DNA of 64,000 bases from contig KK106981.1 in assembly GCA_000611775.1 (NCBI GenBank), forward strand, positions 10,600,280 through 10,664,279, given 5' to 3'. Below, in pieces: positions 1-64,000 of the stretch (its first letter is position 1; the number at the start of each line of letters is the position of its first letter). The notes under the pieces were generated by a model. That model was not told the DNA's origin. It worked only from the letters and a program-made list of their open reading frames with translations, and ran no database searches. The position numbers were made by a program, and so were the translations under genes. Source of the DNA: Umbilicaria muhlenbergii (taxonomy: Eukaryota > Ascomycota > Lecanoromycetes > Umbilicariales > Umbilicariaceae).

Positions 1-1240
1 GACCTGATATACCTCTGAGCTTTTCAACTTGAAAAGAATAGGCCTTCAGAATGATGAAAATGGTGTTGAAGAGTGATGTTGAGCCTTGAAAAATCAATTT
101 AAGAAGTCAGCTGCTGTTGCTCTTGTCAGCCTCACTTTCACTAAGTATATCATGATTGATGCATGAAGTCACTGAGAGCCTGCTGCCTATGTGCAGACAA
201 TCCTACGTCATGTCAAGTCAGTCAACATTGATAACATTGAAAATCAATTAACCTTTGCTTATCAAAATATTGTCACTGACCTCTGAGCTTTTATTGACCC
301 CCCTACTGATACTATCATGATTAGCCAGTTCATCTCAACCCTTGAGCTTAAGAAGGACACTTGGTGAGACATGCATCAACATGAGAAAAGTCATGAAAAC
401 CGCATGAGTAATCAACAGAATGATCATGAACGTGATAATCAAGACTCTCAATTTGAAGAAAGTTGAAATGATCAATATGATGATTTTCATTCTAACCTTT
501 TTAGTTAAGCTTCATTTCAGTCTCAGTATCAGTCTTCTTATCATCAAACACTCTTTTCTTCTTCAGATCACTCAGTTCAGAGCTTCTTTCAAAACTCTTT
601 TCCTTATCATTCAGTAAATCAGAACCCCTCATTTAATAGTTATCAGCAGTGATTTATCAGTACAGCCTTGGTTTCACCTCAGGCTTCTACTAGCAATCAA
701 CACCAGCTGTTGCAGCCTACTTCAGGAAACACAAACTCAAACTTGTATCATGAGCCTTATCAGAACTGAGCTGAACCACCTTACAATCAGCAAAGTGAAG
801 GAGGATATCAGCTGAACTACCCTCAACAGCTTAAAGCATATTATGACAGGACTACAGATCAGTATGATCACTTTAAAAGCTATGAAAATGACTATTATGA
901 CAACAGTTGATTTCAGCAGGAAGATGACTGAGTGAATTACATCATTGACAAGGACTGAGCTGTTTATGAAGCTTATGATGAACCTCTCCTGAGAGTCAGT
1001 GAGAATGTTGATGCAAATCATGCTGTTGAGTAAGCCTCTTATCACTGTCATTGATGCCCTGAATCCTTCAGTTCAAACAACAGCCTGCACAAGCATGTAA
1101 GGTCTAGCCACAACCCTGATAACATCAAGGCAATTCAAGCTCTTACCTCAGAGCCTGAGCTGAAACCAGTCTATTCCATGATTCTGAATGAAAAACTGAA
1201 TGAAGAGCTAGTTCAGTCAAATGCTACAGCCAAAGGCTAT
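1..1240 (+). pseudogene. gypsy 1 Gag-like region with zinc-finger-like motif
   Basis: Gag-side part of the element. From about 500 to 900 the translation is very rich in Gln, Ser, Tyr and His. At about 1037-1106 a motif of the form C-x2-C, SFSSNN, LHKHVRSSH appears; it resembles the zinc-binding segment found before the protease in many ascomycete gypsy elements. Several in-frame TGA codons break it. Family assignment rests on this motif and on the protease that follows; the N-terminal part is too diverged for me to place. Confidence 0.65.
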
Positions 1241-1249
1241 GAATTTCAA

Positions 1250-2150
1250 GGATGACGCTACGCCACAGTGCAAGCTAAGCTTTCTTAAGATGATCAGACC
1301 GTGTCTATATGCCTTGATATCAATTGTACAGTGAGTTTAATCAACTGAGGTTTCCTCAAGGAGCATGCTCCTAATGCTGAAGTGAAGAAAATGACTTCAC
1401 CAATGAAGGTTTGAGGACTGAGTTTCAGCTCACATTCAGCCAGAGACTATGTGAAATTAGATTTATACTTGCCAGCAAGTCATGATAAAACTGCAGTCAT
1501 TCCCTGAGAAATTCACATCATTGATGATTTGAAAGTTAATATACTAATTGAAACTGACATCCTGATCTCAGAACAAATTGATGTGCTATTATTTCAAAGA
1601 AAAGCAGTTATAGGAAGCTGTAAGAACATTGAGCTGAACCTGAACATCACTACCCTTCAGAACCAAACAAACTGACTCTTAATGACAAGTGATCAAACCA
1701 CGGTACCTGCTTATGGTTCAACCATCATTCAAATCAAGCCTCTCAAGGAATTACCCACTGATTGAGACCTCCTATTCAAATCAGAATGCAAGTTAGCAGA
1801 CGCTTACACATATACCTCAATCATCAATCATACCCTGAAGAGTATTGAAGTCTGAAATGACTCTGACAAAGCCGTGATTATATCACGTCATACGCGTTTA
1901 GGCTGCATCATTGAATACAAAGTGAACAGCTGCTTTTTAGTCAACTCTGAACTACTTCAGACAGCTTCTATGAAGCTTATCAACTGAATAAAATTGACCT
2001 TCTGAACATTATTAGCAGTCATGATCACTTATCATATAACATTTAATACCTTCATTGAACCAGAGCATCAGCTTCAGAACAGAATCACAGTCTATGAGCA
2101 GACCTCTGCAGTCACAGCATTGACTGATGTTGCTAACTGCTATTCTAGTC
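1250..2150 (+). pseudogene. gypsy 1 retropepsin-like protease region
   Basis: Aspartic protease domain of the gypsy polyprotein. The segment starts at a YATVQ block, then CLD-x-x-CTVSLI, where fungal relatives have CLDTGCT; the catalytic DTG is therefore degraded to DIN here. The following residues (IHIIDDLKVNILI, then DILISEQIDVL) match the usual downstream flap and ILG-type region. It is broken by TGA codons and at least one TAA near 1290, so no active protease can be made. Confidence 0.7.
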
Positions 2151-2189
2151 TCTGAGAAGACAAAGGGAATATGACTGACATCCTGAAAG

Positions 2190-3640
2190 ATGAATGAATG
2201 AAGATACTGCTACTAGACAATTGATGAGAGCTTTACAAGCCTGAACAAGCCAAAGTTTACTCACTAGGCGTGAAAGATCATGAGCTTGTCAATGAAGCTT
2301 TCAATAAGCTGCATGAGCAAGGCTGTATGACATGAACAACTCAGTCTACCTCATTTACTTACCCTTGTTTTGTAGTCTGAAAGACTACTTCAAATGAATG
2401 AAAAGGCCATGTTGTTGTTGACATTTAAGCGCTAAACTGAATAATCATGCCTGACGCTTATTCAGTCCTTAATCAGGCAGACATCCTCACTGCTGTATAA
2501 GAGGTGAACTATATATTCACTGTGAATTGTGCCTCCTTTTTCTATCAGTGAAGAGTTAAACCTCAGGATCATCACAAGCTTACTGTCTTTTCTCATCAAG
2601 GTCAAGAAACATTCAACATCACTGTCATGAGTTATAGAAACTCCTCAGCTTATGTTCAGTGAATGATTGACTGAATCTTATGTTCACATCATGATTTCTT
2701 CAAAACTTATGTTGATGACATCATTATTTACACTAAGTCCTGCTCACTACCTGATCACATAGGACATCTAGACCTGGTTTTCAAATCCTTGACAGAAAAA
2801 GACATATGTCTGTCTCTGAAGAAGTCTTTCCTTGACTATTTCACAGTTCAACTGCTTGATCAGCGTGTTGACGCTCTAGAACTCATCACCACTGAAGATA
2901 AGTTAATCATCATAATCAATATTGAATTCCCATGCACACTTTCCGCCCTAGAGAAATACCTAGGCATGACGGGCTACCTAAGGCAGTACATATCATATTA
3001 TGCTGTCATCATAAAACTGCTGCAGGAATGAAAGACAAGGCTAAATCATGACTTATAGAAAGTCTGAGCAGAATGAAAACCAGCTGACAGAAAAAACATT
3101 GAGGGCAACATGTGCAAAGTTATGATCAGCAGGACCCCTATTGAGGAACTTACCTCTTTTAAGTTAAACAGCTTTCATCAGCTGCAAAGCCTCTTCTTTA
3201 AACTGATCATACTGATTCATTATGACCTGAAGCGTCAACTCTATGCTGACATGAACACCTCAAAAGAGTTCAGCTTCAGAGCTCATGTCTATCACATGAA
3301 GGAAAGCCATGATTTCATCACAACCTCAGGTCAGAAGAGCATGAAATTGATACTTTTCCTTAATAAGGCTCTAGCTAACACTGAGACCTGCTACTGATCA
3401 ACAGAACTCAAAGTCACAGGCCTTGTATGATTAGTATGAAAGATTCATCACATGCTGAAATCTGCAGAAAAGCCTATTATCATTTATATCAATCATTTCA
3501 TCACTTTAAACATTATTCATCAGTTCAGCCTGACCTCAACCACCTTCATAGATAAGATGAATCTACAGTTAGTTCACATCAGTGAATACCTATAAAGGTT
3601 CCGCCTTGATGTTCAGCATAAAGCAGGCAAGATGAATGTT
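2190..3640 (+). pseudogene. gypsy 1 reverse transcriptase and RNase H region
   Basis: Reverse transcriptase core followed by RNase H. The polymerase box TYVDDIIIYT lies at about 2705-2734, preceded by a segment corresponding to the AYVQRMIDRIL region in which both Arg positions read TGA. Longer open pieces cover 2789-3031 and 3110-3397. The RNase H part follows to about 3640 (YINHF, VQHKAGKMNVVLNTLSQ near its end, the usual connection to integrase). Nonsense codons are mostly TGA. Inactive. Confidence 0.8.
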
Positions 3641-3889
3641 GTTCTGAACACCTTATCTCAACTAATCAGCTCAAGCACCTCAGACCCTCATGATCAGTCA
3701 CTTGATAATTTAACAGTTGATGCCCTCATTGCTGACATTCAGTCACGTCTAGTGAATTGAGCGGCTTGATTGAAGCCAAAAGAAGAGGTCTTCAAGGATG
3801 TTCTCATCTATGCAGTCAGCCTGATTGAAATGAATGAAGCCTTTCAGACCAGACTCCTTGAGGCTTATGAGGATGAACCATGATGAGAC

Positions 3890-5437
3890 TGTATTCAAAA
3901 GATGATATCAGACAATAACATCTTAAAGGAAAACACTGCAAGGCTTTCCTATCACTTAATTCAAAAGCTCATCTACTTCAATGATCCTGAACAAGGCCTT
4001 CATCTATGTATTCCTGAAGATCTAGTCAAGGAAGTCTTTCAGCTAACTCATGATGAGTTGAGACACTCAGGATATGCCTGTATGCATGAATGTTTAACAC
4101 AAGGCCTCTACATTCACAACTTATTGAAACAACTACATGAGTTCATTAGATTCTGCCCTCAATGCCAGTTAAATCAGACACCGCGGCACGCTCCTTATGA
4201 ATCAATGCAGTTGATACTCTCTTCATCATGACCCTTTCACATCATAACTCTTGATTTCATCCTAGGACTCTTGACCTCAGTTGAAGGTTTTGATGCTGTC
4301 ATGTCAGTAACTGACAAGTTTAGCAAGGCAGTCATGTTCATCCCTGATAAGTTCACATGAGGAGGAAAGGAATGAGCAATTCATTTACTTTTTAAGCTAG
4401 ATTTACTAGGATGAGGTCTACTGAGTGCTATCATTTCAGACTGTGACATCCGCTTTGTAGCAGGTTTATGAAGAGTGATATTTGAACACCTTCATGTTGA
4501 ATTATTCTACTCTACCACTTACCACCCACAAATCAATGGCGCCTTCAAAGTCATTAATCAGCAAGCTGAAATCACCTTACACTACTACCTCATGATGATG
4601 AACAGATTAGCTGAGTGGCTCATGATTCTTTCATGACTGCAAGCCGCGTCAAATAACACATATTAGTCATCAACCTGCCAGACTCTGAATGAGGTGCTTT
4701 ATGACTTTCAACTGAGAGAAGCGCTCAACCTGCTTCAAACAAACATCTTTACTGAGCATAACCTTGGTCCTGTCACAACTGTTGAAGCTCACTCAACTGA
4801 TGAAGAATGTTCAACAGAACATGTGAGACTCTGAGAAGATTAAAAAAAAGACCTTCTAGCTATCATGTTCAGTTATCATCTGAGTCATATAAACACCAAA
4901 GACGCTATCACCTGAGCAGTCATGCAAGCAAAGTTCTATTATGACATGAATCAACAGCCCTGATTCTTCACCATTGAAGATGAAGTTCTATTACGCCTAC
5001 ATCACGGTTATAAGCTTCCAGGAATAATGAACAAGAAACTAAAATGACAGTTTGTCAGATCATTCAAGGTTACTGAATGAATAAAACACCTTGCTTATCA
5101 CCTAAACTTACCCCCTGCCTGAAAAATCCATGATGTAATCTTCATAGCTCATCTAGAATCAGTGAGTATGAATGACCTCTACAATCAACCTCAACCTACA
5201 CACCCCCCTTCAATAACAGTAGACGGCGCTGATGATCATTATGAAATCAAATGATTACTTTGAAAGTGAGTAAGCTGCTGAGATCATGATTATACCACTG
5301 AATACCTGATATGATGAAAGAGTTATGAATCAGAGTTTGACATCTGATATAACGTGAAGGATTTGAGAGAGGCGGAGGAGTTAATCAAGGATTATGAGAA
5401 GCATTTAACAAGAGAGCAAGAAGCAGTACTGCTTTAA
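3890..5437 (+). pseudogene. gypsy 1 integrase and chromodomain region
   Basis: Integrase with the HHCC zinc domain (HDELRHSGYACMH, then FCPQC) inside the open piece 3902-4231, the catalytic core (LDFILGL near 4253, ISDCDIRF near 4435, and an E about 35 residues after the second D), a GPF/LPPAW-type C-terminal region near 5110, and a chromodomain near 5280-5430 ending in the stop at 5435-5437. Trp positions of the chromodomain and of the AWRIH-type motif read TGA. Broken; no product expected. Confidence 0.8.
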
Positions 5438-5639
5438 TCATCAAGATGATGACTTTTCTTTGTTGATGACAGAATGTTACAGTTATATCATGACTTCACT
5501 CTTTAATCACCTGTTTAAGTCATTGCCTGTTTAGGCTTAACTTAATTTAACTCATATATAGCAGGCTTCTACACTACTAGAAGAAAAACAACCTTCTCAC
5601 AAATGAACATACAAAATACATCTTACAGATCAGTTCTGA

Positions 5640-7794
5640 CAAGTGTTAAGAAAGTACAATCTTTTTAAACTTTGCAAACTTCTATAAAAAGTTTATCAAG
5701 AAATATTCTAAAATTGCAGCACCTTTAACAGAGTTGATGAAGAAAGACTGAAAATTTGTTTAATCTACTGAAGCACAAAAATCCTTTAAAGAGCTGAAGA
5801 AGCACTTCACATCATAATTAATTCTCATGAGTTTCAACCCTGAGAAGCTTATTATGCTTGAGACAGATGCATCAGACAGAGCTATAAAAGCATGCATTAA
5901 TCAATCAGATGATAAGAGACATCTGAGATCAATAATTTACTACTCATGAAAGCTTTTAGGTACTGAACAGAGTTACAAGATACATGACAAGAAGCTGTTA
6001 ATTATTATCAACACATTTAAGCAATGATGTGTATATCTTGAAGAATCAAAGCATGAGGTTCAGATATATTCAGATCATAAGAATCTGTTATACTTTACAA
6101 CAACAAAAATCTTAAATCAGAGACAGGTTCATTGATCAGAAGAATTATCACAGTACAACTTCAAAATTCATTATCAAAAGGAATCAGAGAACATCAAAGT
6201 AAATGCTTTCAGCAAATGAGCTGATTATCTGTAAAAGAAATCAGTTGTGAATCAAGTTATTCTTCAGAAGGATGAGCAAGGTAAGATAATTTACAATCAA
6301 GAAATCAACTTTATGATAAAAGTTGAAGACAACATTTTTGAGAAACAAGTTCAAAAAGTGTTGAAGAATGACAAGTTAGCACAACAGATTCTTCAGAATA
6401 TTAATGATCATGAAAGCTTTAAAGAGCAAGAAGGCCTCTTACTCTTTCAAGGTTTAATTTATGTCTCAGTCAGCTTGAGAAAAGCACTGATAGAAGAAAG
6501 TCATTTCAGCAAAATGAATGATCATCAAGGAATCAACAAAACAGTGAAATGACTCACTAAAATGTATTATTTCCCATGCATGAGGAAAAAAGTCAAAGAG
6601 ATCATTCAAAAATGTGACACATGTCAAAAAAACAAAGCTGAGTGACATAAATCATATGAATTGTTGAAGTCATCATCAACATCATCATGATCATGATCAA
6701 GCATCACATTGAACTTCATAGTAAAGTTATCACAGTCAAAGGAATCACTGATGAAAATGTTTTACAACATGATCCTTATAATAACAGATCAACTTATGAA
6801 GTATGAATACTTCATACCTTATAAGAAATCATCATCAGCAGAAGAATTAACATACATGTTTTTAAAAATCATAACAGTCAATCATGAGCTGCTGAAAGAA
6901 ATAATCTCAGACAGAGATAAACTCTTCACTTTTAAGTTTTAAAAATCATTAGTGAATCAATTAAGGATTCATCATAAACTGTTCACAGCATATCATCCTC
7001 AGATGAACAGGCAGACTGAATGATTAAATCAAATGTTGAAACAGTACTTGCGCTGCTATGTTAATTATCAACAAATCAATTGAGTAGAACTCTTACTGAT
7101 AGCTCAGTTAACTTATAACACAGTGACAACAGAATTCATGAAGGTATCATCATTTTACATTAATTACAGATTCAACTCACCTATGAATGAAGTGAGAAGG
7201 CTGAAAGTCATAACACAGAAAGTAAAAGTATAAGTGAAATGACTGAAGGACCTTCATAAGGAACTACAATAAGATATAAAATTTACCTCAGAAAGATCAA
7301 CAGTATATTATAATAAGAAATGAGATAAGGGATCTACTCTTGAAGAGAGAGATAAAGTATACCTTCTACAACACAACATCAAGACAATATGATCAAGCAA
7401 CAAATTGAATCACAAGAAGTTAAAACCTTTTCAGATTGTGAAGAAGAAAGAAAGTGTCAATTATGAACTTGAACTTTCATCATTCATGCAGATACACTCA
7501 GTATTTCACATATTTCTACTTGAATCAGCAGACCTGAAAACACTGTTATAGATGAATTCATCAGAAATCAACCTGAAGAGTCAAGATGCTGAGTTTAAGA
7601 TAGAGAAAATCTTAAATCAACAGGAAGTTAATGAAGAACTTTGTTACTTAATCAAGTGAAAAGGGTACAACACAGCAGGAAACACATGAGAATCAGAAGA
7701 AAATCTTACTCATTGTGCAGTGAAGTTACATCAGTTTCAACAACAGAACCTGAACCTCAGAGGTCATTCAACACTGAGAAGTCAAAAAGTTTAA
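5640..7794 (+). pseudogene. gypsy 2 RNase H-integrase-chromodomain
   Basis: RNase H with ETDASDRAIKACI near 5853 and [10 protein letters not shown] near 6070; integrase zinc domain (HFSKMNDHQG, then KCDTCQKNK at about 6500-6640); core with ITDQLMKYEYFIPYKK near 6785, ISDRDKLF near 6907 and the AYHPQMNRQTEWLNQ-type region near 6990 (Trp read as TGA); chromodomain LIKWKGYNTAGNTWE near 7650-7690 (again with TGA at Trp). Longest open pieces are 6247-6552, 6709-6942. Related to the Skippy/MAGGY type of fungal elements by layout; inactive. Confidence 0.8.
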
Positions 7795-8070
7795 AAGTAG
7801 TGTTTAAAGTTGAAGCCTTCACTTGCTTGCTCTCCTCCACCTTCAACTCTTCAATGTTCACAAACTCATGAGAGATGAAGTCTTTCTGACAGTGTTGCAA
7901 CAGTCTTTTCTGTTTGCACAAATGAACTAACTTAACTGACGCCTCAGCAATTATTTCCTCAGCAGCAGAAGTCTTTTCCTTCAGAGAAGTCAGTTCAACT
8001 TTCACCTTTTCTCAGTCAGCACTACTAAAAGAAAGGTCACAGGACTTCTCAGTCTGAATATAAATGATAC
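7757..8070 (-). pseudogene. antisense coiled-coil ORF between pol and 3' LTR of gypsy 2
   Basis: On the strand opposite to pol, an ORF of 82 codons from Met (8005 to 7757) reads through a Leu/Lys/Glu-rich heptad-like segment with LTSLKEKTSAAEEII near its start and EELKVEESKQVKAS near its end; it overlaps the last codons of pol tail to tail. Upstream of that Met the same frame continues to about 8070 with one TGA where the sequence suggests Trp (SSADxEK). I recall similar antisense coiled-coil ORFs beside fungal gypsy elements, but the function is unknown and this copy is probably dead. Confidence 0.5.
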
Positions 8071-8258
8071 ACTTTTTAAAATCATCACTCACATGATAAT
8101 TTTTCACATCATCAACGCATCACCTACATGATCACATGATGAAAGAAGTGAGGTTGAGCCTGTGAAGAAGGTTATGATGTCATTGAGAGAAGTTCAGTTT
8201 CTTTTGCACTCAAGAAGAAGGCATGAAGATGTTTAAGTTTTTGAGGATGAAAACCTTG

Positions 8259-8267
8259 AGGGGGGAG
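8259..8267 (+). other. polypurine tract of gypsy 2
   Basis: A run of purines (GAGGGGGGAG region) ends four bases before the TGTTA that opens the 3' LTR. This is the usual place of the plus-strand primer of an LTR retrotransposon. Confidence 0.75.
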
Positions 8268-8271
8268 CTAG

Positions 8272-8577
8272 TGTTAAGGCTCCCGCACTATAGTACTAGC
8301 AAAGTACACAGTGTGAGTGTACATGTGATACTGCTCACCTTGCTCACCTTGCTCACCTGTCAAGCACGGTGAGCATGAAGTGTTACACCATGTTGCTCAC
8401 CTTGCTCATCATGATGAGCATGATGAGCACACTGAGCACATGAGTCTCCTATAGTCTATATAACCACAGGTAGATCCATAGTTAGGAGCTCATGCTCAAC
8501 TCATGTATTGAATGCAATCTCTTAAGTCTATGACTACTAGTTCCCTCACTTTGGTCTTAACCCTAAAGGTCGTTACA
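8272..8577 (+). repeat. 3' LTR of gypsy 2
   Basis: Begins TGTTAAGGC directly after the polypurine tract and ends at GTTACA, giving TG...CA ends and 306 bp. It holds three to four short tandem copies of TTGCTCACC (about 8333-8361) and a TATATAA-like box near 8456, which would fit an LTR promoter. The matching 5' LTR is not in the window, so the right boundary is inferred from the terminal CA only. Confidence 0.7.
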
Positions 8578-8585
8578 TGATCACG

Positions 8586-8640
8586 ATAGTTCATTGAACC
8601 TTGTCTAGTTCATTGAACCATACCTATAGTTCATTGAACG
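8586..8640 (+). repeat. three tandem copies of TAGTTCATTGAAC, ~20-bp spacing
   Basis: TAGTTCATTGAAC occurs three times in 55 bp immediately after the LTR, with variable spacers of about 7 bp. The core is nearly self-complementary (GTTCATTGAAC), so each copy could act as a dimer-binding site, but no function is shown. Confidence 0.7.
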
Positions 8641-8873
8641 ATAGTATCACTCCGGTCACTACGACACCACCCGTTACAACCACCAGGTTTTGCAACAACA
8701 TAACATCAAATGATCTCTCTGCAATTCAGGCAGTACAACTGCTTTTCAAATATTGTAATCATAACTTCAAGCTCTATGAATCTCAATGCCATACCAAACG
8801 TAGCTAATTCAAAAAGATCCCAATTTCCAGCGCAAGCCATTTGCGCAGCAGAAACCCCCACACGCCACATCCC

Positions 8874-10800
8874 TCACACAGGAAAGGTACCTTGCACAAC
8901 AGTATTCGTATTAGTATCAAACACCAACTGCATCCCCGGCTCAATAGTCGGTTGATTAAACGAAAACTGCCTCAATTGATCCGCTACACCCCAAAAACCA
9001 GCCCGTTAGCAACCACCTCCACAAAGCCAAGAAAATGGAGAGACGAACCGGTCCTAGACTGCGTCCCCACAGTCGCCGACTTCCCATTAAAGCTAACCTG
9101 ATAGTACCGGAACGTCACCACGCCCGGAACATTCTCCAAGTAAGTCATCGTGAAATGGTAGTATTCCGTGTGCCGGTCATAGGTTGCGGTACTGTAGGCG
9201 CTGGTATAGAACTCGAAGACGAGCTCGCGGGTGCCGATGGCGCCGTTGATCTGGTAGTAGATGCCTTGTTGAGTGCCTTGGTAGATGTAAAGGTCATCCC
9301 ACAGCGCGCACACGGACGTGTCGGGTAGCGAGTACTCTGGAGTTGATTGGCCTAAGCCGTCGGTGCCGACGAAGCCTACTGCGACTGAGAGCTGGGAGTT
9401 GGTGTACGAGGCTTCCCGGGTGCCCACGACGGAGATGAACTATCAAGGAGAAGTTGAAGTCAGCCAAGGGTATACTTGTAGGACGTAATTTAGAAGCTAC
9501 TCACTCCATTTACGCTGAGCTAGATGTTCTAGCTGCTTTGACCATATATGGTAACTGGGAAGGGAAGGGTGAGAGCGTAGTGTTGGTCATCGTAGTTGCT
9601 AGGGGAGCCGTTGATATCACCTACAATGGCCGTCGGAGAGCTCAGTACCACCCTCGGAACAGTCAATGTTGCGCTAACAGTCGTAGTCGTCGAAGCAGTC
9701 GCCACAATCGTCGTCACCGTGGTATATGCAGCTGGCCCGTCGACTGTGACGGTCGAGGTCACTGTGATACCTTGTCCGCCACCGACGGTAGTAACCACAA
9801 CAGCAGTGCCCCCGGCAACCGTACTTGCTCCGCGAGCGGTATAAGTGTTGCAGTCGAGATGGCTGACGTTCGGGCTACAAAGATATCAGCACTGTTGGAG
9901 ATGATTCTTAGCTTAACGAGAATCCCTTACTTATGGCTCCAGTTGCGACGCAAGTACTGTTGAGATGGATCAGCAATCTTGAAAACGCATGAAGTGAACA
10001 CTTGAAGAGAACTAACCATGCAGCGAATACCCTTGCTAGAGTCCAATTTTTAACAGCGGTTGGGGTCGAAAAGGTTCGCTTCTGAAGGGCAGCCTTTTCA
10101 GGAGCAAACTCATTGATTTCGACGACTTCGATTTCGTTGGGAGCTAAGTCCCTCTTTTCCGGACCGCCAGCGGCAGTGACGGTTGCGATATAGGTAGTCG
10201 TAGTCGAAACGTCCGCTATTCAGAGTAAGCATTGCCATATTAGAGCTGGAGGACAAAGAGACGAGGCATGCTTCGTGGCAGAGAATAATTCGAATTGAGT
10301 AGGAAGGGCAAACTTACTCGATGTTCTAATATGACTCTTTAGCCCACAGTCACGTATAATGTAGCCCGCAAGCATTGAAAGGATACTTACTCGGATACAT
10401 ATACAGTCGAGGTAACGGCTGCACCTACGAATGTAGCGGTCACTGTAGTTGTTCCTGTACACACCAAGAATAAGGTTAGCAATCCACCAAGTAAAGTGCA
10501 GGCCTAGCGCTAGCACTGCGCTGCGTAAAGATTTTATGAAATTCGTACCCGCAACTGTGACAGTAGAGACAACGGTGGTTGATCCCAGGGTGGTGGTTGC
10601 GGTATAGATCTGGTAATCACCGCACTATTAGGATCTAATGGACCTCTGACGATGGTCATCAACTTAGAACTCACGGTAGTCTTGTCGCTGTATACTTTGG
10701 TCGCCGTTCTAGCTACACCAACCGTGGTAGTAGAGGGGGTATAGGAAATGTAAGAGGAGCAGAAGCTGCCTCCGTTCGAGGCGCTCTTGCGTACTGCAAC
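8874..10800 (-). pseudogene. S/T-rich surface protein gene with C-terminal beta-rich domain, interrupted
   Basis: A multi-exon gene on the - strand. Supported exons: about 10790-10680 (FCSSYISYTPSTTTV), 10609-10549, 10454-10391, 10215-10031 (contains KR dibasic sites), 9956-9931, 9874-9505, 9439-9049 and 8983-8874 (stop TGA). Introns at 9504-9440 and 9048-8984 have good donor, branch (GCTAAC) and acceptor sites and keep the frame. The middle is Thr/Val/Ser-rich (cell-wall or GPI-protein style); the end is a domain with LPFPVTIYG, WDDLYIYQGTQQGIYYQ and VTFRYYQVS, which I recall from fungal surface proteins. Two TAG codons (9531-9529 and 9522-9520) interrupt an otherwise conserved strand of that domain. 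The first exon and signal peptide were not found; one upstream junction does not keep phase. Confidence 0.6.
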
Positions 10801-10809
10801 ATCAGTTGA

Positions 10810-12790
10810 TGCTGCTGAGCATAGGCCTCAGGATCATAGAGCCAGTAAGGTGGAGCAAGGTCTGTTACAAGGAGATACTAACTAGAGCTCCGCGAAGGGC
10901 AGTCGGTAGCCTCTGGAGCACACTAAGTGAGAGAGACATCTCTTTCGTAAGGATGGTTCTCCAAAGGCGCACGTTGCGTATAGGAGTCGAAAAGGCCTAC
11001 GAGGAGGAGGAAGCCCTTCATTGTTGCTGCGATTTCCTTAGAGTAATATACCAGTCCACTTCCTCAGGGCGAATGTCGAGAATGTGAGTCGAGTAACAAA
11101 ACAGGCGGATGTGGTCGATTTAAATGTATACAGTATGCCTTGAGGCACTCCCGAAGATTCGTAACAAGAAGTACGGATCGAAGGGGCCTTGCCTTCAGCT
11201 GGCCGTCCACGTGAGCCACCATTGTTATGTCTTTCATTTTTTGGCGTCCAAAAGAGTAGCTAAAAGAGCACGTCTCGAAGCCCGAGCTGAACACAAGAGT
11301 AAGATGTCTGCAGTTTATCCTGTTTCTCCGGCAAGATTAATGAAGTCAAGCAACTTGGCAATACTTGGAATGTGAATCTACAATATGTCGGATAAGGCGA
11401 AGGAGAGGTCTCGCTGTTACCTGAGTCTTGAGTAGCGAAGCAGCCATGCTTAAAAAAGGCAAGCCGGACTTCCGCTTCGACAGGCGGGCCATGATGCCAA
11501 GTGCCAAGTCGATGCGCCTCGATCCTCGGACTTCTCGAAAGGGGTACATTTTCCACCATAACCGAATACCAGCCGAATGCCAACGTTGACGGCTTACATT
11601 TAAAAGCGCATAAACCTTGATGGAATCAAGAGAAGACTAAGAATTAGTATCCGACCCAACCCAAACATGGGGTTAAAGGTTGAAAAGGTATCTGACGGGG
11701 CTCGAGGCGATCTCCCGAGAGCCCCCGGTGACTCCACGTGTGGCCTAGGTGTAAGGTAGTTAGCTGAAATCGTGCAAAGTCGTTTCCCTGGGCGAGTGCG
11801 CAAAGCCACGATATTAGGTAAGAAAGGCCCGTCTAGACCAAGCCCCAGGTTTCCGCCAACTGCTAGGTTTGAGAGTGTAAATGTGTATGCGAAGGCCTTC
11901 TAATATCGACGTGCCCATTCGGACAGGTCATGCTGCCAGGGTTTACTGTCTGCTGTGCGGTCAATCGTGCAGGCTGGCGCCGTTTCTGTTCGTTAGATCA
12001 GTAACTTGAATTGCAAAGAGCGTTCTAGAGACGTACTGGAGACATTGGGGGAGCTCCATGGACAGACTACAAGGCGTCGGAGGTACTTCCGTAGCACAAC
12101 AGCAAAGCCTTGGACTCTAGAAACAGTCCAACAGACTGGCAACGCTTTACTTGGTCACTCAATGTGTCACACAGACGACCCAAAAGGCTTTGCGCATCGT
12201 TACTAGAATAAAGTACAAATTCGCTTGGTGGAGATTGCTCACATCCAGGTATAATGCGTACAGTACAGTGAAACCAATTGACCAAAGGAGACGGAAGAAA
12301 ATGCCACAAAGAGGCTGATGGTACAAAACAGCAGCCCAAACCCATAATACAATACATCGCAAAGTAAGTCGCAACACAAGGATATAAAGACACCGCTATG
12401 CAAAGATTGGTGGTACAAACGCCCGCCCGGGTCCCAAACGCCTCGAGATCGCCATGTCCGTGTAGATGCTCTCAAATGTTGATGTTGTCGATGTTGCAGT
12501 AATTCATGAGGAAGTTTTCTAAAGAAAGATGTCGGTTTGAATTCGTGTCAAGTTGTAGAGTAAGCGTACCAGTCGCAGCGGCCGACAAACTCCCCGCATT
12601 TCTGTAGCTGGGAATGTTCTATCGCCGGCCTATATATGTAGCGAGCCTTCTTGCCAGGTATTTGAGCGATCCTCGGATGGTACCGATCCCGTACCCGTCA
12701 TCTCTCCCATGAGTCTCAACTGCAGGGTCTGTGCCTCTAGAGGACCATATCGGTCAATGGCCGACCAAGAACGATGGTAAGACGAGCTCA
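10810..12790. other. no gene recognised
   Basis: About 2 kb between the S/T-rich gene and the repeat gene. Short open frames occur on both strands, none with a recognisable domain or convincing splice pattern. It may hold the missing 5' exon of the S/T-rich gene (- strand, towards 10.8-11.4 kb), but I could not place it. Confidence 0.4.
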
Positions 12791-12792
12791 AC

Positions 12793-15700
12793 TTACGGAC
12801 GTTCCCACCTAGGGACAGTGCTTGTTGCCGTTACAGCATCCAGTGATTCCTGGCTGCCCGAGCAATCATTGAAGCCTGTAGATTCACAAGGATTTTTGAT
12901 ATGGTCCCTTGGGGGGATATGCATTCTGGGCTCGTTGACCTGATCTCTGCGAGGAATATGCATTCTTGGCTCGTTGTCATCATCTCTCGGGGGAATATAC
13001 ATCCTTGGCTTATCGACATGTTCCCTAGATATATGCATTCGTGGTTCGTTGGTATCATCTCTCGGAGGAATATGCATCCTTGGCTCATCGACATGATCCG
13101 TTCGAGGTATATGCATTCTTGGTTCGTTGGTGTCATCTCTCGGAGGAATATGCATCCTTGGCTCATCGACATGATCCGTTCGAGGTATATGCATTCTTGG
13201 TTCGTTGGTGTCATCTCTCGGAGGAATATGCATCCTTGGCTCATCGACATGATCCGTTCGAGGTATATGCATTCTTGGTTCGTTGGTGTCATCTCTCGGA
13301 GGAATATGCATCCTTGGCTCATCGACATGATCCGTTCGAGGTATATGCATTCTTGGTTCGTTGGTGTCATCTCTCGGAGGAATATGCATCCTTGGCTCAT
13401 CGACATGATCCGTTCGAGGTATATGCATTCTTGGTTCGTTGGTGTCATCTCTCGGAGGAATATGCATCCTTGGCTCGTTGACATGATCTCTCGGAGGAGG
13501 GATGTACATTCTGGGCTCGTTGATAGCATCCCTTGGAGGAATGTGCATCCTCCGACTGTTGACATGATCTCTTGGAGGAGGGATGTACATTCTGGGTTCG
13601 TTGACATCATCTCTCGGTGGAATATACATCCTTGGCTCATCAACATGATCCCTTCGAGGTATATGCATTTTTGGTGCGTTGCTGTCATCTCTCGGAGGGA
13701 TATGCATCCTTGGACTGTTGATATGGTCTTTCGGAGGAGGGATGTACATTCTGGGCTCGTTGATAGCATCCCTTGGAGGAATGTGCATCCTCCGACTGTT
13801 GACATGATCTCTTGGAGGAGGGATGTACATTCTGGGTTCGTTGACATCATCTCTCGGTGGAATATACATCCTTGGCTCATCAACATGATCCCTTCGAGGT
13901 ATATGCATTTTTGGTGCGTTGCTGTCATCTCTCGGAGGGATATGCATCCTTGGACTGTTGATATGGTCTTTCGGAGGAGGGATGTACATTCTGGGCTCGT
14001 TGATAGCATCCCTTGGAGGAATGTGCATCCTCCGACTGTTGACATGATCTCTTGGAGGAGGGATGTACATTCTGGGTTCGTTGACATCATCTCTCGGTGG
14101 AATATACATCCTTGGCTCATCAACATGATCCCTTCGAGGTATATGCATTTTTGGTGCGTTGCTGTCATCTCTCGGAGGGATATGCATCCTTGGACTGTTG
14201 ATATGGTCTTTCGGAGGAGGGATGTACATTCTGGGCTCGTTGATAGCATCCCTTGGAGGAATGTGCATCCTCCGACTGTTGACATGATCTCTTGGAGGAG
14301 GGATGTACATTCTGGGTTCGTTGACATCATCTCTCGGTGGAATATACATCCTTGGCTCATCAACATGATCCCTTCGAGGTATATGCATTTTTGGTGCGTT
14401 GCTGTCATCTCTCGGAGGGATATGCATCCTTGGACTGTTGATATGGTCTTTCGGAGGAGGGATGTACATTCTGGGCTCGTTGATAGCATCCCTTGGAGGA
14501 ATGTGCATCCTCCGACTGTTGACATGATCTCTTGGAGGAGGGATGTACATTCTGGGTTCGTTGACATCATCTCTCGGTGGAATATACATCCTTGGCTCAT
14601 CAACATGATCCCTTCGAGGTATATGCATTTTTGGTGCGTTGCTGTCATCTCTCGGAGGGATATGCATCCTTGGACTGTTGATATGGTCTTTCGGAGGAGG
14701 GATGTACATTCTGGGCTCGTTGATAGCATCCCTTGGAGGAATGTGCATCCTCCGACTGTTGACATGATCTCTTGGAGGAGGGATGTACATTCTGGGTTCG
14801 TTGACATCATCTCTCGGTGGAATATACATCCTTGGCTCATCAACATGATCCCTTCGAGGTATATGCATTTTTGGTGCGTTGCTGTCATCTCTCGGAGGGA
14901 TATGCATCCTTGGACTGTTGATATGGTCTTTCGGAGGAGGGATGTACATTCTGGGCTCGTTGATAGCATCCCTTGGAGGAATGTGCATCCTCCGACTGTT
15001 GACATGATCTCTTGGAGGAGGGATGTACATTCTGGGTTCGTTGACATCATCTCTCGGTGGAATATACATCCTTGGCTCATCAACATGATCCCTTCGAGGT
15101 ATATGCATTTTTGGTGCGTTGCTGTCATCTCTCGGAGGGATATGCATCCTTGGACTGTTGATATGGTCTTTCGGAGGAGGGATGTACATTCTGGGCTCGT
15201 TGATAGCATCCCTTGGAGGAATGTGCATCCTCCGACTGTTGACATGATCTCTTGGAGGAGGGATGTACATTCTGGGTTCGTTGACATCATCTCTCGGTGG
15301 AATATACATCCTTGGCTCATCAACATGATCCCTTCGAGGTATATGCATTTTTGGTGCGTTGCTGTCATCTCTCGGAGGGATATGCATCCTTGGACTGTTG
15401 ATATGGTCTTTCGGAGGAGGGATGTACATTCTGGGCTCGTTGATAGCATCCCTTGGAGGAATGTGCATCCTCCGACTGTTGACATGATCTCTTGGAGGAG
15501 GGATGTACATTCTGGGTTCGTTGACATCATCTCTCGGTGGAATATACATCCTTGGCTCATCAACATGATCCCTTCGAGGTATATGCATTTTTGGTGCGTT
15601 GCTGTCATCTCTCGGAGGGATATGCATCCTTGGACTGTTGATATGGTCTTTCGGAGGAGGGATGTACATTCTGGGCTCGTTGATAGCATCCCTTGGAGGA

Positions 15701-18129
15701 ATGTGCATCCTCCGACTGTTGACATGATCTCTTGGAGGAGGGATGTACATTCTGGGTTCGTTGACATCATCTCTCGGTGGAATATACATCCTTGGCTCAT
15801 CAACATGATCCCTTCGAGGTATATGCATTTTTGGTGCGTTGCTGTCATCTCTCGGAGGGATATGCATCCTTGGACTGTTGATATGGTCTTTCGGAGGAGG
15901 GATGTACATTCTGGGCTCGTTGATAGCATCCCTTGGAGGAATGTGCATCCTCCGACTGTTGACATGATCTCTTGGAGGAGGGATGTACATTCTGGGTTCG
16001 TTGACATCATCTCTCGGTGGAATATACATCCTTGGCTCATCAACATGATCCCTTCGAGGTATATGCATTTTTGGTGCGTTGCTGTCATCTCTCGGAGGGA
16101 TATGCATCCTTGGACTGTTGATATGGTCTTTCGGAGGAGGGATGTACATTCTGGGCTCGTTGATAGCATCCCTTGGAGGAATGTGCATCCTCCGACTGTT
16201 GACATGATCTCTTGGAGGAGGGATGTACATTCTGGGTTCGTTGACATCATCTCTCGGTGGAATATACATCCTTGGCTCATCAACATGATCCCTTCGAGGT
16301 ATATGCATTTTTGGTGCGTTGCTGTCATCTCTCGGAGGGATATGCATCCTTGGACTGTTGATATGGTCTTTCGGAGGAGGGATGTACATTCTGGGCTCGT
16401 TGATAGCATCCCTTGGAGGAATGTGCATCCTCCGACTGTTGACATGATCTCTTGGAGGAGGGATGTACATTCTGGGTTCGTTGACATCATCTCTCGGTGG
16501 AATATACATCCTTGGCTCATCAACATGATCCCTTCGAGGTATATGCATTTTTGGTGCGTTGCTGTCATCTCTCGGAGGGATATGCATCCTTGGACTGTTG
16601 ATATGGTCTTTCGGAGGAGGGATGTACATTCTGGGCTCGTTGATAGCATCCCTTGGAGGAATGTGCATCCTCCGACTGTTGACATGATCTCTTGGAGGAG
16701 GGATGTACATTCTGGGTTCGTTGACATCATCTCTCGGTGGAATATACATCCTTGGCTCATCAACATGATCCCTTCGAGGTATATGCATTTTTGGTGCGTT
16801 GCTGTCATCTCTCGGAGGGATATGCATCCTTGGACTGTTGATATGGTCTTTCGGAGGAGGGATGTACATTCTGGGCTCGTTGATAGCATCCCTTGGAGGA
16901 ATGTGCATCCTCCGACTGTTGACATGATCTCTTGGAGGAGGGATGTACATTCTGGGTTCGTTGACATCATCTCTCGGTGGAATATACATCCTTGGCTCAT
17001 CAACATGATCCCTTCGAGGTATATGCATTTTTGGTGCGTTGCTGTCATCTCTCGGAGGGATATGCATCCTTGGACTGTTGATATGGTCTTTCGGAGGAGG
17101 GATGTACATTCTGGGCTCGTTGATAGCATCCCTTGGAGGAATGTGCATCCTCCGACTGTTGACATGATCTCTTGGAGGAGGGATGTACATTCTGGGTTCG
17201 TTGACATCATCTCTCGGTGGAATATACATCCTTGGCTCATCAACATGATCCCTTCGAGGTATATGCATTTTTGGTGCGTTGCTGTCATCTCTCGGAGGGA
17301 TATGCATCCTTGGACTGTTGATATGGTCTTTCGGAGGAGGGATGTACATTCTGGGCTCGTTGATAGCATCCCTTGGAGGAATGTGCATCCTCCGACTGTT
17401 GACATGATCTCTTGGAGGAGGGATGTACATTCTGGGTTCGTTGACATCATCTCTCGGTGGAATATACATCCTTGGCTCATCAACATGATCCCTTCGAGGT
17501 ATATGCATTTTTGGTGCGTTGCTGTCATCTCTCGGAGGGATATGCATCCTTGGACTGTTGATATGGTCTTTCGGAGGAGGGATGTACATTCTGGGCTCGT
17601 TGATAGCATCCCTTGGAGGAATGTGCATCCTCCGACTGTTGACATGATCTCTTGGAGGAGGGATGTACATTCTGGGTTCGTTGACATCATCTCTCGGTGG
17701 AATATACATCCTTGGCTCATCAACATGATCCCTTCGAGGTATATGCATTTTTGGTGCGTTGCTGTCATCTCTCGGAGGGATATGCATCCTTGGACTGTTG
17801 ATATGGTCTTTCGGAGGAGGGATGTACATTCTGGGCTCGTTGATAGCATCCCTTGGAGGAATGTGCATCCTCCGACTGTTGACATGATCTCTTGGAGGAG
17901 GGATGTACATTCTGGGTTCGTTGACATCATCTCTCGGTGGAATATACATCCTTGGCTCATCAACATGATCCCTTCGAGGTATATGCATTTTTGGTGCGTT
18001 GCTGTCATCTCTCGGAGGGATATGCATCCTTGGACTGTTGATATGGTCTTTCGGAGGAGGGATGTACATTCTGGGCTCGTTGATAGCATCCCTTGGAGGA
18101 ATAGCCACCCCGGTATTGTTTTTGAGCAT
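12793..18129 (-). CDS. giant Pro/Arg/Met/His repeat protein (~1,778 aa)
   Basis: A single open frame of 1,778 codons. After a short N-terminus (MLKNNTGVAIPPRDAINE) it is built of 13-14-residue motifs with the core P-R-M-(H/Y)-I-P-P followed by R-D and a variable D/H-x-N/D-E pair. Six motifs make an 80-residue unit repeated 19 times, then a 26-residue unit repeated five times, then a non-repetitive tail with SGSQESLDAV. Two other frames are also open simply because one unit lacks stops there. This frame is preferred because the six sub-repeats differ mostly at third positions: Ile is ATC/ATT/ATA, Pro CCT/CCA/CCG, Arg AGA/AGG, while Met is fixed. No signal peptide or membrane segment. The stop lies inside a perfect donor (GTAAGT from 12796), so the gene may splice onward; the frame is also open upstream to about 18177. 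Function unknown. Confidence 0.6.
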   Translation of the reverse strand: MLKNNTGVAIPPRDAINEPRMYIPPPKDHINSPRMHIPPRDDSNAPKMHIPRRDHVDEPRMYIPPRDDVNEPRMYIPPPRDHVNSRRMHIPPRDAINEPRMYIPPPKDHINSPRMHIPPRDDSNAPKMHIPRRDHVDEPRMYIPPRDDVNEPRMYIPPPRDHVNSRRMHIPPRDAINEPRMYIPPPKDHINSPRMHIPPRDDSNAPKMHIPRRDHVDEPRMYIPPRDDVNEPRMYIPPPRDHVNSRRMHIPPRDAINEPRMYIPPPKDHINSPRMHIPPRDDSNAPKMHIPRRDHVDEPRMYIPPRDDVNEPRMYIPPPRDHVNSRRMHIPPRDAINEPRMYIPPPKDHINSPRMHIPPRDDSNAPKMHIPRRDHVDEPRMYIPPRDDVNEPRMYIPPPRDHVNSRRMHIPPRDAINEPRMYIPPPKDHINSPRMHIPPRDDSNAPKMHIPRRDHVDEPRMYIPPRDDVNEPRMYIPPPRDHVNSRRMHIPPRDAINEPRMYIPPPKDHINSPRMHIPPRDDSNAPKMHIPRRDHVDEPRMYIPPRDDVNEPRMYIPPPRDHVNSRRMHIPPRDAINEPRMYIPPPKDHINSPRMHIPPRDDSNAPKMHIPRRDHVDEPRMYIPPRDDVNEPRMYIPPPRDHVNSRRMHIPPRDAINEPRMYIPPPKDHINSPRMHIPPRDDSNAPKMHIPRRDHVDEPRMYIPPRDDVNEPRMYIPPPRDHVNSRRMHIPPRDAINEPRMYIPPPKDHINSPRMHIPPRDDSNAPKMHIPRRDHVDEPRMYIPPRDDVNEPRMYIPPPRDHVNSRRMHIPPRDAINEPRMYIPPPKDHINSPRMHIPPRDDSNAPKMHIPRRDHVDEPRMYIPPRDDVNEPRMYIPPPRDHVNSRRMHIPPRDAINEPRMYIPPPKDHINSPRMHIPPRDDSNAPKMHIPRRDHVDEPRMYIPPRDDVNEPRMYIPPPRDHVNSRRMHIPPRDAINEPRMYIPPPKDHINSPRMHIPPRDDSNAPKMHIPRRDHVDEPRMYIPPRDDVNEPRMYIPPPRDHVNSRRMHIPPRDAINEPRMYIPPPKDHINSPRMHIPPRDDSNAPKMHIPRRDHVDEPRMYIPPRDDVNEPRMYIPPPRDHVNSRRMHIPPRDAINEPRMYIPPPKDHINSPRMHIPPRDDSNAPKMHIPRRDHVDEPRMYIPPRDDVNEPRMYIPPPRDHVNSRRMHIPPRDAINEPRMYIPPPKDHINSPRMHIPPRDDSNAPKMHIPRRDHVDEPRMYIPPRDDVNEPRMYIPPPRDHVNSRRMHIPPRDAINEPRMYIPPPKDHINSPRMHIPPRDDSNAPKMHIPRRDHVDEPRMYIPPRDDVNEPRMYIPPPRDHVNSRRMHIPPRDAINEPRMYIPPPKDHINSPRMHIPPRDDSNAPKMHIPRRDHVDEPRMYIPPRDDVNEPRMYIPPPRDHVNSRRMHIPPRDAINEPRMYIPPPKDHINSPRMHIPPRDDSNAPKMHIPRRDHVDEPRMYIPPRDDVNEPRMYIPPPRDHVNSRRMHIPPRDAINEPRMYIPPPRDHVNEPRMHIPPRDDTNEPRMHIPRTDHVDEPRMHIPPRDDTNEPRMHIPRTDHVDEPRMHIPPRDDTNEPRMHIPRTDHVDEPRMHIPPRDDTNEPRMHIPRTDHVDEPRMHIPPRDDTNEPRMHIPRTDHVDEPRMHIPPRDDTNEPRMHISREHVDKPRMYIPPRDDDNEPRMHIPRRDQVNEPRMHIPPRDHIKNPCESTGFNDCSGSQESLDAVTATSTVPRWERP
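13072..13461 (-). repeat. 78-bp tandem repeat, 5 copies
   Basis: Five consecutive 78-bp units starting at 13072, 13150, 13228, 13306 and 13384 appear identical; a partial diverging unit follows at 13462. Each encodes two 13-residue motifs (DDTNEPRMHIPRT and DHVDEPRMHIPPR) near the C-terminal end of the repeat protein. 78 is a multiple of 3, so copy number can change without breaking the frame. Confidence 0.95.
13501..18102 (-). repeat. 240-bp tandem repeat, 19 full copies plus a 42-bp partial
   Basis: Units start every 240 bp from 13501 to 17821, with a partial unit at 18061-18102. By eye all 19 are identical. Each holds six diverged sub-repeats of 39 or 42 bp (encoding 13 or 14 residues). 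Identity between units together with divergence inside a unit points to recent expansion or homogenisation of a composite unit. Confidence 0.97.
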
Positions 18130-18179
18130 TTTTCGAGCATATGCACGTTTTAATACTGTTTTGGTAAGACGGAGTTCTT

Positions 18180-19440
18180 AGTGGCCTTAAGTACGCGTCT
18201 CTGTTTTGATGACAGGGTATGGAACCAATAGCAATTTGGCTCAGTTGCTAGCGTAGTTCAGTGACTGAGCATACTTAGGTTTTGAGCAAATGCGCACGGG
18301 TGTACGGTAACTGTAAACGGCAGTGTAAGTGGTTTTGGAACAGGGAAACGCGTACTAAAACTCTGACCAACTGTATCTGTCTTAAAGCGTACATATGTTC
18401 AAAAAACATGACCAGGGTGGCTAAATCCCTCTATTGGTCGGCCCTCAGGTACGAATGGTCCAGCCTTACCTTTACAGCACGCCTCAGGCTGGACCTTCCC
18501 ACAATAGTCCTGACCACCAGACAAAGACGCTGAAACGGGTCGGCGCAAGCAGGGACGTCCAGCCTAATGGGCGAGCTAGCCAAACCGCTCGTCGCGCTCA
18601 GCGGGCCAGATAGCGTACTCGGTATCATTCCGTCCGCAAGCGCTGCTGGGGGTAGAACCGGCTGCCGACTCCTCCTCCACGGGCGGGAGAGAAAGGAAAC
18701 GACAAGGTTGGCGGGCTAGGTAAGATTACTATTCTCCCGCTCTCCTACTCTCTCGCCCCTCCCGCCGCCCCCGCACAACCGCCAGCTACAGCCTCCCGAC
18801 TGCTCGAGCCGATCTACGGGCGTCACAACTCGTACCTGACCTCCCCGGCCGCATGATGCAAGAGATCGCGAGGGGGGTCGGGGTCGGGGGTTATAGCGCT
18901 GAGGGAGAGGGGGGTGGGGGGACACTGGATGAGGTGGTGGAGGTTGTCACGGGTGGGCAGATGGGAGTGTATGGAAGGGGGGTGTGGTTGGTTCATGTGG
19001 AGGGGTTTTGGGATGAGGTGGTGGGGTTTGTGAGGGAGGGGGGAGCGGGTGCTGGGTGAGAGGGGGAAGGCGGGGGAGTGTGTAGAGTGGTTGAGGGAGA
19101 GGGGGGTTGCGGGTCGGGGAGGGGGCTGGGTTTGAAGGAGGGGTTCGAAGGAGGGGTTGAAGGAGGGGTTTAAAGGAAGGGGAGGAGAAGGGTTGGGGGA
19201 GTAGATGTGATGGTTGTGGATGTGGAAGTGGTGAGCTGGTGTTCAATAGGGTTGTGTGAAAGGAGAATCTGCCTCGTCGTGCGAGTGAGGAATGATGTGA
19301 TATATCACAGGGAGTGTCTTTGAATTCTACTATCTGGAAGGACCTGCTCACGCGCAGAAGGCGACAAAACAACGCGGTACACAGAAACCCTAAGCAGGCT
19401 TTCAGGCAGCTCCAAACAGTCGCCGTAGAAGAACCTCCAC
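18180..19440. other. intergenic, G-rich low-complexity stretch
   Basis: No gene recognised. From about 18860 to 19200 the + strand is extremely G-rich (runs of GGGG separated by T, A or GA), with short imperfect repeats of GGAGGGGTT near 19137-19175. Frames through it are low-complexity and not credible as proteins. It could form G-quadruplexes, which is inference only. Confidence 0.7.
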
Positions 19441-19444
19441 CGGC

Positions 19445-20530
19445 TCAATCTGCCACACTAGCCTCCGCATCCTCCGCACTCGCCGCCTCCTGCTCCTGCG
19501 TTTTCTTCCCTGGTAGATTTACAGCCTCATCTGCCACAGTCGTAGCCTCTTTCGTCTTCCCCTCACCTCCTTTTCCCTCCTTCACCTCGCTCCCTTTCCC
19601 TCCACCCTCCTCATCCTCATCCTCATCCTCCTCCCGAATAAGCGCCTTCCTCTCCAACTCTTCCGCCTGCTCCTTGCTCACAGCCTCCACATTACTACCC
19701 CTATGCTGCGTGACTTTTCGTTCCTTCCCCTCGTGCGCCCCATCCTGTAGCCCCGTATGCAGAGAGCTCGTAGACTCGGCCGCATCCGTCGACGTTTGAA
19801 CAACAGTATCCGCCTTGCCCTGAACGCTGGATTTGCCGGTTTCGGGCGCTTGGGCGGATGCCGCATCGGTGGTGCCAGAGGGCGGAGGCATACCTGTCGG
19901 GCCTGAATTATCTAGGCTCTTGAACGTCGAGGGTGAGATTTCGGAGGGCTTAGCGCCTGAGGGGGCGGTGCGGGCTTTGGATTTGGCATCGCTGGCCTTT
20001 TGCGCGGCTTCAGTGCCCGCTTGACGCATAGTCGCGGTGAGAGGGTGCTCGGATTCTGAGGAGGGGGCGGGAGTGGGGTCTTTGGTTGGAGTACTGGATT
20101 CGATGCGTGGAGGAGCTTTCGAGGGAGTATCCGAGGATGCCGGTCTAGGGGGCGCGGGGGCGAGGGCGCCGATGTTATCTTTGAGTTCGCCGTATTCGTT
20201 CCATTCCTCTATTTCGTCAAGGTCCTAAAGCTAGCCTTCAGTACTGTATAGCGCGCGTAGACAAAGTGACCTATAATGCAAGCATACCCCGACTACCATC
20301 CCCATCCTGACCAGGCCAGGCAGCTTCCGTTTACCCGCCCTACGACCCCATAGCATACGGGCTTTCTCGTCGGTGGCGACATCGAGCGCTTGAAAGGGGA
20401 TCTTGTTGGCTTTGAGGATGGTTTCGAGGCGGGAGGTTGCTGTGATGATGTGGGAGGAGCCGGCGGTGAGGGATGTGTATAAATATAGCTGTGGGTCAGT
20501 GTGATAGGATTTAGGTGTTGCGTCGGCCAT
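19445..20530 (-). CDS. SH3BGR-like (thioredoxin-fold) protein with disordered acidic tail
   Basis: Two exons: 20530-20288 and 20224-19445, joined across a 63-nt intron (GTATGC...TTTAG, phase 0), giving 340 residues. The N-terminal ~105 residues match the fungal SH3-domain-binding glutamic-acid-rich-like family, a small glutaredoxin/thioredoxin-like fold without the CxxC pair: LYLYTSLTAGSSHII, IPFQALDVATDEKAR, KRKLPGLVRMG and, in exon 2, DLDEIEEWNEYGELKDNIG. The rest is disordered, rich in Ala/Ser/Thr/Glu, with a Glu/Asp run (EEDEDEDEEGGG) late in the protein. Function in fungi is not settled. It lies on the same strand as the upstream epimerase gene, about 340 bp apart. Start ATG at 20530 is the only one that includes the whole domain. 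Confidence 0.88.
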
Positions 20531-20872
20531 TGTAGTTGCTGATAGGAGTGGTGATTTAGAGGTAGATGGATGGTTGTGATCAGGTCGGGGGTGAGGGGTT
20601 AAGAACGTTACTCTTCACGTAAAATGCCGACGCGTCAATTGATACATGCGCACAGATTCGGCGAAGGAGGTTGTTTACAGTATTTTCTCGACTTTGTTTT
20701 ACATATCGTTACCACATGTGTTACCCAATAACCAAGGGGTCTTTCTCTTACTAGGTAGGGACGAGGATTAGGGTTTCGAAGATGGGGGTTAGGTCGTGGC
20801 TTAAACGAACGTCTGTCTGCCATTCTTTTCCCATCCAATATACAGAGACTTCGCACGATTAGCTCGTAAGCC

Positions 20873-21751
20873 TCATAGTTGACTTCTTCGACGATCCACA
20901 GCTTCCCTCAGCTTGCTGATTACATCTGCTGGGTCCTTCGCGCCAAACACCGCCGATCCCGCCACAATCACGTTGGCACCAGCCTCCGCCGCTTGGTCTA
21001 TTGTCCCTTCGCTCAATCCACCATCGACTTCGATGTTCAGATTTGGGTATCGCTTTCGTAGCGCCTTGACTTTGGGTAGCTCCGATGCCATGAACTTCTG
21101 ACCGCCGAAGCCAGGGTGTACTGTCATGACGAGGACCATCTAGCAAAGAGTCAGCACGGATTTTCTATGAAACTCGGAGACTCCCTACATCTGGCACTTC
21201 TGTCTTGTCTGAGCTGTCAAGGATATCCCAGAGAACATCTACCTCGGTACCAGGTTTGATCGCGATCCCTGCCCGCATACCGTTGTTATGGATGTGCTTG
21301 ATAATGTCTTGGGGGTTAGTCTTCTGGTCTGAGTGGTCCGCGGGATTCTCGGCGGCTGTGGAAGTGATCGCGGCTTCGTAGTGGAAACAGTACAGGTCGC
21401 ATCCAGCCTTCTGAAAGTCTTTTACCCATTTCTTAGGCTGTTCCAGACAAAGACTTGTTAGTCTCAAAAATGAGCAGAAAAGGAGGGTTGAGCGTACACA
21501 AAGCCTACCTCAGCGATCATCATGTGGCAGTCGAATGTGCCTTTTCCATCGGCTTCTTTGGGGCGCTCCACGTGCGAGCGGATTTTGGTTACAACAGGGG
21601 CGCCGAATGTCATATTAGGAACGAAATGCCCATCCATCACGTCGATATGGACCCACGTACTTCCCCAATCGAAGACATCTTTACATGCAGCTCCTAGATT
21701 CGCGAAATCCGCCGACAGAATTGACGGTGCAATGATCGCAGGCGGTGACAT
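20873..21751 (-). CDS. RPE1: ribulose-phosphate 3-epimerase
   Basis: Three exons: 21751-21509, 21437-21189 and 21139-20873 (252 residues; both introns phase 0, 71 and 49 nt). The enzyme interconverts D-ribulose 5-phosphate and D-xylulose 5-phosphate in the non-oxidative pentose phosphate pathway, in the cytosol, as a metal-dependent TIM barrel. Visible family motifs are [13 protein letters not shown] at the N-terminus, [16 protein letters not shown] (metal and catalytic Asp/His), DCHMMI, CFHYEA, the loop [12 protein letters not shown] and the phosphate-binding VDGG and [12 protein letters not shown]. Two family-typical positions carry insertions ([12 protein letters not shown] and [10 protein letters not shown]). 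The start at 21751 is chosen because it precedes the first strand directly; an in-frame extension upstream has no family similarity. Stop codon is TGA. Confidence 0.96.
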
Positions 21752-22883
21752 ATTGGCCAGACAAAGTTGGGGGGGAGTTACCAATCGAGGTTTACGTAGA
21801 AGACCCGCGAGCCAGTATTGAAGTCCTCTCTCCGAATGGCCTTGTAATATCGGGCTTTTGGTTGTGCAAAGAAGAAGTGGGCGTCTGAACACAGCTCATC
21901 GTTGGGCTCCAATGGTAGGGGAGCCCCACGGTGTCATCGGCATCCACCATCCACGCAGCACGACATAACCGGTACGCTAGGCCACACCTGTACTAGCACG
22001 AGCAGGATCCATCTCCTCCAACCGAGCATCGAGTCACTTCCTCTCCCCTCTCTTCCCTACGGCCAAAGTGCCTACCGCCGACTGTCCTACACATGAAACG
22101 CTGTTAATAGACTGACCATGTGATAGTAGATCCGACAGTAGGCCCGACATCCTGAGCCATGGCTGCGCTGGTTCGTTGAAACTGCCAGGAATGCTGTCAT
22201 GGAGCTCCCGAGGGAGCGTTTACTCGCTTTGAATGCTTTACCGTCAGGACGAACACTGCACGTTTTATGAGAGATTCCACTTGGAACACTTCTGTTACTG
22301 CAAAGCAAGCGCGGACTCTTATTTTAGTAGAGCCTCAAGCCCTTGCACCCAATCGGTGCATTTTCGCCCTACGCGCCCGCACTTGTTCGCTCTGTGCTTC
22401 TAATATTGGGCGCTTAGGATGCGCTCTCGCTACCCAATCACCCACCTCCATCATGCACTTCTTCCAACGTCTATACTTGCGCGCCATGGGAAATGCGAAT
22501 ATGATTGGGCTGTACTCAAACTGTACCTGTGCTTTCAGATTTGCTTGCGGTCAAATGGCGGCGCTCTTCCAAACCCCCGGTGCTGCGAAGCTTGCATAAA
22601 GACGTTCGAATATAAACGGGTACCTTACCTTTGGCGCCACTGATCTGCAGCCGCTGAACTGCAGGAACATGGGGATGACCCTGTTCTAATATAAGACTGA
22701 GTGGGCCTCGACCTTATCATTGCTGTACTGCCACCTACGTTCTGTATCGTTTCCAGCAGTAATTCTTTGCCCCATTGTTGCGTTGTTCGTTGATCGAATA
22801 TAGCATCATTAAATCCGTTGATCGGATGCATTCTTAATATCATATTGTAATAATCCTATTTCACTCGTTTACGCTTGTTAGAT
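21752..22883. other. divergent intergenic region RPE1 / methyltransferase
   Basis: About 1.1 kb between two divergently transcribed genes, so it should hold both promoters. Frames at 22267-22643 have no recognisable domain. No clear TATA box or repeat was identified. Confidence 0.5.
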
Positions 22884-25781
22884 ATGGGCTCTTTGAATAT
22901 GGAGAATTATCTTCTGCCTGCAACAACCTACGTTCCCCCATTCCGGCAGGCCCGGAGGCAAAAACTTAATACCATCATTGAAGGAGAGCATGACGAGAGC
23001 GAGGAAGAGAAGGACGAGAACGGTAGAGAGACTAGTCGAGGAAGAGGACGCAGCCCCGTCGAACTTCATTCTGCCGGATCTGCGTCGCCTGTGCCATCTT
23101 TGACGTCCTCTATTTCCTCATACTATATGACTCGACGACGGTCACGATCGCGGTCCAGGGAGTTTGACGATCTGTATGATGTATCTGATGAAGAACTTGA
23201 ACGGGCTGCACCGTCGATGGCTTATCGACCGGCCAGCATCACTTCCGATACTTCAATACCTGATTCTCTGACCTCAAGCGGAAGTCGAAATCGATATCCC
23301 TCACTTTTGATTCCCTCTCCAGGGCAGTGGCCAACCATCCAAAAGCTCCAGAAGAGCTCGTTAGTCCCGCCCAGTCCGCCGCCGAAGATTCCAATATCAC
23401 CTGCAGCACTGTTCTTGCTCAGTCGCGACCTTCCTGCCTCGACTGCTCCGCCCTCGTTGGACGGAAGTCTTACCTCGGATCAGCTCGCGTGCTCTACAGC
23501 GCCACCCACGCCCGACATGCATATCAATCCTGCGAGCACCGGCCGTTGGGATAGGGTTGAGATCCGGCCAGATTCGTTCGCAACAGAGATAGACAATTCA
23601 ACTGCACCTACGTCTCCAGATATTGAGATCCGCATAGCATCTCCGGAGGAGTGGGACAAAGAGAGGGGTTCTTCTGTGGGAAACATTTCTGTTGCTGGCG
23701 ACACGATCCCCTACTTTAGTCCTGCGGCCCAGGATAGTCCTGTGCTGGGCCAAGTGGCAGATTTCTGGGAACCTGCTTTAGAGCTACCACCCGATGCCTT
23801 GGCTGTCTTGCAAGATTTGTCTCCCCTTATTTCGCCAAAATCCGATACTGTGGTTGAAAAGGAACCAGTCGGAGAGATGCAAGAGCTCCTTCCACAAATA
23901 CCTCGACCTCGAAGCGAAGACATGACACCGGCCACGGAAACCTCAGATTACAGCCTCGCGCAATTGAGCATTCCCTCTCCTGGTGGCTTCTTCTCGTCTT
24001 TGGAAGCCAATGCACGACACACATGGTGCATGTTCAATTCGGAACCTTCATCAGCTGTACCACCATCATCCACTACTGCTGAAAAGTTCTATAGCTGCCC
24101 TTGGAACCAGAATCCGCAAACGACGGTAGAGTGCATCATTGAGTTAGATGACAATGACACCGATGGACCGCCTACTGCACGACAGATGCCGTTCAAGGAA
24201 ATTGATGGACGTCAATCCAAGGCCGAAATTGAGGCGGAAACCGAAGTTGAGGAGATCGGCGTTACAAAACCACAAGAAGAATATGACGAGGATTACATGG
24301 GCGGCATGCAGCTAACAGCAGAAACCAGTCTAGACCGAACGAGTGTATGGCTTGCTGCTCAGACATCATACATGGCCGCTCTGCGGGAGGCTAACCCTAT
24401 CAACGACGTGGCTGCCGATTCGCTGTTGAGCAACAGATGCGCCAGTCGACATAGTCGGGAGCGTTCACTTGACTCTCCTATGCAAAAAGCTGTTCGATTC
24501 CTGGAGAGTGACGTTGCTAAACGCGAGCACTCACCGCCCGTAAAAGTCGAAAAAGCAGACCCTATTTACTACCATGCTTTCCAGCACGTGGCATGCGAAA
24601 CTAGTCCCACTGATGTCTTCATTCATCGACAAACGAGGTTTGATGCAATGCAAGCAAGTCGAGTCACTCTACCCCAAAATCATTTGGACCAGCTCTTGGG
24701 CAACTATCACATCATCGATGCAAATCGACCCGTACCACAAAGACCAATATCAATGATGCCTGGGAAAGACGTGGAAGCTGTTGATCTGACCGCAGAACAA
24801 AAATTGATTGCTAGGGTGGAGCGTGAGCGCCAAGTCTTGGAACAAATCAAAGCATCCATGTGGGTTGTGGAAGCCATCAAATATCTCACTGGCGGACGGC
24901 TACTCAATAGTCCCGCTGCTGCCGTCTTCAAGCATGCGCCTCGTGAGGCAAGCATTAGCAACAGTACCCGTGTGCGCGCTTTGGATCTTGGAGGTCAACC
25001 GACGTGTGACTGGGCATGGCACTGTGCGCGAGCGTACCCGAATGCGAAGACCTACACTGTCACTGCTGGGCAACAGCCTACCATGTCGAAGCTCAGCGGT
25101 CCCGGAAATCATCGATCATTGGCAGTCTCAAAGCTGTGGAAACTCCCCTTTCCAGATGCCCACTTCGATGCCATCTCGGCCCGATCTCTGTTCATGTACC
25201 TTAGGAACGAGAAGCCTCTTGGGAAAAGTATCGACGAGTACGACTTGTGTCTACTAGAGTGTCTCAGATGCCTCAAACCTGGCGGCTACTTGGAATTCTT
25301 CATGATGGACTCGGAAGCCGTGCAGGCCGGATCTCGAGGCACAGCTGTATCAGTAGAATTCGGCTTCAACCTGAGAACGCGCGGTTACGACCCAAGCCCT
25401 ACAAAGTCCTGGTTGGGCCGGCTCCGCAAGGCTGGATACGTGGACATCAAGCGCGCATGGATGTTTTTACCAATGGGATCGCCCGATGTGGAGAATCGGC
25501 CTATACCGGAGACACCCCCACCGGATGTGTCGACTTTCAACGAACATGCAGACGCCGCGGAGGCAATCCGTGGGCCCGTGGGATCTACCGTCGATGCTGC
25601 AAATATCTCAGGGCTTGTTGGGAGCTGGACGTGGGAGAAATGGATGCTCAAGTTGCAGATGGAGATGGGCAAGGACCGGGAGCACCTTTTGGAGGGTGTG
25701 GGAGCTGTTCTTGAGGAAGGTCGCGCTATCGGTGCTGGCTGGCGCTGCTTGAGTGGGTGGGCGAGGAAGGCGCCGGCATAG
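22884..25781 (+). CDS. SAM-dependent methyltransferase with long disordered N-terminus
   Basis: Single-exon frame; from the ATG at 22884 it encodes 965 residues (a second Met, MENYLLPA, follows five codons later). Residues 1 to about 640 are low-complexity and charged (Ser/Pro/Glu, an RRRSRSRSRE stretch near residue 90), probably disordered. The C-terminal ~300 residues form a class I methyltransferase: motif I as ALDLGGQPTCDWAWHCA near residue 699, a glycine-rich-like site with one Gly pair, then LPFPDAHFDAISARSLFMYL, LLECLRCLKPGGYLEFF near residue 797, and a C-terminal cap ending in GAGWRCLSGWARKA. The substrate cannot be told; the layout resembles ascomycete-specific methyltransferases of uncertain role, distantly LaeA-like only in sharing this fold. 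The ATG at 22884 is used because the frame upstream has only a TTG. Confidence 0.85.
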   Translation: MGSLNMENYLLPATTYVPPFRQARRQKLNTIIEGEHDESEEEKDENGRETSRGRGRSPVELHSAGSASPVPSLTSSISSYYMTRRRSRSRSREFDDLYDVSDEELERAAPSMAYRPASITSDTSIPDSLTSSGSRNRYPSLLIPSPGQWPTIQKLQKSSLVPPSPPPKIPISPAALFLLSRDLPASTAPPSLDGSLTSDQLACSTAPPTPDMHINPASTGRWDRVEIRPDSFATEIDNSTAPTSPDIEIRIASPEEWDKERGSSVGNISVAGDTIPYFSPAAQDSPVLGQVADFWEPALELPPDALAVLQDLSPLISPKSDTVVEKEPVGEMQELLPQIPRPRSEDMTPATETSDYSLAQLSIPSPGGFFSSLEANARHTWCMFNSEPSSAVPPSSTTAEKFYSCPWNQNPQTTVECIIELDDNDTDGPPTARQMPFKEIDGRQSKAEIEAETEVEEIGVTKPQEEYDEDYMGGMQLTAETSLDRTSVWLAAQTSYMAALREANPINDVAADSLLSNRCASRHSRERSLDSPMQKAVRFLESDVAKREHSPPVKVEKADPIYYHAFQHVACETSPTDVFIHRQTRFDAMQASRVTLPQNHLDQLLGNYHIIDANRPVPQRPISMMPGKDVEAVDLTAEQKLIARVERERQVLEQIKASMWVVEAIKYLTGGRLLNSPAAAVFKHAPREASISNSTRVRALDLGGQPTCDWAWHCARAYPNAKTYTVTAGQQPTMSKLSGPGNHRSLAVSKLWKLPFPDAHFDAISARSLFMYLRNEKPLGKSIDEYDLCLLECLRCLKPGGYLEFFMMDSEAVQAGSRGTAVSVEFGFNLRTRGYDPSPTKSWLGRLRKAGYVDIKRAWMFLPMGSPDVENRPIPETPPPDVSTFNEHADAAEAIRGPVGSTVDAANISGLVGSWTWEKWMLKLQMEMGKDREHLLEGVGAVLEEGRAIGAGWRCLSGWARKAPA

Positions 25782-26157
25782 GGGAGGATAATTTGTCTGG
25801 CGAAAACCTATTAGTATAGATGCGGTCTGAGCCAAAGGTCGAACGAGGATAGACTCAACTCGGGTTAGGAGGTCTCCTTTGTATCCAATGCGCTGGTTAC
25901 CAGCCCTTGTATATTAGATCATAGCCATTTCAACGAGACCATTACATCGCAATTCAATCTGATCCGCCCCAGTCGTGCCTTAGAGCTGGATGTGAATCTG
26001 CTGAGTGAATGTTAGCTGGTATTCCCCAGCAAATTCATCTCAAGTCAAGTGTTGTCGCGCCTGAGAAGCCTCTACCGAAGCGATCTCCTCGCGATACCCT
26101 CCCTCGCCTACTAAACTCCACAACACCCCTCCCGACGCGCAACACAGGCCGCCAGCG
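25782..26157. other. short intergenic region
   Basis: About 375 bp between the methyltransferase stop and the LSM2 start, including the 3' untranslated region of the former and the promoter of the latter. Nothing else seen. Confidence 0.6.
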
Positions 26158-26728
26158 ATGCTGTTTTTCAGGTAAGTGAAATTGCGCAAACTACCTTCTT
26201 CGCTTTCGCTGCCCCAAATGTCACAGGGCATCGAGCTGATCCCACATACAGCTTCTTCAAGACCCTGGTGGACCACGAAGTGACGGTCGAGCTCAAAAAC
26301 GACATCTCCATCCGCGGCACACTCAAATCGGTGGATCAATACCTGAATATCAAGCTTGATGATATACAAGTGGTGGAGGAGTTGAAGTATCCGCATTTGG
26401 TGCGTTGTTCTGCCCTCTGGTGGGCGGTAGATAGAGAAGGGAGGTGGAGAGGGGGAGGTGCGGGAGGAAGGCGGGACAGAGGATGGGCGCGGATCTTTTG
26501 AGGGCATGAATGGCTGATACTTGGGTATCTAGTCGTCGGTGAAGAACGTGTTCATCAGGGGCAGTGTGGTGAGATATGTGCACTTGCCGGGAGCAGCGGT
26601 AGATACAGCGCTGTTGGAGGATGCTACGAGGAGAGGTAAGTGGCGGTCCAGGCCGAGATTATACCGAGACACTGCTGATGAATACTTGTACAACAGAGGC
26701 GGCGCAGCAGGCTTCGAAGGCTAGATGA
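26158..26728 (+). CDS. LSM2: U6 snRNA-associated Sm-like protein LSm2
   Basis: Four exons: 26158-26171, 26252-26399, 26533-26635 and 26697-26728, giving 98 residues, the usual LSm2 length. LSm2 is part of the Lsm1-7 ring (cytoplasmic mRNA decay) and the Lsm2-8 ring (nuclear U6 snRNA binding). The Sm1 motif is FFKTLVDHEVTVELKN with DISIRGTLKSVDQYLNIKL; Sm2 is FIRGSVVRYVHLP. The first exon is only 14 nt (MLFF plus two bases) and ends in a perfect donor GTAAGT; all junctions keep phase and restore a continuous family sequence. The tail EAAQQASKAR matches fungal LSm2. Stop is TGA, which shows that TGA is a normal stop in this nuclear genome. Confidence 0.97.
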
Positions 26729-27295
26729 CCGGGCATGACTCTGTGCTGGATTGTTAGGGGTGTGGTGCTCGAGGAATGGATACCAAGGCGGTTGAAAATC
26801 GGTGTACAGGTCATAACGGCGGCTTGGCGGCCGAACAAGCTTGCAAGATGGGTAGTAAGTAGCACACCGAGGTCCCGCTACTCTGCTCCTTGACGCATCA
26901 GCAAGGAAGAAGCGGGAGAGTATGGCATGGAGGGCATGAAACACCAGGAGATGCAAGTCACCAAGAAGGCCTGTCACATTTACAATTGCTGCACCAGCCT
27001 TCAATGCAGATAGATACCATATGCAAAAGAACGTTCCATCTGTTCAATAATGAAGCTAGGGATGCTATGCTATGCTGTGACTCTGTAACAATATCTGTAA
27101 CATTTTCTATGCTCTTACCTCTAAACGACTTCAGCCCTACAAGCCCACTTCCGAACTCGTCTCGTGATTACGTGTGGATGTTCGTGTCATGGCACAAGCC
27201 TCGCTCTTAAACCGCACACCACTCATCTTTAACCCTTGCAACCAACCGCCAATGTCTGGTGATGGCTTTTGAATTGTGTTACAACCGCATATGAC
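26729..27295. other. intergenic region LSM2 / PSO2
   Basis: About 570 bp with the 3' region of LSM2 and the promoter of the next gene on the same strand. No coding or repeat structure recognised. Confidence 0.6.
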
Positions 27296-30067
27296 ATGTT
27301 CCGCAAGCCTCGAGAAGAGGCTGTCTCGATCAGCACCACGCCCCTCAAACCATCCACTGGCCGCCCGCCTACACCTCCATCCTCCTCAAGCGGGGCTCCA
27401 CCCCGGAAGTCAAACATTACCCAATCAACGATGGCAAGCTCTCCAGTGCCAATATTAGGCAGGTCCCAGACTGTCCCCAGGACTAAGGCTCGGAATGTCG
27501 GCAGTCCTTCGATTCAAAAGACGAAGGGCAAGGCGAATGGCAGTATTTTGAATTTCTTCAAGAAGGCAGAGCCGGGATTCCTTCTAGGCAATTCGGGCAA
27601 GGACAATTGGGAGAGCTTGTTTATTGAAGATGATGAGATCAAGGAAGGGGTCACTTCAGGCATACAAGGCCCAACGCCACCGCGGGATTCCTCTACCCCA
27701 CCGAAGAGTAATGGTGGCTCACCGCTCGACAAAGATGCTACGCGCTACAATGAGGACACTGGGTCAATGAAACGAAGACGCCTAAATGATACTGTGAAGG
27801 AGGAACCACGATCGCCTCTGCCTTGGGACGCCGAGCCTCCGAACCTACCAAATGAATCTTCCCCTGCTATGGAAAAGACTCCTCTTCCGCCTACAGACAT
27901 TGTCCCTCCTCAGCTGCAGGCCGTGAAAAGGGCAGGACCGTTCATCGAGGATTCAGATAGCGAGGACGAGGTGCTTAGAGAGCTCTCTAAAGGGGTTTTT
28001 GGTGCACTAGCGCGACCTTCAGGTTCGCATTCGCCAGTGACTGTTGGGCACCCAAACAGCCAAGAGGAGTTAGAGAAACCAACTACGGAAGAATCGCCGC
28101 CTATTCCGGCGTTGAAACGAGAAGCAACGAGCATTATTGGTGGAGATGGTTTCGATGGCTTCGAGGACTTTATCGATGACGAATTTCCTGAAGATGGCGA
28201 AGAATATATAGAACGACGCTGGATGGAGGAACAAAGGCAGCTAGAGCTAGGCCTGGAAGAAGGGGAGGAGGACGGGGCTCTGGACGAGGCTATAAAGGAC
28301 GAGGAGGGATTGACACTGGGATTGAGTTTGCATGAAGCGGAAGATTCAACATGTCCCATCTGTAGCGCAAGTTTCGCAGGTCTTAGTGATCAGGAAGCCT
28401 CTGTACACGTTAACGGCTGCTTGGATGGCAAGCCCATCCCGCTTCCGAATCGCAAGTCTGCAGTCAAGGCCGATCCTGCAGTGAAACAAGAAAATGGAGG
28501 CGTTTCGGCCAAGCGTTTTCAGCGATCAGCTATAGCAAGACCTGGGCAAGAAAATCCGTTCTCTCTCGGCGCATCTACTCCCAATTCTTCGTCGGCTTTC
28601 TCAAAGCTCATGTCGTCACATGCTGAGGACGAGGCCTGGGCTACCGCAGCAGCTTCTGAGATGGCAGCCCGTGGAAAGCCAGCCTATCAGCGGACCTGTC
28701 CTTTCTACAAGATCTTGCCGGGCTTCTTCATCTGCGTCGATGCTTTCCGGTATGGTGCTGTCGAGGGCTGCAAAGCCTACTTCTTGAGTCACTTCCACAG
28801 CGACCACTACATTGGACTTACGTCTTCCTGGTGTCATGGACCGATCTACTGCAGTCGCGTCACCGCGAATCTAGTGAGACAGCAACTTCGTGTCGACCCA
28901 AAGTGGGTGTTCGATCTAGAATTTGACCGCAAAATCGAAGTACCGGGAACGCAAGGTGTGGAAGTCACTATGATACCTGCGAACCATTGTCCGGGGAGCT
29001 CTCTCTATCTCTTCGAGAAGATCGTTGGCAGAGGCAAGAATCCCAAGAAGCAGCGAGTGCTTCACTGCGGCGATTTTCGGGCTTGTCCGGCACATGTGCA
29101 ACACCCTCTTATCCGCCCTGATGTCATCGATGCTGTCACCGGTAAGCAAACAGGCCAACAGAAGCTCGACGTCTGCTACCTTGACACAACTTACCTTACA
29201 CCGAAATATGCATTCCCCAGCCAAGAAGAGGTCATTAAAGCATGCGCCGACATGTGTGTCAGCTTAAGCAAAGAGCGAGTCGACGAGAACGACAACTGGG
29301 AACAAACCAAAAAAGAGCGCGCCGGTAGCGGCATGGTCAAGTTCGTCCGCAAGGCTTCCGACCTAATCAAAGAAGAGCAAAACGCCGACGACGACAACAT
29401 CGACGCCATGAAAGTCAACCTCAAACCCGGCACCAAACCCCGCGGCCGCCTCCTCGTCATCGTCGGCACCTACAGCATCGGCAAAGAGCGCATCTGCCTC
29501 GGCGTCGCCCGCGCCCTCGGCAGCAAAATCTACGCCCCGCCCTCGAAGCAGAAAATCTGCGCCGCCCTCGAAGACCCCGAACTCTCCTCCCTGCTGACGG
29601 CGAACCCGCTCGAAGCCCAGGTGCACATGCAGATGCTGATGGAAATCCGCGCCGAAACCCTCGCCGACTATCTCACGGGTTACAAGCCGCATTTCAGCCG
29701 CATCGTCGGGTTTCGCCCCTCGGGGTGGAATTACCGCCCGCCTAATAGCCGGTTTGTCGAATCCCCGGCCGTGCAGACGGTGCTGCATTCGGAGAACTGG
29801 AAGAGTCGGTATAGTATGGCGGAGCTAGTGCCCCAGCGGGGGAGCACGCGCGAGGCGAGTTGTTTCGGCGTGCCGTATAGTGAGCATTCGAGTTTCAGGG
29901 AACTGACGATGTTTTGCTGCGCGCTGCGGATTGACAAGATCATCCCGACGGTTAATGTGGGGAGCGCGAAGAGTCGGGAGAAGATGAAGGGGTGGTGCGA
30001 GAAGTGGGTGGGGGAGAAAAAGAAGAATGGGTTGTTTAGGGTTGCGGATGGGCAGACGAGTTGGTAG
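27296..30067 (+). CDS. PSO2: DNA crosslink repair metallo-beta-lactamase/beta-CASP nuclease
   Basis: Single-exon gene; from ATG 27296 it encodes 923 residues. Pso2/Snm1 is a nuclear 5' exonuclease needed for interstrand crosslink repair. Seen in order: a PIP-box-like NGSILNFFKK near residue 80; a disordered acidic region; a UBZ4-type zinc finger (CPICSASF...HVNGC, near residues 352-375); the metallo-beta-lactamase domain with the metal motif HFHSDHYIGL near residue 498, PANHCPGSSLYLFE and HCGDFRACP; and the beta-CASP/DRMBL part with YLDTTYLTPKYAFP, GTYSIGKERICLGVA, GFRPSGWNY and VPYSEHSSFREL. All metal ligands expected for the family appear present. The start at 27296 is the first ATG in frame; upstream codons in the frame begin only with TTG. 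Base composition at third positions shifts strongly to G/C after about 29350. Confidence 0.95.
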   Translation: MFRKPREEAVSISTTPLKPSTGRPPTPPSSSSGAPPRKSNITQSTMASSPVPILGRSQTVPRTKARNVGSPSIQKTKGKANGSILNFFKKAEPGFLLGNSGKDNWESLFIEDDEIKEGVTSGIQGPTPPRDSSTPPKSNGGSPLDKDATRYNEDTGSMKRRRLNDTVKEEPRSPLPWDAEPPNLPNESSPAMEKTPLPPTDIVPPQLQAVKRAGPFIEDSDSEDEVLRELSKGVFGALARPSGSHSPVTVGHPNSQEELEKPTTEESPPIPALKREATSIIGGDGFDGFEDFIDDEFPEDGEEYIERRWMEEQRQLELGLEEGEEDGALDEAIKDEEGLTLGLSLHEAEDSTCPICSASFAGLSDQEASVHVNGCLDGKPIPLPNRKSAVKADPAVKQENGGVSAKRFQRSAIARPGQENPFSLGASTPNSSSAFSKLMSSHAEDEAWATAAASEMAARGKPAYQRTCPFYKILPGFFICVDAFRYGAVEGCKAYFLSHFHSDHYIGLTSSWCHGPIYCSRVTANLVRQQLRVDPKWVFDLEFDRKIEVPGTQGVEVTMIPANHCPGSSLYLFEKIVGRGKNPKKQRVLHCGDFRACPAHVQHPLIRPDVIDAVTGKQTGQQKLDVCYLDTTYLTPKYAFPSQEEVIKACADMCVSLSKERVDENDNWEQTKKERAGSGMVKFVRKASDLIKEEQNADDDNIDAMKVNLKPGTKPRGRLLVIVGTYSIGKERICLGVARALGSKIYAPPSKQKICAALEDPELSSLLTANPLEAQVHMQMLMEIRAETLADYLTGYKPHFSRIVGFRPSGWNYRPPNSRFVESPAVQTVLHSENWKSRYSMAELVPQRGSTREASCFGVPYSEHSSFRELTMFCCALRIDKIIPTVNVGSAKSREKMKGWCEKWVGEKKKNGLFRVADGQTSW

Positions 30068-30310
30068 GGGTGGGGGTTCGCGGGTCGGAATCTGAAGCAG
30101 TTTGCATGTGGGGTTGGGCGTTACATGATAGTGGTTCTTGCGAGGCTTGCGGACCTGCAGTCCAAGGGACAATAAGCCCTAGTTCTGATCTTGAACGAAC
30201 TTGGTTCGTCTGTATATCACTCTTAGCTCATATGTCCAGGCTGCAGCACCAGTAAGCGGCGCAAGTCTCAGATAGGGAGACACGCTTGATTGGGAGGTGC
30301 CCCTACAAAT
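30068..30310. other. 3' flank of PSO2
   Basis: Short non-coding stretch ending at the inverted-repeat element. Nothing recognised. Confidence 0.5.
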
Positions 30311-30467
30311 CACGTGCAAACGCGGTACCTATTAAATTTAGTAGGTACCGCATTTACACGTGACTGCTAACCACGTGCAAACGCGGTACCTATTAAAATT
30401 AGTAGGTACCGCATTTACACGTGACTGCTAACCACGTGCAAATGCGGTGCCTATTAAATTTAATACC
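30311..30467. repeat. tandem array of perfect-stem hairpins, 61-bp period
   Basis: Two full units (30311-30362 and 30372-30423) and a third, half unit (30433-30467). Each full unit is itself an inverted repeat: 21-bp arms, two transitions between arms, 10-nt AT loop. The arms equal the terminal inverted repeat of the element, so the left end carries the terminus several times over, in alternating orientation. Each unit starts and ends with the palindrome CACGTG. Confidence 0.9.
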
Positions 30468-30917
30468 TTACAGGAAGCATACTAGCTGAGTCTACTGTAG
30501 ATAAATGGTTAGCAAATGAGTGACTGTAAATTTACCATTTGACATGTAAATCTACTACTGATTACTGTTTACGTTTTTAAAATAAGGCCGTTGAAAAATT
30601 ATATTGATTAGTCAAAGTTAACAGTCAAATAACAGTAATTTAGCAACAACGAGTGAAATGTGTACAATGAACAAACAGTGTGACTGTTGCTTTACTGTTT
30701 ATATCTATCACACATCAAATGGATTTGCACGTGTCACTTATTTTCAATGAGTCATAAGATTTTACAGTAGATCAACAGTAAATTTTGCTTCAACAGTAAA
30801 GCTTGAGGCACACATTTACATGCTTGGCATCTCACATAATCAAGGCCCAAGCTTGTTCAAATTTTCACCGCTGAAAACTTCAAGTCTATGAGATAAGTTC
30901 ACTACTCTGGTAGAATT

Positions 30918-31052
30918 CTGATCAGTGTGCTGTTCACAATGACTGATACAGAGATTGTTGATTTCTATGCAGCTCAGAGCTTATCATTGGTTCTGAATGT
31001 GTAAGAAGTCATGATTTTGAAATCAGCCAGCTGTGAACAGCACACTGATCAG
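30918..31052. repeat. 21-bp perfect inverted repeat, 93-nt spacer
   Basis: CTGATCAGTGTGCTGTTCAC(A) at 30918-30938 is repeated in inverse orientation at 31032-31052 without mismatch. The enclosed 93 nt is not coding. It could fold as a long stem-loop or mark the ends of a smaller nested element; it lies just before the minisatellite. Confidence 0.9.
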
Positions 31053-31120
31053 ATTTCTCACCCACAGACTACTGCTAAACAATTTGACTGACTATAATGC
31101 AGGCTTCAAATCACACTCTC

Positions 31121-31732
31121 CTGCCTCTCCTTCCACCTCTCTGCCTGCCTCTCCGCCTGCCTCTTCACCTACCTCTCCACCTGCCTCTCTGCCTGCCCTG
31201 TCTCCGCCTGCCTGCCTCTCCGCCTGCATCTCTGCCTGCCTCTCCGCCTGCCTCTCCACCTGCCTCTCCGCCTGCCTGCCTCTCCGCCTGCATCTCTGCC
31301 TGCCTCTCCGCCTGCCTCTCCACCTGCCTCTCCGCCTGCCTGCCTCTCCGCCTGCATCTCTGCCTGCCTCTCCGCCTGCCTCTCCACCTGCCTCTCCGCC
31401 TGCCTGCCTCTCCGCCTGCATCTCTGCCTGCCTCTCCGCCTGCCTCTCCACCTGCCTCTCCGCCTGCCTGCCTCTCCGCCTGCATCTCTGCCTGCCTCTC
31501 CGCCTGCCTCTCCACCTGCCTCTCCGCCTGCCTGCCTCTCCGCCTGCATCTCTGCCTGCCTCTCCGCCTGCCTCTCCACCTGCCTCTCCGCCTGCCTGCC
31601 TCTCCGCCTGCATCTCTGCCTGCCTCTCCGCCTGCCTCTCCACCTGCCTCTCCGCCTGCCTGCCTCTCCGCCTGCATCTCTGCCTGCCTCTCTGCCTGCC
31701 TCTCTGCCTGTCTCTCCGCCTGCCTCTCCTCC
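31121..31732. repeat. C/T-rich minisatellite, 64-bp unit built from 12-mers
   Basis: The basic unit is CCTCTCCGCCTG. Five 12-mers plus CCTG make a 64-bp higher-order unit, repeated perfectly from 31227 to 31674 (seven copies, period seen at 31227, 31291, 31355 and so on) with diverged units at both edges. Because 64 is not a multiple of 3 and the unit has no stop in any phase, long frames appear on both strands; these are by-products of the repeat. Confidence 0.95.
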
Positions 31733-32302
31733 TCAGCTCTTGATGTCTTGAAAGCCTTGACATTTTGAAAGCCTTGATGTGGTCTCAGAACAGGCATTAA
31801 TTTCTTGTTGATTAGTGATTGCACCCTTGCTTAGATAGCTATTTGTATATAGGTAGATATCTTGAAATGAAAAAACATTTAAATCACTCTCAAGTTCACA
31901 CTGATTGATTGACCTGGAAACTGTCAACTGGCTAAAAACCTTGAAGTCTCAATGACGGTAAAATAATGGTCAAATAACAGTTTTTTTATCTAAACAGGTA
32001 GTCAATATAACGTGCTCTCACTTCTATACAGATGCATTTGAGAACGTCTTAACTGTTCAATGTTAAAAAATTATCGTACGTATGATCATTTATCACAGTC
32101 AAATGCACATACATGTATTGAAGATATGTACGTATAAGTCAAGTAGCTCATATGGACAAGTCATACGTTTATCCTTAACAAGGTGTATATATTTTGACAA
32201 ACTAAACTACACGGGTAACCTTTCTTACAGTAATTCTATGAGATATTCACAGTAACTTCGACTCATATAAGGACGGTAAGGTAGGTACCGTGTTTGCACG
32301 TG

Positions 32303-32810
32303 ACTGAAAGAGAAAGTTGAGATGTACCGGTTTTCGCAAGGTACCCAGAACCCTAGCACTGGCCTTGAAATACTTCGGCGCCTTCGCAAATCTCGTCCCT
32401 ACTGTGAAATACAATGTATTCTGCCGGTAATCTCTAGATTGAACTTACCAGTTGTAATTCTTAGGTACCCTCCTCCCGATAGGCCCATTCCTCTATCAAG
32501 CCTAATTCGACATGTCGTCGGACTAGGAAAGAAATTATGTCGAGGTTGTTGAGATGATAATCCAGATGCGACGGCAGAAGCAGCGATCAAAGATGTCGTA
32601 CGCAGAAGCCATTGACACGCTGGAAACTATGAGTCAATGCGATGAGAATGTCACTGTAGAGGATCGGAATGACACGGGTCTGACATTCGCTGTATTTCAT
32701 GACATGACACCACTAACATAATTCTATAGATGACGAACGGTCAATCTCTATGAGTATAAGCACGAATCCTGAGTGTGAACAAATCTCGCAATCGCTCCCA
32801 GAGGGTATGA
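32303..32810. other. no gene assigned; contains one copy of a GGTACCCTCCTCCCG motif
   Basis: Between the inverted-repeat element and the disrupted frame. A frame at 32322-32552 contains PPPDRPIPLSS, but nothing recognisable. The motif at 32464-32492 is shared with four copies at 49.0-49.4 kb. Possible upstream exons of the disrupted gene may lie here but could not be confirmed. Confidence 0.4.
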
Positions 32811-33592
32811 TCGATTGCATGCATATCGTCCTACGTTTCTGAGTGGAGATGCTTTTTCGACAACCTACTGACTCAACCCTTCGACGAGGTAGCATTAGAC
32901 ACCAGGCCTTCCGCCACCGCTACCACCAAGCCTACGCCAGTCCGCCCAGGAACCCTCTCCGTTCTGCCTGCAAAGGCCACGGACCTACCGCCCATGGGAC
33001 AACTCCAGCCAAGCAAAAAAACGCCGAAAAAGGTCAAGTATACGCGGGACCAACTGGGCAACATCTTGGATGATGCCAAACGAACCCGAGTTGTGTTGTA
33101 AGGAACGATTATTTAGAGGCCAAATAAATATATTATTGCGCTTGCTAAATATCGCTCCGATATTGAATAAATGAACGTGAGGAAGAAAGCAAAAACTCGA
33201 GGCTTTCGAGCCGTTAATATACATGTTAAGGAGCTTTTCGCTAAGCCAAAACATACGTACACCCATGACGTGACTGCTTCTCTTGCTAGGAACCCCTGCC
33301 CTAAACCCCTGCCCCAATGACGTCTGCTCGGCGGCGAATCGGCGAAATTCAACAAGTTGAAGAGGCAATCACCAGGCGGGAAGAGGCGAGGAAGCGGAAA
33401 AGAGTGGCAAAAAAGCCCCGCCGGCAGGCAGCCTTGAGCAAAGTTGGAGATGGCTTGCAGGATGGAGTAGAAGGCAGCGAGCAAGCTATGAAAAGGCAGC
33501 TCAAGAAGGAGAAGAAAAAGGGGCAAAGGAAGGAGAAGAAAGTTGCCGAGAGAGAGCGCAAGAAAGCCGAGCGCGAAAACATATCTCAATAG
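32811..33592 (+). pseudogene. reading frame split by a solo copia LTR; Lys/Arg-rich C-terminus
   Basis: Upstream piece 32811-33093 reads SEWRCFFDNLLTQPFDEV, then a Pro/Thr-rich part and KKVKYTRDQLGNILDDAKRT. Downstream piece to the TAG at 33590-33592 reads EEAITRREEARKRKR and a long Lys/Arg/Glu coiled-coil-like tail. A 261-bp LTR with target duplication AGTTG lies between them. Subtracting the LTR and one AGTTG copy leaves the frame in phase across the junction. The family is not recognised; the basic helical tail would suit a nucleic-acid-binding or transposase C-terminus, which is only a guess. The true start and any upstream exons are not identified. Confidence 0.55.
33094..33354 (-). repeat. 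solo LTR (copia family, A1), TSD AGTTG
   Basis: 261 bp, TGTTG...CAACA ends, flanked by identical 5-bp AGTTG (33089-33093 and 33355-33359). Same family as the LTRs of the copia element at 33993-39576 but a different subfamily in its left third. Orientation is given by the coding strand of that element. It retains TCGA and TCG sites that are mutated in the neighbouring element, so it serves as an outgroup for mutation polarity. Confidence 0.95.
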
Positions 33593-33992
33593 TAGCAAGA
33601 CAAGAACCACTTCTATTGTATCCGCAATTTGTAAAATTCTACGTCTTTCGTAATATCGTGATCGTCACCTTAGATAGTATTACGACAAATGACCTCCGAC
33701 TACCCCCTAAGAATGTCTATGATCTGTGAGTATTCTTGTTCAATAGTCAGAGTACGAGACGGGAAAAGTTAAAGGAGAAAGAGTAAGGTATGATTCCTTT
33801 GATTAGTTACGTATAAGACTTTGTTCGAAGTCATGTGCATCACTAACTGTAGCGTGTATACTCATCTTTTTGTAACTATTTGGGGCTCGAAATTATTCAA
33901 GGGTACATATAATAGAATGAGAAACAAGGTCAGCATACGGGTTTGGCTGATGGCAAGGTGCGAGTTTCGCGCGCTCGCTGAGGTGTTCGATT
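33593..33992. other. no gene recognised
   Basis: About 400 bp between the split frame and the copia element. Ordinary composition, no domain or repeat seen. Its last five bases, CGATT, match the bases after the LTR that ends at 48374. Confidence 0.5.
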
Positions 33993-34247
33993 TGTTGTAA
34001 TGGAACGATATAGAGACCAAATAAATGTATTGTATCTGCCTAAATATCACCCAAATGATATAAATGAACGTGAGGAAGAAAGCAGAAACTTGAGGCTTTT
34101 GAGCCGTTAATATACATGTTAAGGAGCTTTTCGCTAAGCCAAAACATACGTACACTCATGACGTGACTGCTTCTCTTGCTAGGAACCCCTGCTCTAAACC
34201 CCTGCCTCAATGACGTCTGCTCAGCGGTGAATCAGTGAAATTCAACA
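33993..34247 (-). repeat. 3' LTR of copia 1 (A2)
   Basis: 255 bp, TGTTG...CAACA. Compared with the 5' LTR it carries nine derived transitions, as judged by the outgroup LTR at 33094: TCG to TCA, CGA to TGA and CCA to TCA. The left flank is CGATT (33988-33992). Confidence 0.95.
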
Positions 34248-34258
34248 CTCCCTCTTCA
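34248..34258 (-). other. polypurine tract of copia 1
   Basis: On the coding strand GAAGAGGGAG sits directly against the 3' LTR, the expected plus-strand primer site. Confidence 0.85.
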
Positions 34259-34512
34259 GCTTCGCTGCCAGCGGCTTTCAGGGGTAACTCTGAAACATAA
34301 AATGAATAAAATAATGTTTAACAAGCGTTAGATTTGGCCTCTGTAGGTGGTAGGTAAAATGGCGGCCAAAATGGCTCAACTAGAACTGAAATAAAAACAT
34401 GAGTTGACAACCACGTGCTCTGAAGACCTAGGGAGTTCGTCGGAAGGGGATTTCAGTACGCTCTTTCAAATGATTGTACTGACTAGGCTTGAAAAAGCAG
34501 TCCTGAAGAACC

Positions 34513-37330
34513 CTAAGCGTCGACGAGATCAAGTAAGGAAAGTTCAGTCTGGAATTTCTCCCTCATAAGTGGCTTCGTCAAGCAGTCAGCAGGCATATCA
34601 GCAGTAGGAATGTAGATGAGTATAATAAGGCCGTCTTCTAAGGCTTCCCTTACATAATGATACTGCACCTCAATATGCTTGGTCCTGGCGTGGAATTCAG
34701 GATTTTTGATGAGCTTCATGCTCAACTGGTTGTCCTCATATAATTGGGCTGAAGAACAGTTTAAAAACTGTGTTAACTTGACTCCTTTAAGTCACTCCGT
34801 GATTCAGGCCGCTGTCTTGGCGGCGTTGCATAATTCAACATATTCAGCCTCAGTGATAAATGTGGAAATGGTCTTTTGCTTTCAGCTAGATCATGATATT
34901 GCTCCCTCAGCAAGGGTAAACACATATCTGTATGTGAACTTCCTGTTCATGGCGTCTTCAGCGTAGTCTGAGTCTGAATAGCCCTTTATACTCATAGGGG
35001 TAGCCCCTGAAAATGTAATTTTCAGGTCTTTCATGCCTTGCAGATAATGAAACACACGCTGCAAGCCTGCTTGATTTCAGACAGACAGGGCGTGGCAAAA
35101 TTGGCTGAATTTGCTCACAGTGAAGGTCAAGTCTGAGTGAGTGACAGTCATGATGTACATCAGGCTTCTGACCGCCTTTTGGTATTTCAATTGGTCCGCC
35201 ATTGGCTCATCATCTAGGGCTGGTTTTATGTATTTGTAGCCATTTATTGGTGTAGAAATGACCTTTGAATGGTTCATAAAGAACTCCTTAAGAACCTTGC
35301 TAACATAAGCATATTGATCAATCATAAGGGTTCAATTTTTTTGATTTCAGCGTATTTGAATTCTGAGGCAGACATTTGACTCACTCAAATTCTTCATATT
35401 GTACGCCTTTTGAAGCTCTGTTTTAACTTCTGTAATTGCTTTCATTTCCTTTGAGAAAATGAGCAAATCATCAACATAGAGGGCAATAATTACCCCTGAA
35501 TTCTCATTTAGAAAAATGAAATTGTCTCTGAACAGTCTGACAAACCCTAGGTCATGTAGGGTGGCTCAGAAGGTGTTGTTTCAAATTCATTCAAACTGCT
35601 TTAAATCATATAACCCCTTGATTAAGTGACAGGCCATTTTCTTAGATCTCTTGTATGACAACCCCTCTGAGAGTTTCATATATATTTCCTTGAGCTCACC
35701 GGTGAGGTATGCGCTAATGATGTTCATTTGATGTATATGCATGTCTTCATACGCTGCAATAGCCAGAAGCATGTGTAGTGAGTTGAAATGTAAAGTTGAG
35801 GCAAAGGTTTCTTCATAGTTGATCTCATTATTCTCATATTGTTGAGAAAATCCTCTGATGACTAGCCTGACTTTGAAGCGCTTGATAAGGTCACTGAAAG
35901 TGTATTTAACCTTGAATACTCATTTAGAAGTGATTGATTGACGTCCTTTAAGCAGTTTGATCAATTCTCATGTCCTGTTTGCTGTCAAAGAATTTAACTC
36001 TTCTTCTATGACTTGTAATCATTGATGCTGATAGGTAGAGCTCTGGACAGCCTCCTTGTATGTAGAAGGCTCATATATATGCTCCTGCACTGTCATATTA
36101 ACATAGTGAGGGTTTGGTTTTGTTATTTGATCAGATTGAGTAGTGTATGGCACTGAGGCCTGCTGCTGCGGCGGCCTTAAATTCTGCTCCAGAATTTCAG
36201 CAGCTGGTTCAGGAGTCAAGTGTATGATTTCAGAGACTTCTTCAGAGTCAGAAGAACCTTCCTCATTATTCTCAGCTTGTTTCAGTTGCATGTCATTGTT
36301 GTTTAAATTTTCTTCAAAATTTTCAGTTTGATTTTCAGGCCTCTGAGTTGACATCAGAGACTCTGATAAATTCATCACTGCTTCAGAGTCTTTAAAGCTT
36401 GAAGACATTACTTCCTCACTTTCAGTGCACCTCTGAGCAAGTTCCTGTGACATTAAAATCACTGAGTAATTGTTGTCATCTGTATATGAGTTCATAAAGT
36501 CCTCATTTGCTTTGAAATGTTCTGAATTTTTCAGTAAGCTTCCGCCTTTCTCTCCCTTGAGGAACAAAACATGCGTATGTATTTTCACCTGCTTTTTCAC
36601 TTGGTTTCAGACCTGAAATTGCTGATTGCTCTTACAATAACTCATGAAAACCCCTTTATAAGACATGTTTTCAAGTTTCACCTGTTTTTCCTTTGATATA
36701 TGGCAATGAACAACACACCTGAATGAGCGTAGGTGTTTGATGAAGGGTTTAAACTCTTTATATAATTCATATGAAGTCCTTCCTCCATGGTCATCTCCTA
36801 AAGGAAGGTGATTCTTTAGGTAGCAGGCAGTTTTGATGACTTCACCTCAAAATTTAATTGACAATTGAGCGTCATAAAGCATGCATCTAGTTGCTTTCAT
36901 AATTGTATGATTTAAGCGTTCAGAGACGCTGTTCTGCTCAGATGTGTAGATGATGATAAATTTGAATTTCACCCCCTCTGACCCTCATATGCTTGCCAAT
37001 TTCATATATTCTCCGACATTGTCAGCCTGTACAAACTTCAATTTCTCACTGATTTCTTTCTCAGCTTTCATCTTTCAAGTCTTGAATATTTCATAGATAT
37101 TCATCTTCTTTGCCATTAAGAAAATATCAGAATATCAGGCAAATTCATTCATAAAGGTAACAAAATACTGGTTTTCACTTAAAGTATTAACATGGTAGGC
37201 TCCTCAAATGTCTGAATAAACTCATTGCAGATGTTTTGTAACTATTGGCTTTGACTCCTTGACCTGTACTCATATCATCTTGTTATGCAAGCATGTCAAG
37301 CAGGCTTTCTCTGCCTCATTAAGGTGTAAT
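34513..37330 (-). pseudogene. copia 1 integrase, RT and RNase H
   Basis: From right to left: integrase C-terminal and linker region (open piece 36600-36019, acidic and Gln-rich), RT (SAYLTGELKEIYMKLSEG at 35772-35587; catalytic YVDDLLIF near 35480), the MIDQYAYVSKVL segment (35325-35077), and RNase H ending MSMKLIKNPEFHARTKHIEVQYHYVR to ADCLTKPLMREKF (34725-34513). Many TGA codons; compared with copia 2, positions such as STWELVEL have TGG there and TGA here, giving the direction of change. No functional product. Confidence 0.85.
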
Positions 37331-37410
37331 TCACGGGTTATACCCTTCACACACGGCTTGAGGTGTTGCATACAGCTTGCCTCAGCATGATCAAACCTCT
37401 GATGTCACTT

Positions 37411-38960
37411 TCAGTAGTCAGATTGAGCCTGTGTGAAAAAATTGAAATTTTCAGGGGTTTCAGGGGTAATGTGCCCTAAACCTGTTTTTGAATAAGGGGT
37501 GATGAAACTGACAATCATGCTGCCTGATACTGCTCTCATTAACTTCAGAGTGAGCTCTGATGTAGATGATCCTCCCTCTGCTGTTGCTGAGGCTGCCAGG
37601 CTGCTCATTGATTTTTGGTAAGCTTGAACCTTAAAGGCCACTTTTGCGCTCATCAACTTGACAACATAGACTGAACCGTGTTGGTTTGCTGTGATCATGA
37701 CGCTTTCATTATGCTTAAAAACAACATTTTTAAGCTCAAATTTGACTGTTATTCCATGCTTGCTTGCTGCCTCAATTGACAGCAAATTTTCATTCAATTC
37801 AGGGACATAAAGGACATCATTTAAAGTGAGTTTTCTTCCTTCAAAATCAACTTCCACCTTGCTCATATCAGCTGCTTTTATTGAGTGCTCATTGGTTAAG
37901 CAGACTTCCGTGTAATAGTTCTGAATTTCAACAAAAATTGCTCAATTCAGAGTCATGTGGTGGCTCACTTCAGAGTTCACAATTCAGCAGTTGAGGGTTA
38001 GTTCTAGATTGACTAGGGCTTTCATAATCACTGTCTTTCATGCTTGCTCATCTGAGTTGAACTCATTGTCCTGGCTAATCAGATCTTTTGAATTTTTCAA
38101 ATCTTTCACCAGCCCTGAATTTTCATTGGCTTGCCGTGCATTTGCCTTGAACTTTGATGGTGATTTAACTCTGTTAAGAGGTAGTTCTTCCCCGTCTTTC
38201 ATCTTCAAAGTGTAGCAATCAGAGGTGAAATGCCCTCTTTTCTGACACTGAAAACATGTTTTTCCTGCCTTGCTGTCTTTGCCTTTGCTTCCTGCTTGAG
38301 CTGCGTTTGTGGTGGCATTATTAATCAATTTATTATTCAACGCTTCTTTCATTTCTCACTCCTTCAATTGACGTAGAATGATCTCAATTTCAGGGTTCAT
38401 GATTTCATTATTTATTTAAAATACAACTGAGCTGTAAGGCTCCTCCTTTAAAGAGTCAAGGAACACTTCCTGAATCATGTCATCATCAATGAGCGCCTTT
38501 GGTTTAAGCATCATAATCTCCGCCTGAATTTTCTTCAAGGTGTGATAAGTCTGCTTCATCATCTCCTTCAGTCCTTGCTTGTAATTGATGAATGCCTTAA
38601 GCTGTGACTGATAATACAACTTGCCCTTAAACTTCTTGATGTTCTCAAGGTGATCTCAAAGCTCCTTTGCTGTCTTCAGTTTGTAGAATGTTTCATCCTC
38701 CTGGGAGCAAAGTGACAATATGTCATTTCAGGCCTTTCTATCAGTCCTTCTTCACTTCTTATACTCATTAATGAGAGGCTTCAATGTCTTCTCATTCAAA
38801 CCCTTCTTCCCCTCTGACGCAGCGTCAGTCCCGTCTATGATGTCTCAGTAGCCTCATGCTTTCAAATAACCCCTTGTTCTCCCTGCTCATTGAGTGTAGT
38901 TCATCTCATTGAGTTTGACTAGACCTGAGGCCTTCAGAGACTCATATTTCATGCTCTTTT
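37411..38960 (-). pseudogene. copia 1 Gag and protease region
   Basis: Gag pieces at 38619-38416 (YYQSQLKAFINYKQGLKEMM) and 38352-38038, the latter with a CCHC zinc knuckle CFQCQKRGHFTSDC. The protease follows: the copia motif D-S-G-A-S has decayed to N-S-E-V-S before HHMT, and the preceding Trp reads TGA. The next piece (37866-37411) has the EGRKLTLNDVLYVPELNENLLSI region typical of copia protease-integrase junctions. Inactive. Confidence 0.8.
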
Positions 38961-39301
38961 AAGACCGTGTGACTGCCTTCTGCGTACGCGGCGGCGTGGA
39001 TAATGACTCAGGGGTGTGAGTATTTATTTGAAGTTCTATTGGTTGAGCCTTCATATATATATAGACGTTTCTATTCATTTGATTTTTGAAGTGGAATTCG
39101 TATGAAGAATTGGCGTCTTTTTCAGTCAGTTTTTCGACTTTATAACTGGCTGATATCAAAGGTTTATATCAAAGCAAACTTTGGTTGCTCGACTTGCTCG
39201 ACGGCGGCGGGGGTGGCGACGGCGGGGTTGGCGGCGGCGGGGGTTAGGGCAGTGAGGGTTAGGGCGGAGGCGGTAGGCAACAGCAACAGGCGGTAGTTAG
39301 A
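38961..39301 (-). other. copia 1 leader with GC-rich insert
   Basis: Untranslated leader plus a short N-terminal frame (39159-38959). The + strand at about 39195-39295 is very G-rich and contains two TTAGGG units in a run of GGCGG and GGGG tracts, unlike the AT-rich body of the element. Confidence 0.6.
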
Positions 39302-39321
39302 CACTGACCGGGCTCATAACC
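39302..39321 (-). promoter_or_regulatory. primer-binding site matching the initiator tRNA-Met anticodon arm
   Basis: Directly inside the 5' LTR the coding strand reads GGTTATGAGCCCGGTCAG. Its complement contains GGGCTCATAACC, the anticodon stem-loop of eukaryotic initiator tRNA-Met (CAT anticodon inside), not the CCA 3' end. Copia-type elements are known to prime from a cleaved half of this tRNA. Confidence 0.75.
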
Positions 39322-39576
39322 TGTTGTAATGGAACGATATAGAGACCAAATAAATGTATTGTATCTGCCTAAATATCGCCCAAATGATATAAATGAACGT
39401 GAGGAAGAAAGCAGAAACTTGAGGCTTTCAAGCCGTTAATATACATGTTAAGGAGCTTTTCGCTAAGCCAAAACATACGTACACCCATGACGTGACTGCT
39501 TCTCTTGCTAGGAACCCCTGCCCTAAACCCCTGCCCCAATGACGTCTGCTCGGCGGCGAATCGGCGAAATTCAACA
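39322..39576 (-). repeat. 5' LTR of copia 1 (A3)
   Basis: 255 bp, TGTTG...CAACA. On the + strand it contains CCAATGACGTC and ATGACGTGAC, two TGACGT half-sites of the CREB/ATF kind, one joined to a CCAAT box. It differs from the truncated LTR at 48147-48374 at only one site but from its own 3' partner at about ten. Confidence 0.95.
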
Positions 39577-40190
39577 AAACACCTAGTCAGCAGCCTCTAC
39601 ACTCTACCATCAGCACTGCTACAGTAGTAAATGAAGAAGGGAAGCAAGTACGCAGATGACTACAATATCAAAGACTGACTTGAGTTGAAAGATTTTGATT
39701 ATGTCTTTAAGTGGTACTATCATAGCAATGAATCATTGAAATGCAGTTCTCTAACTTCCAATGAGTGTGACTGTGATTGATGTGCGACTGTTAAAAAAAG
39801 CTGACTGTAAATGAAAACTACACGGTATATATTCAGTCTAAAATGATCAGTCATCCTCATTTTTCAGCGTTGGCCCCTGTGTACTGTTAATTTTACTTAT
39901 ACGGTTTATTACCCGTATTAGTTCATCAACTGTAGAGATTGAACAATGTTTATATGTAAATATGTTCTCTATGCTTTGACGTTTTTGAATAAAACAACGT
40001 TCTTCTTAAAAAACTGTTTAAAAACTGTTATTTCACTCAACGGTCTGAGGAATTCCACAGTCTTTTGTTCATTACAGTTAGACGTCATTTGACTGCATAG
40101 ACGGTTGATATTTAGTTATTTAATTGTTTACAGTTGTATTACTGTAGACTGGAACCATAGCGATCCCTTAAGGTACCCGCGGCATACCCG
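39577..40190. repeat. AT-rich tract with scattered ACTGT/ACAGT motifs
   Basis: No coding sequence. Repeated short motifs ACTGT, GACTGTAAAT and TTACAGTT recur on both strands, as they do in the inside of the inverted-repeat element at 30460-30820. This may be a related, more decayed element, but no terminal repeats were found. Confidence 0.4.
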
Positions 40191-40333
40191 CGTCCTCCCG
40201 CTGCGACGCCGGTGTCAATGTATATACCAAAATCGCTTCGCAAAGACCTTTGGAGTGGTCGAAACTGCAATATGAAGTTAAATCGTTGCTGATCATGCTA
40301 CCAGTCTGGGAATCATACTCTGCCTTTGTGTGA

Positions 40334-40756
40334 TTGAGTCAACATCTTGTTCCATGCACGTACAGGAACAAACAATGTCGCGGCGTGCCTCATAGGTGTT
40401 ATCAACGTCATCAGCGCTGGTCTAACCCACCTCTGCTTATGCAGGGATTGGAATGTCGACAAGAAGTTCATGATGTGTTTACTGACATGTCTCAGCAGAG
40501 CGCTCCAGAAATAGAGAAGTTAGTCGGAACAAATTGTGCAGAGCTCCGAGGAAGGCAGACTCGCAGCCTAGTACCTACTAGAGAAGCTCAACCAGTCACA
40601 AGGCAGGTCAAACCTAGACATAAGGATCTCATCCCGAGTCAGCCGCGTGCCGTGCAAGGATTTGTTAATCCATTAGGTAATGTCGCCAACGATCTAGAGT
40701 GCAAAGGCCAGAGAGCCGGGTCCAAAAGCAACACAGATCAGCTTAGTATCAATTAG
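40334..40756 (+). other. open frame of 140 codons, doubtful gene
   Basis: The frame begins MSQHLVPCTYRNKQCRGVPH and ends in TAG at 40754. It has no recognised domain, signal peptide or splice signals. Composition is not distinctive. It may be a chance frame or a remnant. Confidence 0.2.
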
Positions 40757-41827
40757 TAACCTCAACCTGCCCGCTGTAGCAGCCGCAGACCGAAGACCAC
40801 TCCGCGCAGTAGACTCATGAGAATTGTTTCCATAAGGATCGTTCTGTAGCTGAGAAGGTCCTCTGGCACTTCCCTTTACCTTAACCCCTCTTTTCGCTGG
40901 GGAACCGTGCCATTGTGGCCATTGCCAGACCGACTACTCCCCCGCGCGAAAATACCAACAACAGTTCGTTGGTGGACGAGGTAGACTAATTCTTGGCTAA
41001 CTTTGGCAGATATCGTGTCGAAACTTGGCAATATTGGGCGTAAAATGGTACCGAATTTGCGACCCTGACTGAGAACAAGCTAGGCTGAATTGCGTCTACA
41101 ACCATTTCTCGGGTGGCCGTGCCGAGGCCCTAGCCAAGGGTCTATCCAGCTCTCCGTATCTCAAGCGGTCTGGTAGCAATAGAACACGTCTCTTACCCTC
41201 ATACACCGAGTTTCTAAGTTGCGTTGTATTTTTCCACCAGGCCTACCGGCGACAAGACAAACCGAATATGGTCAAGACGTCACAGCCACGCGCAGGAATG
41301 ATGGGTTTGCATTGGATCTCTCTAAGGCTGATTCTGACATTGGTTGTTGTATTCGCGAAATCTCATGGACGATGACTCATATTCTCAAGAATTGATTGAT
41401 CAATAGTTATGAAAAGCGGGTGAGATACGGTGCATATACAAGCGCCATGAACTCGGTTACACTTCCTCGCAATCGTCAGCCTCAGGCTCGTGTTCAGGGC
41501 TGCGGTTAGGACATCAGGGTTCGTTGACCCAAGCAGCTCAAGGTATCATCCTGATCTTTTGAGGCGTTTTCTTGCGCTGCATATACGAGCGCCGTGACTT
41601 TGAGGTACACTCCTCCACACGCTCCGACCTTGATCTCACATCAAGACCAAATTTAGACATCAGCTTTCTTTAGCTGCATCGGACTGAGATGCCTTGATGC
41701 CTTTGCTGGGGTTTTGTTCGTGTCCTATAAGATCACTGTCTTTCCGACTGTGCTTTTGGTTCTGACAGTTGGCCTTTAAAATCTCACGGAATAGATCCCT
41801 CTGGCAGAATCTAGCTTTCACACCGTC
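40757..41827. other. no gene recognised
   Basis: About 1.07 kb upstream of the secreted-protein gene, within the segment between two copia LTRs. Likely includes its promoter. No repeats or domains seen. Confidence 0.5.
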
Positions 41828-42932
41828 ATGTTCATCATGAAACGTTCGCATACCTCTTTGCCGGCAGCTTTTCTGTTTCTTCTAGCCAGCTTTGCACTTT
41901 CAAACGCTCAGTGTACCTTCCAAGGCTCTCTAGCACGTCGCCAAGAGCCAGCTTCTCCCCTTCTCCGACATCGTGAGCTTCCCGTGGAGGAGAAGAGAGA
42001 TGCATCGGGGCTTGAACGATCAGAGGAGCTTGGACAAGCTTCGGCCGAGAAGAGAGCCGGTTGCAACAGCGACAATGTGCTGAGAGCTTTGCAAGCTCAT
42101 AGCGCAGCGGCGACCACATTTTGTGAGACCTTTATCAACATTCCCACTGTTACGAAAACGGCCACAGTGCCTGGAGTGACAGCATCCGTGTAAGTCTGAA
42201 GCATCTAGGACTGTCAAATTGCTGCTTCTCCTAAGGAACTGGCATGGGCCCCATCAAATGTCCATGATCTTGTTACGGGACGCTGCATTGCTAACTTGAG
42301 TGCTGCTTCTACTGTTTAGCTTTACCCAAACAGTCGGAGTCAATCGGAACTACTACCCCAATGGCGCCCACATCGAGTCTATTTCTATCCCAACATCTGT
42401 GTCAAAGTATCCGGTCGCAAGAATCTCAAGTGCCTGCACTTGCTTGTCCATCCCGACCCAGACAACAACTACTACGTTCAGCTCCAGCAGTGAGGTAGAA
42501 GCGCCATTTCACGTGTATTCTCATTGACTACAAACATACACGGAGGCTAATCAGGAACAACTTCTCCAGGTAGTTTATACGACAAACACCTTTACGTACA
42601 CTGTCAGCGGCCTCTGCGCGACTCAAACCCCTTACGTTGGCGGTTATGAGCTGGGAGCCTCTTCGCCCCAATTTTCAGTCGTACCAGGACGAGCAAACAA
42701 TGCTTACGACTGCTGTTTTGATTGTAACATCATCGCTGGATTCGATAACTGTGCTGCATGGATTAGTGAACCCGGAAGCTGTCTTGTCGTCAAGGGCCCC
42801 TTGTCATATCTTGGGCCTCCGTGCCCTAGCGGTACCGGCAACGGTGCCGTTGGTGTTAATCCTACAGCTCATCCAAATAACCTTGGTGGACCAGGAAGGT
42901 GTGCCGGCAATATTGTGGTATGCCAGGAGTAG
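41828..42932 (+). CDS. secreted cysteine-containing protein, apple/PAN-like C-terminus
   Basis: Three exons: 41828-42189, 42320-42494 and 42570-42932; junctions GT-AG with correct phase, 299 residues (or 296 from the Met at 41837). The N-terminus is a clear signal peptide (KRSHTSLPAAFLFLLASFALSNAQ). Two dibasic Kex2-type sites follow (VEEKRDAS and SAEKRAGC), suggesting a propeptide. The middle is Thr/Val-rich. The last exon has a cysteine pattern NAYDCCFDCNIIAGFDNCAA with W-I, then GSCLVV, like the small apple/PAN-type modules in fungal secreted proteins. Role unknown; extracellular. It looks intact although it lies between retroelement LTRs. Confidence 0.85.
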
Positions 42933-43529
42933 AAAGTAGAGAATGCACTCTACGCTGTTCTCATTTTCACATTGGAGAGATGTATCTCTTTGTGTTGATC
43001 GCTGTCTGACCATTCACACAAATCATTTAGTCTCTGAAGTCGAAGCTCTCCATGATCAAAATCTTATTAAAAGTATATAGCTGTTGACCATTGGTACTTT
43101 TTTATAATAACTTACCACAGAGCCAAAAACAAGGAGGTAGGAGAAAGTAGTGGACATTCAGTAATGACATGAGGGTGAGCTGATGAGGACCCTTCTCGCG
43201 GCGGTAAGAAGCTCACTGTGGAAAGCGGCACTGTTTCCCGCCGAAGCTTGCGTATGATATTCCGCACTCCGTCAAAGTAAGGTACCTAAAGTACCTCAAA
43301 CCCTTCAGCTCGTTCCTTGAACACCACCTCATCAGAACATCTTGAGGCTAAAGTGAGTTCAACGCAGCCAAGCTTGACTTTCCCACTGAAAGGGATGCAT
43401 ACAGCGGTACGGAATGGCGATCGATACCTTCTTCTACTCGATGTAAGCCACTTTATGAAGATTTTACCAGTTGCGGTGAGTAAGAATGAGCTTCGGCTCG
43501 CAGAATGGTTTCAGCTCAGTACGATAGCT
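42933..43529. other. no gene recognised
   Basis: 3' flank of the secreted-protein gene up to the copia 2 LTR. A frame at 43317-43550 has no recognisable feature. Confidence 0.5.
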
Positions 43530-43796
43530 TGTTGCAATGGGGCGATATAGAGGCCAAATAGATGTATTATATCTAGCTAAATACCGCTCCAATTGATATA
43601 AATGAACGTGTAGAAGCAAGCAGTCTTCGTAGAAATCAGGGCACATTAAATAACCCCCCATATCGGCTTTCTCGGTGCTCGCCTACATTGACCGAGCGCC
43701 TATAGTCGGGCCGAGCGCATGTAGGCATGATGCCTGCTACGGGCATATATTGGCTGCTGCAGGGCGGGGCGGACGAACGATTTTCCACATGCAACA
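43530..43796 (-). repeat. 3' LTR of copia 2 (B1)
   Basis: 267 bp, TGTTGC...GCAACA, followed on the inner side by a polypurine tract (GAAGTGGGAG on the coding strand). By eye it is identical to the solo LTR at 52069-52335. Confidence 0.95.
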
Positions 43797-44110
43797 CTCC
43801 CACTTCGTCGCCGTGACCTGAAGCCTGCTATTGAGTCCTATAAGCATAATGGCAATTGGCCGATCTCAGGGGTAAATCTGAAACATAAAACGCATAAACA
43901 AAGCTTAAATCAATGTTAGTGAGCGTCTTATTCGGCCTCTGTAAGTCGTGGGTGAAAAATGGCCGAAAATGGCTCGAATAGAATCGAAATAAAATCATGG
44001 GTCGACAACCACGTCCTCCAAAGACCTAACGACTTCGTCGGAGGGGCAATTTGGTACGCCCTTTTGAATGGCCTTTCTGGCTTGTTTGTAAAAGGCCGTC
44101 CCGTAAAGTC

Positions 44111-47035
44111 CTAAGCGTCGAGGCCGAGCAAGGAAAGTCCAGCTTGGAGTTTGTCCTTAGTAAGTGGCTTGGTTAGACAGTCAGCTGCCATATCAATGGT
44201 GGAAATGTAAGATAAGTTGATAAGGCCGTCTTCTAAGGCTTCCCTTACGTAGTGGTACTGCACATCGATATGCTTCGTCCGGGTGTGAAATTCGGGGTTT
44301 TTGACGAGGCGTATGCTCGACTGGTTGTCTCCATATAATTGAACTGATTTGTGGTTTAAAAACCTCTTCAAATTGGCTCCTTTGAGCCACTCAGTAATAC
44401 AAGCCGCTGTCTTAGCGGCGCTGCATAATTCAATGTATTCAGCCTCCGTGGTTGACGTGAAAGTGGTCTTCTGCTTCTTGCTAGATCATGATATGGCTCC
44501 CTCAGCCAGAGTAAAGACGTGTCCGTGGGTGGATTTGCGGTCCAAAGTGTCTCCGGCGTAGTCCGAGTCAGAATACCCAAAAACACCCATAGGTTTAGCC
44601 TCTGAATAGGTAATTTTCATGTTTTTCGTCCCTTGCAGGTAACGAAACACTCGCTGAAGGCCTGCTCAATGTCAGGCAGTGAGGGAGTGGCAAAACTGAC
44701 TAAATTTGCCCACAGCGAAGGCCAAATCTGGGCGAGTAGCAGTCATGGCGTACATAAGGCTTCCAACCGCCTTTTGGTATTCCAATTGGTCCGCCATTGG
44801 CTCGCCGTCTAAGGCCGGTTTTATGTATTCATAGCCGTCAATTGGTGTATAAACGGCCTTTGAATTCTCCATAGAGAACTCCTTAAGAACCTTGCTTGTA
44901 TAAGCATATTGATCAATCGTAAGGGTTCAATTTTTTTGATTTCGTTGAATTTGGATTCCTAAGCAGACGTTTGCCTCGCTCAAATCCTTCATATTGTACA
45001 TCTTTCAGAGCTCTGTTTTGACGTCCAGAATTGCCTTAAGTTCCTTCAAGAAAATAAGCAGGTCGTCAACATAAAGGGCAATAATTACCCCTGAATTCTG
45101 ATTTAAAAAAACGGAATTGTCTCCTGAAAGCCTCGTAAATCTGAGGGACGTTAAAGTGGCTCAGAAGGTGTTATTCCAAACCTGTTCAGACTGCTTTAAG
45201 CTGTATAAGCCCTTGATTAGTCGACAGGCCATTCTTTTAGACTGGTTGTAGAGCAAACCCTCTGAGGGCTTCATATAGATTTCTTCTTCAAGCTCACCGG
45301 TGAGGTATGCGCTGATGATGTTCATTTGGTGTATATGCAGGTCTTCGTACGCTGCAATAGCCAGAAGCATGCAGAGTGAGTTGAAATGTAAGGTTGAGGC
45401 AAAGGTTTCTTCATAGTCCACTCCATATTGCTGAGAGAATCCTCTAGCAACCAGGCGGGCTTTGAAACGCTCAATTAAGCCGCTCAGAGTGTACTTTACC
45501 TTAAATACCCATTTAGAACTGATTGGTTGACGCCCCTTAGGCAGTTCAACCAGTTCCCATGTGCTGTTGGCCGCCAGCGAATTTAATTCTTCATCTATGG
45601 CTTGGGTTCATTGATGGTGATGAGTAGGGCTTCAGACTGCTTCCTTGTAGGTGAAAGGCTCGTGGACCTGCTCCTGAATAGTCATATTGAACATATATCG
45701 TGTATTCGGCTTCGATAATCGACCACTTTGAGTATATAATGGCGTCAAACTCAGTGGCCGGCCTGGAATTCTTTCTTGCTCCTCCAGATTTTCAGCAGCT
45801 GATTCAGGTGTCAAATGTATGATTTCAGAGGCTTCTTCAGAGCCAGAAGAATCTTCCTCATTTTCTTCAGCTTGATCTGAATGTGTATCATTATCGTTTG
45901 AATTTTCTTCAAAATTTCCAGTTTGATTTTTGAGCCCCTGAATCAACGTCAGAAGCTCTGATAAATCTCTCACTGCTTCAGTGAGCTCAGAGCCTGGAGG
46001 TAATGCTTTCTCACTTTCATTGCGCCTCTGAGCAAGCTCCTGAGGCGTCAAGACCAGTGTGTCATCATCGTCAATGATGTCAGTGTCAATAGGGTTTTCC
46101 CAGCCATCCTTATAAAGGCTTGAATTTGCCAACAAACTTCCTCCTTTCTCTTTCTTAAGGAAGAGAATATGGGTATGGATTTCTATCAGGTTTTTTGAAG
46201 GATTTCAGACCTGAAATTGCTGGTTGCTCTTGCAATAATCAACAAAAACCCCCTTATAAGAGGTGTCTTTCAATTTCGCCCGTTTTTCCTTTGGTATGTG
46301 GCAATGGACGACGCACCCAAATGATCATAGATGTTCAACGGAGGGTTTAAACCCTGTATATAATTCATATGAGGTCTTTGCCCCATGGTTACCCCTCAAT
46401 GGGAGTCGATTTCATAGGTAGGCGGCGGTTTTGGCGGCTTCACCCCAAAATTCTGATGGCAATTGAGAGTCATAAAGCATGCTCTGAATGGCCTCTGTAA
46501 TCGTACAGTTTAAGCGTTCAGCGTAACCGTTTTGTTCCGGTGTATATGAGGTGGTAAATTTGAATTCTACCCCCTTAGGCGTTCAAATGCTGGCCAATTT
46601 GCCATATTCTCCGCCATTATCACATCAAAAGATCAGGAGCTTCTTTTCAGTTTCTTTCTCTGCCTTTAGCTTTCATATTTCAAATGTTGTATAAAGATCC
46701 GTCCTCGCCTGGAGTAGGTAAACATCACCATAACAGGAATATTCATCTGAAAATGTAGTGAAATATCAGTTTCCACCTAGACTATCAATCTGGTATGGTC
46801 CTCAAATGTCTGAAAAGACTCATTTCAAAGGCTTTTGAGCTCTTGGTATCAAAGCCTTGTTCTGTACCCGTATCATTTTACTGTGTAGACATGCCGAGCA
46901 GTCCTTTTTCACTTCAGTAGAGTGTAAATCGCGGGTTATACCCTCCACACATGATTTTAGACGTTGCAGGTGATATGCCCCTGCATGGCTGAACCTCTGA
47001 TGCCACTTCCAGTACTCAGTTTGTGACTGGTTCAA
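44111..47035 (-). pseudogene. copia 2 integrase, RT and RNase H
   Basis: Integrase zinc domain WHQRFSHAGAYHLQRLKS with CSACLHSK (47035-46820); acidic linker (46135-45632); RT with GVDYEETFAS and SAYLTGELEEEIYMKPSEG (45421-45161) and YVDDLLIF near 45070; RNase H with LYGDNQSSIRLVKNPEFHTR to ADCLTKPLTKDKL (44371-44111). The frame is broken by TGA codons at Trp positions (for example before TQAIDEEL and in NTFWATL) though some Trp codons are still TGG (STWELVELPKG). Inactive but younger than copia 1. Confidence 0.88.
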
Positions 47036-48009
47036 AATTTTGGAAGTTTCCAGGGTAATTGACCCCCCGGGGCAGGGGCTTCATATGAGCCACCCGCCTG
47101 CTCTGAACCTGCTCCCACTGGCTCTGGAATGAGCCCTAATATAGGTGGTGCTCCCCCTGCTGTCGCTGGAGCGGCCAGGCCGTTCATCGATTTTTGGTAG
47201 GTCTGAACCTTAAAGGCCACTTTCCCGTTTGTCAATTTCAGTATATAAACTGAACCGTGCTGGCTTGCCGTGGCAATGACATTTCCTTGGCGCTTAAAAA
47301 GCACTCGTTCAAGTTCAAATTTCATGGTTATCCCATTCTTACTGGCTGCTCTGATCAACAGCAAATTCCCGTCCAATTCTGAGACATAAAGGACGTCCTT
47401 TAGAGTGAGTATTTTGCCCTCAAAAGAAACTTCCGCCTTGCCAATTCCAGTCGCCTTTATTGAATTTCCATTGGCCAAGCAAACGTCTGTAGAGTAATCC
47501 TGAATTTCAGTGAAAAAGCTCCTATTCAGGGTCATATGATGACTTGCTCTGGAGTCAACTATCCAGCAGCCGGGGGGTAATTTCAGGCTGACTATGACTT
47601 TCAAGGCCGTCACTCTTCACGCTCTGCTGTCATTGCTGGCTTCATGGTCCTGATTGTTTGATTTTTTTGAATTTTTTGAAGTTTCTGACCCCCCTGAACT
47701 TTCAGAGGCTTGCCTTGCATTGGCCTTTGATTTCGGGGGTGGTTTAACACCGTTTGAGGGTAATTCTTCCCCGTCTTTCGTATGGGTAGCGTAGCAATTC
47801 ACGGCGAAATGACCCTTTTTCTGGCACTGAAAGCAGGTTTTCCCGCGTTTGCTGTCCTTGTCGTCCTTGCTGAATGACTGCTGACTCCCTGTCTGGCTTC
47901 CTGCCTTGGCGGCATTGGCGGTGGCGTTCTTGACCGCCTTATTCAAGGCGTCTTCCATTTCCTTCTCCTTTAGTTGGCGTAGGACATTGGCAATAGACGA
48001 CTCTACCAC
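47036..48009 (-). pseudogene. copia 2 Gag zinc knuckle and protease
   Basis: 48009-47617: Gag end with the CCHC knuckle CFQCQKKGHFAVNC and basic, Ser-rich flanks. 47613-47032: protease with GCWIVDSRASHHMT, where the catalytic D-S-G reads D-S-R (one GGA to AGA transition), followed by GKILTLKDVLYVSELDGNLL. Both pieces are open for over 130 codons, so decay here is limited. Confidence 0.85.
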
Positions 48010-48146
48010 CTCATTTTGAATTCAAAAGATCATTGAGCCATATGGGTCCTCTCATAAAGCTTCAAGGAAGACTTCTCAAAGCATGTTATCATATATAGAA
48101 GTATCAGGACTTAAAACCTGAATTTCAGCTTGGATTTTCCACAAGG

Positions 48147-48374
48147 AATAAATGTATTGTATCTGCCTAAATATCGCCCAAATGATATAAATGAACGTGA
48201 GGAAGAAAGCAGAAACTTGAGGCTTTCAAGCCGTTAATATACATGTTAAGGAGCTTTTCGCTAAGCCAAAACATATGTACACCCATGACGTGACTGCTTC
48301 TCTTGCTAGGAACCCCTGCCCTAAACCCCTGCCCCAATGACGTCTGCTCGGCGGCGAATCGGCGAAATTCAACA
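48147..48374 (-). repeat. partial A-type copia LTR (A4), right flank CGATT
   Basis: Lacks the first ~27 bp of the + strand LTR sequence; the junction to copia 2 is at about 48147. It is otherwise identical to the LTR at 39322-39576 except one transition. The five bases after it (48375-48379) are CGATT, the same as the five bases before the LTR at 33993. Confidence 0.93.
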
Positions 48375-49398
48375 CGATTCCCTCAGCCGGACATTATTTC
48401 AACAAATGCTTTTGCTTTTTTTTTTTGAGCCCGCAATCTATCGGGTTGACAGTTATCATAATCTTCTGCTGAATAACCTAATGGGCGACGCAGCAGATAC
48501 AACACACAGACATGTTGCACGTGTGAAGAGTATGACTTCAGTCGTCTAATCAAGTGCGAGGCGTTTTGCCAATGAAATACTTCAACCGCAGACTCGAGTC
48601 ATAGTTCTCAGAACGACCAGCGACTAATATGCTTACTTGTAGCCATTGTTTAACAGCGGCGCCGAGGGTTTAGGGAGGAGATGTGTGGAGCGAAGAAGAT
48701 ATTAACCAGAGCAAGTCACATTGGCGAACCCCAACAACCCCCGAGGTTTGTAAGGACATACAAAGCCCTGAATTTGTATGACAGTTTTTTTCTTTATCAT
48801 TCTTGCTACTCTCTATGTAGTAGCAACTAAATACGTCTTTAACCCACAATTATTCCCTGCAACTGCTACATAACCAATCGTCCCTCGACGTGTTTGTTGA
48901 CGTGTGACGCATTCTACGCTTGTAAGGGTTTAGGGCGGCCTCCAAGGCACTACATCATATGTTATAACATAAGCTTAACCTCTCTTTTCATCCTGCTTCG
49001 TAATTCCATATCTACTGTTGAAGTCTCGGGTACCCTCCTCCCGGTGGGCCCATTCCTTTCACATAGTTACTACATTACGCCTTCGTTGATTGCCCTACCA
49101 CCACTCTTGAAGTCTCGGGTACCCTCCTCCCGGTGGGCCCGTTCCTTTCACATAGTTACTATCCTACGCCTTCGTTGATCGCCCTACTACCTCTCTCCCA
49201 CATCCCATCAATCGCATCTCGGGGTTCCAGCATTGATTCAAATCTACAGCTTTGCCAATTAGTTACTCTTATACGTCCTTGGGTACTCTCCTTCCGGTGG
49301 GCCCATTCCCTTTCCACAAGAGTCTTTGTTTCTTGGGTACCCTCCTCCCGGTGGGCTCATTCCCTTTCCACAAGAGCTTTCGCATTTCAATCAGCTGA
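48375..49398. other. intergenic; short GGTACCC-type repeats at its right end
   Basis: No gene recognised. The right third holds the repeats listed separately. Confidence 0.5.
49020..49365. repeat. four copies of GGTACCCTCCTCCCGGTGGG-type repeat
   Basis: Copies start at 49029, 49118, 49282 and 49336, each followed by CCCATTCC. The first two lie in an 89-bp direct repeat; the last two share a different flank (CTTTCCACAAGAG). A fifth copy is at 32464. The array sits just upstream of the AAA-ATPase remnant. Confidence 0.85.
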
Positions 49399-49399
49399 G

Positions 49400-51352
49400 T
49401 TGATCGATTGGTAGAGTCTCACATATTGATGTGCGTCTTGCTGTATGGTATACTTACGAAACAATTAGATACAGTCGTAAAAATGGTGCTCAGACTCCAT
49501 CTACTTCGTGAGTACTCAGATCAGATTTGTTATATCAACGCTGATTTCCTCAAGCTTCGTTTAGTCCTAAATCCTCGAGCGAAGACAACGATAGTGATGG
49601 GGGTGCAGCTGAGGAGGACATCACTGGGGAGGCAGATACTCAGATGCCGGACAGCAGTGAAGTCGCAGGGGCTGTCGATTGAGGTAACCACGAGGCGGGC
49701 GCTGATGGGGATGGCGGGGATGACGAAGACACAAATTCCAGACCGCAGGCGCCTCTGAAGCCCTTCACGTATACCGGCAGCCTTGCGGACCTATGCCTGG
49801 AAAACATATCCACTGCATTTTCGGAACTGAGCCAAGCTCAGCAACATATGGACCTCTGGACCATATATACCATGCCGCATCACGAGACAGTAGATGGAAT
49901 TTTTGCCGCGTGGTGGGAAGCAAAGCCAAGGCCTCACGATGTACACCTCTGGGGCTGGGGACATCCTGCTAAAGAGCGGATGGGTGTTCGAAGATCTGGA
50001 TGTGAACGGACACTTCAAGCAGTCGCAACATTCAGGACGATGGGTGAAGAAGCGCAAGAACTCGGGCTGAAGGAGGTAGCGATGGCGTTGGCAGTCAAAG
50101 AGATGGACTACATCATGCTAATGAAACTCCAACACTGGCACAATCTTTCTCGAATCCCGGAAGCAGAAGAGCGGCTCCAATTTCTTTTTGCTTGTGTCCG
50201 ATCTCAAGGACCAGCAACACCTATAGAAGCGGTCCGTCGAGCAAGTGCAACGGGGCCCTCCAACGTTTCGCAACCGCCGAGCCATGACATCAAAGACTCG
50301 AACTCCGGAACCGACTCTCAACACAACGTCGGTAGCTTTTTGAGGCGGGACTTTGAGGGCTTACCAAAGGTCATCGGATGCACAGAGGCTCAGGAAGCCT
50401 TGGAAGACGCGCTCCGTCTCCCCATACTTTTCGCTCATCTTGCCGATCAGTTTGATTGTGCATGGAGTGGTATCCTCTTGTTCGGGCCCCCAGGAACCGG
50501 GAAGACCTTGTTAGCCCAGAGCATGGCGCAGCGGTATGGTTGGGGGTTCTATGAAGTAACGGCGGCAGACCTGCTTTCCAAATTCGTGGGAGACACAGAG
50601 AAGAGCGTCGAAGCCAAACGTTCGAGGAAATATGCTGATAGGTATTAGATTGGTGGGCGCTCTCTTCTCTGAAGCCCTGGAAAATAGTCCCTCGATTATC
50701 TTCATCGACGAGGTCGACGGTCTCCTCCAATCCCGCACTGGCAAAGAAGCAGAATCCAGTCGTCGAGCTAAAAGTGAGCTGCTTTCCCAATGGAATCGTC
50801 TGAACCCTCAATCGCGAGTGATGATCGTCGGCACGACCAGTCACCCTGACGACATCGATGTTGCATTCCTTCGAAAATTCCAAAAGCAGATCTATGTCGG
50901 CCCTCCGGATCTCGAGGCACTAAAGGAGATGCATCTCGTGAAGCTGCGAAGGACAAGATATTGCATCAGTGAAGTTCAACTGCAAGCACTGGCAACGCTA
51001 TGCAAGGGGTACACAGGGAGTGACATTAATAATGTGTACCGGTCGTTGTCCATCACAATGCTAAAAGAAGTGATCGAGGCAACATCATTCAGAGGGGCAA
51101 GTGCTATGCTTTGCAATGTGTCCTTCACGTTATATCTTCTGACTAACAAGGTCTCTTTAGGTCGCAGTTCCGTCCGACCCCAAGATATACTATGAGCCTT
51201 GTAATCGTGAGGATGTTGGCGCAGTGCAGAAACAGTTCAATGATGTCTTGAACTCATCTATTCCGCGTATGATTCAGTACAGCGATGTGGTGACGGCAGT
51301 CAAGAAAACCACACCTTTGCTTATGTCTAAGAAGCGCTTGCATCTTCAATAG
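49400..51352 (+). pseudogene. AAA-ATPase (Vps4/spastin/katanin type), interrupted
   Basis: Exon pieces: up to 49507 (intron 49508-49564, good donor, branch and acceptor), 49565 to about 50606, about 50649-51117 and 51161-51352 (stop TAG). An acidic N-terminal part (SSSEDNDSDGGAAEED) is followed by a helical region and the AAA module: Walker A GPPGTGKT (50484-50507), FVGDTEKS, Walker B IIFIDE (50695-50712), sensor GTTSHPDD, arginine-finger region AFLRKFQKQIYV, then GYTGSDI and the C-terminal helix SDVVTAVKKTTP typical of meiotic-clade AAA proteins. Two defects: an in-frame TGA at 49680-49682, and a phase change near 50607-50652 that no GT-AG intron of credible length repairs. Probably a decayed paralogue; the start is not found. 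Confidence 0.75.
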
Positions 51353-52068
51353 GCGCAGAAGAACACCCTATAGCTGATAGATAACTCTTGGAAAGCTGGC
51401 ACATGACTCGTGCGCCAACGGAATTAGAACTCATCCTGAAAGTCATGACTGTGCCATGGGCTCTACTCTCGCTGTTAACATATTGAAGGCCGTCTGAGCC
51501 TGTATTGTTACTTACTCCGCTCGCGTGCCTACCTGCCATTTATGTGCCTGCGGCTATCATTGGCTAGTCGTGGTGGCAAGTAGCAAGTTGCGTGAGCTGA
51601 CCTCGGGCTTTGCTCCGCTCATTTCCCCTTTTTAGCTGACACGAGGCCGGCGTACTGGTTCGGTATCGACGTTCTATCAGGCTAGGTGCGAAAGCCAAAC
51701 ATAGATTTGACATATCGAAAGCAAGAGCAGCAGCAGTCGTTATTTCATAACAGAAGAGTGGACACGAATCCCCGCTGATTTATGGCTGCGGACTAGCCCA
51801 TTATGTATCTACTGTCACCGCCGAGTTACCCCCGCCAATGGCAAAGCCTTATGCTTAGAGACTTAGATCCTCACAACTTAGAAGCTGCTCCCTTGCGCAT
51901 TTTCTACTTTTTTTCTCGACTTGTTTTCAATGGCTTCAGGGTTGAGTTCCGACATTTGAAGTAGCTACAAAACTACGCTTCGTCTGCTTTCTTCGAGGAG
52001 TCTGGCCTCACTGTGTCGTTGATTCAGCCCTTGATCTTTTGTCTCACGGTCTCTGCTGATGTTACTGC
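51353..52068. other. no gene recognised
   Basis: About 700 bp between the ATPase remnant and the solo LTR. No domain or repeat seen. Confidence 0.5.
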
Positions 52069-52335
52069 TGTTGCAATGGGGCGATATAGAGGCCAAATAG
52101 ATGTATTATATCTAGCTAAATACCGCTCCAATTGATATAAATGAACGTGTAGAAGCAAGCAGTCTTCGTAGAAATCAGGGCACATTAAATAACCCCCCAT
52201 ATCGGCTTTCTCGGTGCTCGCCTACATTGACCGAGCGCCTATAGTCGGGCCGAGCGCATGTAGGCATGATGCCTGCTACGGGCATATATTGGCTGCTGCA
52301 GGGCGGGGCGGACGAACGATTTTCCACATGCAACA
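52069..52335 (-). repeat. solo LTR, B-type (B2), TSD ACTGC
   Basis: 267 bp, identical by eye to the copia 2 LTR at 43530-43796, with a perfect 5-bp duplication ACTGC on both sides (52064-52068 and 52336-52340). It lies about 460 bp upstream of the MFS start codon. Confidence 0.97.
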
Positions 52336-52798
52336 ACTGCTGTTGCTGCCGTCGCCCCTGCTGGATCAAGTATTCGGCCTTGGATGGCCCATTGAGTGTC
52401 ATCATAGAGGTGTATTGCGCGATTTCAAGTTGGTAGAGCAGGCCTCGTTCTAACCATGTCTGCGGTCACAGATCATCTACTCAATGTAGAAAATATTTCA
52501 CGATACAAGGTACTCGGCAGTCATGGTACTCCTCAGTACTGTTTCTACCGGGGAAGAGGGGGGACGGCCGTCTCTGAAGTGGTGCGTGGTGGCGTGGTGG
52601 CTTGGGTGGTTTATGGGCTCGGGTACGGGTATGCGCAGGCGCGGTGTCACAATCAACGATCGCACCTTTGCAGCCTCATACTTATCCCTTATCACCTTTT
52701 TCTCGCTCCCAAGCTGCCGTTAGAGACAAACCACAAGAAGAACCATCATCGTCCTTCCACTATCACACGATTGGGCATACTCATCCGCTAAGTATCAA

Positions 52799-54804
52799 AT
52801 GCCAGAAAATGGCAGAAGTCAGACTGAGCGGACAGCTTTGCTGCGGACTCAATCTTCGACAATTGAGCCTCAGATAGAGATCGATGCCTGTCAGATAGAT
52901 GACAATGCAACAGATCAATCAGTCACAGCTTTGCGCGGCACTGCAATCTTCCTGTCCCTATTAATTCTGGTCTTTCTGCAAGGTACTGTCTTGCTGCACA
53001 AACCGCACATCGAGGCTGACCGGAATTGTAGCGGCAAACACATCTCTTATGACCACAATGCAGTCTGTTATTGCGCGCGATCTTGATGCCTACTCCAGTA
53101 CCAGTTGGTTTGCGTCTGCATATCTTGTAAGCGTGCTTGGGGTGGCATCATATATTTTGAGGACCATACTAATTAGGTGCTTGTGTAGATTCCTATGTCC
53201 TCGTTAACGCCTGTTACTGGTCACCTTACCCAGCTCTTCTCTCCTCGTCAAATAATCCACGTTTCGACAGTCGTTTTCTCTCTGGGACATTTGATGACTT
53301 CACAAGCACCCGAGTTTTGGACGTTCTTGGCAGGCCGAGCAATCGCCGGCGCTGGGGCGGCAGGCATACTTGCCGTGAGCATAGTGCTGGCGCTAGAGTT
53401 GGGCGGGAATAAGAGGAGGGGCTTGTGCATTGGGTTGATAAATGGTGGGTTTTCCCTTGGAATGTCACTCGGAGCTGTAGTGGCTGGTGGCCTGGTGCCA
53501 CATATAGGCTGGGTGAGCTCCTCCCAAAAAGTGCGGCGTAAAGAATATTACGGCCTGTTAATGCAAGGCAGAGAGCGCTGTTCTCCATACAGGTAACACT
53601 GACTGTTTTCGGAGGCACATGTTTGTTCTTCAGTATACCAGAATCGTTGAAACACTGCAAGAATGATACAGGTACGCAGACAGTTCTAGACAAACTGATC
53701 AGGATTGACTATATGGGAGCTTTAACACTTGTAAGTACGGCCATCACTGCCTGCTCTCCCATCTACTAGTTTAGGCTCACAGTACTATCACTTAGGTATC
53801 TTTCATAGTCGTACTACTTGTTATTCTGTCATTGCCTATGATCTCCGTTGTTATGTTCATATTCCTCGTTCATCTCTTAGCGATTTTCATTGCCGTAGAA
53901 TCATGTATCGCGTCTGAGCCGGTCATACCAATCACATTGCTAAAGAGCCGCGGGGCGCTCCTCACGTGCCTTGCCACTTTGGGCGTTCAAACGTCTCGCT
54001 GGATAGTTATCTTCTACACTCCGATTTATACCATTGCCGTCCGTGGCTGGTCCCCTGCAGGCGCAGGCTCAATCCTCGTTCCCACCAACGCTGGGTTTGC
54101 TGTTGGTGGCCTTGTTGTAGGCTTTATACATATCCGGCGAAAAGGCTCTTTTTACCTGTATGTTGCCTCATGAGCATCACTCACTTTACAAGCTGATCTG
54201 ATCTTGCCACAGAGCTTCAATAGCAACTTATGTTATCTTTTCCATCACTCTTATCTTCCTCGCTCACTTCAGCACATCATCCTCCCCCGCCTGGCTGTAC
54301 ATCATGTTTACATTTGTGAATGGATTTGTCACTGGCGCTGGGGTTAACTACACCCTTGCGCATATACTTCACCTCACGCCTACCAACACGAATCTCATCA
54401 TCACCTCGGTCGTAGCCACTTTCCGTGGTCTGGCAGGCAGTTTTGGGTCTGCAGTAGGCGGAGGTGTTTTCTCAAGGTTGCTCCGTTTATCCCTTGAGAG
54501 GGGGTTTGAGGCCAGTGGAGGCTTGGGAAAGGCGAGACAGGAGTTGATAAGAAAATTATTGGGCAGTCCGGCTACGGTGTGGGAATTGGATGGTGTGGAG
54601 AAGTCTGTTGCGGTTAAGGGGTACGCTGATGCTGTTAAAGGAGTTCTAATCGCGGCCAGTGTGCTAGCAGCCACAATGGTAGCAGTGCAGGCGGGGACGG
54701 GATGGCGGCCTTTACAAGAGGAGATGCTGGTAAAGAGAATAGAAGATGAATCGGGAAGTAATCAGGCTAATAATGAACAGATACCAATTGCGCATAGTTT
54801 ATAG
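52799..54804 (+). CDS. MFS transporter, DHA2 (drug/amino acid:H+ antiporter) type
   Basis: Six exons: 52799-52982, 53032-53126, 53189-53512, 53572-53730, 53796-54157 and 54213-54804, all GT-AG and in phase, 571 residues. A polar N-terminus precedes the first membrane helix (LRGTAIFLSLLILVFLQ). Family landmarks: DLDAYSSTSWFASAYL, the helix 2-3 region LTPVTGHLTQLFSPRQ, GRAIAGAGAAGILAVS, and INGGFSLGMSLGAVVAGGLV, which correspond to motifs A and C of proton antiporters. About 12-14 helices are expected, with RGWSPAGAGSILVPTNAGFAVGG in the second half. Closest in style to vacuolar basic amino acid or Fnx-type permeases, but drug export is equally possible; substrate unknown. Intact, with a recent LTR in its upstream region. 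Confidence 0.92.
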
Positions 54805-54996
54805 AGTTGCAGCTACTTTACTACTTTCACCTATGCTCAAGTTTGATGTAAAATGCATTTGTGTGAAGTTAGACTCATCCCTTTTCACTCAGCTTCATGA
54901 ACCGCAAAGCTGTATTTGAGAATAAGCAATCAAAGGAAGTATCTCACTGTAGTTGTATTGTTTAGCAAGATCTGTGTTGCATTTTCGCAGTGGCCT

Positions 54997-55900
54997 TTAG
55001 TGATTTGGCACAACGTCTATATATATACGGATCACTCCCTTGTAGGAAATGCAACTCCAGTCAATCCGTTGAAGTATGTGACCTAGAGACGAGACAAACT
55101 GAACCTTGACACCGGCCACGTTTGAGAGAATGTTGTAGTTGAGGCAGTTGACGGAAAGTTGATCAGAAGTAATGCCCTCAGCCTGTAAATTGTCTTGATT
55201 CGCCAAAGGTGCTGGAAGCAGTGGGCCAAAATGCTTTATAAGTTGATGCACCAGCAAATTGGCAACCACACGGAGTTCATTCGTATAGGTCGCTAGTATA
55301 ATTGACCGCATTACGTCCCCACGATTGTCGATCGGCCGGACAACACATATGCGTGCTGGTGTGAAGGGATATCCTAGCTCGAAGAGCATGGTAAGCCATC
55401 CTAATGCAGCAAGTATCAATTGCAGTAAAGAGTCATCTGCACTTGCTCTCTGTGACACCACTCTTTGCGCGAACAACCTCTCCGAAATGGTGTGCAATGT
55501 TGGTTTTTCAACCGCTGACAACGAAATGGCGACAACTGTCAAGAACTAATATTGCTTGGCACTAGGGTATGTATCATGAGAGGCGTTGGTGACACACAGT
55601 ACAGTCTCCCATGCGGCAAGAGTCTTCTCAAGATGAGAAGCCAGAAATGTAAGATACCAATCAATATCTTCGGGTGCAAATTGCTCGATTGCCGGTGTTC
55701 CCCTGACTTTACGTCGATTGGTGATGGCATCTATGAATGCCCTTCGAGAAGCTGCAACGGCAAGCTCTAATCATGGACCTGATGAGTACTGTGATGTTGC
55801 TGAGGAATCTTAAAGTCACTGACTATTTATTGCCTGTAGAGGAATTGAGCCTTCCTCAGCTTCTCCAAGGAGCTCCCGCTTGCGCGTGCGACCCCAACTG
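54997..55900 (-). CDS. uncharacterised fungal protein, probably two or more exons
   Basis: The main open piece is 55542-54997 (LLQLILAALGWLTMLFELGYPF ... LLVHQLIKHFGPLLPAP ... NCLNYNILSNVAGVKVQFVSSLGHIL). An upstream piece, about 55790-55600, reads AVAASRRAFIDAITNRRKV and DIDWYLTFLASHLEKTL; the two join across a possible intron ending TTGACAG near 55540. The pattern (ALGWLTMLF, G..LP, L.Y..LS..G.V...WV/F..SL..HL) fits a large ascomycete family of unknown function that I recall only from genome annotation. The C-terminus is shorter than I would expect, so the gene may be truncated. Exon borders are approximate. Confidence 0.45.
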
Positions 55901-56679
55901 AAGGGTGCCATATTTCGACTCCACAAGGCACTGGTTAAACCACGATAGTGGCATGACCGTTCAAACGCAAAGCATTTTGCACTCGTTCAAGTCTGCTTTC
56001 GAGATTTGTCTCTATAAACGCTGGAAAGCTTTTGTTCTCGTCTCAGTTCGATCACTGAACAGTGCACAATGTAAGAGAACAAGCAAATAGCAAACCTAAA
56101 TATGCCAAAGTAGCAGTCAATCTTGATTCCCCATAACTCTGTACAAGCTCGCCTTCATCAGCTCCCTAGATCTAGAATATCATTGTGATCCCTGGACATA
56201 ATAAGCTTTCAAACAGACGCCTGGGCTTTCTGAGGAATCCTTACTTATCCTTGAATATCGTGGGAGTACGAAAACCGTTCGTAGTAACAATGTTGAGGCT
56301 GTAAACCCCTTCCTCACCCCCTCAAAGTACTCCTGCAGATGCTGACTCGAGAAGCCTGCGCTTGATAGACTCCCGTTGGCCACAACTCTCCATCCCACAA
56401 ACTGGGCATCCCTCTCTTAAACCTAGCTTTCAAAGCGATGTTCATTGATTACCATGATGTCTCTTTCATCCCCCAGTGTCTCGTACGGTAGGAAAACGAG
56501 TTCCCTCCATGCCGCCCGACATAAGCACAAGGCTGGCGAACATGTACTTAGTGGGCTTCGTGGACCTACAGGAACCGTTTTCCTGGCCTAACGATGCCAC
56601 GCGGTATGACAAATGATGCCGTTTATAGGCTGATTTGGCGATTACGTTGCACAGGGCGTATTCTGAGGCCGGCACTTTC
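55901..56679. other. no gene assigned
   Basis: Short frames on both strands, for example 56398-56180 (-), with no recognised domain. They may be remnants of the neighbouring gene family. Confidence 0.4.
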
Positions 56680-56940
56680 TGTTGAAATTCGCTGATTCGC
56701 CGCCGAGCAGACGTCATTGGGGGAGGGGTTTAGGGCAGGGGTTCTAGCGGGAAAAGCAGTCACGTCATAGGCGTACGTATGTCTAGGCTTAGTGAAAAGC
56801 TCCTAAACATGTATATTAACAGTTCAAAAGCCTCAAGTTCCTGCTTTCTTCCTCACGTTCATTTTATTCAATTTTGGACCGATATTTAGCTAGTGCAATA
56901 ATACATTTATTTGGCCTCTAAATAATCGTTCTATACAACA
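56680..56940 (+). repeat. solo LTR (copia A family, A5), TSD CTTTC
   Basis: 261 bp in the orientation opposite to the other copies, TGTTG...CAACA, with a perfect 5-bp duplication CTTTC (56675-56679 and 56941-56945). Closest to the solo LTR at 33094 in its variable part; diverged from it by scattered substitutions, so it is older than the B-type LTRs. The GACGTCATTGG (CRE plus CCAAT) segment is kept. Confidence 0.95.
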
Positions 56941-58393
56941 CTTTCTATCTGTAAATTGCCTTGCAAGAGCACCGGCGGCGGGAGAAGTTTATTTTCTAGG
57001 CTGCCATACCTTACATGATGCACTTCTAAGGCGGGCTTGAACTGATAGCGCAGTCACATCGAGTGGGAAGTAGGGGTCCATTGGCCGGAATCAGTATGTC
57101 CGCGTCGCTTGGCTATGCATGAGTAATCAATATCGGCCTGTCGAATTCCACTGTCGCTGTGAAGGCACGAACACGAGGGGAATTGCCGAGTATGATGCTA
57201 CGCCCGACACGTTTTAAGGTGCACGAACGATCCAAGGTTCTTATTGTGCCCCTCAACAGATAAACAGATAATTGTCTTGCTTATTGAGCTAACAAGCGAA
57301 GCGATTACTCGTTGCCAGGCTCCTTAAGGCACAATTTATCTCCAGTTAATATTTTCGGTTGAGAGCCTGATACCTAGATTAGTCGCAATGGTTCTTTTGT
57401 TCGGCCAGATCTGGTTTCGTCCTAGAGGGTGAGCAAGGCCGCTTTTATTTGACCTTAGGGTGAGCCTTAAGGTGAGCCTCACTGAGCGACTCCCTGAGCA
57501 ATCCCTACGAGGAGCCTAATCCAGCCGCTATAATCCGGCTAAAGTTGCCGATGAAGTTTCACATTGGTTTCAGCAACGTACGCGTCCGGCTGCTACCTAA
57601 AGTCCCTCATCAGAGCTTTCTCATTCGCATGCGCCTCAGTCGGACTGCTACGCCCCGATTGTTACCTAACATTCCTTACGCTATCTGTCAAGGGTATATT
57701 CAAAGGTGTGGCGGAAGCTATAGAACATTGCTCACAAAGATTCATTACACAAGCAGAACATAGCAAGCGCCTGTTCAACAGGTTCACTGCCAAGGCGCGG
57801 CTAACCTTCCTTGCCCCGAACACCAGACCTTTCTAGCCTCGTGGGTCTACTATTCTTGGCATTCCGTCATTCCGCTGCAACCAATCATAACCTGCCTCCG
57901 CAGGTACCAGTCTACAGAGGGCGCTGGAGGTATGAGGCGGCAAGGGAGACGTTGCCTATCCTGTTTTGGTAAGGACGATTGGCCCTAACCGCGCAGCAAG
58001 GTAGGCACTCCGGTACATGGTGGAAGTGTTGCTAGTACGCCAAGGTGTGCAAGGGTGTTAGTGCCATACTGTTTTCACTTGCCACCTTCTGTCGTTATTA
58101 TTCTACCCCACAGTCAGAAACACATAAAAAGGTTGAGTTCTGTAGAGCAGCACGGCACTAAGACCCCTGAGGCCTTGGCATACTAGCAGAACTTCCACCA
58201 TGTACTCGGAGTAGTTAGACTGAATTGGATGCCAACCAGCTGCCATCTGCAGTAAATTGCCTTGCAGGAAGAGTCCAGGCGGGGAATTGCGGCCTAGAAG
58301 AACCTTTGAACGAACTCGTGCTCCTTTCTTACTCTGCTTTCTTTATCATCTTCGCCATCAGCTGTATATCAATAAACTTCAGTTGCCGACGAC
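56941..58393. other. no gene recognised
   Basis: About 1.45 kb upstream of the 717-aa gene. Three GGTGAGC motifs lie at about 57425-57480, faintly like the TGCTCACC repeats of the gypsy LTR at 8333-8361, but no LTR ends were found. The right part should contain the promoter of the next gene. Confidence 0.45.
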
Positions 58394-60547
58394 ATGGCGC
58401 TCACATTTTCCACTCCTGACGGACGACTCCTTACGGCCAAGGTGGGACTTGATGATATAGTCACAACCTACTCCGCGGCAAGGTCTGTATATGGCTGGAT
58501 GGGTGGTATGGATGGCATTAAGTTCCTGATATCAAAGATTCCCAGTCCATTCCAGCGCCGGCTGCAAGAGTTTCATCTTGATCGTAACTTGCAACTACTT
58601 CCAGTCAGAAGTTTCATCTTGACGAGTCATGGTCCTGTCCTTGCCCATATCGACAATGCGCATGAGTCATTTGGTGGAGACATCAAAACCCAGCTCATAG
58701 GAAGCACCATTTGTGCTCTCAGCCACGAAGTTAGTTCTGGAATCGCTGTGGAGCTGTTCTCGGAGTGCTTGATGCCACACTTTTTCGACACGCCCACCCC
58801 CTTGACAGATGCACTCCGTGATCAACTGGTAGACGAGACCAATCTGCAGTTGATACTGAATGAAGGTGCGTCAAGAGGTCTGAACGACCTTTTTATGGAA
58901 AGGATTTCGGAGTTGGGCCTACCCATGCACAATTCCCCCTGGCGTCGTTCACATTTACATCAACAAGTCAACAAAGACGAGCTAGTTCATGAAGGTCAGA
59001 TGATTGGGGGGATGCTGAAATGGATCGCTCAAGACAAACCTTCCGAATACCAAACAAGGAGCGCTTCAGTAGCCCGTGCCGCTGCCTGTCTCCAAGCTAT
59101 CGGTTATAGTATTGGCCAAATCAGGATATGGGACGGAAATGGGCAATCACCTCCGGCCATGGCAGCCAAGTCTTTGGTGTTGGTCTTAGGAGGCTCTACA
59201 CCGACAGATCCTTTACTGCTTGAGCCCTTCCCGACTCTGTCGGGTATGGCAGTCACACACTATCAGTATAAGACAGTAGGATCTATGCTACTTTCAGCCT
59301 TGGGAGGGACTTGCGGAGCATTCCCTGAAGTATTTCAATCGTACTTCGATCAGATCTTCCAATATGTCAGTACACACTTGGATGCTAGTCTCCAATGCTC
59401 AGAAAAGGACATTGGTCTGGAGGTAATATTCAAATGGAAGGCGTCTACTGAGAGTACCTCTCCGGTAGCGAGACGGCTAGCTGCCATTTACTTTCCAAAA
59501 TCTGCCGACTTCGTCGCACCTTGTTACGCGTCCGTTGACAATGCAGCCAGTCTCGAACGCATCACTATGAACTTAGATGCAGAGCTTCTGGACGATGTTG
59601 GCGTTCCTGAAGAGCTCGCACACTTTCGCGTCGTCTCTGCCTCGGTTGCAATCTCCATTGCGAGTCGCCTTGCACCGAAAGGATTCGCCACTATCCGCCA
59701 TTCTACGGAATTGGACTTATGCTTTAGCCATTGGCTAAAACAAATCTGCAGGATAATCGACCAAGCTCAGGGGGGCACCGTGGAACTCCACAAAGCCATC
59801 GGCGTCCTAGCCGCCGTCCACGCTGGTTCTGGCCCTGCCTCGATTGAAACCTCCGACAATCGCAATATAGCCTGGCGCCAGGGCATCTACGCCGTCGTGC
59901 CGTCTCTCCTCCTCAAAATGGACCTCGATGTGGACTTCTTGCAGCTTCAATGCATCGATCGCTTCTGGGCGAACGTGAAGGTGCGCCAAGACGGCTCTAT
60001 TAGATCTGATGTCGTATCAGCAGCTCTGTGGAGAACAAAGATTGTCGAAGCAGCTACAACCAACACCGATTCAAATTCTGCGGTACAGCGTCTTGATCAT
60101 CCCTGGCTTGGACCTGTCGAGAGAGCTGCTCCGGATCTTGCACTGCACCTGAGCCTCGGCACGCCGCAGCGCTTTGGGGGTACAGACTTATGCTTCACCG
60201 CTCGCATCGAAGGCGCAATAACGGGCACTGTCGGCGTCATCGATGTGTTGCGAACATTATTGGTAAGTCGACCCGTAGGCGAGTCAGTGCAACAGCAGTG
60301 TCCTGCGCATGCCGCACTGTCCGCGCTGCAAGTGCTCAACGTCAAAGCTAGTTGGTGGGCTCGAGATCGATACGTCAAGCCTGTGTCCAAGCACATGTAC
60401 ACCTATATCTCGGTCAAAGACGATCCCTGCTGGACGATTTTCTTGGCCGGGCAAACAGCATTTTTACGAGGAAAAGTTGTGTTTGGATGCGTGGAATGCA
60501 TTTCACCGGAGATTCTGAGTCCCGGTGTGCTTATAGGCTTCCGCTGA
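58394..60547 (+). CDS. 717-aa protein of unknown function
   Basis: A single uninterrupted frame from MALTFSTPDGRLLTAKVGLDD to the stop at 60545-60547, with balanced composition, no low complexity and no TGA/TAG damage, so it looks like a working gene. No signal peptide or convincing membrane helices; the sequence reads as a mixed alpha/beta globular protein with several hydrophobic Ala/Ser-rich helices (ARAAACLQAIGYSIGQIRIW, VVSASVAISIASRLAP) and WAN/WARD-type Trp residues late. I recognise no catalytic motif. It resembles ascomycete proteins of a type I know only as hypothetical. The ATG has a favourable context (GACGACATGGC). Confidence 0.75.
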   Translation: MALTFSTPDGRLLTAKVGLDDIVTTYSAARSVYGWMGGMDGIKFLISKIPSPFQRRLQEFHLDRNLQLLPVRSFILTSHGPVLAHIDNAHESFGGDIKTQLIGSTICALSHEVSSGIAVELFSECLMPHFFDTPTPLTDALRDQLVDETNLQLILNEGASRGLNDLFMERISELGLPMHNSPWRRSHLHQQVNKDELVHEGQMIGGMLKWIAQDKPSEYQTRSASVARAAACLQAIGYSIGQIRIWDGNGQSPPAMAAKSLVLVLGGSTPTDPLLLEPFPTLSGMAVTHYQYKTVGSMLLSALGGTCGAFPEVFQSYFDQIFQYVSTHLDASLQCSEKDIGLEVIFKWKASTESTSPVARRLAAIYFPKSADFVAPCYASVDNAASLERITMNLDAELLDDVGVPEELAHFRVVSASVAISIASRLAPKGFATIRHSTELDLCFSHWLKQICRIIDQAQGGTVELHKAIGVLAAVHAGSGPASIETSDNRNIAWRQGIYAVVPSLLLKMDLDVDFLQLQCIDRFWANVKVRQDGSIRSDVVSAALWRTKIVEAATTNTDSNSAVQRLDHPWLGPVERAAPDLALHLSLGTPQRFGGTDLCFTARIEGAITGTVGVIDVLRTLLVSRPVGESVQQQCPAHAALSALQVLNVKASWWARDRYVKPVSKHMYTYISVKDDPCWTIFLAGQTAFLRGKVVFGCVECISPEILSPGVLIGFR

Positions 60548-61446
60548 ATACGGTACGGACTCTTACATATATGTGACCGTTATGACCTGGCAGGTTCAAT
60601 CTATAACACACAGTGTGGCTGATTTGGACGATTTTGTTCCATCCTACCGCCTGCGATTCTCTAAGACCTTTATAAGTTGAGTTGCACCCAATGATAATAT
60701 CAACATGATGACAACCGGGAACCAGATATTGAAATAAATTTACTCATGAGCTGATTTCAAGCAACACTTATCTAACAAGGAAATTTGATGAAGACTGTAC
60801 CGGGTCCAATGAGTGATTTTATGAGTTAGATGAAAATTGACTTTCTGCACATTGCGGATGATGCTGCTGAGCTCAAAATCTATGTAATGAGACAGAGTCT
60901 GCCGGCTCAACAAGTCTCAAAATCTTCAAGTACATGAAGTTTCAAGGTATCAGACATGACTATCAGTCAATGTTTATTTATGATGAATGTACCCGTCCAT
61001 GCATAAAGACCATTTATTTACAAATGGACTGCATATCTTTATGAACCGACGAGCTAGTCCTAATGCGTCACGATATTCATGAATAGATCGTTCAATCACA
61101 AAGCAACCAGTTCCTTCATAATATGACTGTCGCTGCTTTACTAGTGCTATTGAACAAGAAAGACAGGAAGTTTCCTGTCACTGTACATGCACCCGTGAAT
61201 TTTTAATGAAGCCTGCAGCGGCTGCTTCCGACCCCTCATTGATAGCAAACAACACTTGATTTTCAGGGACTCTGAGTCTCCCACTTCATTTTTAAGGTTT
61301 ACATGGGGGCGTTAATAGCAGCACTCGTCAGTTTCCAAAGAGACTAAGCGATTTATGAAGACTCAGTCGATTTATAAAGCGTCAGTCAATTCATAAGGTG
61401 ACTGCCTTCTTTATAAACAGACGTGGTTGGTTTACGAAGAAAATAA
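60548..61446. repeat. AT-rich, TE-like tract with degenerate ~19-bp repeats
   Basis: No coding sequence. At about 61348-61440 a degenerate tandem repeat of the form GATTTATAAAGCGTCAGTC recurs four to five times. TCA and TGA trinucleotides are frequent, as in the mutated retroelements. It abuts the TPR fragment and probably removed that gene's 5' part. Confidence 0.45.
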
Positions 61447-61803
61447 ACTTTATGCCTCAACGGGTACAAAGAAAGGCAGCTAGGATCTGAGCACCCTGAT
61501 ACACTGATGACTGTACACAACTTGGCTGTCACCTATGACGACCAAGGCAGGAATGAAGAAGCTGAAGCTCTATATAACCGTGCGTTAGCAGGGCAGGAGC
61601 GTCAGCTCGGTCTTCAGCACCCAAAAACGGTACGGACGATAACAAATTTCGCTGCCTTCCTCGAAGAGCAAGATCGATTCGACGAGGCGGCCGCCATGCG
61701 GTCTAAGCTGCGGTCGGATTCACCGCAGGTCTCTGCAAGAGGATCCCTGAGTGACACGCAAGAGTCACAGGAGAGGTCGGAAACTGTAGGAGCTGTACTC
61801 TAG
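61447..61803 (+). pseudogene. TPR (kinesin light chain-like) gene fragment
   Basis: The frame opens at about 61447 after a stop and reads NGYKERQLGSEHPDTLMTVH, NLAVTYDDQGRNEEAEALYN, RALAGQERQLGLQHPKTVRT, then FAAFLEEQDRFDEAAAM and a Ser-rich tail to the stop at 61801-61803. These are the 42-residue TPR repeats found at the C-terminus of fungal NLR-like and other TPR proteins. The N-terminal effector and NTPase parts are missing; the sequence before it is the AT-rich tract, so this is a truncated 3' end. Confidence 0.75.
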
Positions 61804-62964
61804 TTGCAGGGCAGGCGGTCGCCGTCAAGGGCGGGACTCCGCTACTTCCTTGACTCGAGCGGAACAGTATCGTCTCGACTGCCAGGGCGCGCAGAAGCGC
61901 GATGTCGGAGAGGCGGTCGTGGCTGTCTATCTGCGGAGATGGCGAGGTTCAAGCCTCACCGCGATTGAGGGAGGTATAGAGAGCTACCTGAGGTACCGCG
62001 TGGGATGGGTTCCTTTTTGGGGGCGAGTTCATGATCCCATTGTCTCTGTTGTAACGCACATTTTCTGTTTCTTACGGCCGAGAGGTTTTTTTGGAAAACA
62101 CGCAAGGATTCGCTGTCTGTTCTAATGCGAAAGTACCTTTTTGTTCGCTCTACTGTGTCCAAATTCCCGATTTTCCGCCGATGGTGTCTACGCATCCTCG
62201 GAAACACCGTCTTCGCCGCAATCGACTAATCCGCTCGCCTCCCTACTACTGCTTTCTTCCCACGTATCCGTCCCCTCGCACTCTTGTTGGCTAGGAGTAT
62301 CATCTTCTTTTCGACGCTACGGCTCTATCACCAAGTGTATTCTCCCCGAAAGATATAGCTATCTAGGTCCGCGGTATATGATCTTCGAGTGAGGCAACGA
62401 GGCGGAAAGATCGCTGGTTGGCCAGGGTGACGGGGTCCATTTCTCTAGGCGGCTGACCAGAACGGGTCTCTCTTGCGGAGTTGTACGGGTAAGGGCTTTT
62501 TGAAGTGGGCTGTGTGGCTGACTGGTTGTATTTGAGACCTTATGTGTTAATCAAGGCGGTTAAACATCGTTCAGTTTTACGAACAGGTCCGAGTGTCTGG
62601 TACGTGGTTGTTACATACCGTTTATTGGCTTTTCTGTCGGTCTAGGCTTTCGTTTACCGCAGCACGTGGCTCGGTGGCTTGAGAATAACATCCAGCACGC
62701 GCTCCTCCTGTCTGTGTCATTTCTCAGAGCCGCGAGAATACGGGTCCATGCCCCAAAACCTGGCTAGCCCTATCTTAATAGAGACAAATTACAAGAGATC
62801 AGCATTGCCGCTCTGCCAGCCACTGCTGACGTTGCTCAAGCCATCTGAATCGACCCAGAAGCTCCCCTCATAAACGGAACCGGCCTACCAATTCGTGCTG
62901 TTACGTCCAATGATACAGTTCTTAACCCATTCCCACACGCCTCATTGAACGCCTCCAGACTCCT
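61804..62964. other. no gene recognised
   Basis: About 1.16 kb with short frames only (for example 61850-62125 +), none with a recognisable domain. Confidence 0.5.
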
Positions 62965-63440
62965 CTACGTTCCCTCCACCTCCGCCATCACAAATCCATG
63001 AGCACTGGACACCATTTCACAGCCAGCGCAGTACAATCGCTGCGCAGTACTCTGCGGTGCCGGTATTGACGGATCCGGAATGCCGAACTCGAGAAAGACA
63101 CTGGAGCAGTGGGCGTAGAGTTTGCGGTGGCTGATACAAGAAGAGAGGATGACGCAATAGCGCTCAAAGATGTTGGGATGCTCGAAGTAGAAGGCGCCGC
63201 GTTTGTTGTCGAAGGCTTGAGGAAGCTGGATGCGTTGCTATAGGAAAAATGGGGCGTTGAGAACGGGGTAGTAGGCGGCCTTGTATGCAGGCATCAGTCG
63301 CACCTACAGCAAAGACAGATTGGTATGCAGATCCTTTGACACAGCACCGCATCGATGTGACCAGATGGGAAGATAAGAAGGAAGCCGCTCACAGCTTCCC
63401 AGGCTCATAGCCATCTCCTCAAAATTGCCGAATACGCAAG
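62965..63440 (-). pseudogene. decayed exon(s) of an uncharacterised fungal gene
   Basis: A 113-codon exon, 63303-62965, follows an acceptor (TTTGCTGTAG) and reads VRLMPAYKAAYYPVLNAPFF, then an in-frame TAG (63240-63238), then QRIQLPQAFDNKRGAFYFEH, PNIFERYCVILSSCISHRKL and finally GCEMVSSAHGFVMAEVEGT before its stop. The TAG sits where CAG (Gln) would fit. A preceding exon near 63440-63390 does not join in phase. It looks like a broken member of a fungal hypothetical family. Confidence 0.45.
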
Positions 63441-63603
63441 GAATGACTCAACCGTAAAGCCCGACTAGGAAAAAACCGAAAGCTACCTGTACACCCTATC
63501 CCTTGCTTCAGCTCCCCATGGTCCTCCTCCCATCCATAGCAACAAAAACAACCCCAACCCCTTCAAACATCAAACTCTTCCACTACATCCCCCCCTCCCC
63601 TTA

Positions 63604-64000
63604 TCAAGCCAACTGCAACGCCCCCGTCCCGACCCAATTCCCCGCATCAAACACCGCCAAACTCACCGCCCCCAACACCCCCGCCGCCGGCATAAGATAC
63701 TCCTCCAAATACTCGCCCAACGCCTGCAGCGCCGCCCCCGTCACCCCCCACGTCTGCTGATGGTTCCCCGCGTTCTGGAAACTCAACTCCAAGCCGTAGT
63801 TCTGCAGATGGTAGACCCCGTGCGGCAAGGGCCCGTCGCCGGCTTGGGCGATGTGCGCGGAGATGGCGCTGGAGGCGTTGTGGACGAGCGTTTCGATGAA
63901 TGGGTCCGACAGGTAGTATTCGAAGCTTATGTGGATGTAGGTGGAGGTGCCGGGGGCGCACCAGGTCATGGGGGGGCGGCCGGGGACGGCGCGCGGGAGG
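63604..64000 (-). CDS. 3' part of an uncharacterised gene running off the window
   Basis: The frame is open from the window edge (LPRAVPGRPPMTWCAPGTST) to the TAA at 63606-63604. It continues YIHISFEYYLSDPFIETLVH, then GVYHLQNYGLELSFQNAGNH, QQTWGVTGAALQALGEYLEE and ends VFDAGNWVGTGALQLA. This pattern (MTW..P, NYGL.L...N.N.Q.TWGVLGAA, FD..N.VG.G.L) is shared by many small ascomycete proteins of unknown function, often with a signal peptide. The N-terminus is outside the window. Confidence 0.65.
   Translation of the reverse strand, partial: LPRAVPGRPPMTWCAPGTSTYIHISFEYYLSDPFIETLVHNASSAISAHIAQAGDGPLPHGVYHLQNYGLELSFQNAGNHQQTWGVTGAALQALGEYLEEYLMPAAGVLGAVSLAVFDAGNWVGTGALQLA

Follow-up and report, generated by a model that had tools for sequence, protein, structure and literature searches.

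The window, as we call the whole 64,000-nucleotide stretch of DNA analysed here, contains a − strand open reading frame (ORF) of 1,778 residues (12793-18129) that runs through a long tandem array, which raises the question of whether this array belongs to a gene and, if so, where that gene begins and what its product might do. We favour, at a probability of roughly 0.7, a single gene for a secreted repeat protein that has been split by misassembly or rearrangement. Judged from the sequence, the window seems to hold the back part of this gene, comprising the repeat region and 3′ end, and the front part seems to lie at the end of another contig.

The repeat array and its reading frame

The array and its 3′ edge consist of the following parts:
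12793-12895, − strand: unique 3′ tail of the array ORF
12896-13054, − strand: 3′ margin of the array, made up of the diverged sub-repeats K-N (TRF; sub-repeat cutting)
13055-13476, − strand: second exact block, period 78 bp, 5.4 copies, sub-repeats H and I (exact periodicity)
13491-18102, − strand: 240-bp unit of 80 codons and six sub-repeats, 19.2 exact copies (exact periodicity; TRF)

The 240-bp period is exact, with 0 mismatches over 4612 bp, and all full units counted from 13501 are identical (19/19), the next unit being different; TRF reported 20.8 copies at 98% over 13114-18102 and placed the beginning of the whole array at 12896. The sequence-only reading, which had described 19 identical 240-bp repeats from 13501 onward, was correct about the identity of the full units, but the exact block starts at 13491, and the second exact block and the array start at 12896 need to be added to its bounds. 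By searching for M[HY]I, we cut the ORF into 130 sub-repeats of 12-14 residues with 14 distinct DNA forms, arranged as (ABCDEF)x19, G, (HI)x5, J, K, L, M, N, their lengths of 36, 39 or 42 bp all being whole codons. Because the cuts were made at M[HY]I, the Met that heads every sub-repeat, previously described as fixed, follows by construction; the longest piece has 14 residues, and therefore no Met-less sub-repeat was skipped.

The ratio pN/pS (Nei-Gojobori proportions, 14 distinct sub-repeats, 36 ungapped columns) was 0.25 in the frame of the ORF, 1.27 and 2.34 in the two other − strand frames, and 0.93, 0.41 and 2.22 in the frames of the opposite strand; these values describe a pattern and carry no probability, because sub-repeat pairs are not independent. 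Pairwise differences among the 14 forms amounted to 252, 174 and 538 at the first, second and third codon positions, and the six sub-repeats within a unit showed 179 differences, of which 98 fell at the third position (40 at the first and 41 at the second). Three database relatives, P0002, P0003 and P0004 (3 of 42 candidates), carry the motif behind a common leader, P0004 being FRX48_06524 of Lasallia pustulata, and NEPRM[YH]IPP occurs repeatedly in each of them as well as in the window. The strand and frame assigned from sequence alone, the third-position divergence within a unit and the long conservation of the 13-residue motif were thereby all borne out. The same holds for the treatment of the other frames as by-products: the array contains further long open frames of 1771 aa (−) and 1750 aa (+), and the purifying pattern is weaker or absent in them (0.41-2.34 across the five other frames).

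If the array were non-coding satellite DNA whose frames happen to be open, this could explain why three frames are open over its entire length. We find this hardly credible, as the strongest purifying pattern is confined to one frame, the sub-repeats have whole-codon lengths, and the motif follows a common leader in three other proteins. The array looks protein-coding on the − strand. Its translation contains 22% Pro, 15% Arg, 12% Asp, 8% His and 7.5% Met, with Ser and Thr together at 4%, and the ORF includes 39 RR pairs, two per unit, spaced 34 and 46 residues apart.

The window also holds a 61-bp repeat of 2.5 copies with nested inverted repeats containing CACGTG and GGTACC (30310-30465), and a 12-bp minisatellite, CCTGCCTCTCCG, with higher-order units of 64 and 128 bp and several open frames (31120-31733). 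Retrotransposon remnants lie at 36019-37866 and 47032-47613 on the − strand, Pol_BBD being found in two of three ORFs tested, and a similar ORF outside that test lies at 45632-46135. Further ORFs encode a DNA-repair metallo-beta-lactamase domain (DRMBL; 27269-30067) and an AAA ATPase spread across two overlapping frames, through an intron or a frameshift (49848-51195).

The start of the frame and a complementary 5′ end

At its upstream edge, the array meets a dispersed element, and a second locus, near the start of contig C7, carries what the window seems to lack:
18102-18103, no strand: junction at which the array breaks off within a sub-repeat and the element within its terminal repeat; the two share 1 base
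18103-18129, − strand: first nine codons of the 1,778-aa ORF, with its ATG, all of them element sequence (ORF and element alignment)
18103-18433, + strand: dispersed short element with terminal inverted repeats TAGAGGGATTTAGCC...GGCTAAATCCCTCTA (genome matches; copy alignment)
C7:4547-5210: probable 5′ end of the gene, with upstream region, signal-peptide-like leader, diverged first repeat and 2.2 units

With both terminal inverted repeats and many dispersed copies, the element is a short inverted-repeat transposon (MITE-like); it gave 10 long genome matches including that in the window, with short partial matches at four more places, and 10 copies were aligned. At the array junction it lacks its outer 10 nt. 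The protein of 1,778 residues proposed from the sequence alone thus starts in a dispersed element and is probably not a natural product. No signal peptide had been visible in it, and indeed the highest 15-residue hydropathy of the window ORF is −0.17, because the ORF begins in the inserted element and a start with a hydrophobic leader lies on contig C7. An automatic gene model of 1,778 aa, without a signal peptide and with 19 identical units, would therefore mislead: its start is that of a dispersed element, its perfect units are possibly the assembler's consensus, and it lacks the likely leader, which a different contig carries.

A genome search found the unit at one other place only, near the start of C7 (4651-5210). 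The C7 frame from the ATG at 4547 begins MYSFTIFSGLSGLVTALAISHLAVAAPVQPQD, a leader resembling those of P0002-P0004, and continues through a diverged repeat into 2.2 units identical to those of the window. The highest 15-residue hydropathy of the leader is 1.75-2.21 in the C7 frame and P0002-P0004, and a leader search of the genome found this single leader (25 of 25 candidates scored). Between the element and the leader, C7:234-4546 (4.3 kb) has only two distant matches, of 66-67%. On C7 the array breaks off within a unit, where it adjoins satellite DNA that is itself cut inside its own repeat and has at least 115 genome matches (40 of 46 candidates scored). All eight other satellite copies compared (8/8) share the bases preceding the cut, and therefore the cut at the C7 array is no element border. 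As observations on the surrounding sequence, a DUF7924 ORF lies upstream of the C7 gene half (L009 799-2199), and a satellite with a 333-bp unit occurs at L009 5308-6308, at C1:10519824-10524041 and near several contig ends, in tandem in places.

C7 starts inside a copy of the element that shows 0 differences over 217 bases from the window's copy, and two letters within the element are common to these two copies alone among the 10 aligned. Since loci L024 and L026, on different contigs, also show 0 element differences, identity is no proof of the same copy; C7 may nevertheless start inside the very copy found in the window. On the simplest reading, about C7:1-5210 (or 234-5210) may belong between window positions 18102 and 18103.

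One split gene or two loci

At 18102/18103 the assembly most likely broke at the repeat; a real rearrangement is less likely. The assembly analysed has 7 contigs and 34,788,950 bases, and a search of it for (TTAGGG)4 found none; according to PMC3999499, the U. muehlenbergii draft has 7 scaffolds and 34,812,353 bp and was built from Illumina HiSeq2000 reads with ALLPATHS-LG and SSPACE. If our assembly derives from Illumina short reads, the copy number, the perfect identity and both junctions become uncertain, because short reads could hardly count exact 240-bp units. The repeat number may then be an assembly effect and, in such a draft, the perfect unit identity may be the assembler's consensus, which makes it unsafe to say, as the sequence-only reading had, that the unit expanded very recently.

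Both junctions are continuous sequence without N, as is the window, and among the loci examined only L033 has N (1389). For this reason, a real rearrangement, or a duplicated block that was broken twice, is possible. In the latter case both loci would be genuine and no intact gene would be left: after duplication of a block, a deletion reaching to the element would have removed the 5′ end of the C1 copy, and the C7 copy would have lost its 3′ end to the satellite. Neither piece has both gene ends, which agrees with this. A single transposon family is present on the far side of each half (window 8681-5648 and C7:9913-17735, ~85% identical), its order and orientation towards the gene being alike in the two places. 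A duplicated block would show this pattern, but the family is also widespread in the genome, with at least 75 matches. The scenario further draws on P0004, whose tail has no match in the genome (in a search without positive control). It would, however, need a duplication and two losses that by chance leave complementary halves, and neither the unique C7:234-4546 nor the window's 10000-12895 has a close second copy. We therefore judge two real loci unlikely, both in the duplication and in the losses assigned to each copy, and retain the single split gene. The transposon-like region of the window itself (5600-8700) is low in G+C, and its genome matches, counted including itself, are mostly 81-90% identical where they are longer (40 of 442 candidates scored).

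The 3′ end bears on the same question. Within the tail, ESTGFNDCSGSQES resembles the P0004 tail (10 of 14 residues; the search, restricted to the window, gave E 0.096), a donor-like GTAAGT overlaps the stop near 12797, and the 3′ flank (10000-12895) was found once in the genome. Because the window and P0004 do not align past these 14 residues, and the rest of the P0004 tail has no match in the genome (again without positive control), the 3′ end of the gene may be decayed. The end of P0002, SLSAAAIGTL, is like the window's frame text near 12.6 kb by eye, a likeness that was not counted, and a P0004 match on C3 (E 0.05) was taken as chance, since an ORF of 741 aa with low-complexity repeats occupies the other strand there.

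Proposed function and comparison with known systems

The proposed single gene would encode a secreted, proline-rich, probably disordered or unfolded tandem-repeat protein, probably of an Umbilicariaceae lichen fungus. Its signal-peptide-like leader is the reason to expect export, after which the repeated module N-E-P-R-M-[YH]-I-P-P would form a multivalent scaffold, extracellular or in the wall or matrix; to this scaffold role we give near-even odds. The array length would shift through unequal exchange by whole steps of 80 or 26 codons, so the reading frame would be kept.

In Pfam, no family matched a stretch of the window ORF or the C7 frame on its own; YIF1 (PF03878) exceeded the cut-off with the whole window ORF (99.2 bits) and with the C7 frame (34.1 bits), but no single stretch of either did so by itself, and we read this match as a repeat artefact. 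Pfam gave no match in P0002 and P0004 and two matches below the cut-off in P0003, and NCBIfam showed nothing notable for P0004, P0002 and the C7 frame. AlphaFold2 modelled P0004 with a mean pLDDT of 40.1, and the best hit of a PDB sequence search with the P0004 tail had E 0.3. That the tail is an M35 (aspzincin) peptidase was not established: Pfam gave no match, HExxH was not seen in P0004, comparison with the one M35 ORF of the genome gave a BLASTP E of 0.90 with 337 of 1000 shuffles reaching the alignment score, and hhalign gave a probability of 1.3% (P 0.04). As queries, P0001 returned none of 700 candidates at E <= 0.001, and P0004 returned itself and P0002 only, among 7991 candidates scored.

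The main functional rival to the scaffold keeps the single gene and makes its product a peptide precursor. On its way through the secretory pathway, this precursor would be cleaved at Pro-Arg and Arg-Arg, behind the Arg, and would yield numerous short peptides, for example MYIPPRDDVNEPR, as Kex2-processed repeat proteins (KEPs) do. A leader followed by tandem repeats suits such a precursor, as does Pro-Arg, which occurs in all three relatives at least six times each. Kex2 may cleave after Pro-Arg, but the literature consulted did not confirm this, which counts against the proposal. Also against it, P0002 and P0004 have no KR, RR, KK or RK, and P0003 has one KR, near its end and outside the repeats; of the five genome matches to UstYa (DUF3328) genes, none is on C7 and the nearest is ~1.37 Mb away on C1. 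The RR spacing per unit agrees with the numerical rule published in PMC7329392, where the survey lists Umbilicaria under one type, G-7, possibly for another protein. On balance, we regard peptide release as unlikely. In a narrower form, a precursor specific to lichen fungi would be processed at single Pro-Arg sites, in place of dibasic ones, and release a peptide of 13-14 residues in ~100 or more copies. The peptide would be directed at the algal partner as a signal or coat whose dosage is tunable, the array length differing among strains. This form strikes us as rather improbable.

None of the titles that our literature search returned described this gene, and the search returned no papers on proline-rich secreted tandem-repeat proteins of lichen mycobionts or on Lasallia pustulata FRX48 genes. 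If the fungus is indeed U. muehlenbergii, the locus would represent a secreted repeat protein of narrow distribution in a lichen fungus that is open to transformation and in which symbiosis genes are sought (PMC3999499).

Several known systems resemble this gene in part. Fungal wall adhesins have Ser/Thr-rich tandem-repeat stalks and, in the GPI type, a GPI-anchor signal at the C-terminus. They share in-frame tandem repeats and probable secretion with this gene; unlike them, the array is not Ser/Thr-rich (Ser+Thr 4%), and the Pfam matches of the scanned proteins include no adhesin domain. The composition of the repeats does not favour a GPI-type wall adhesin or the adhesive character suggested from the sequence alone. 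A dikaritin/ustiloxin-type RiPP is likewise not supported, there being no UstYa gene close by.

KEPs, as defined in PMC7329392, have a signal peptide and at least three repeats of at least eight residues between KR, KK, RK or RR. The window array, with RR twice per unit, shows this repeat arrangement, which P0002, P0003 and P0004 do not; the window ORF has no signal peptide, and a hydrophobic leader is present at C7:4547 and in P0002-P0004, as judged by hydropathy. Like the KEPs, the proposed gene combines a leader with tandem repeats; unlike them, the relatives have repeats without dibasic sites, the common site is Pro-Arg, and no UstYa gene is near. The relatives differ from the window array in having far fewer repeats and no dibasic site within them, and P0004 in a cysteine-bearing tail of 130 residues. 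They share with this gene a leader beginning with MY, then AP and NEPRM[YH]IPP repeats, after which GCSDSQ follows in P0002 and P0004 and DCSGSQ in the window.
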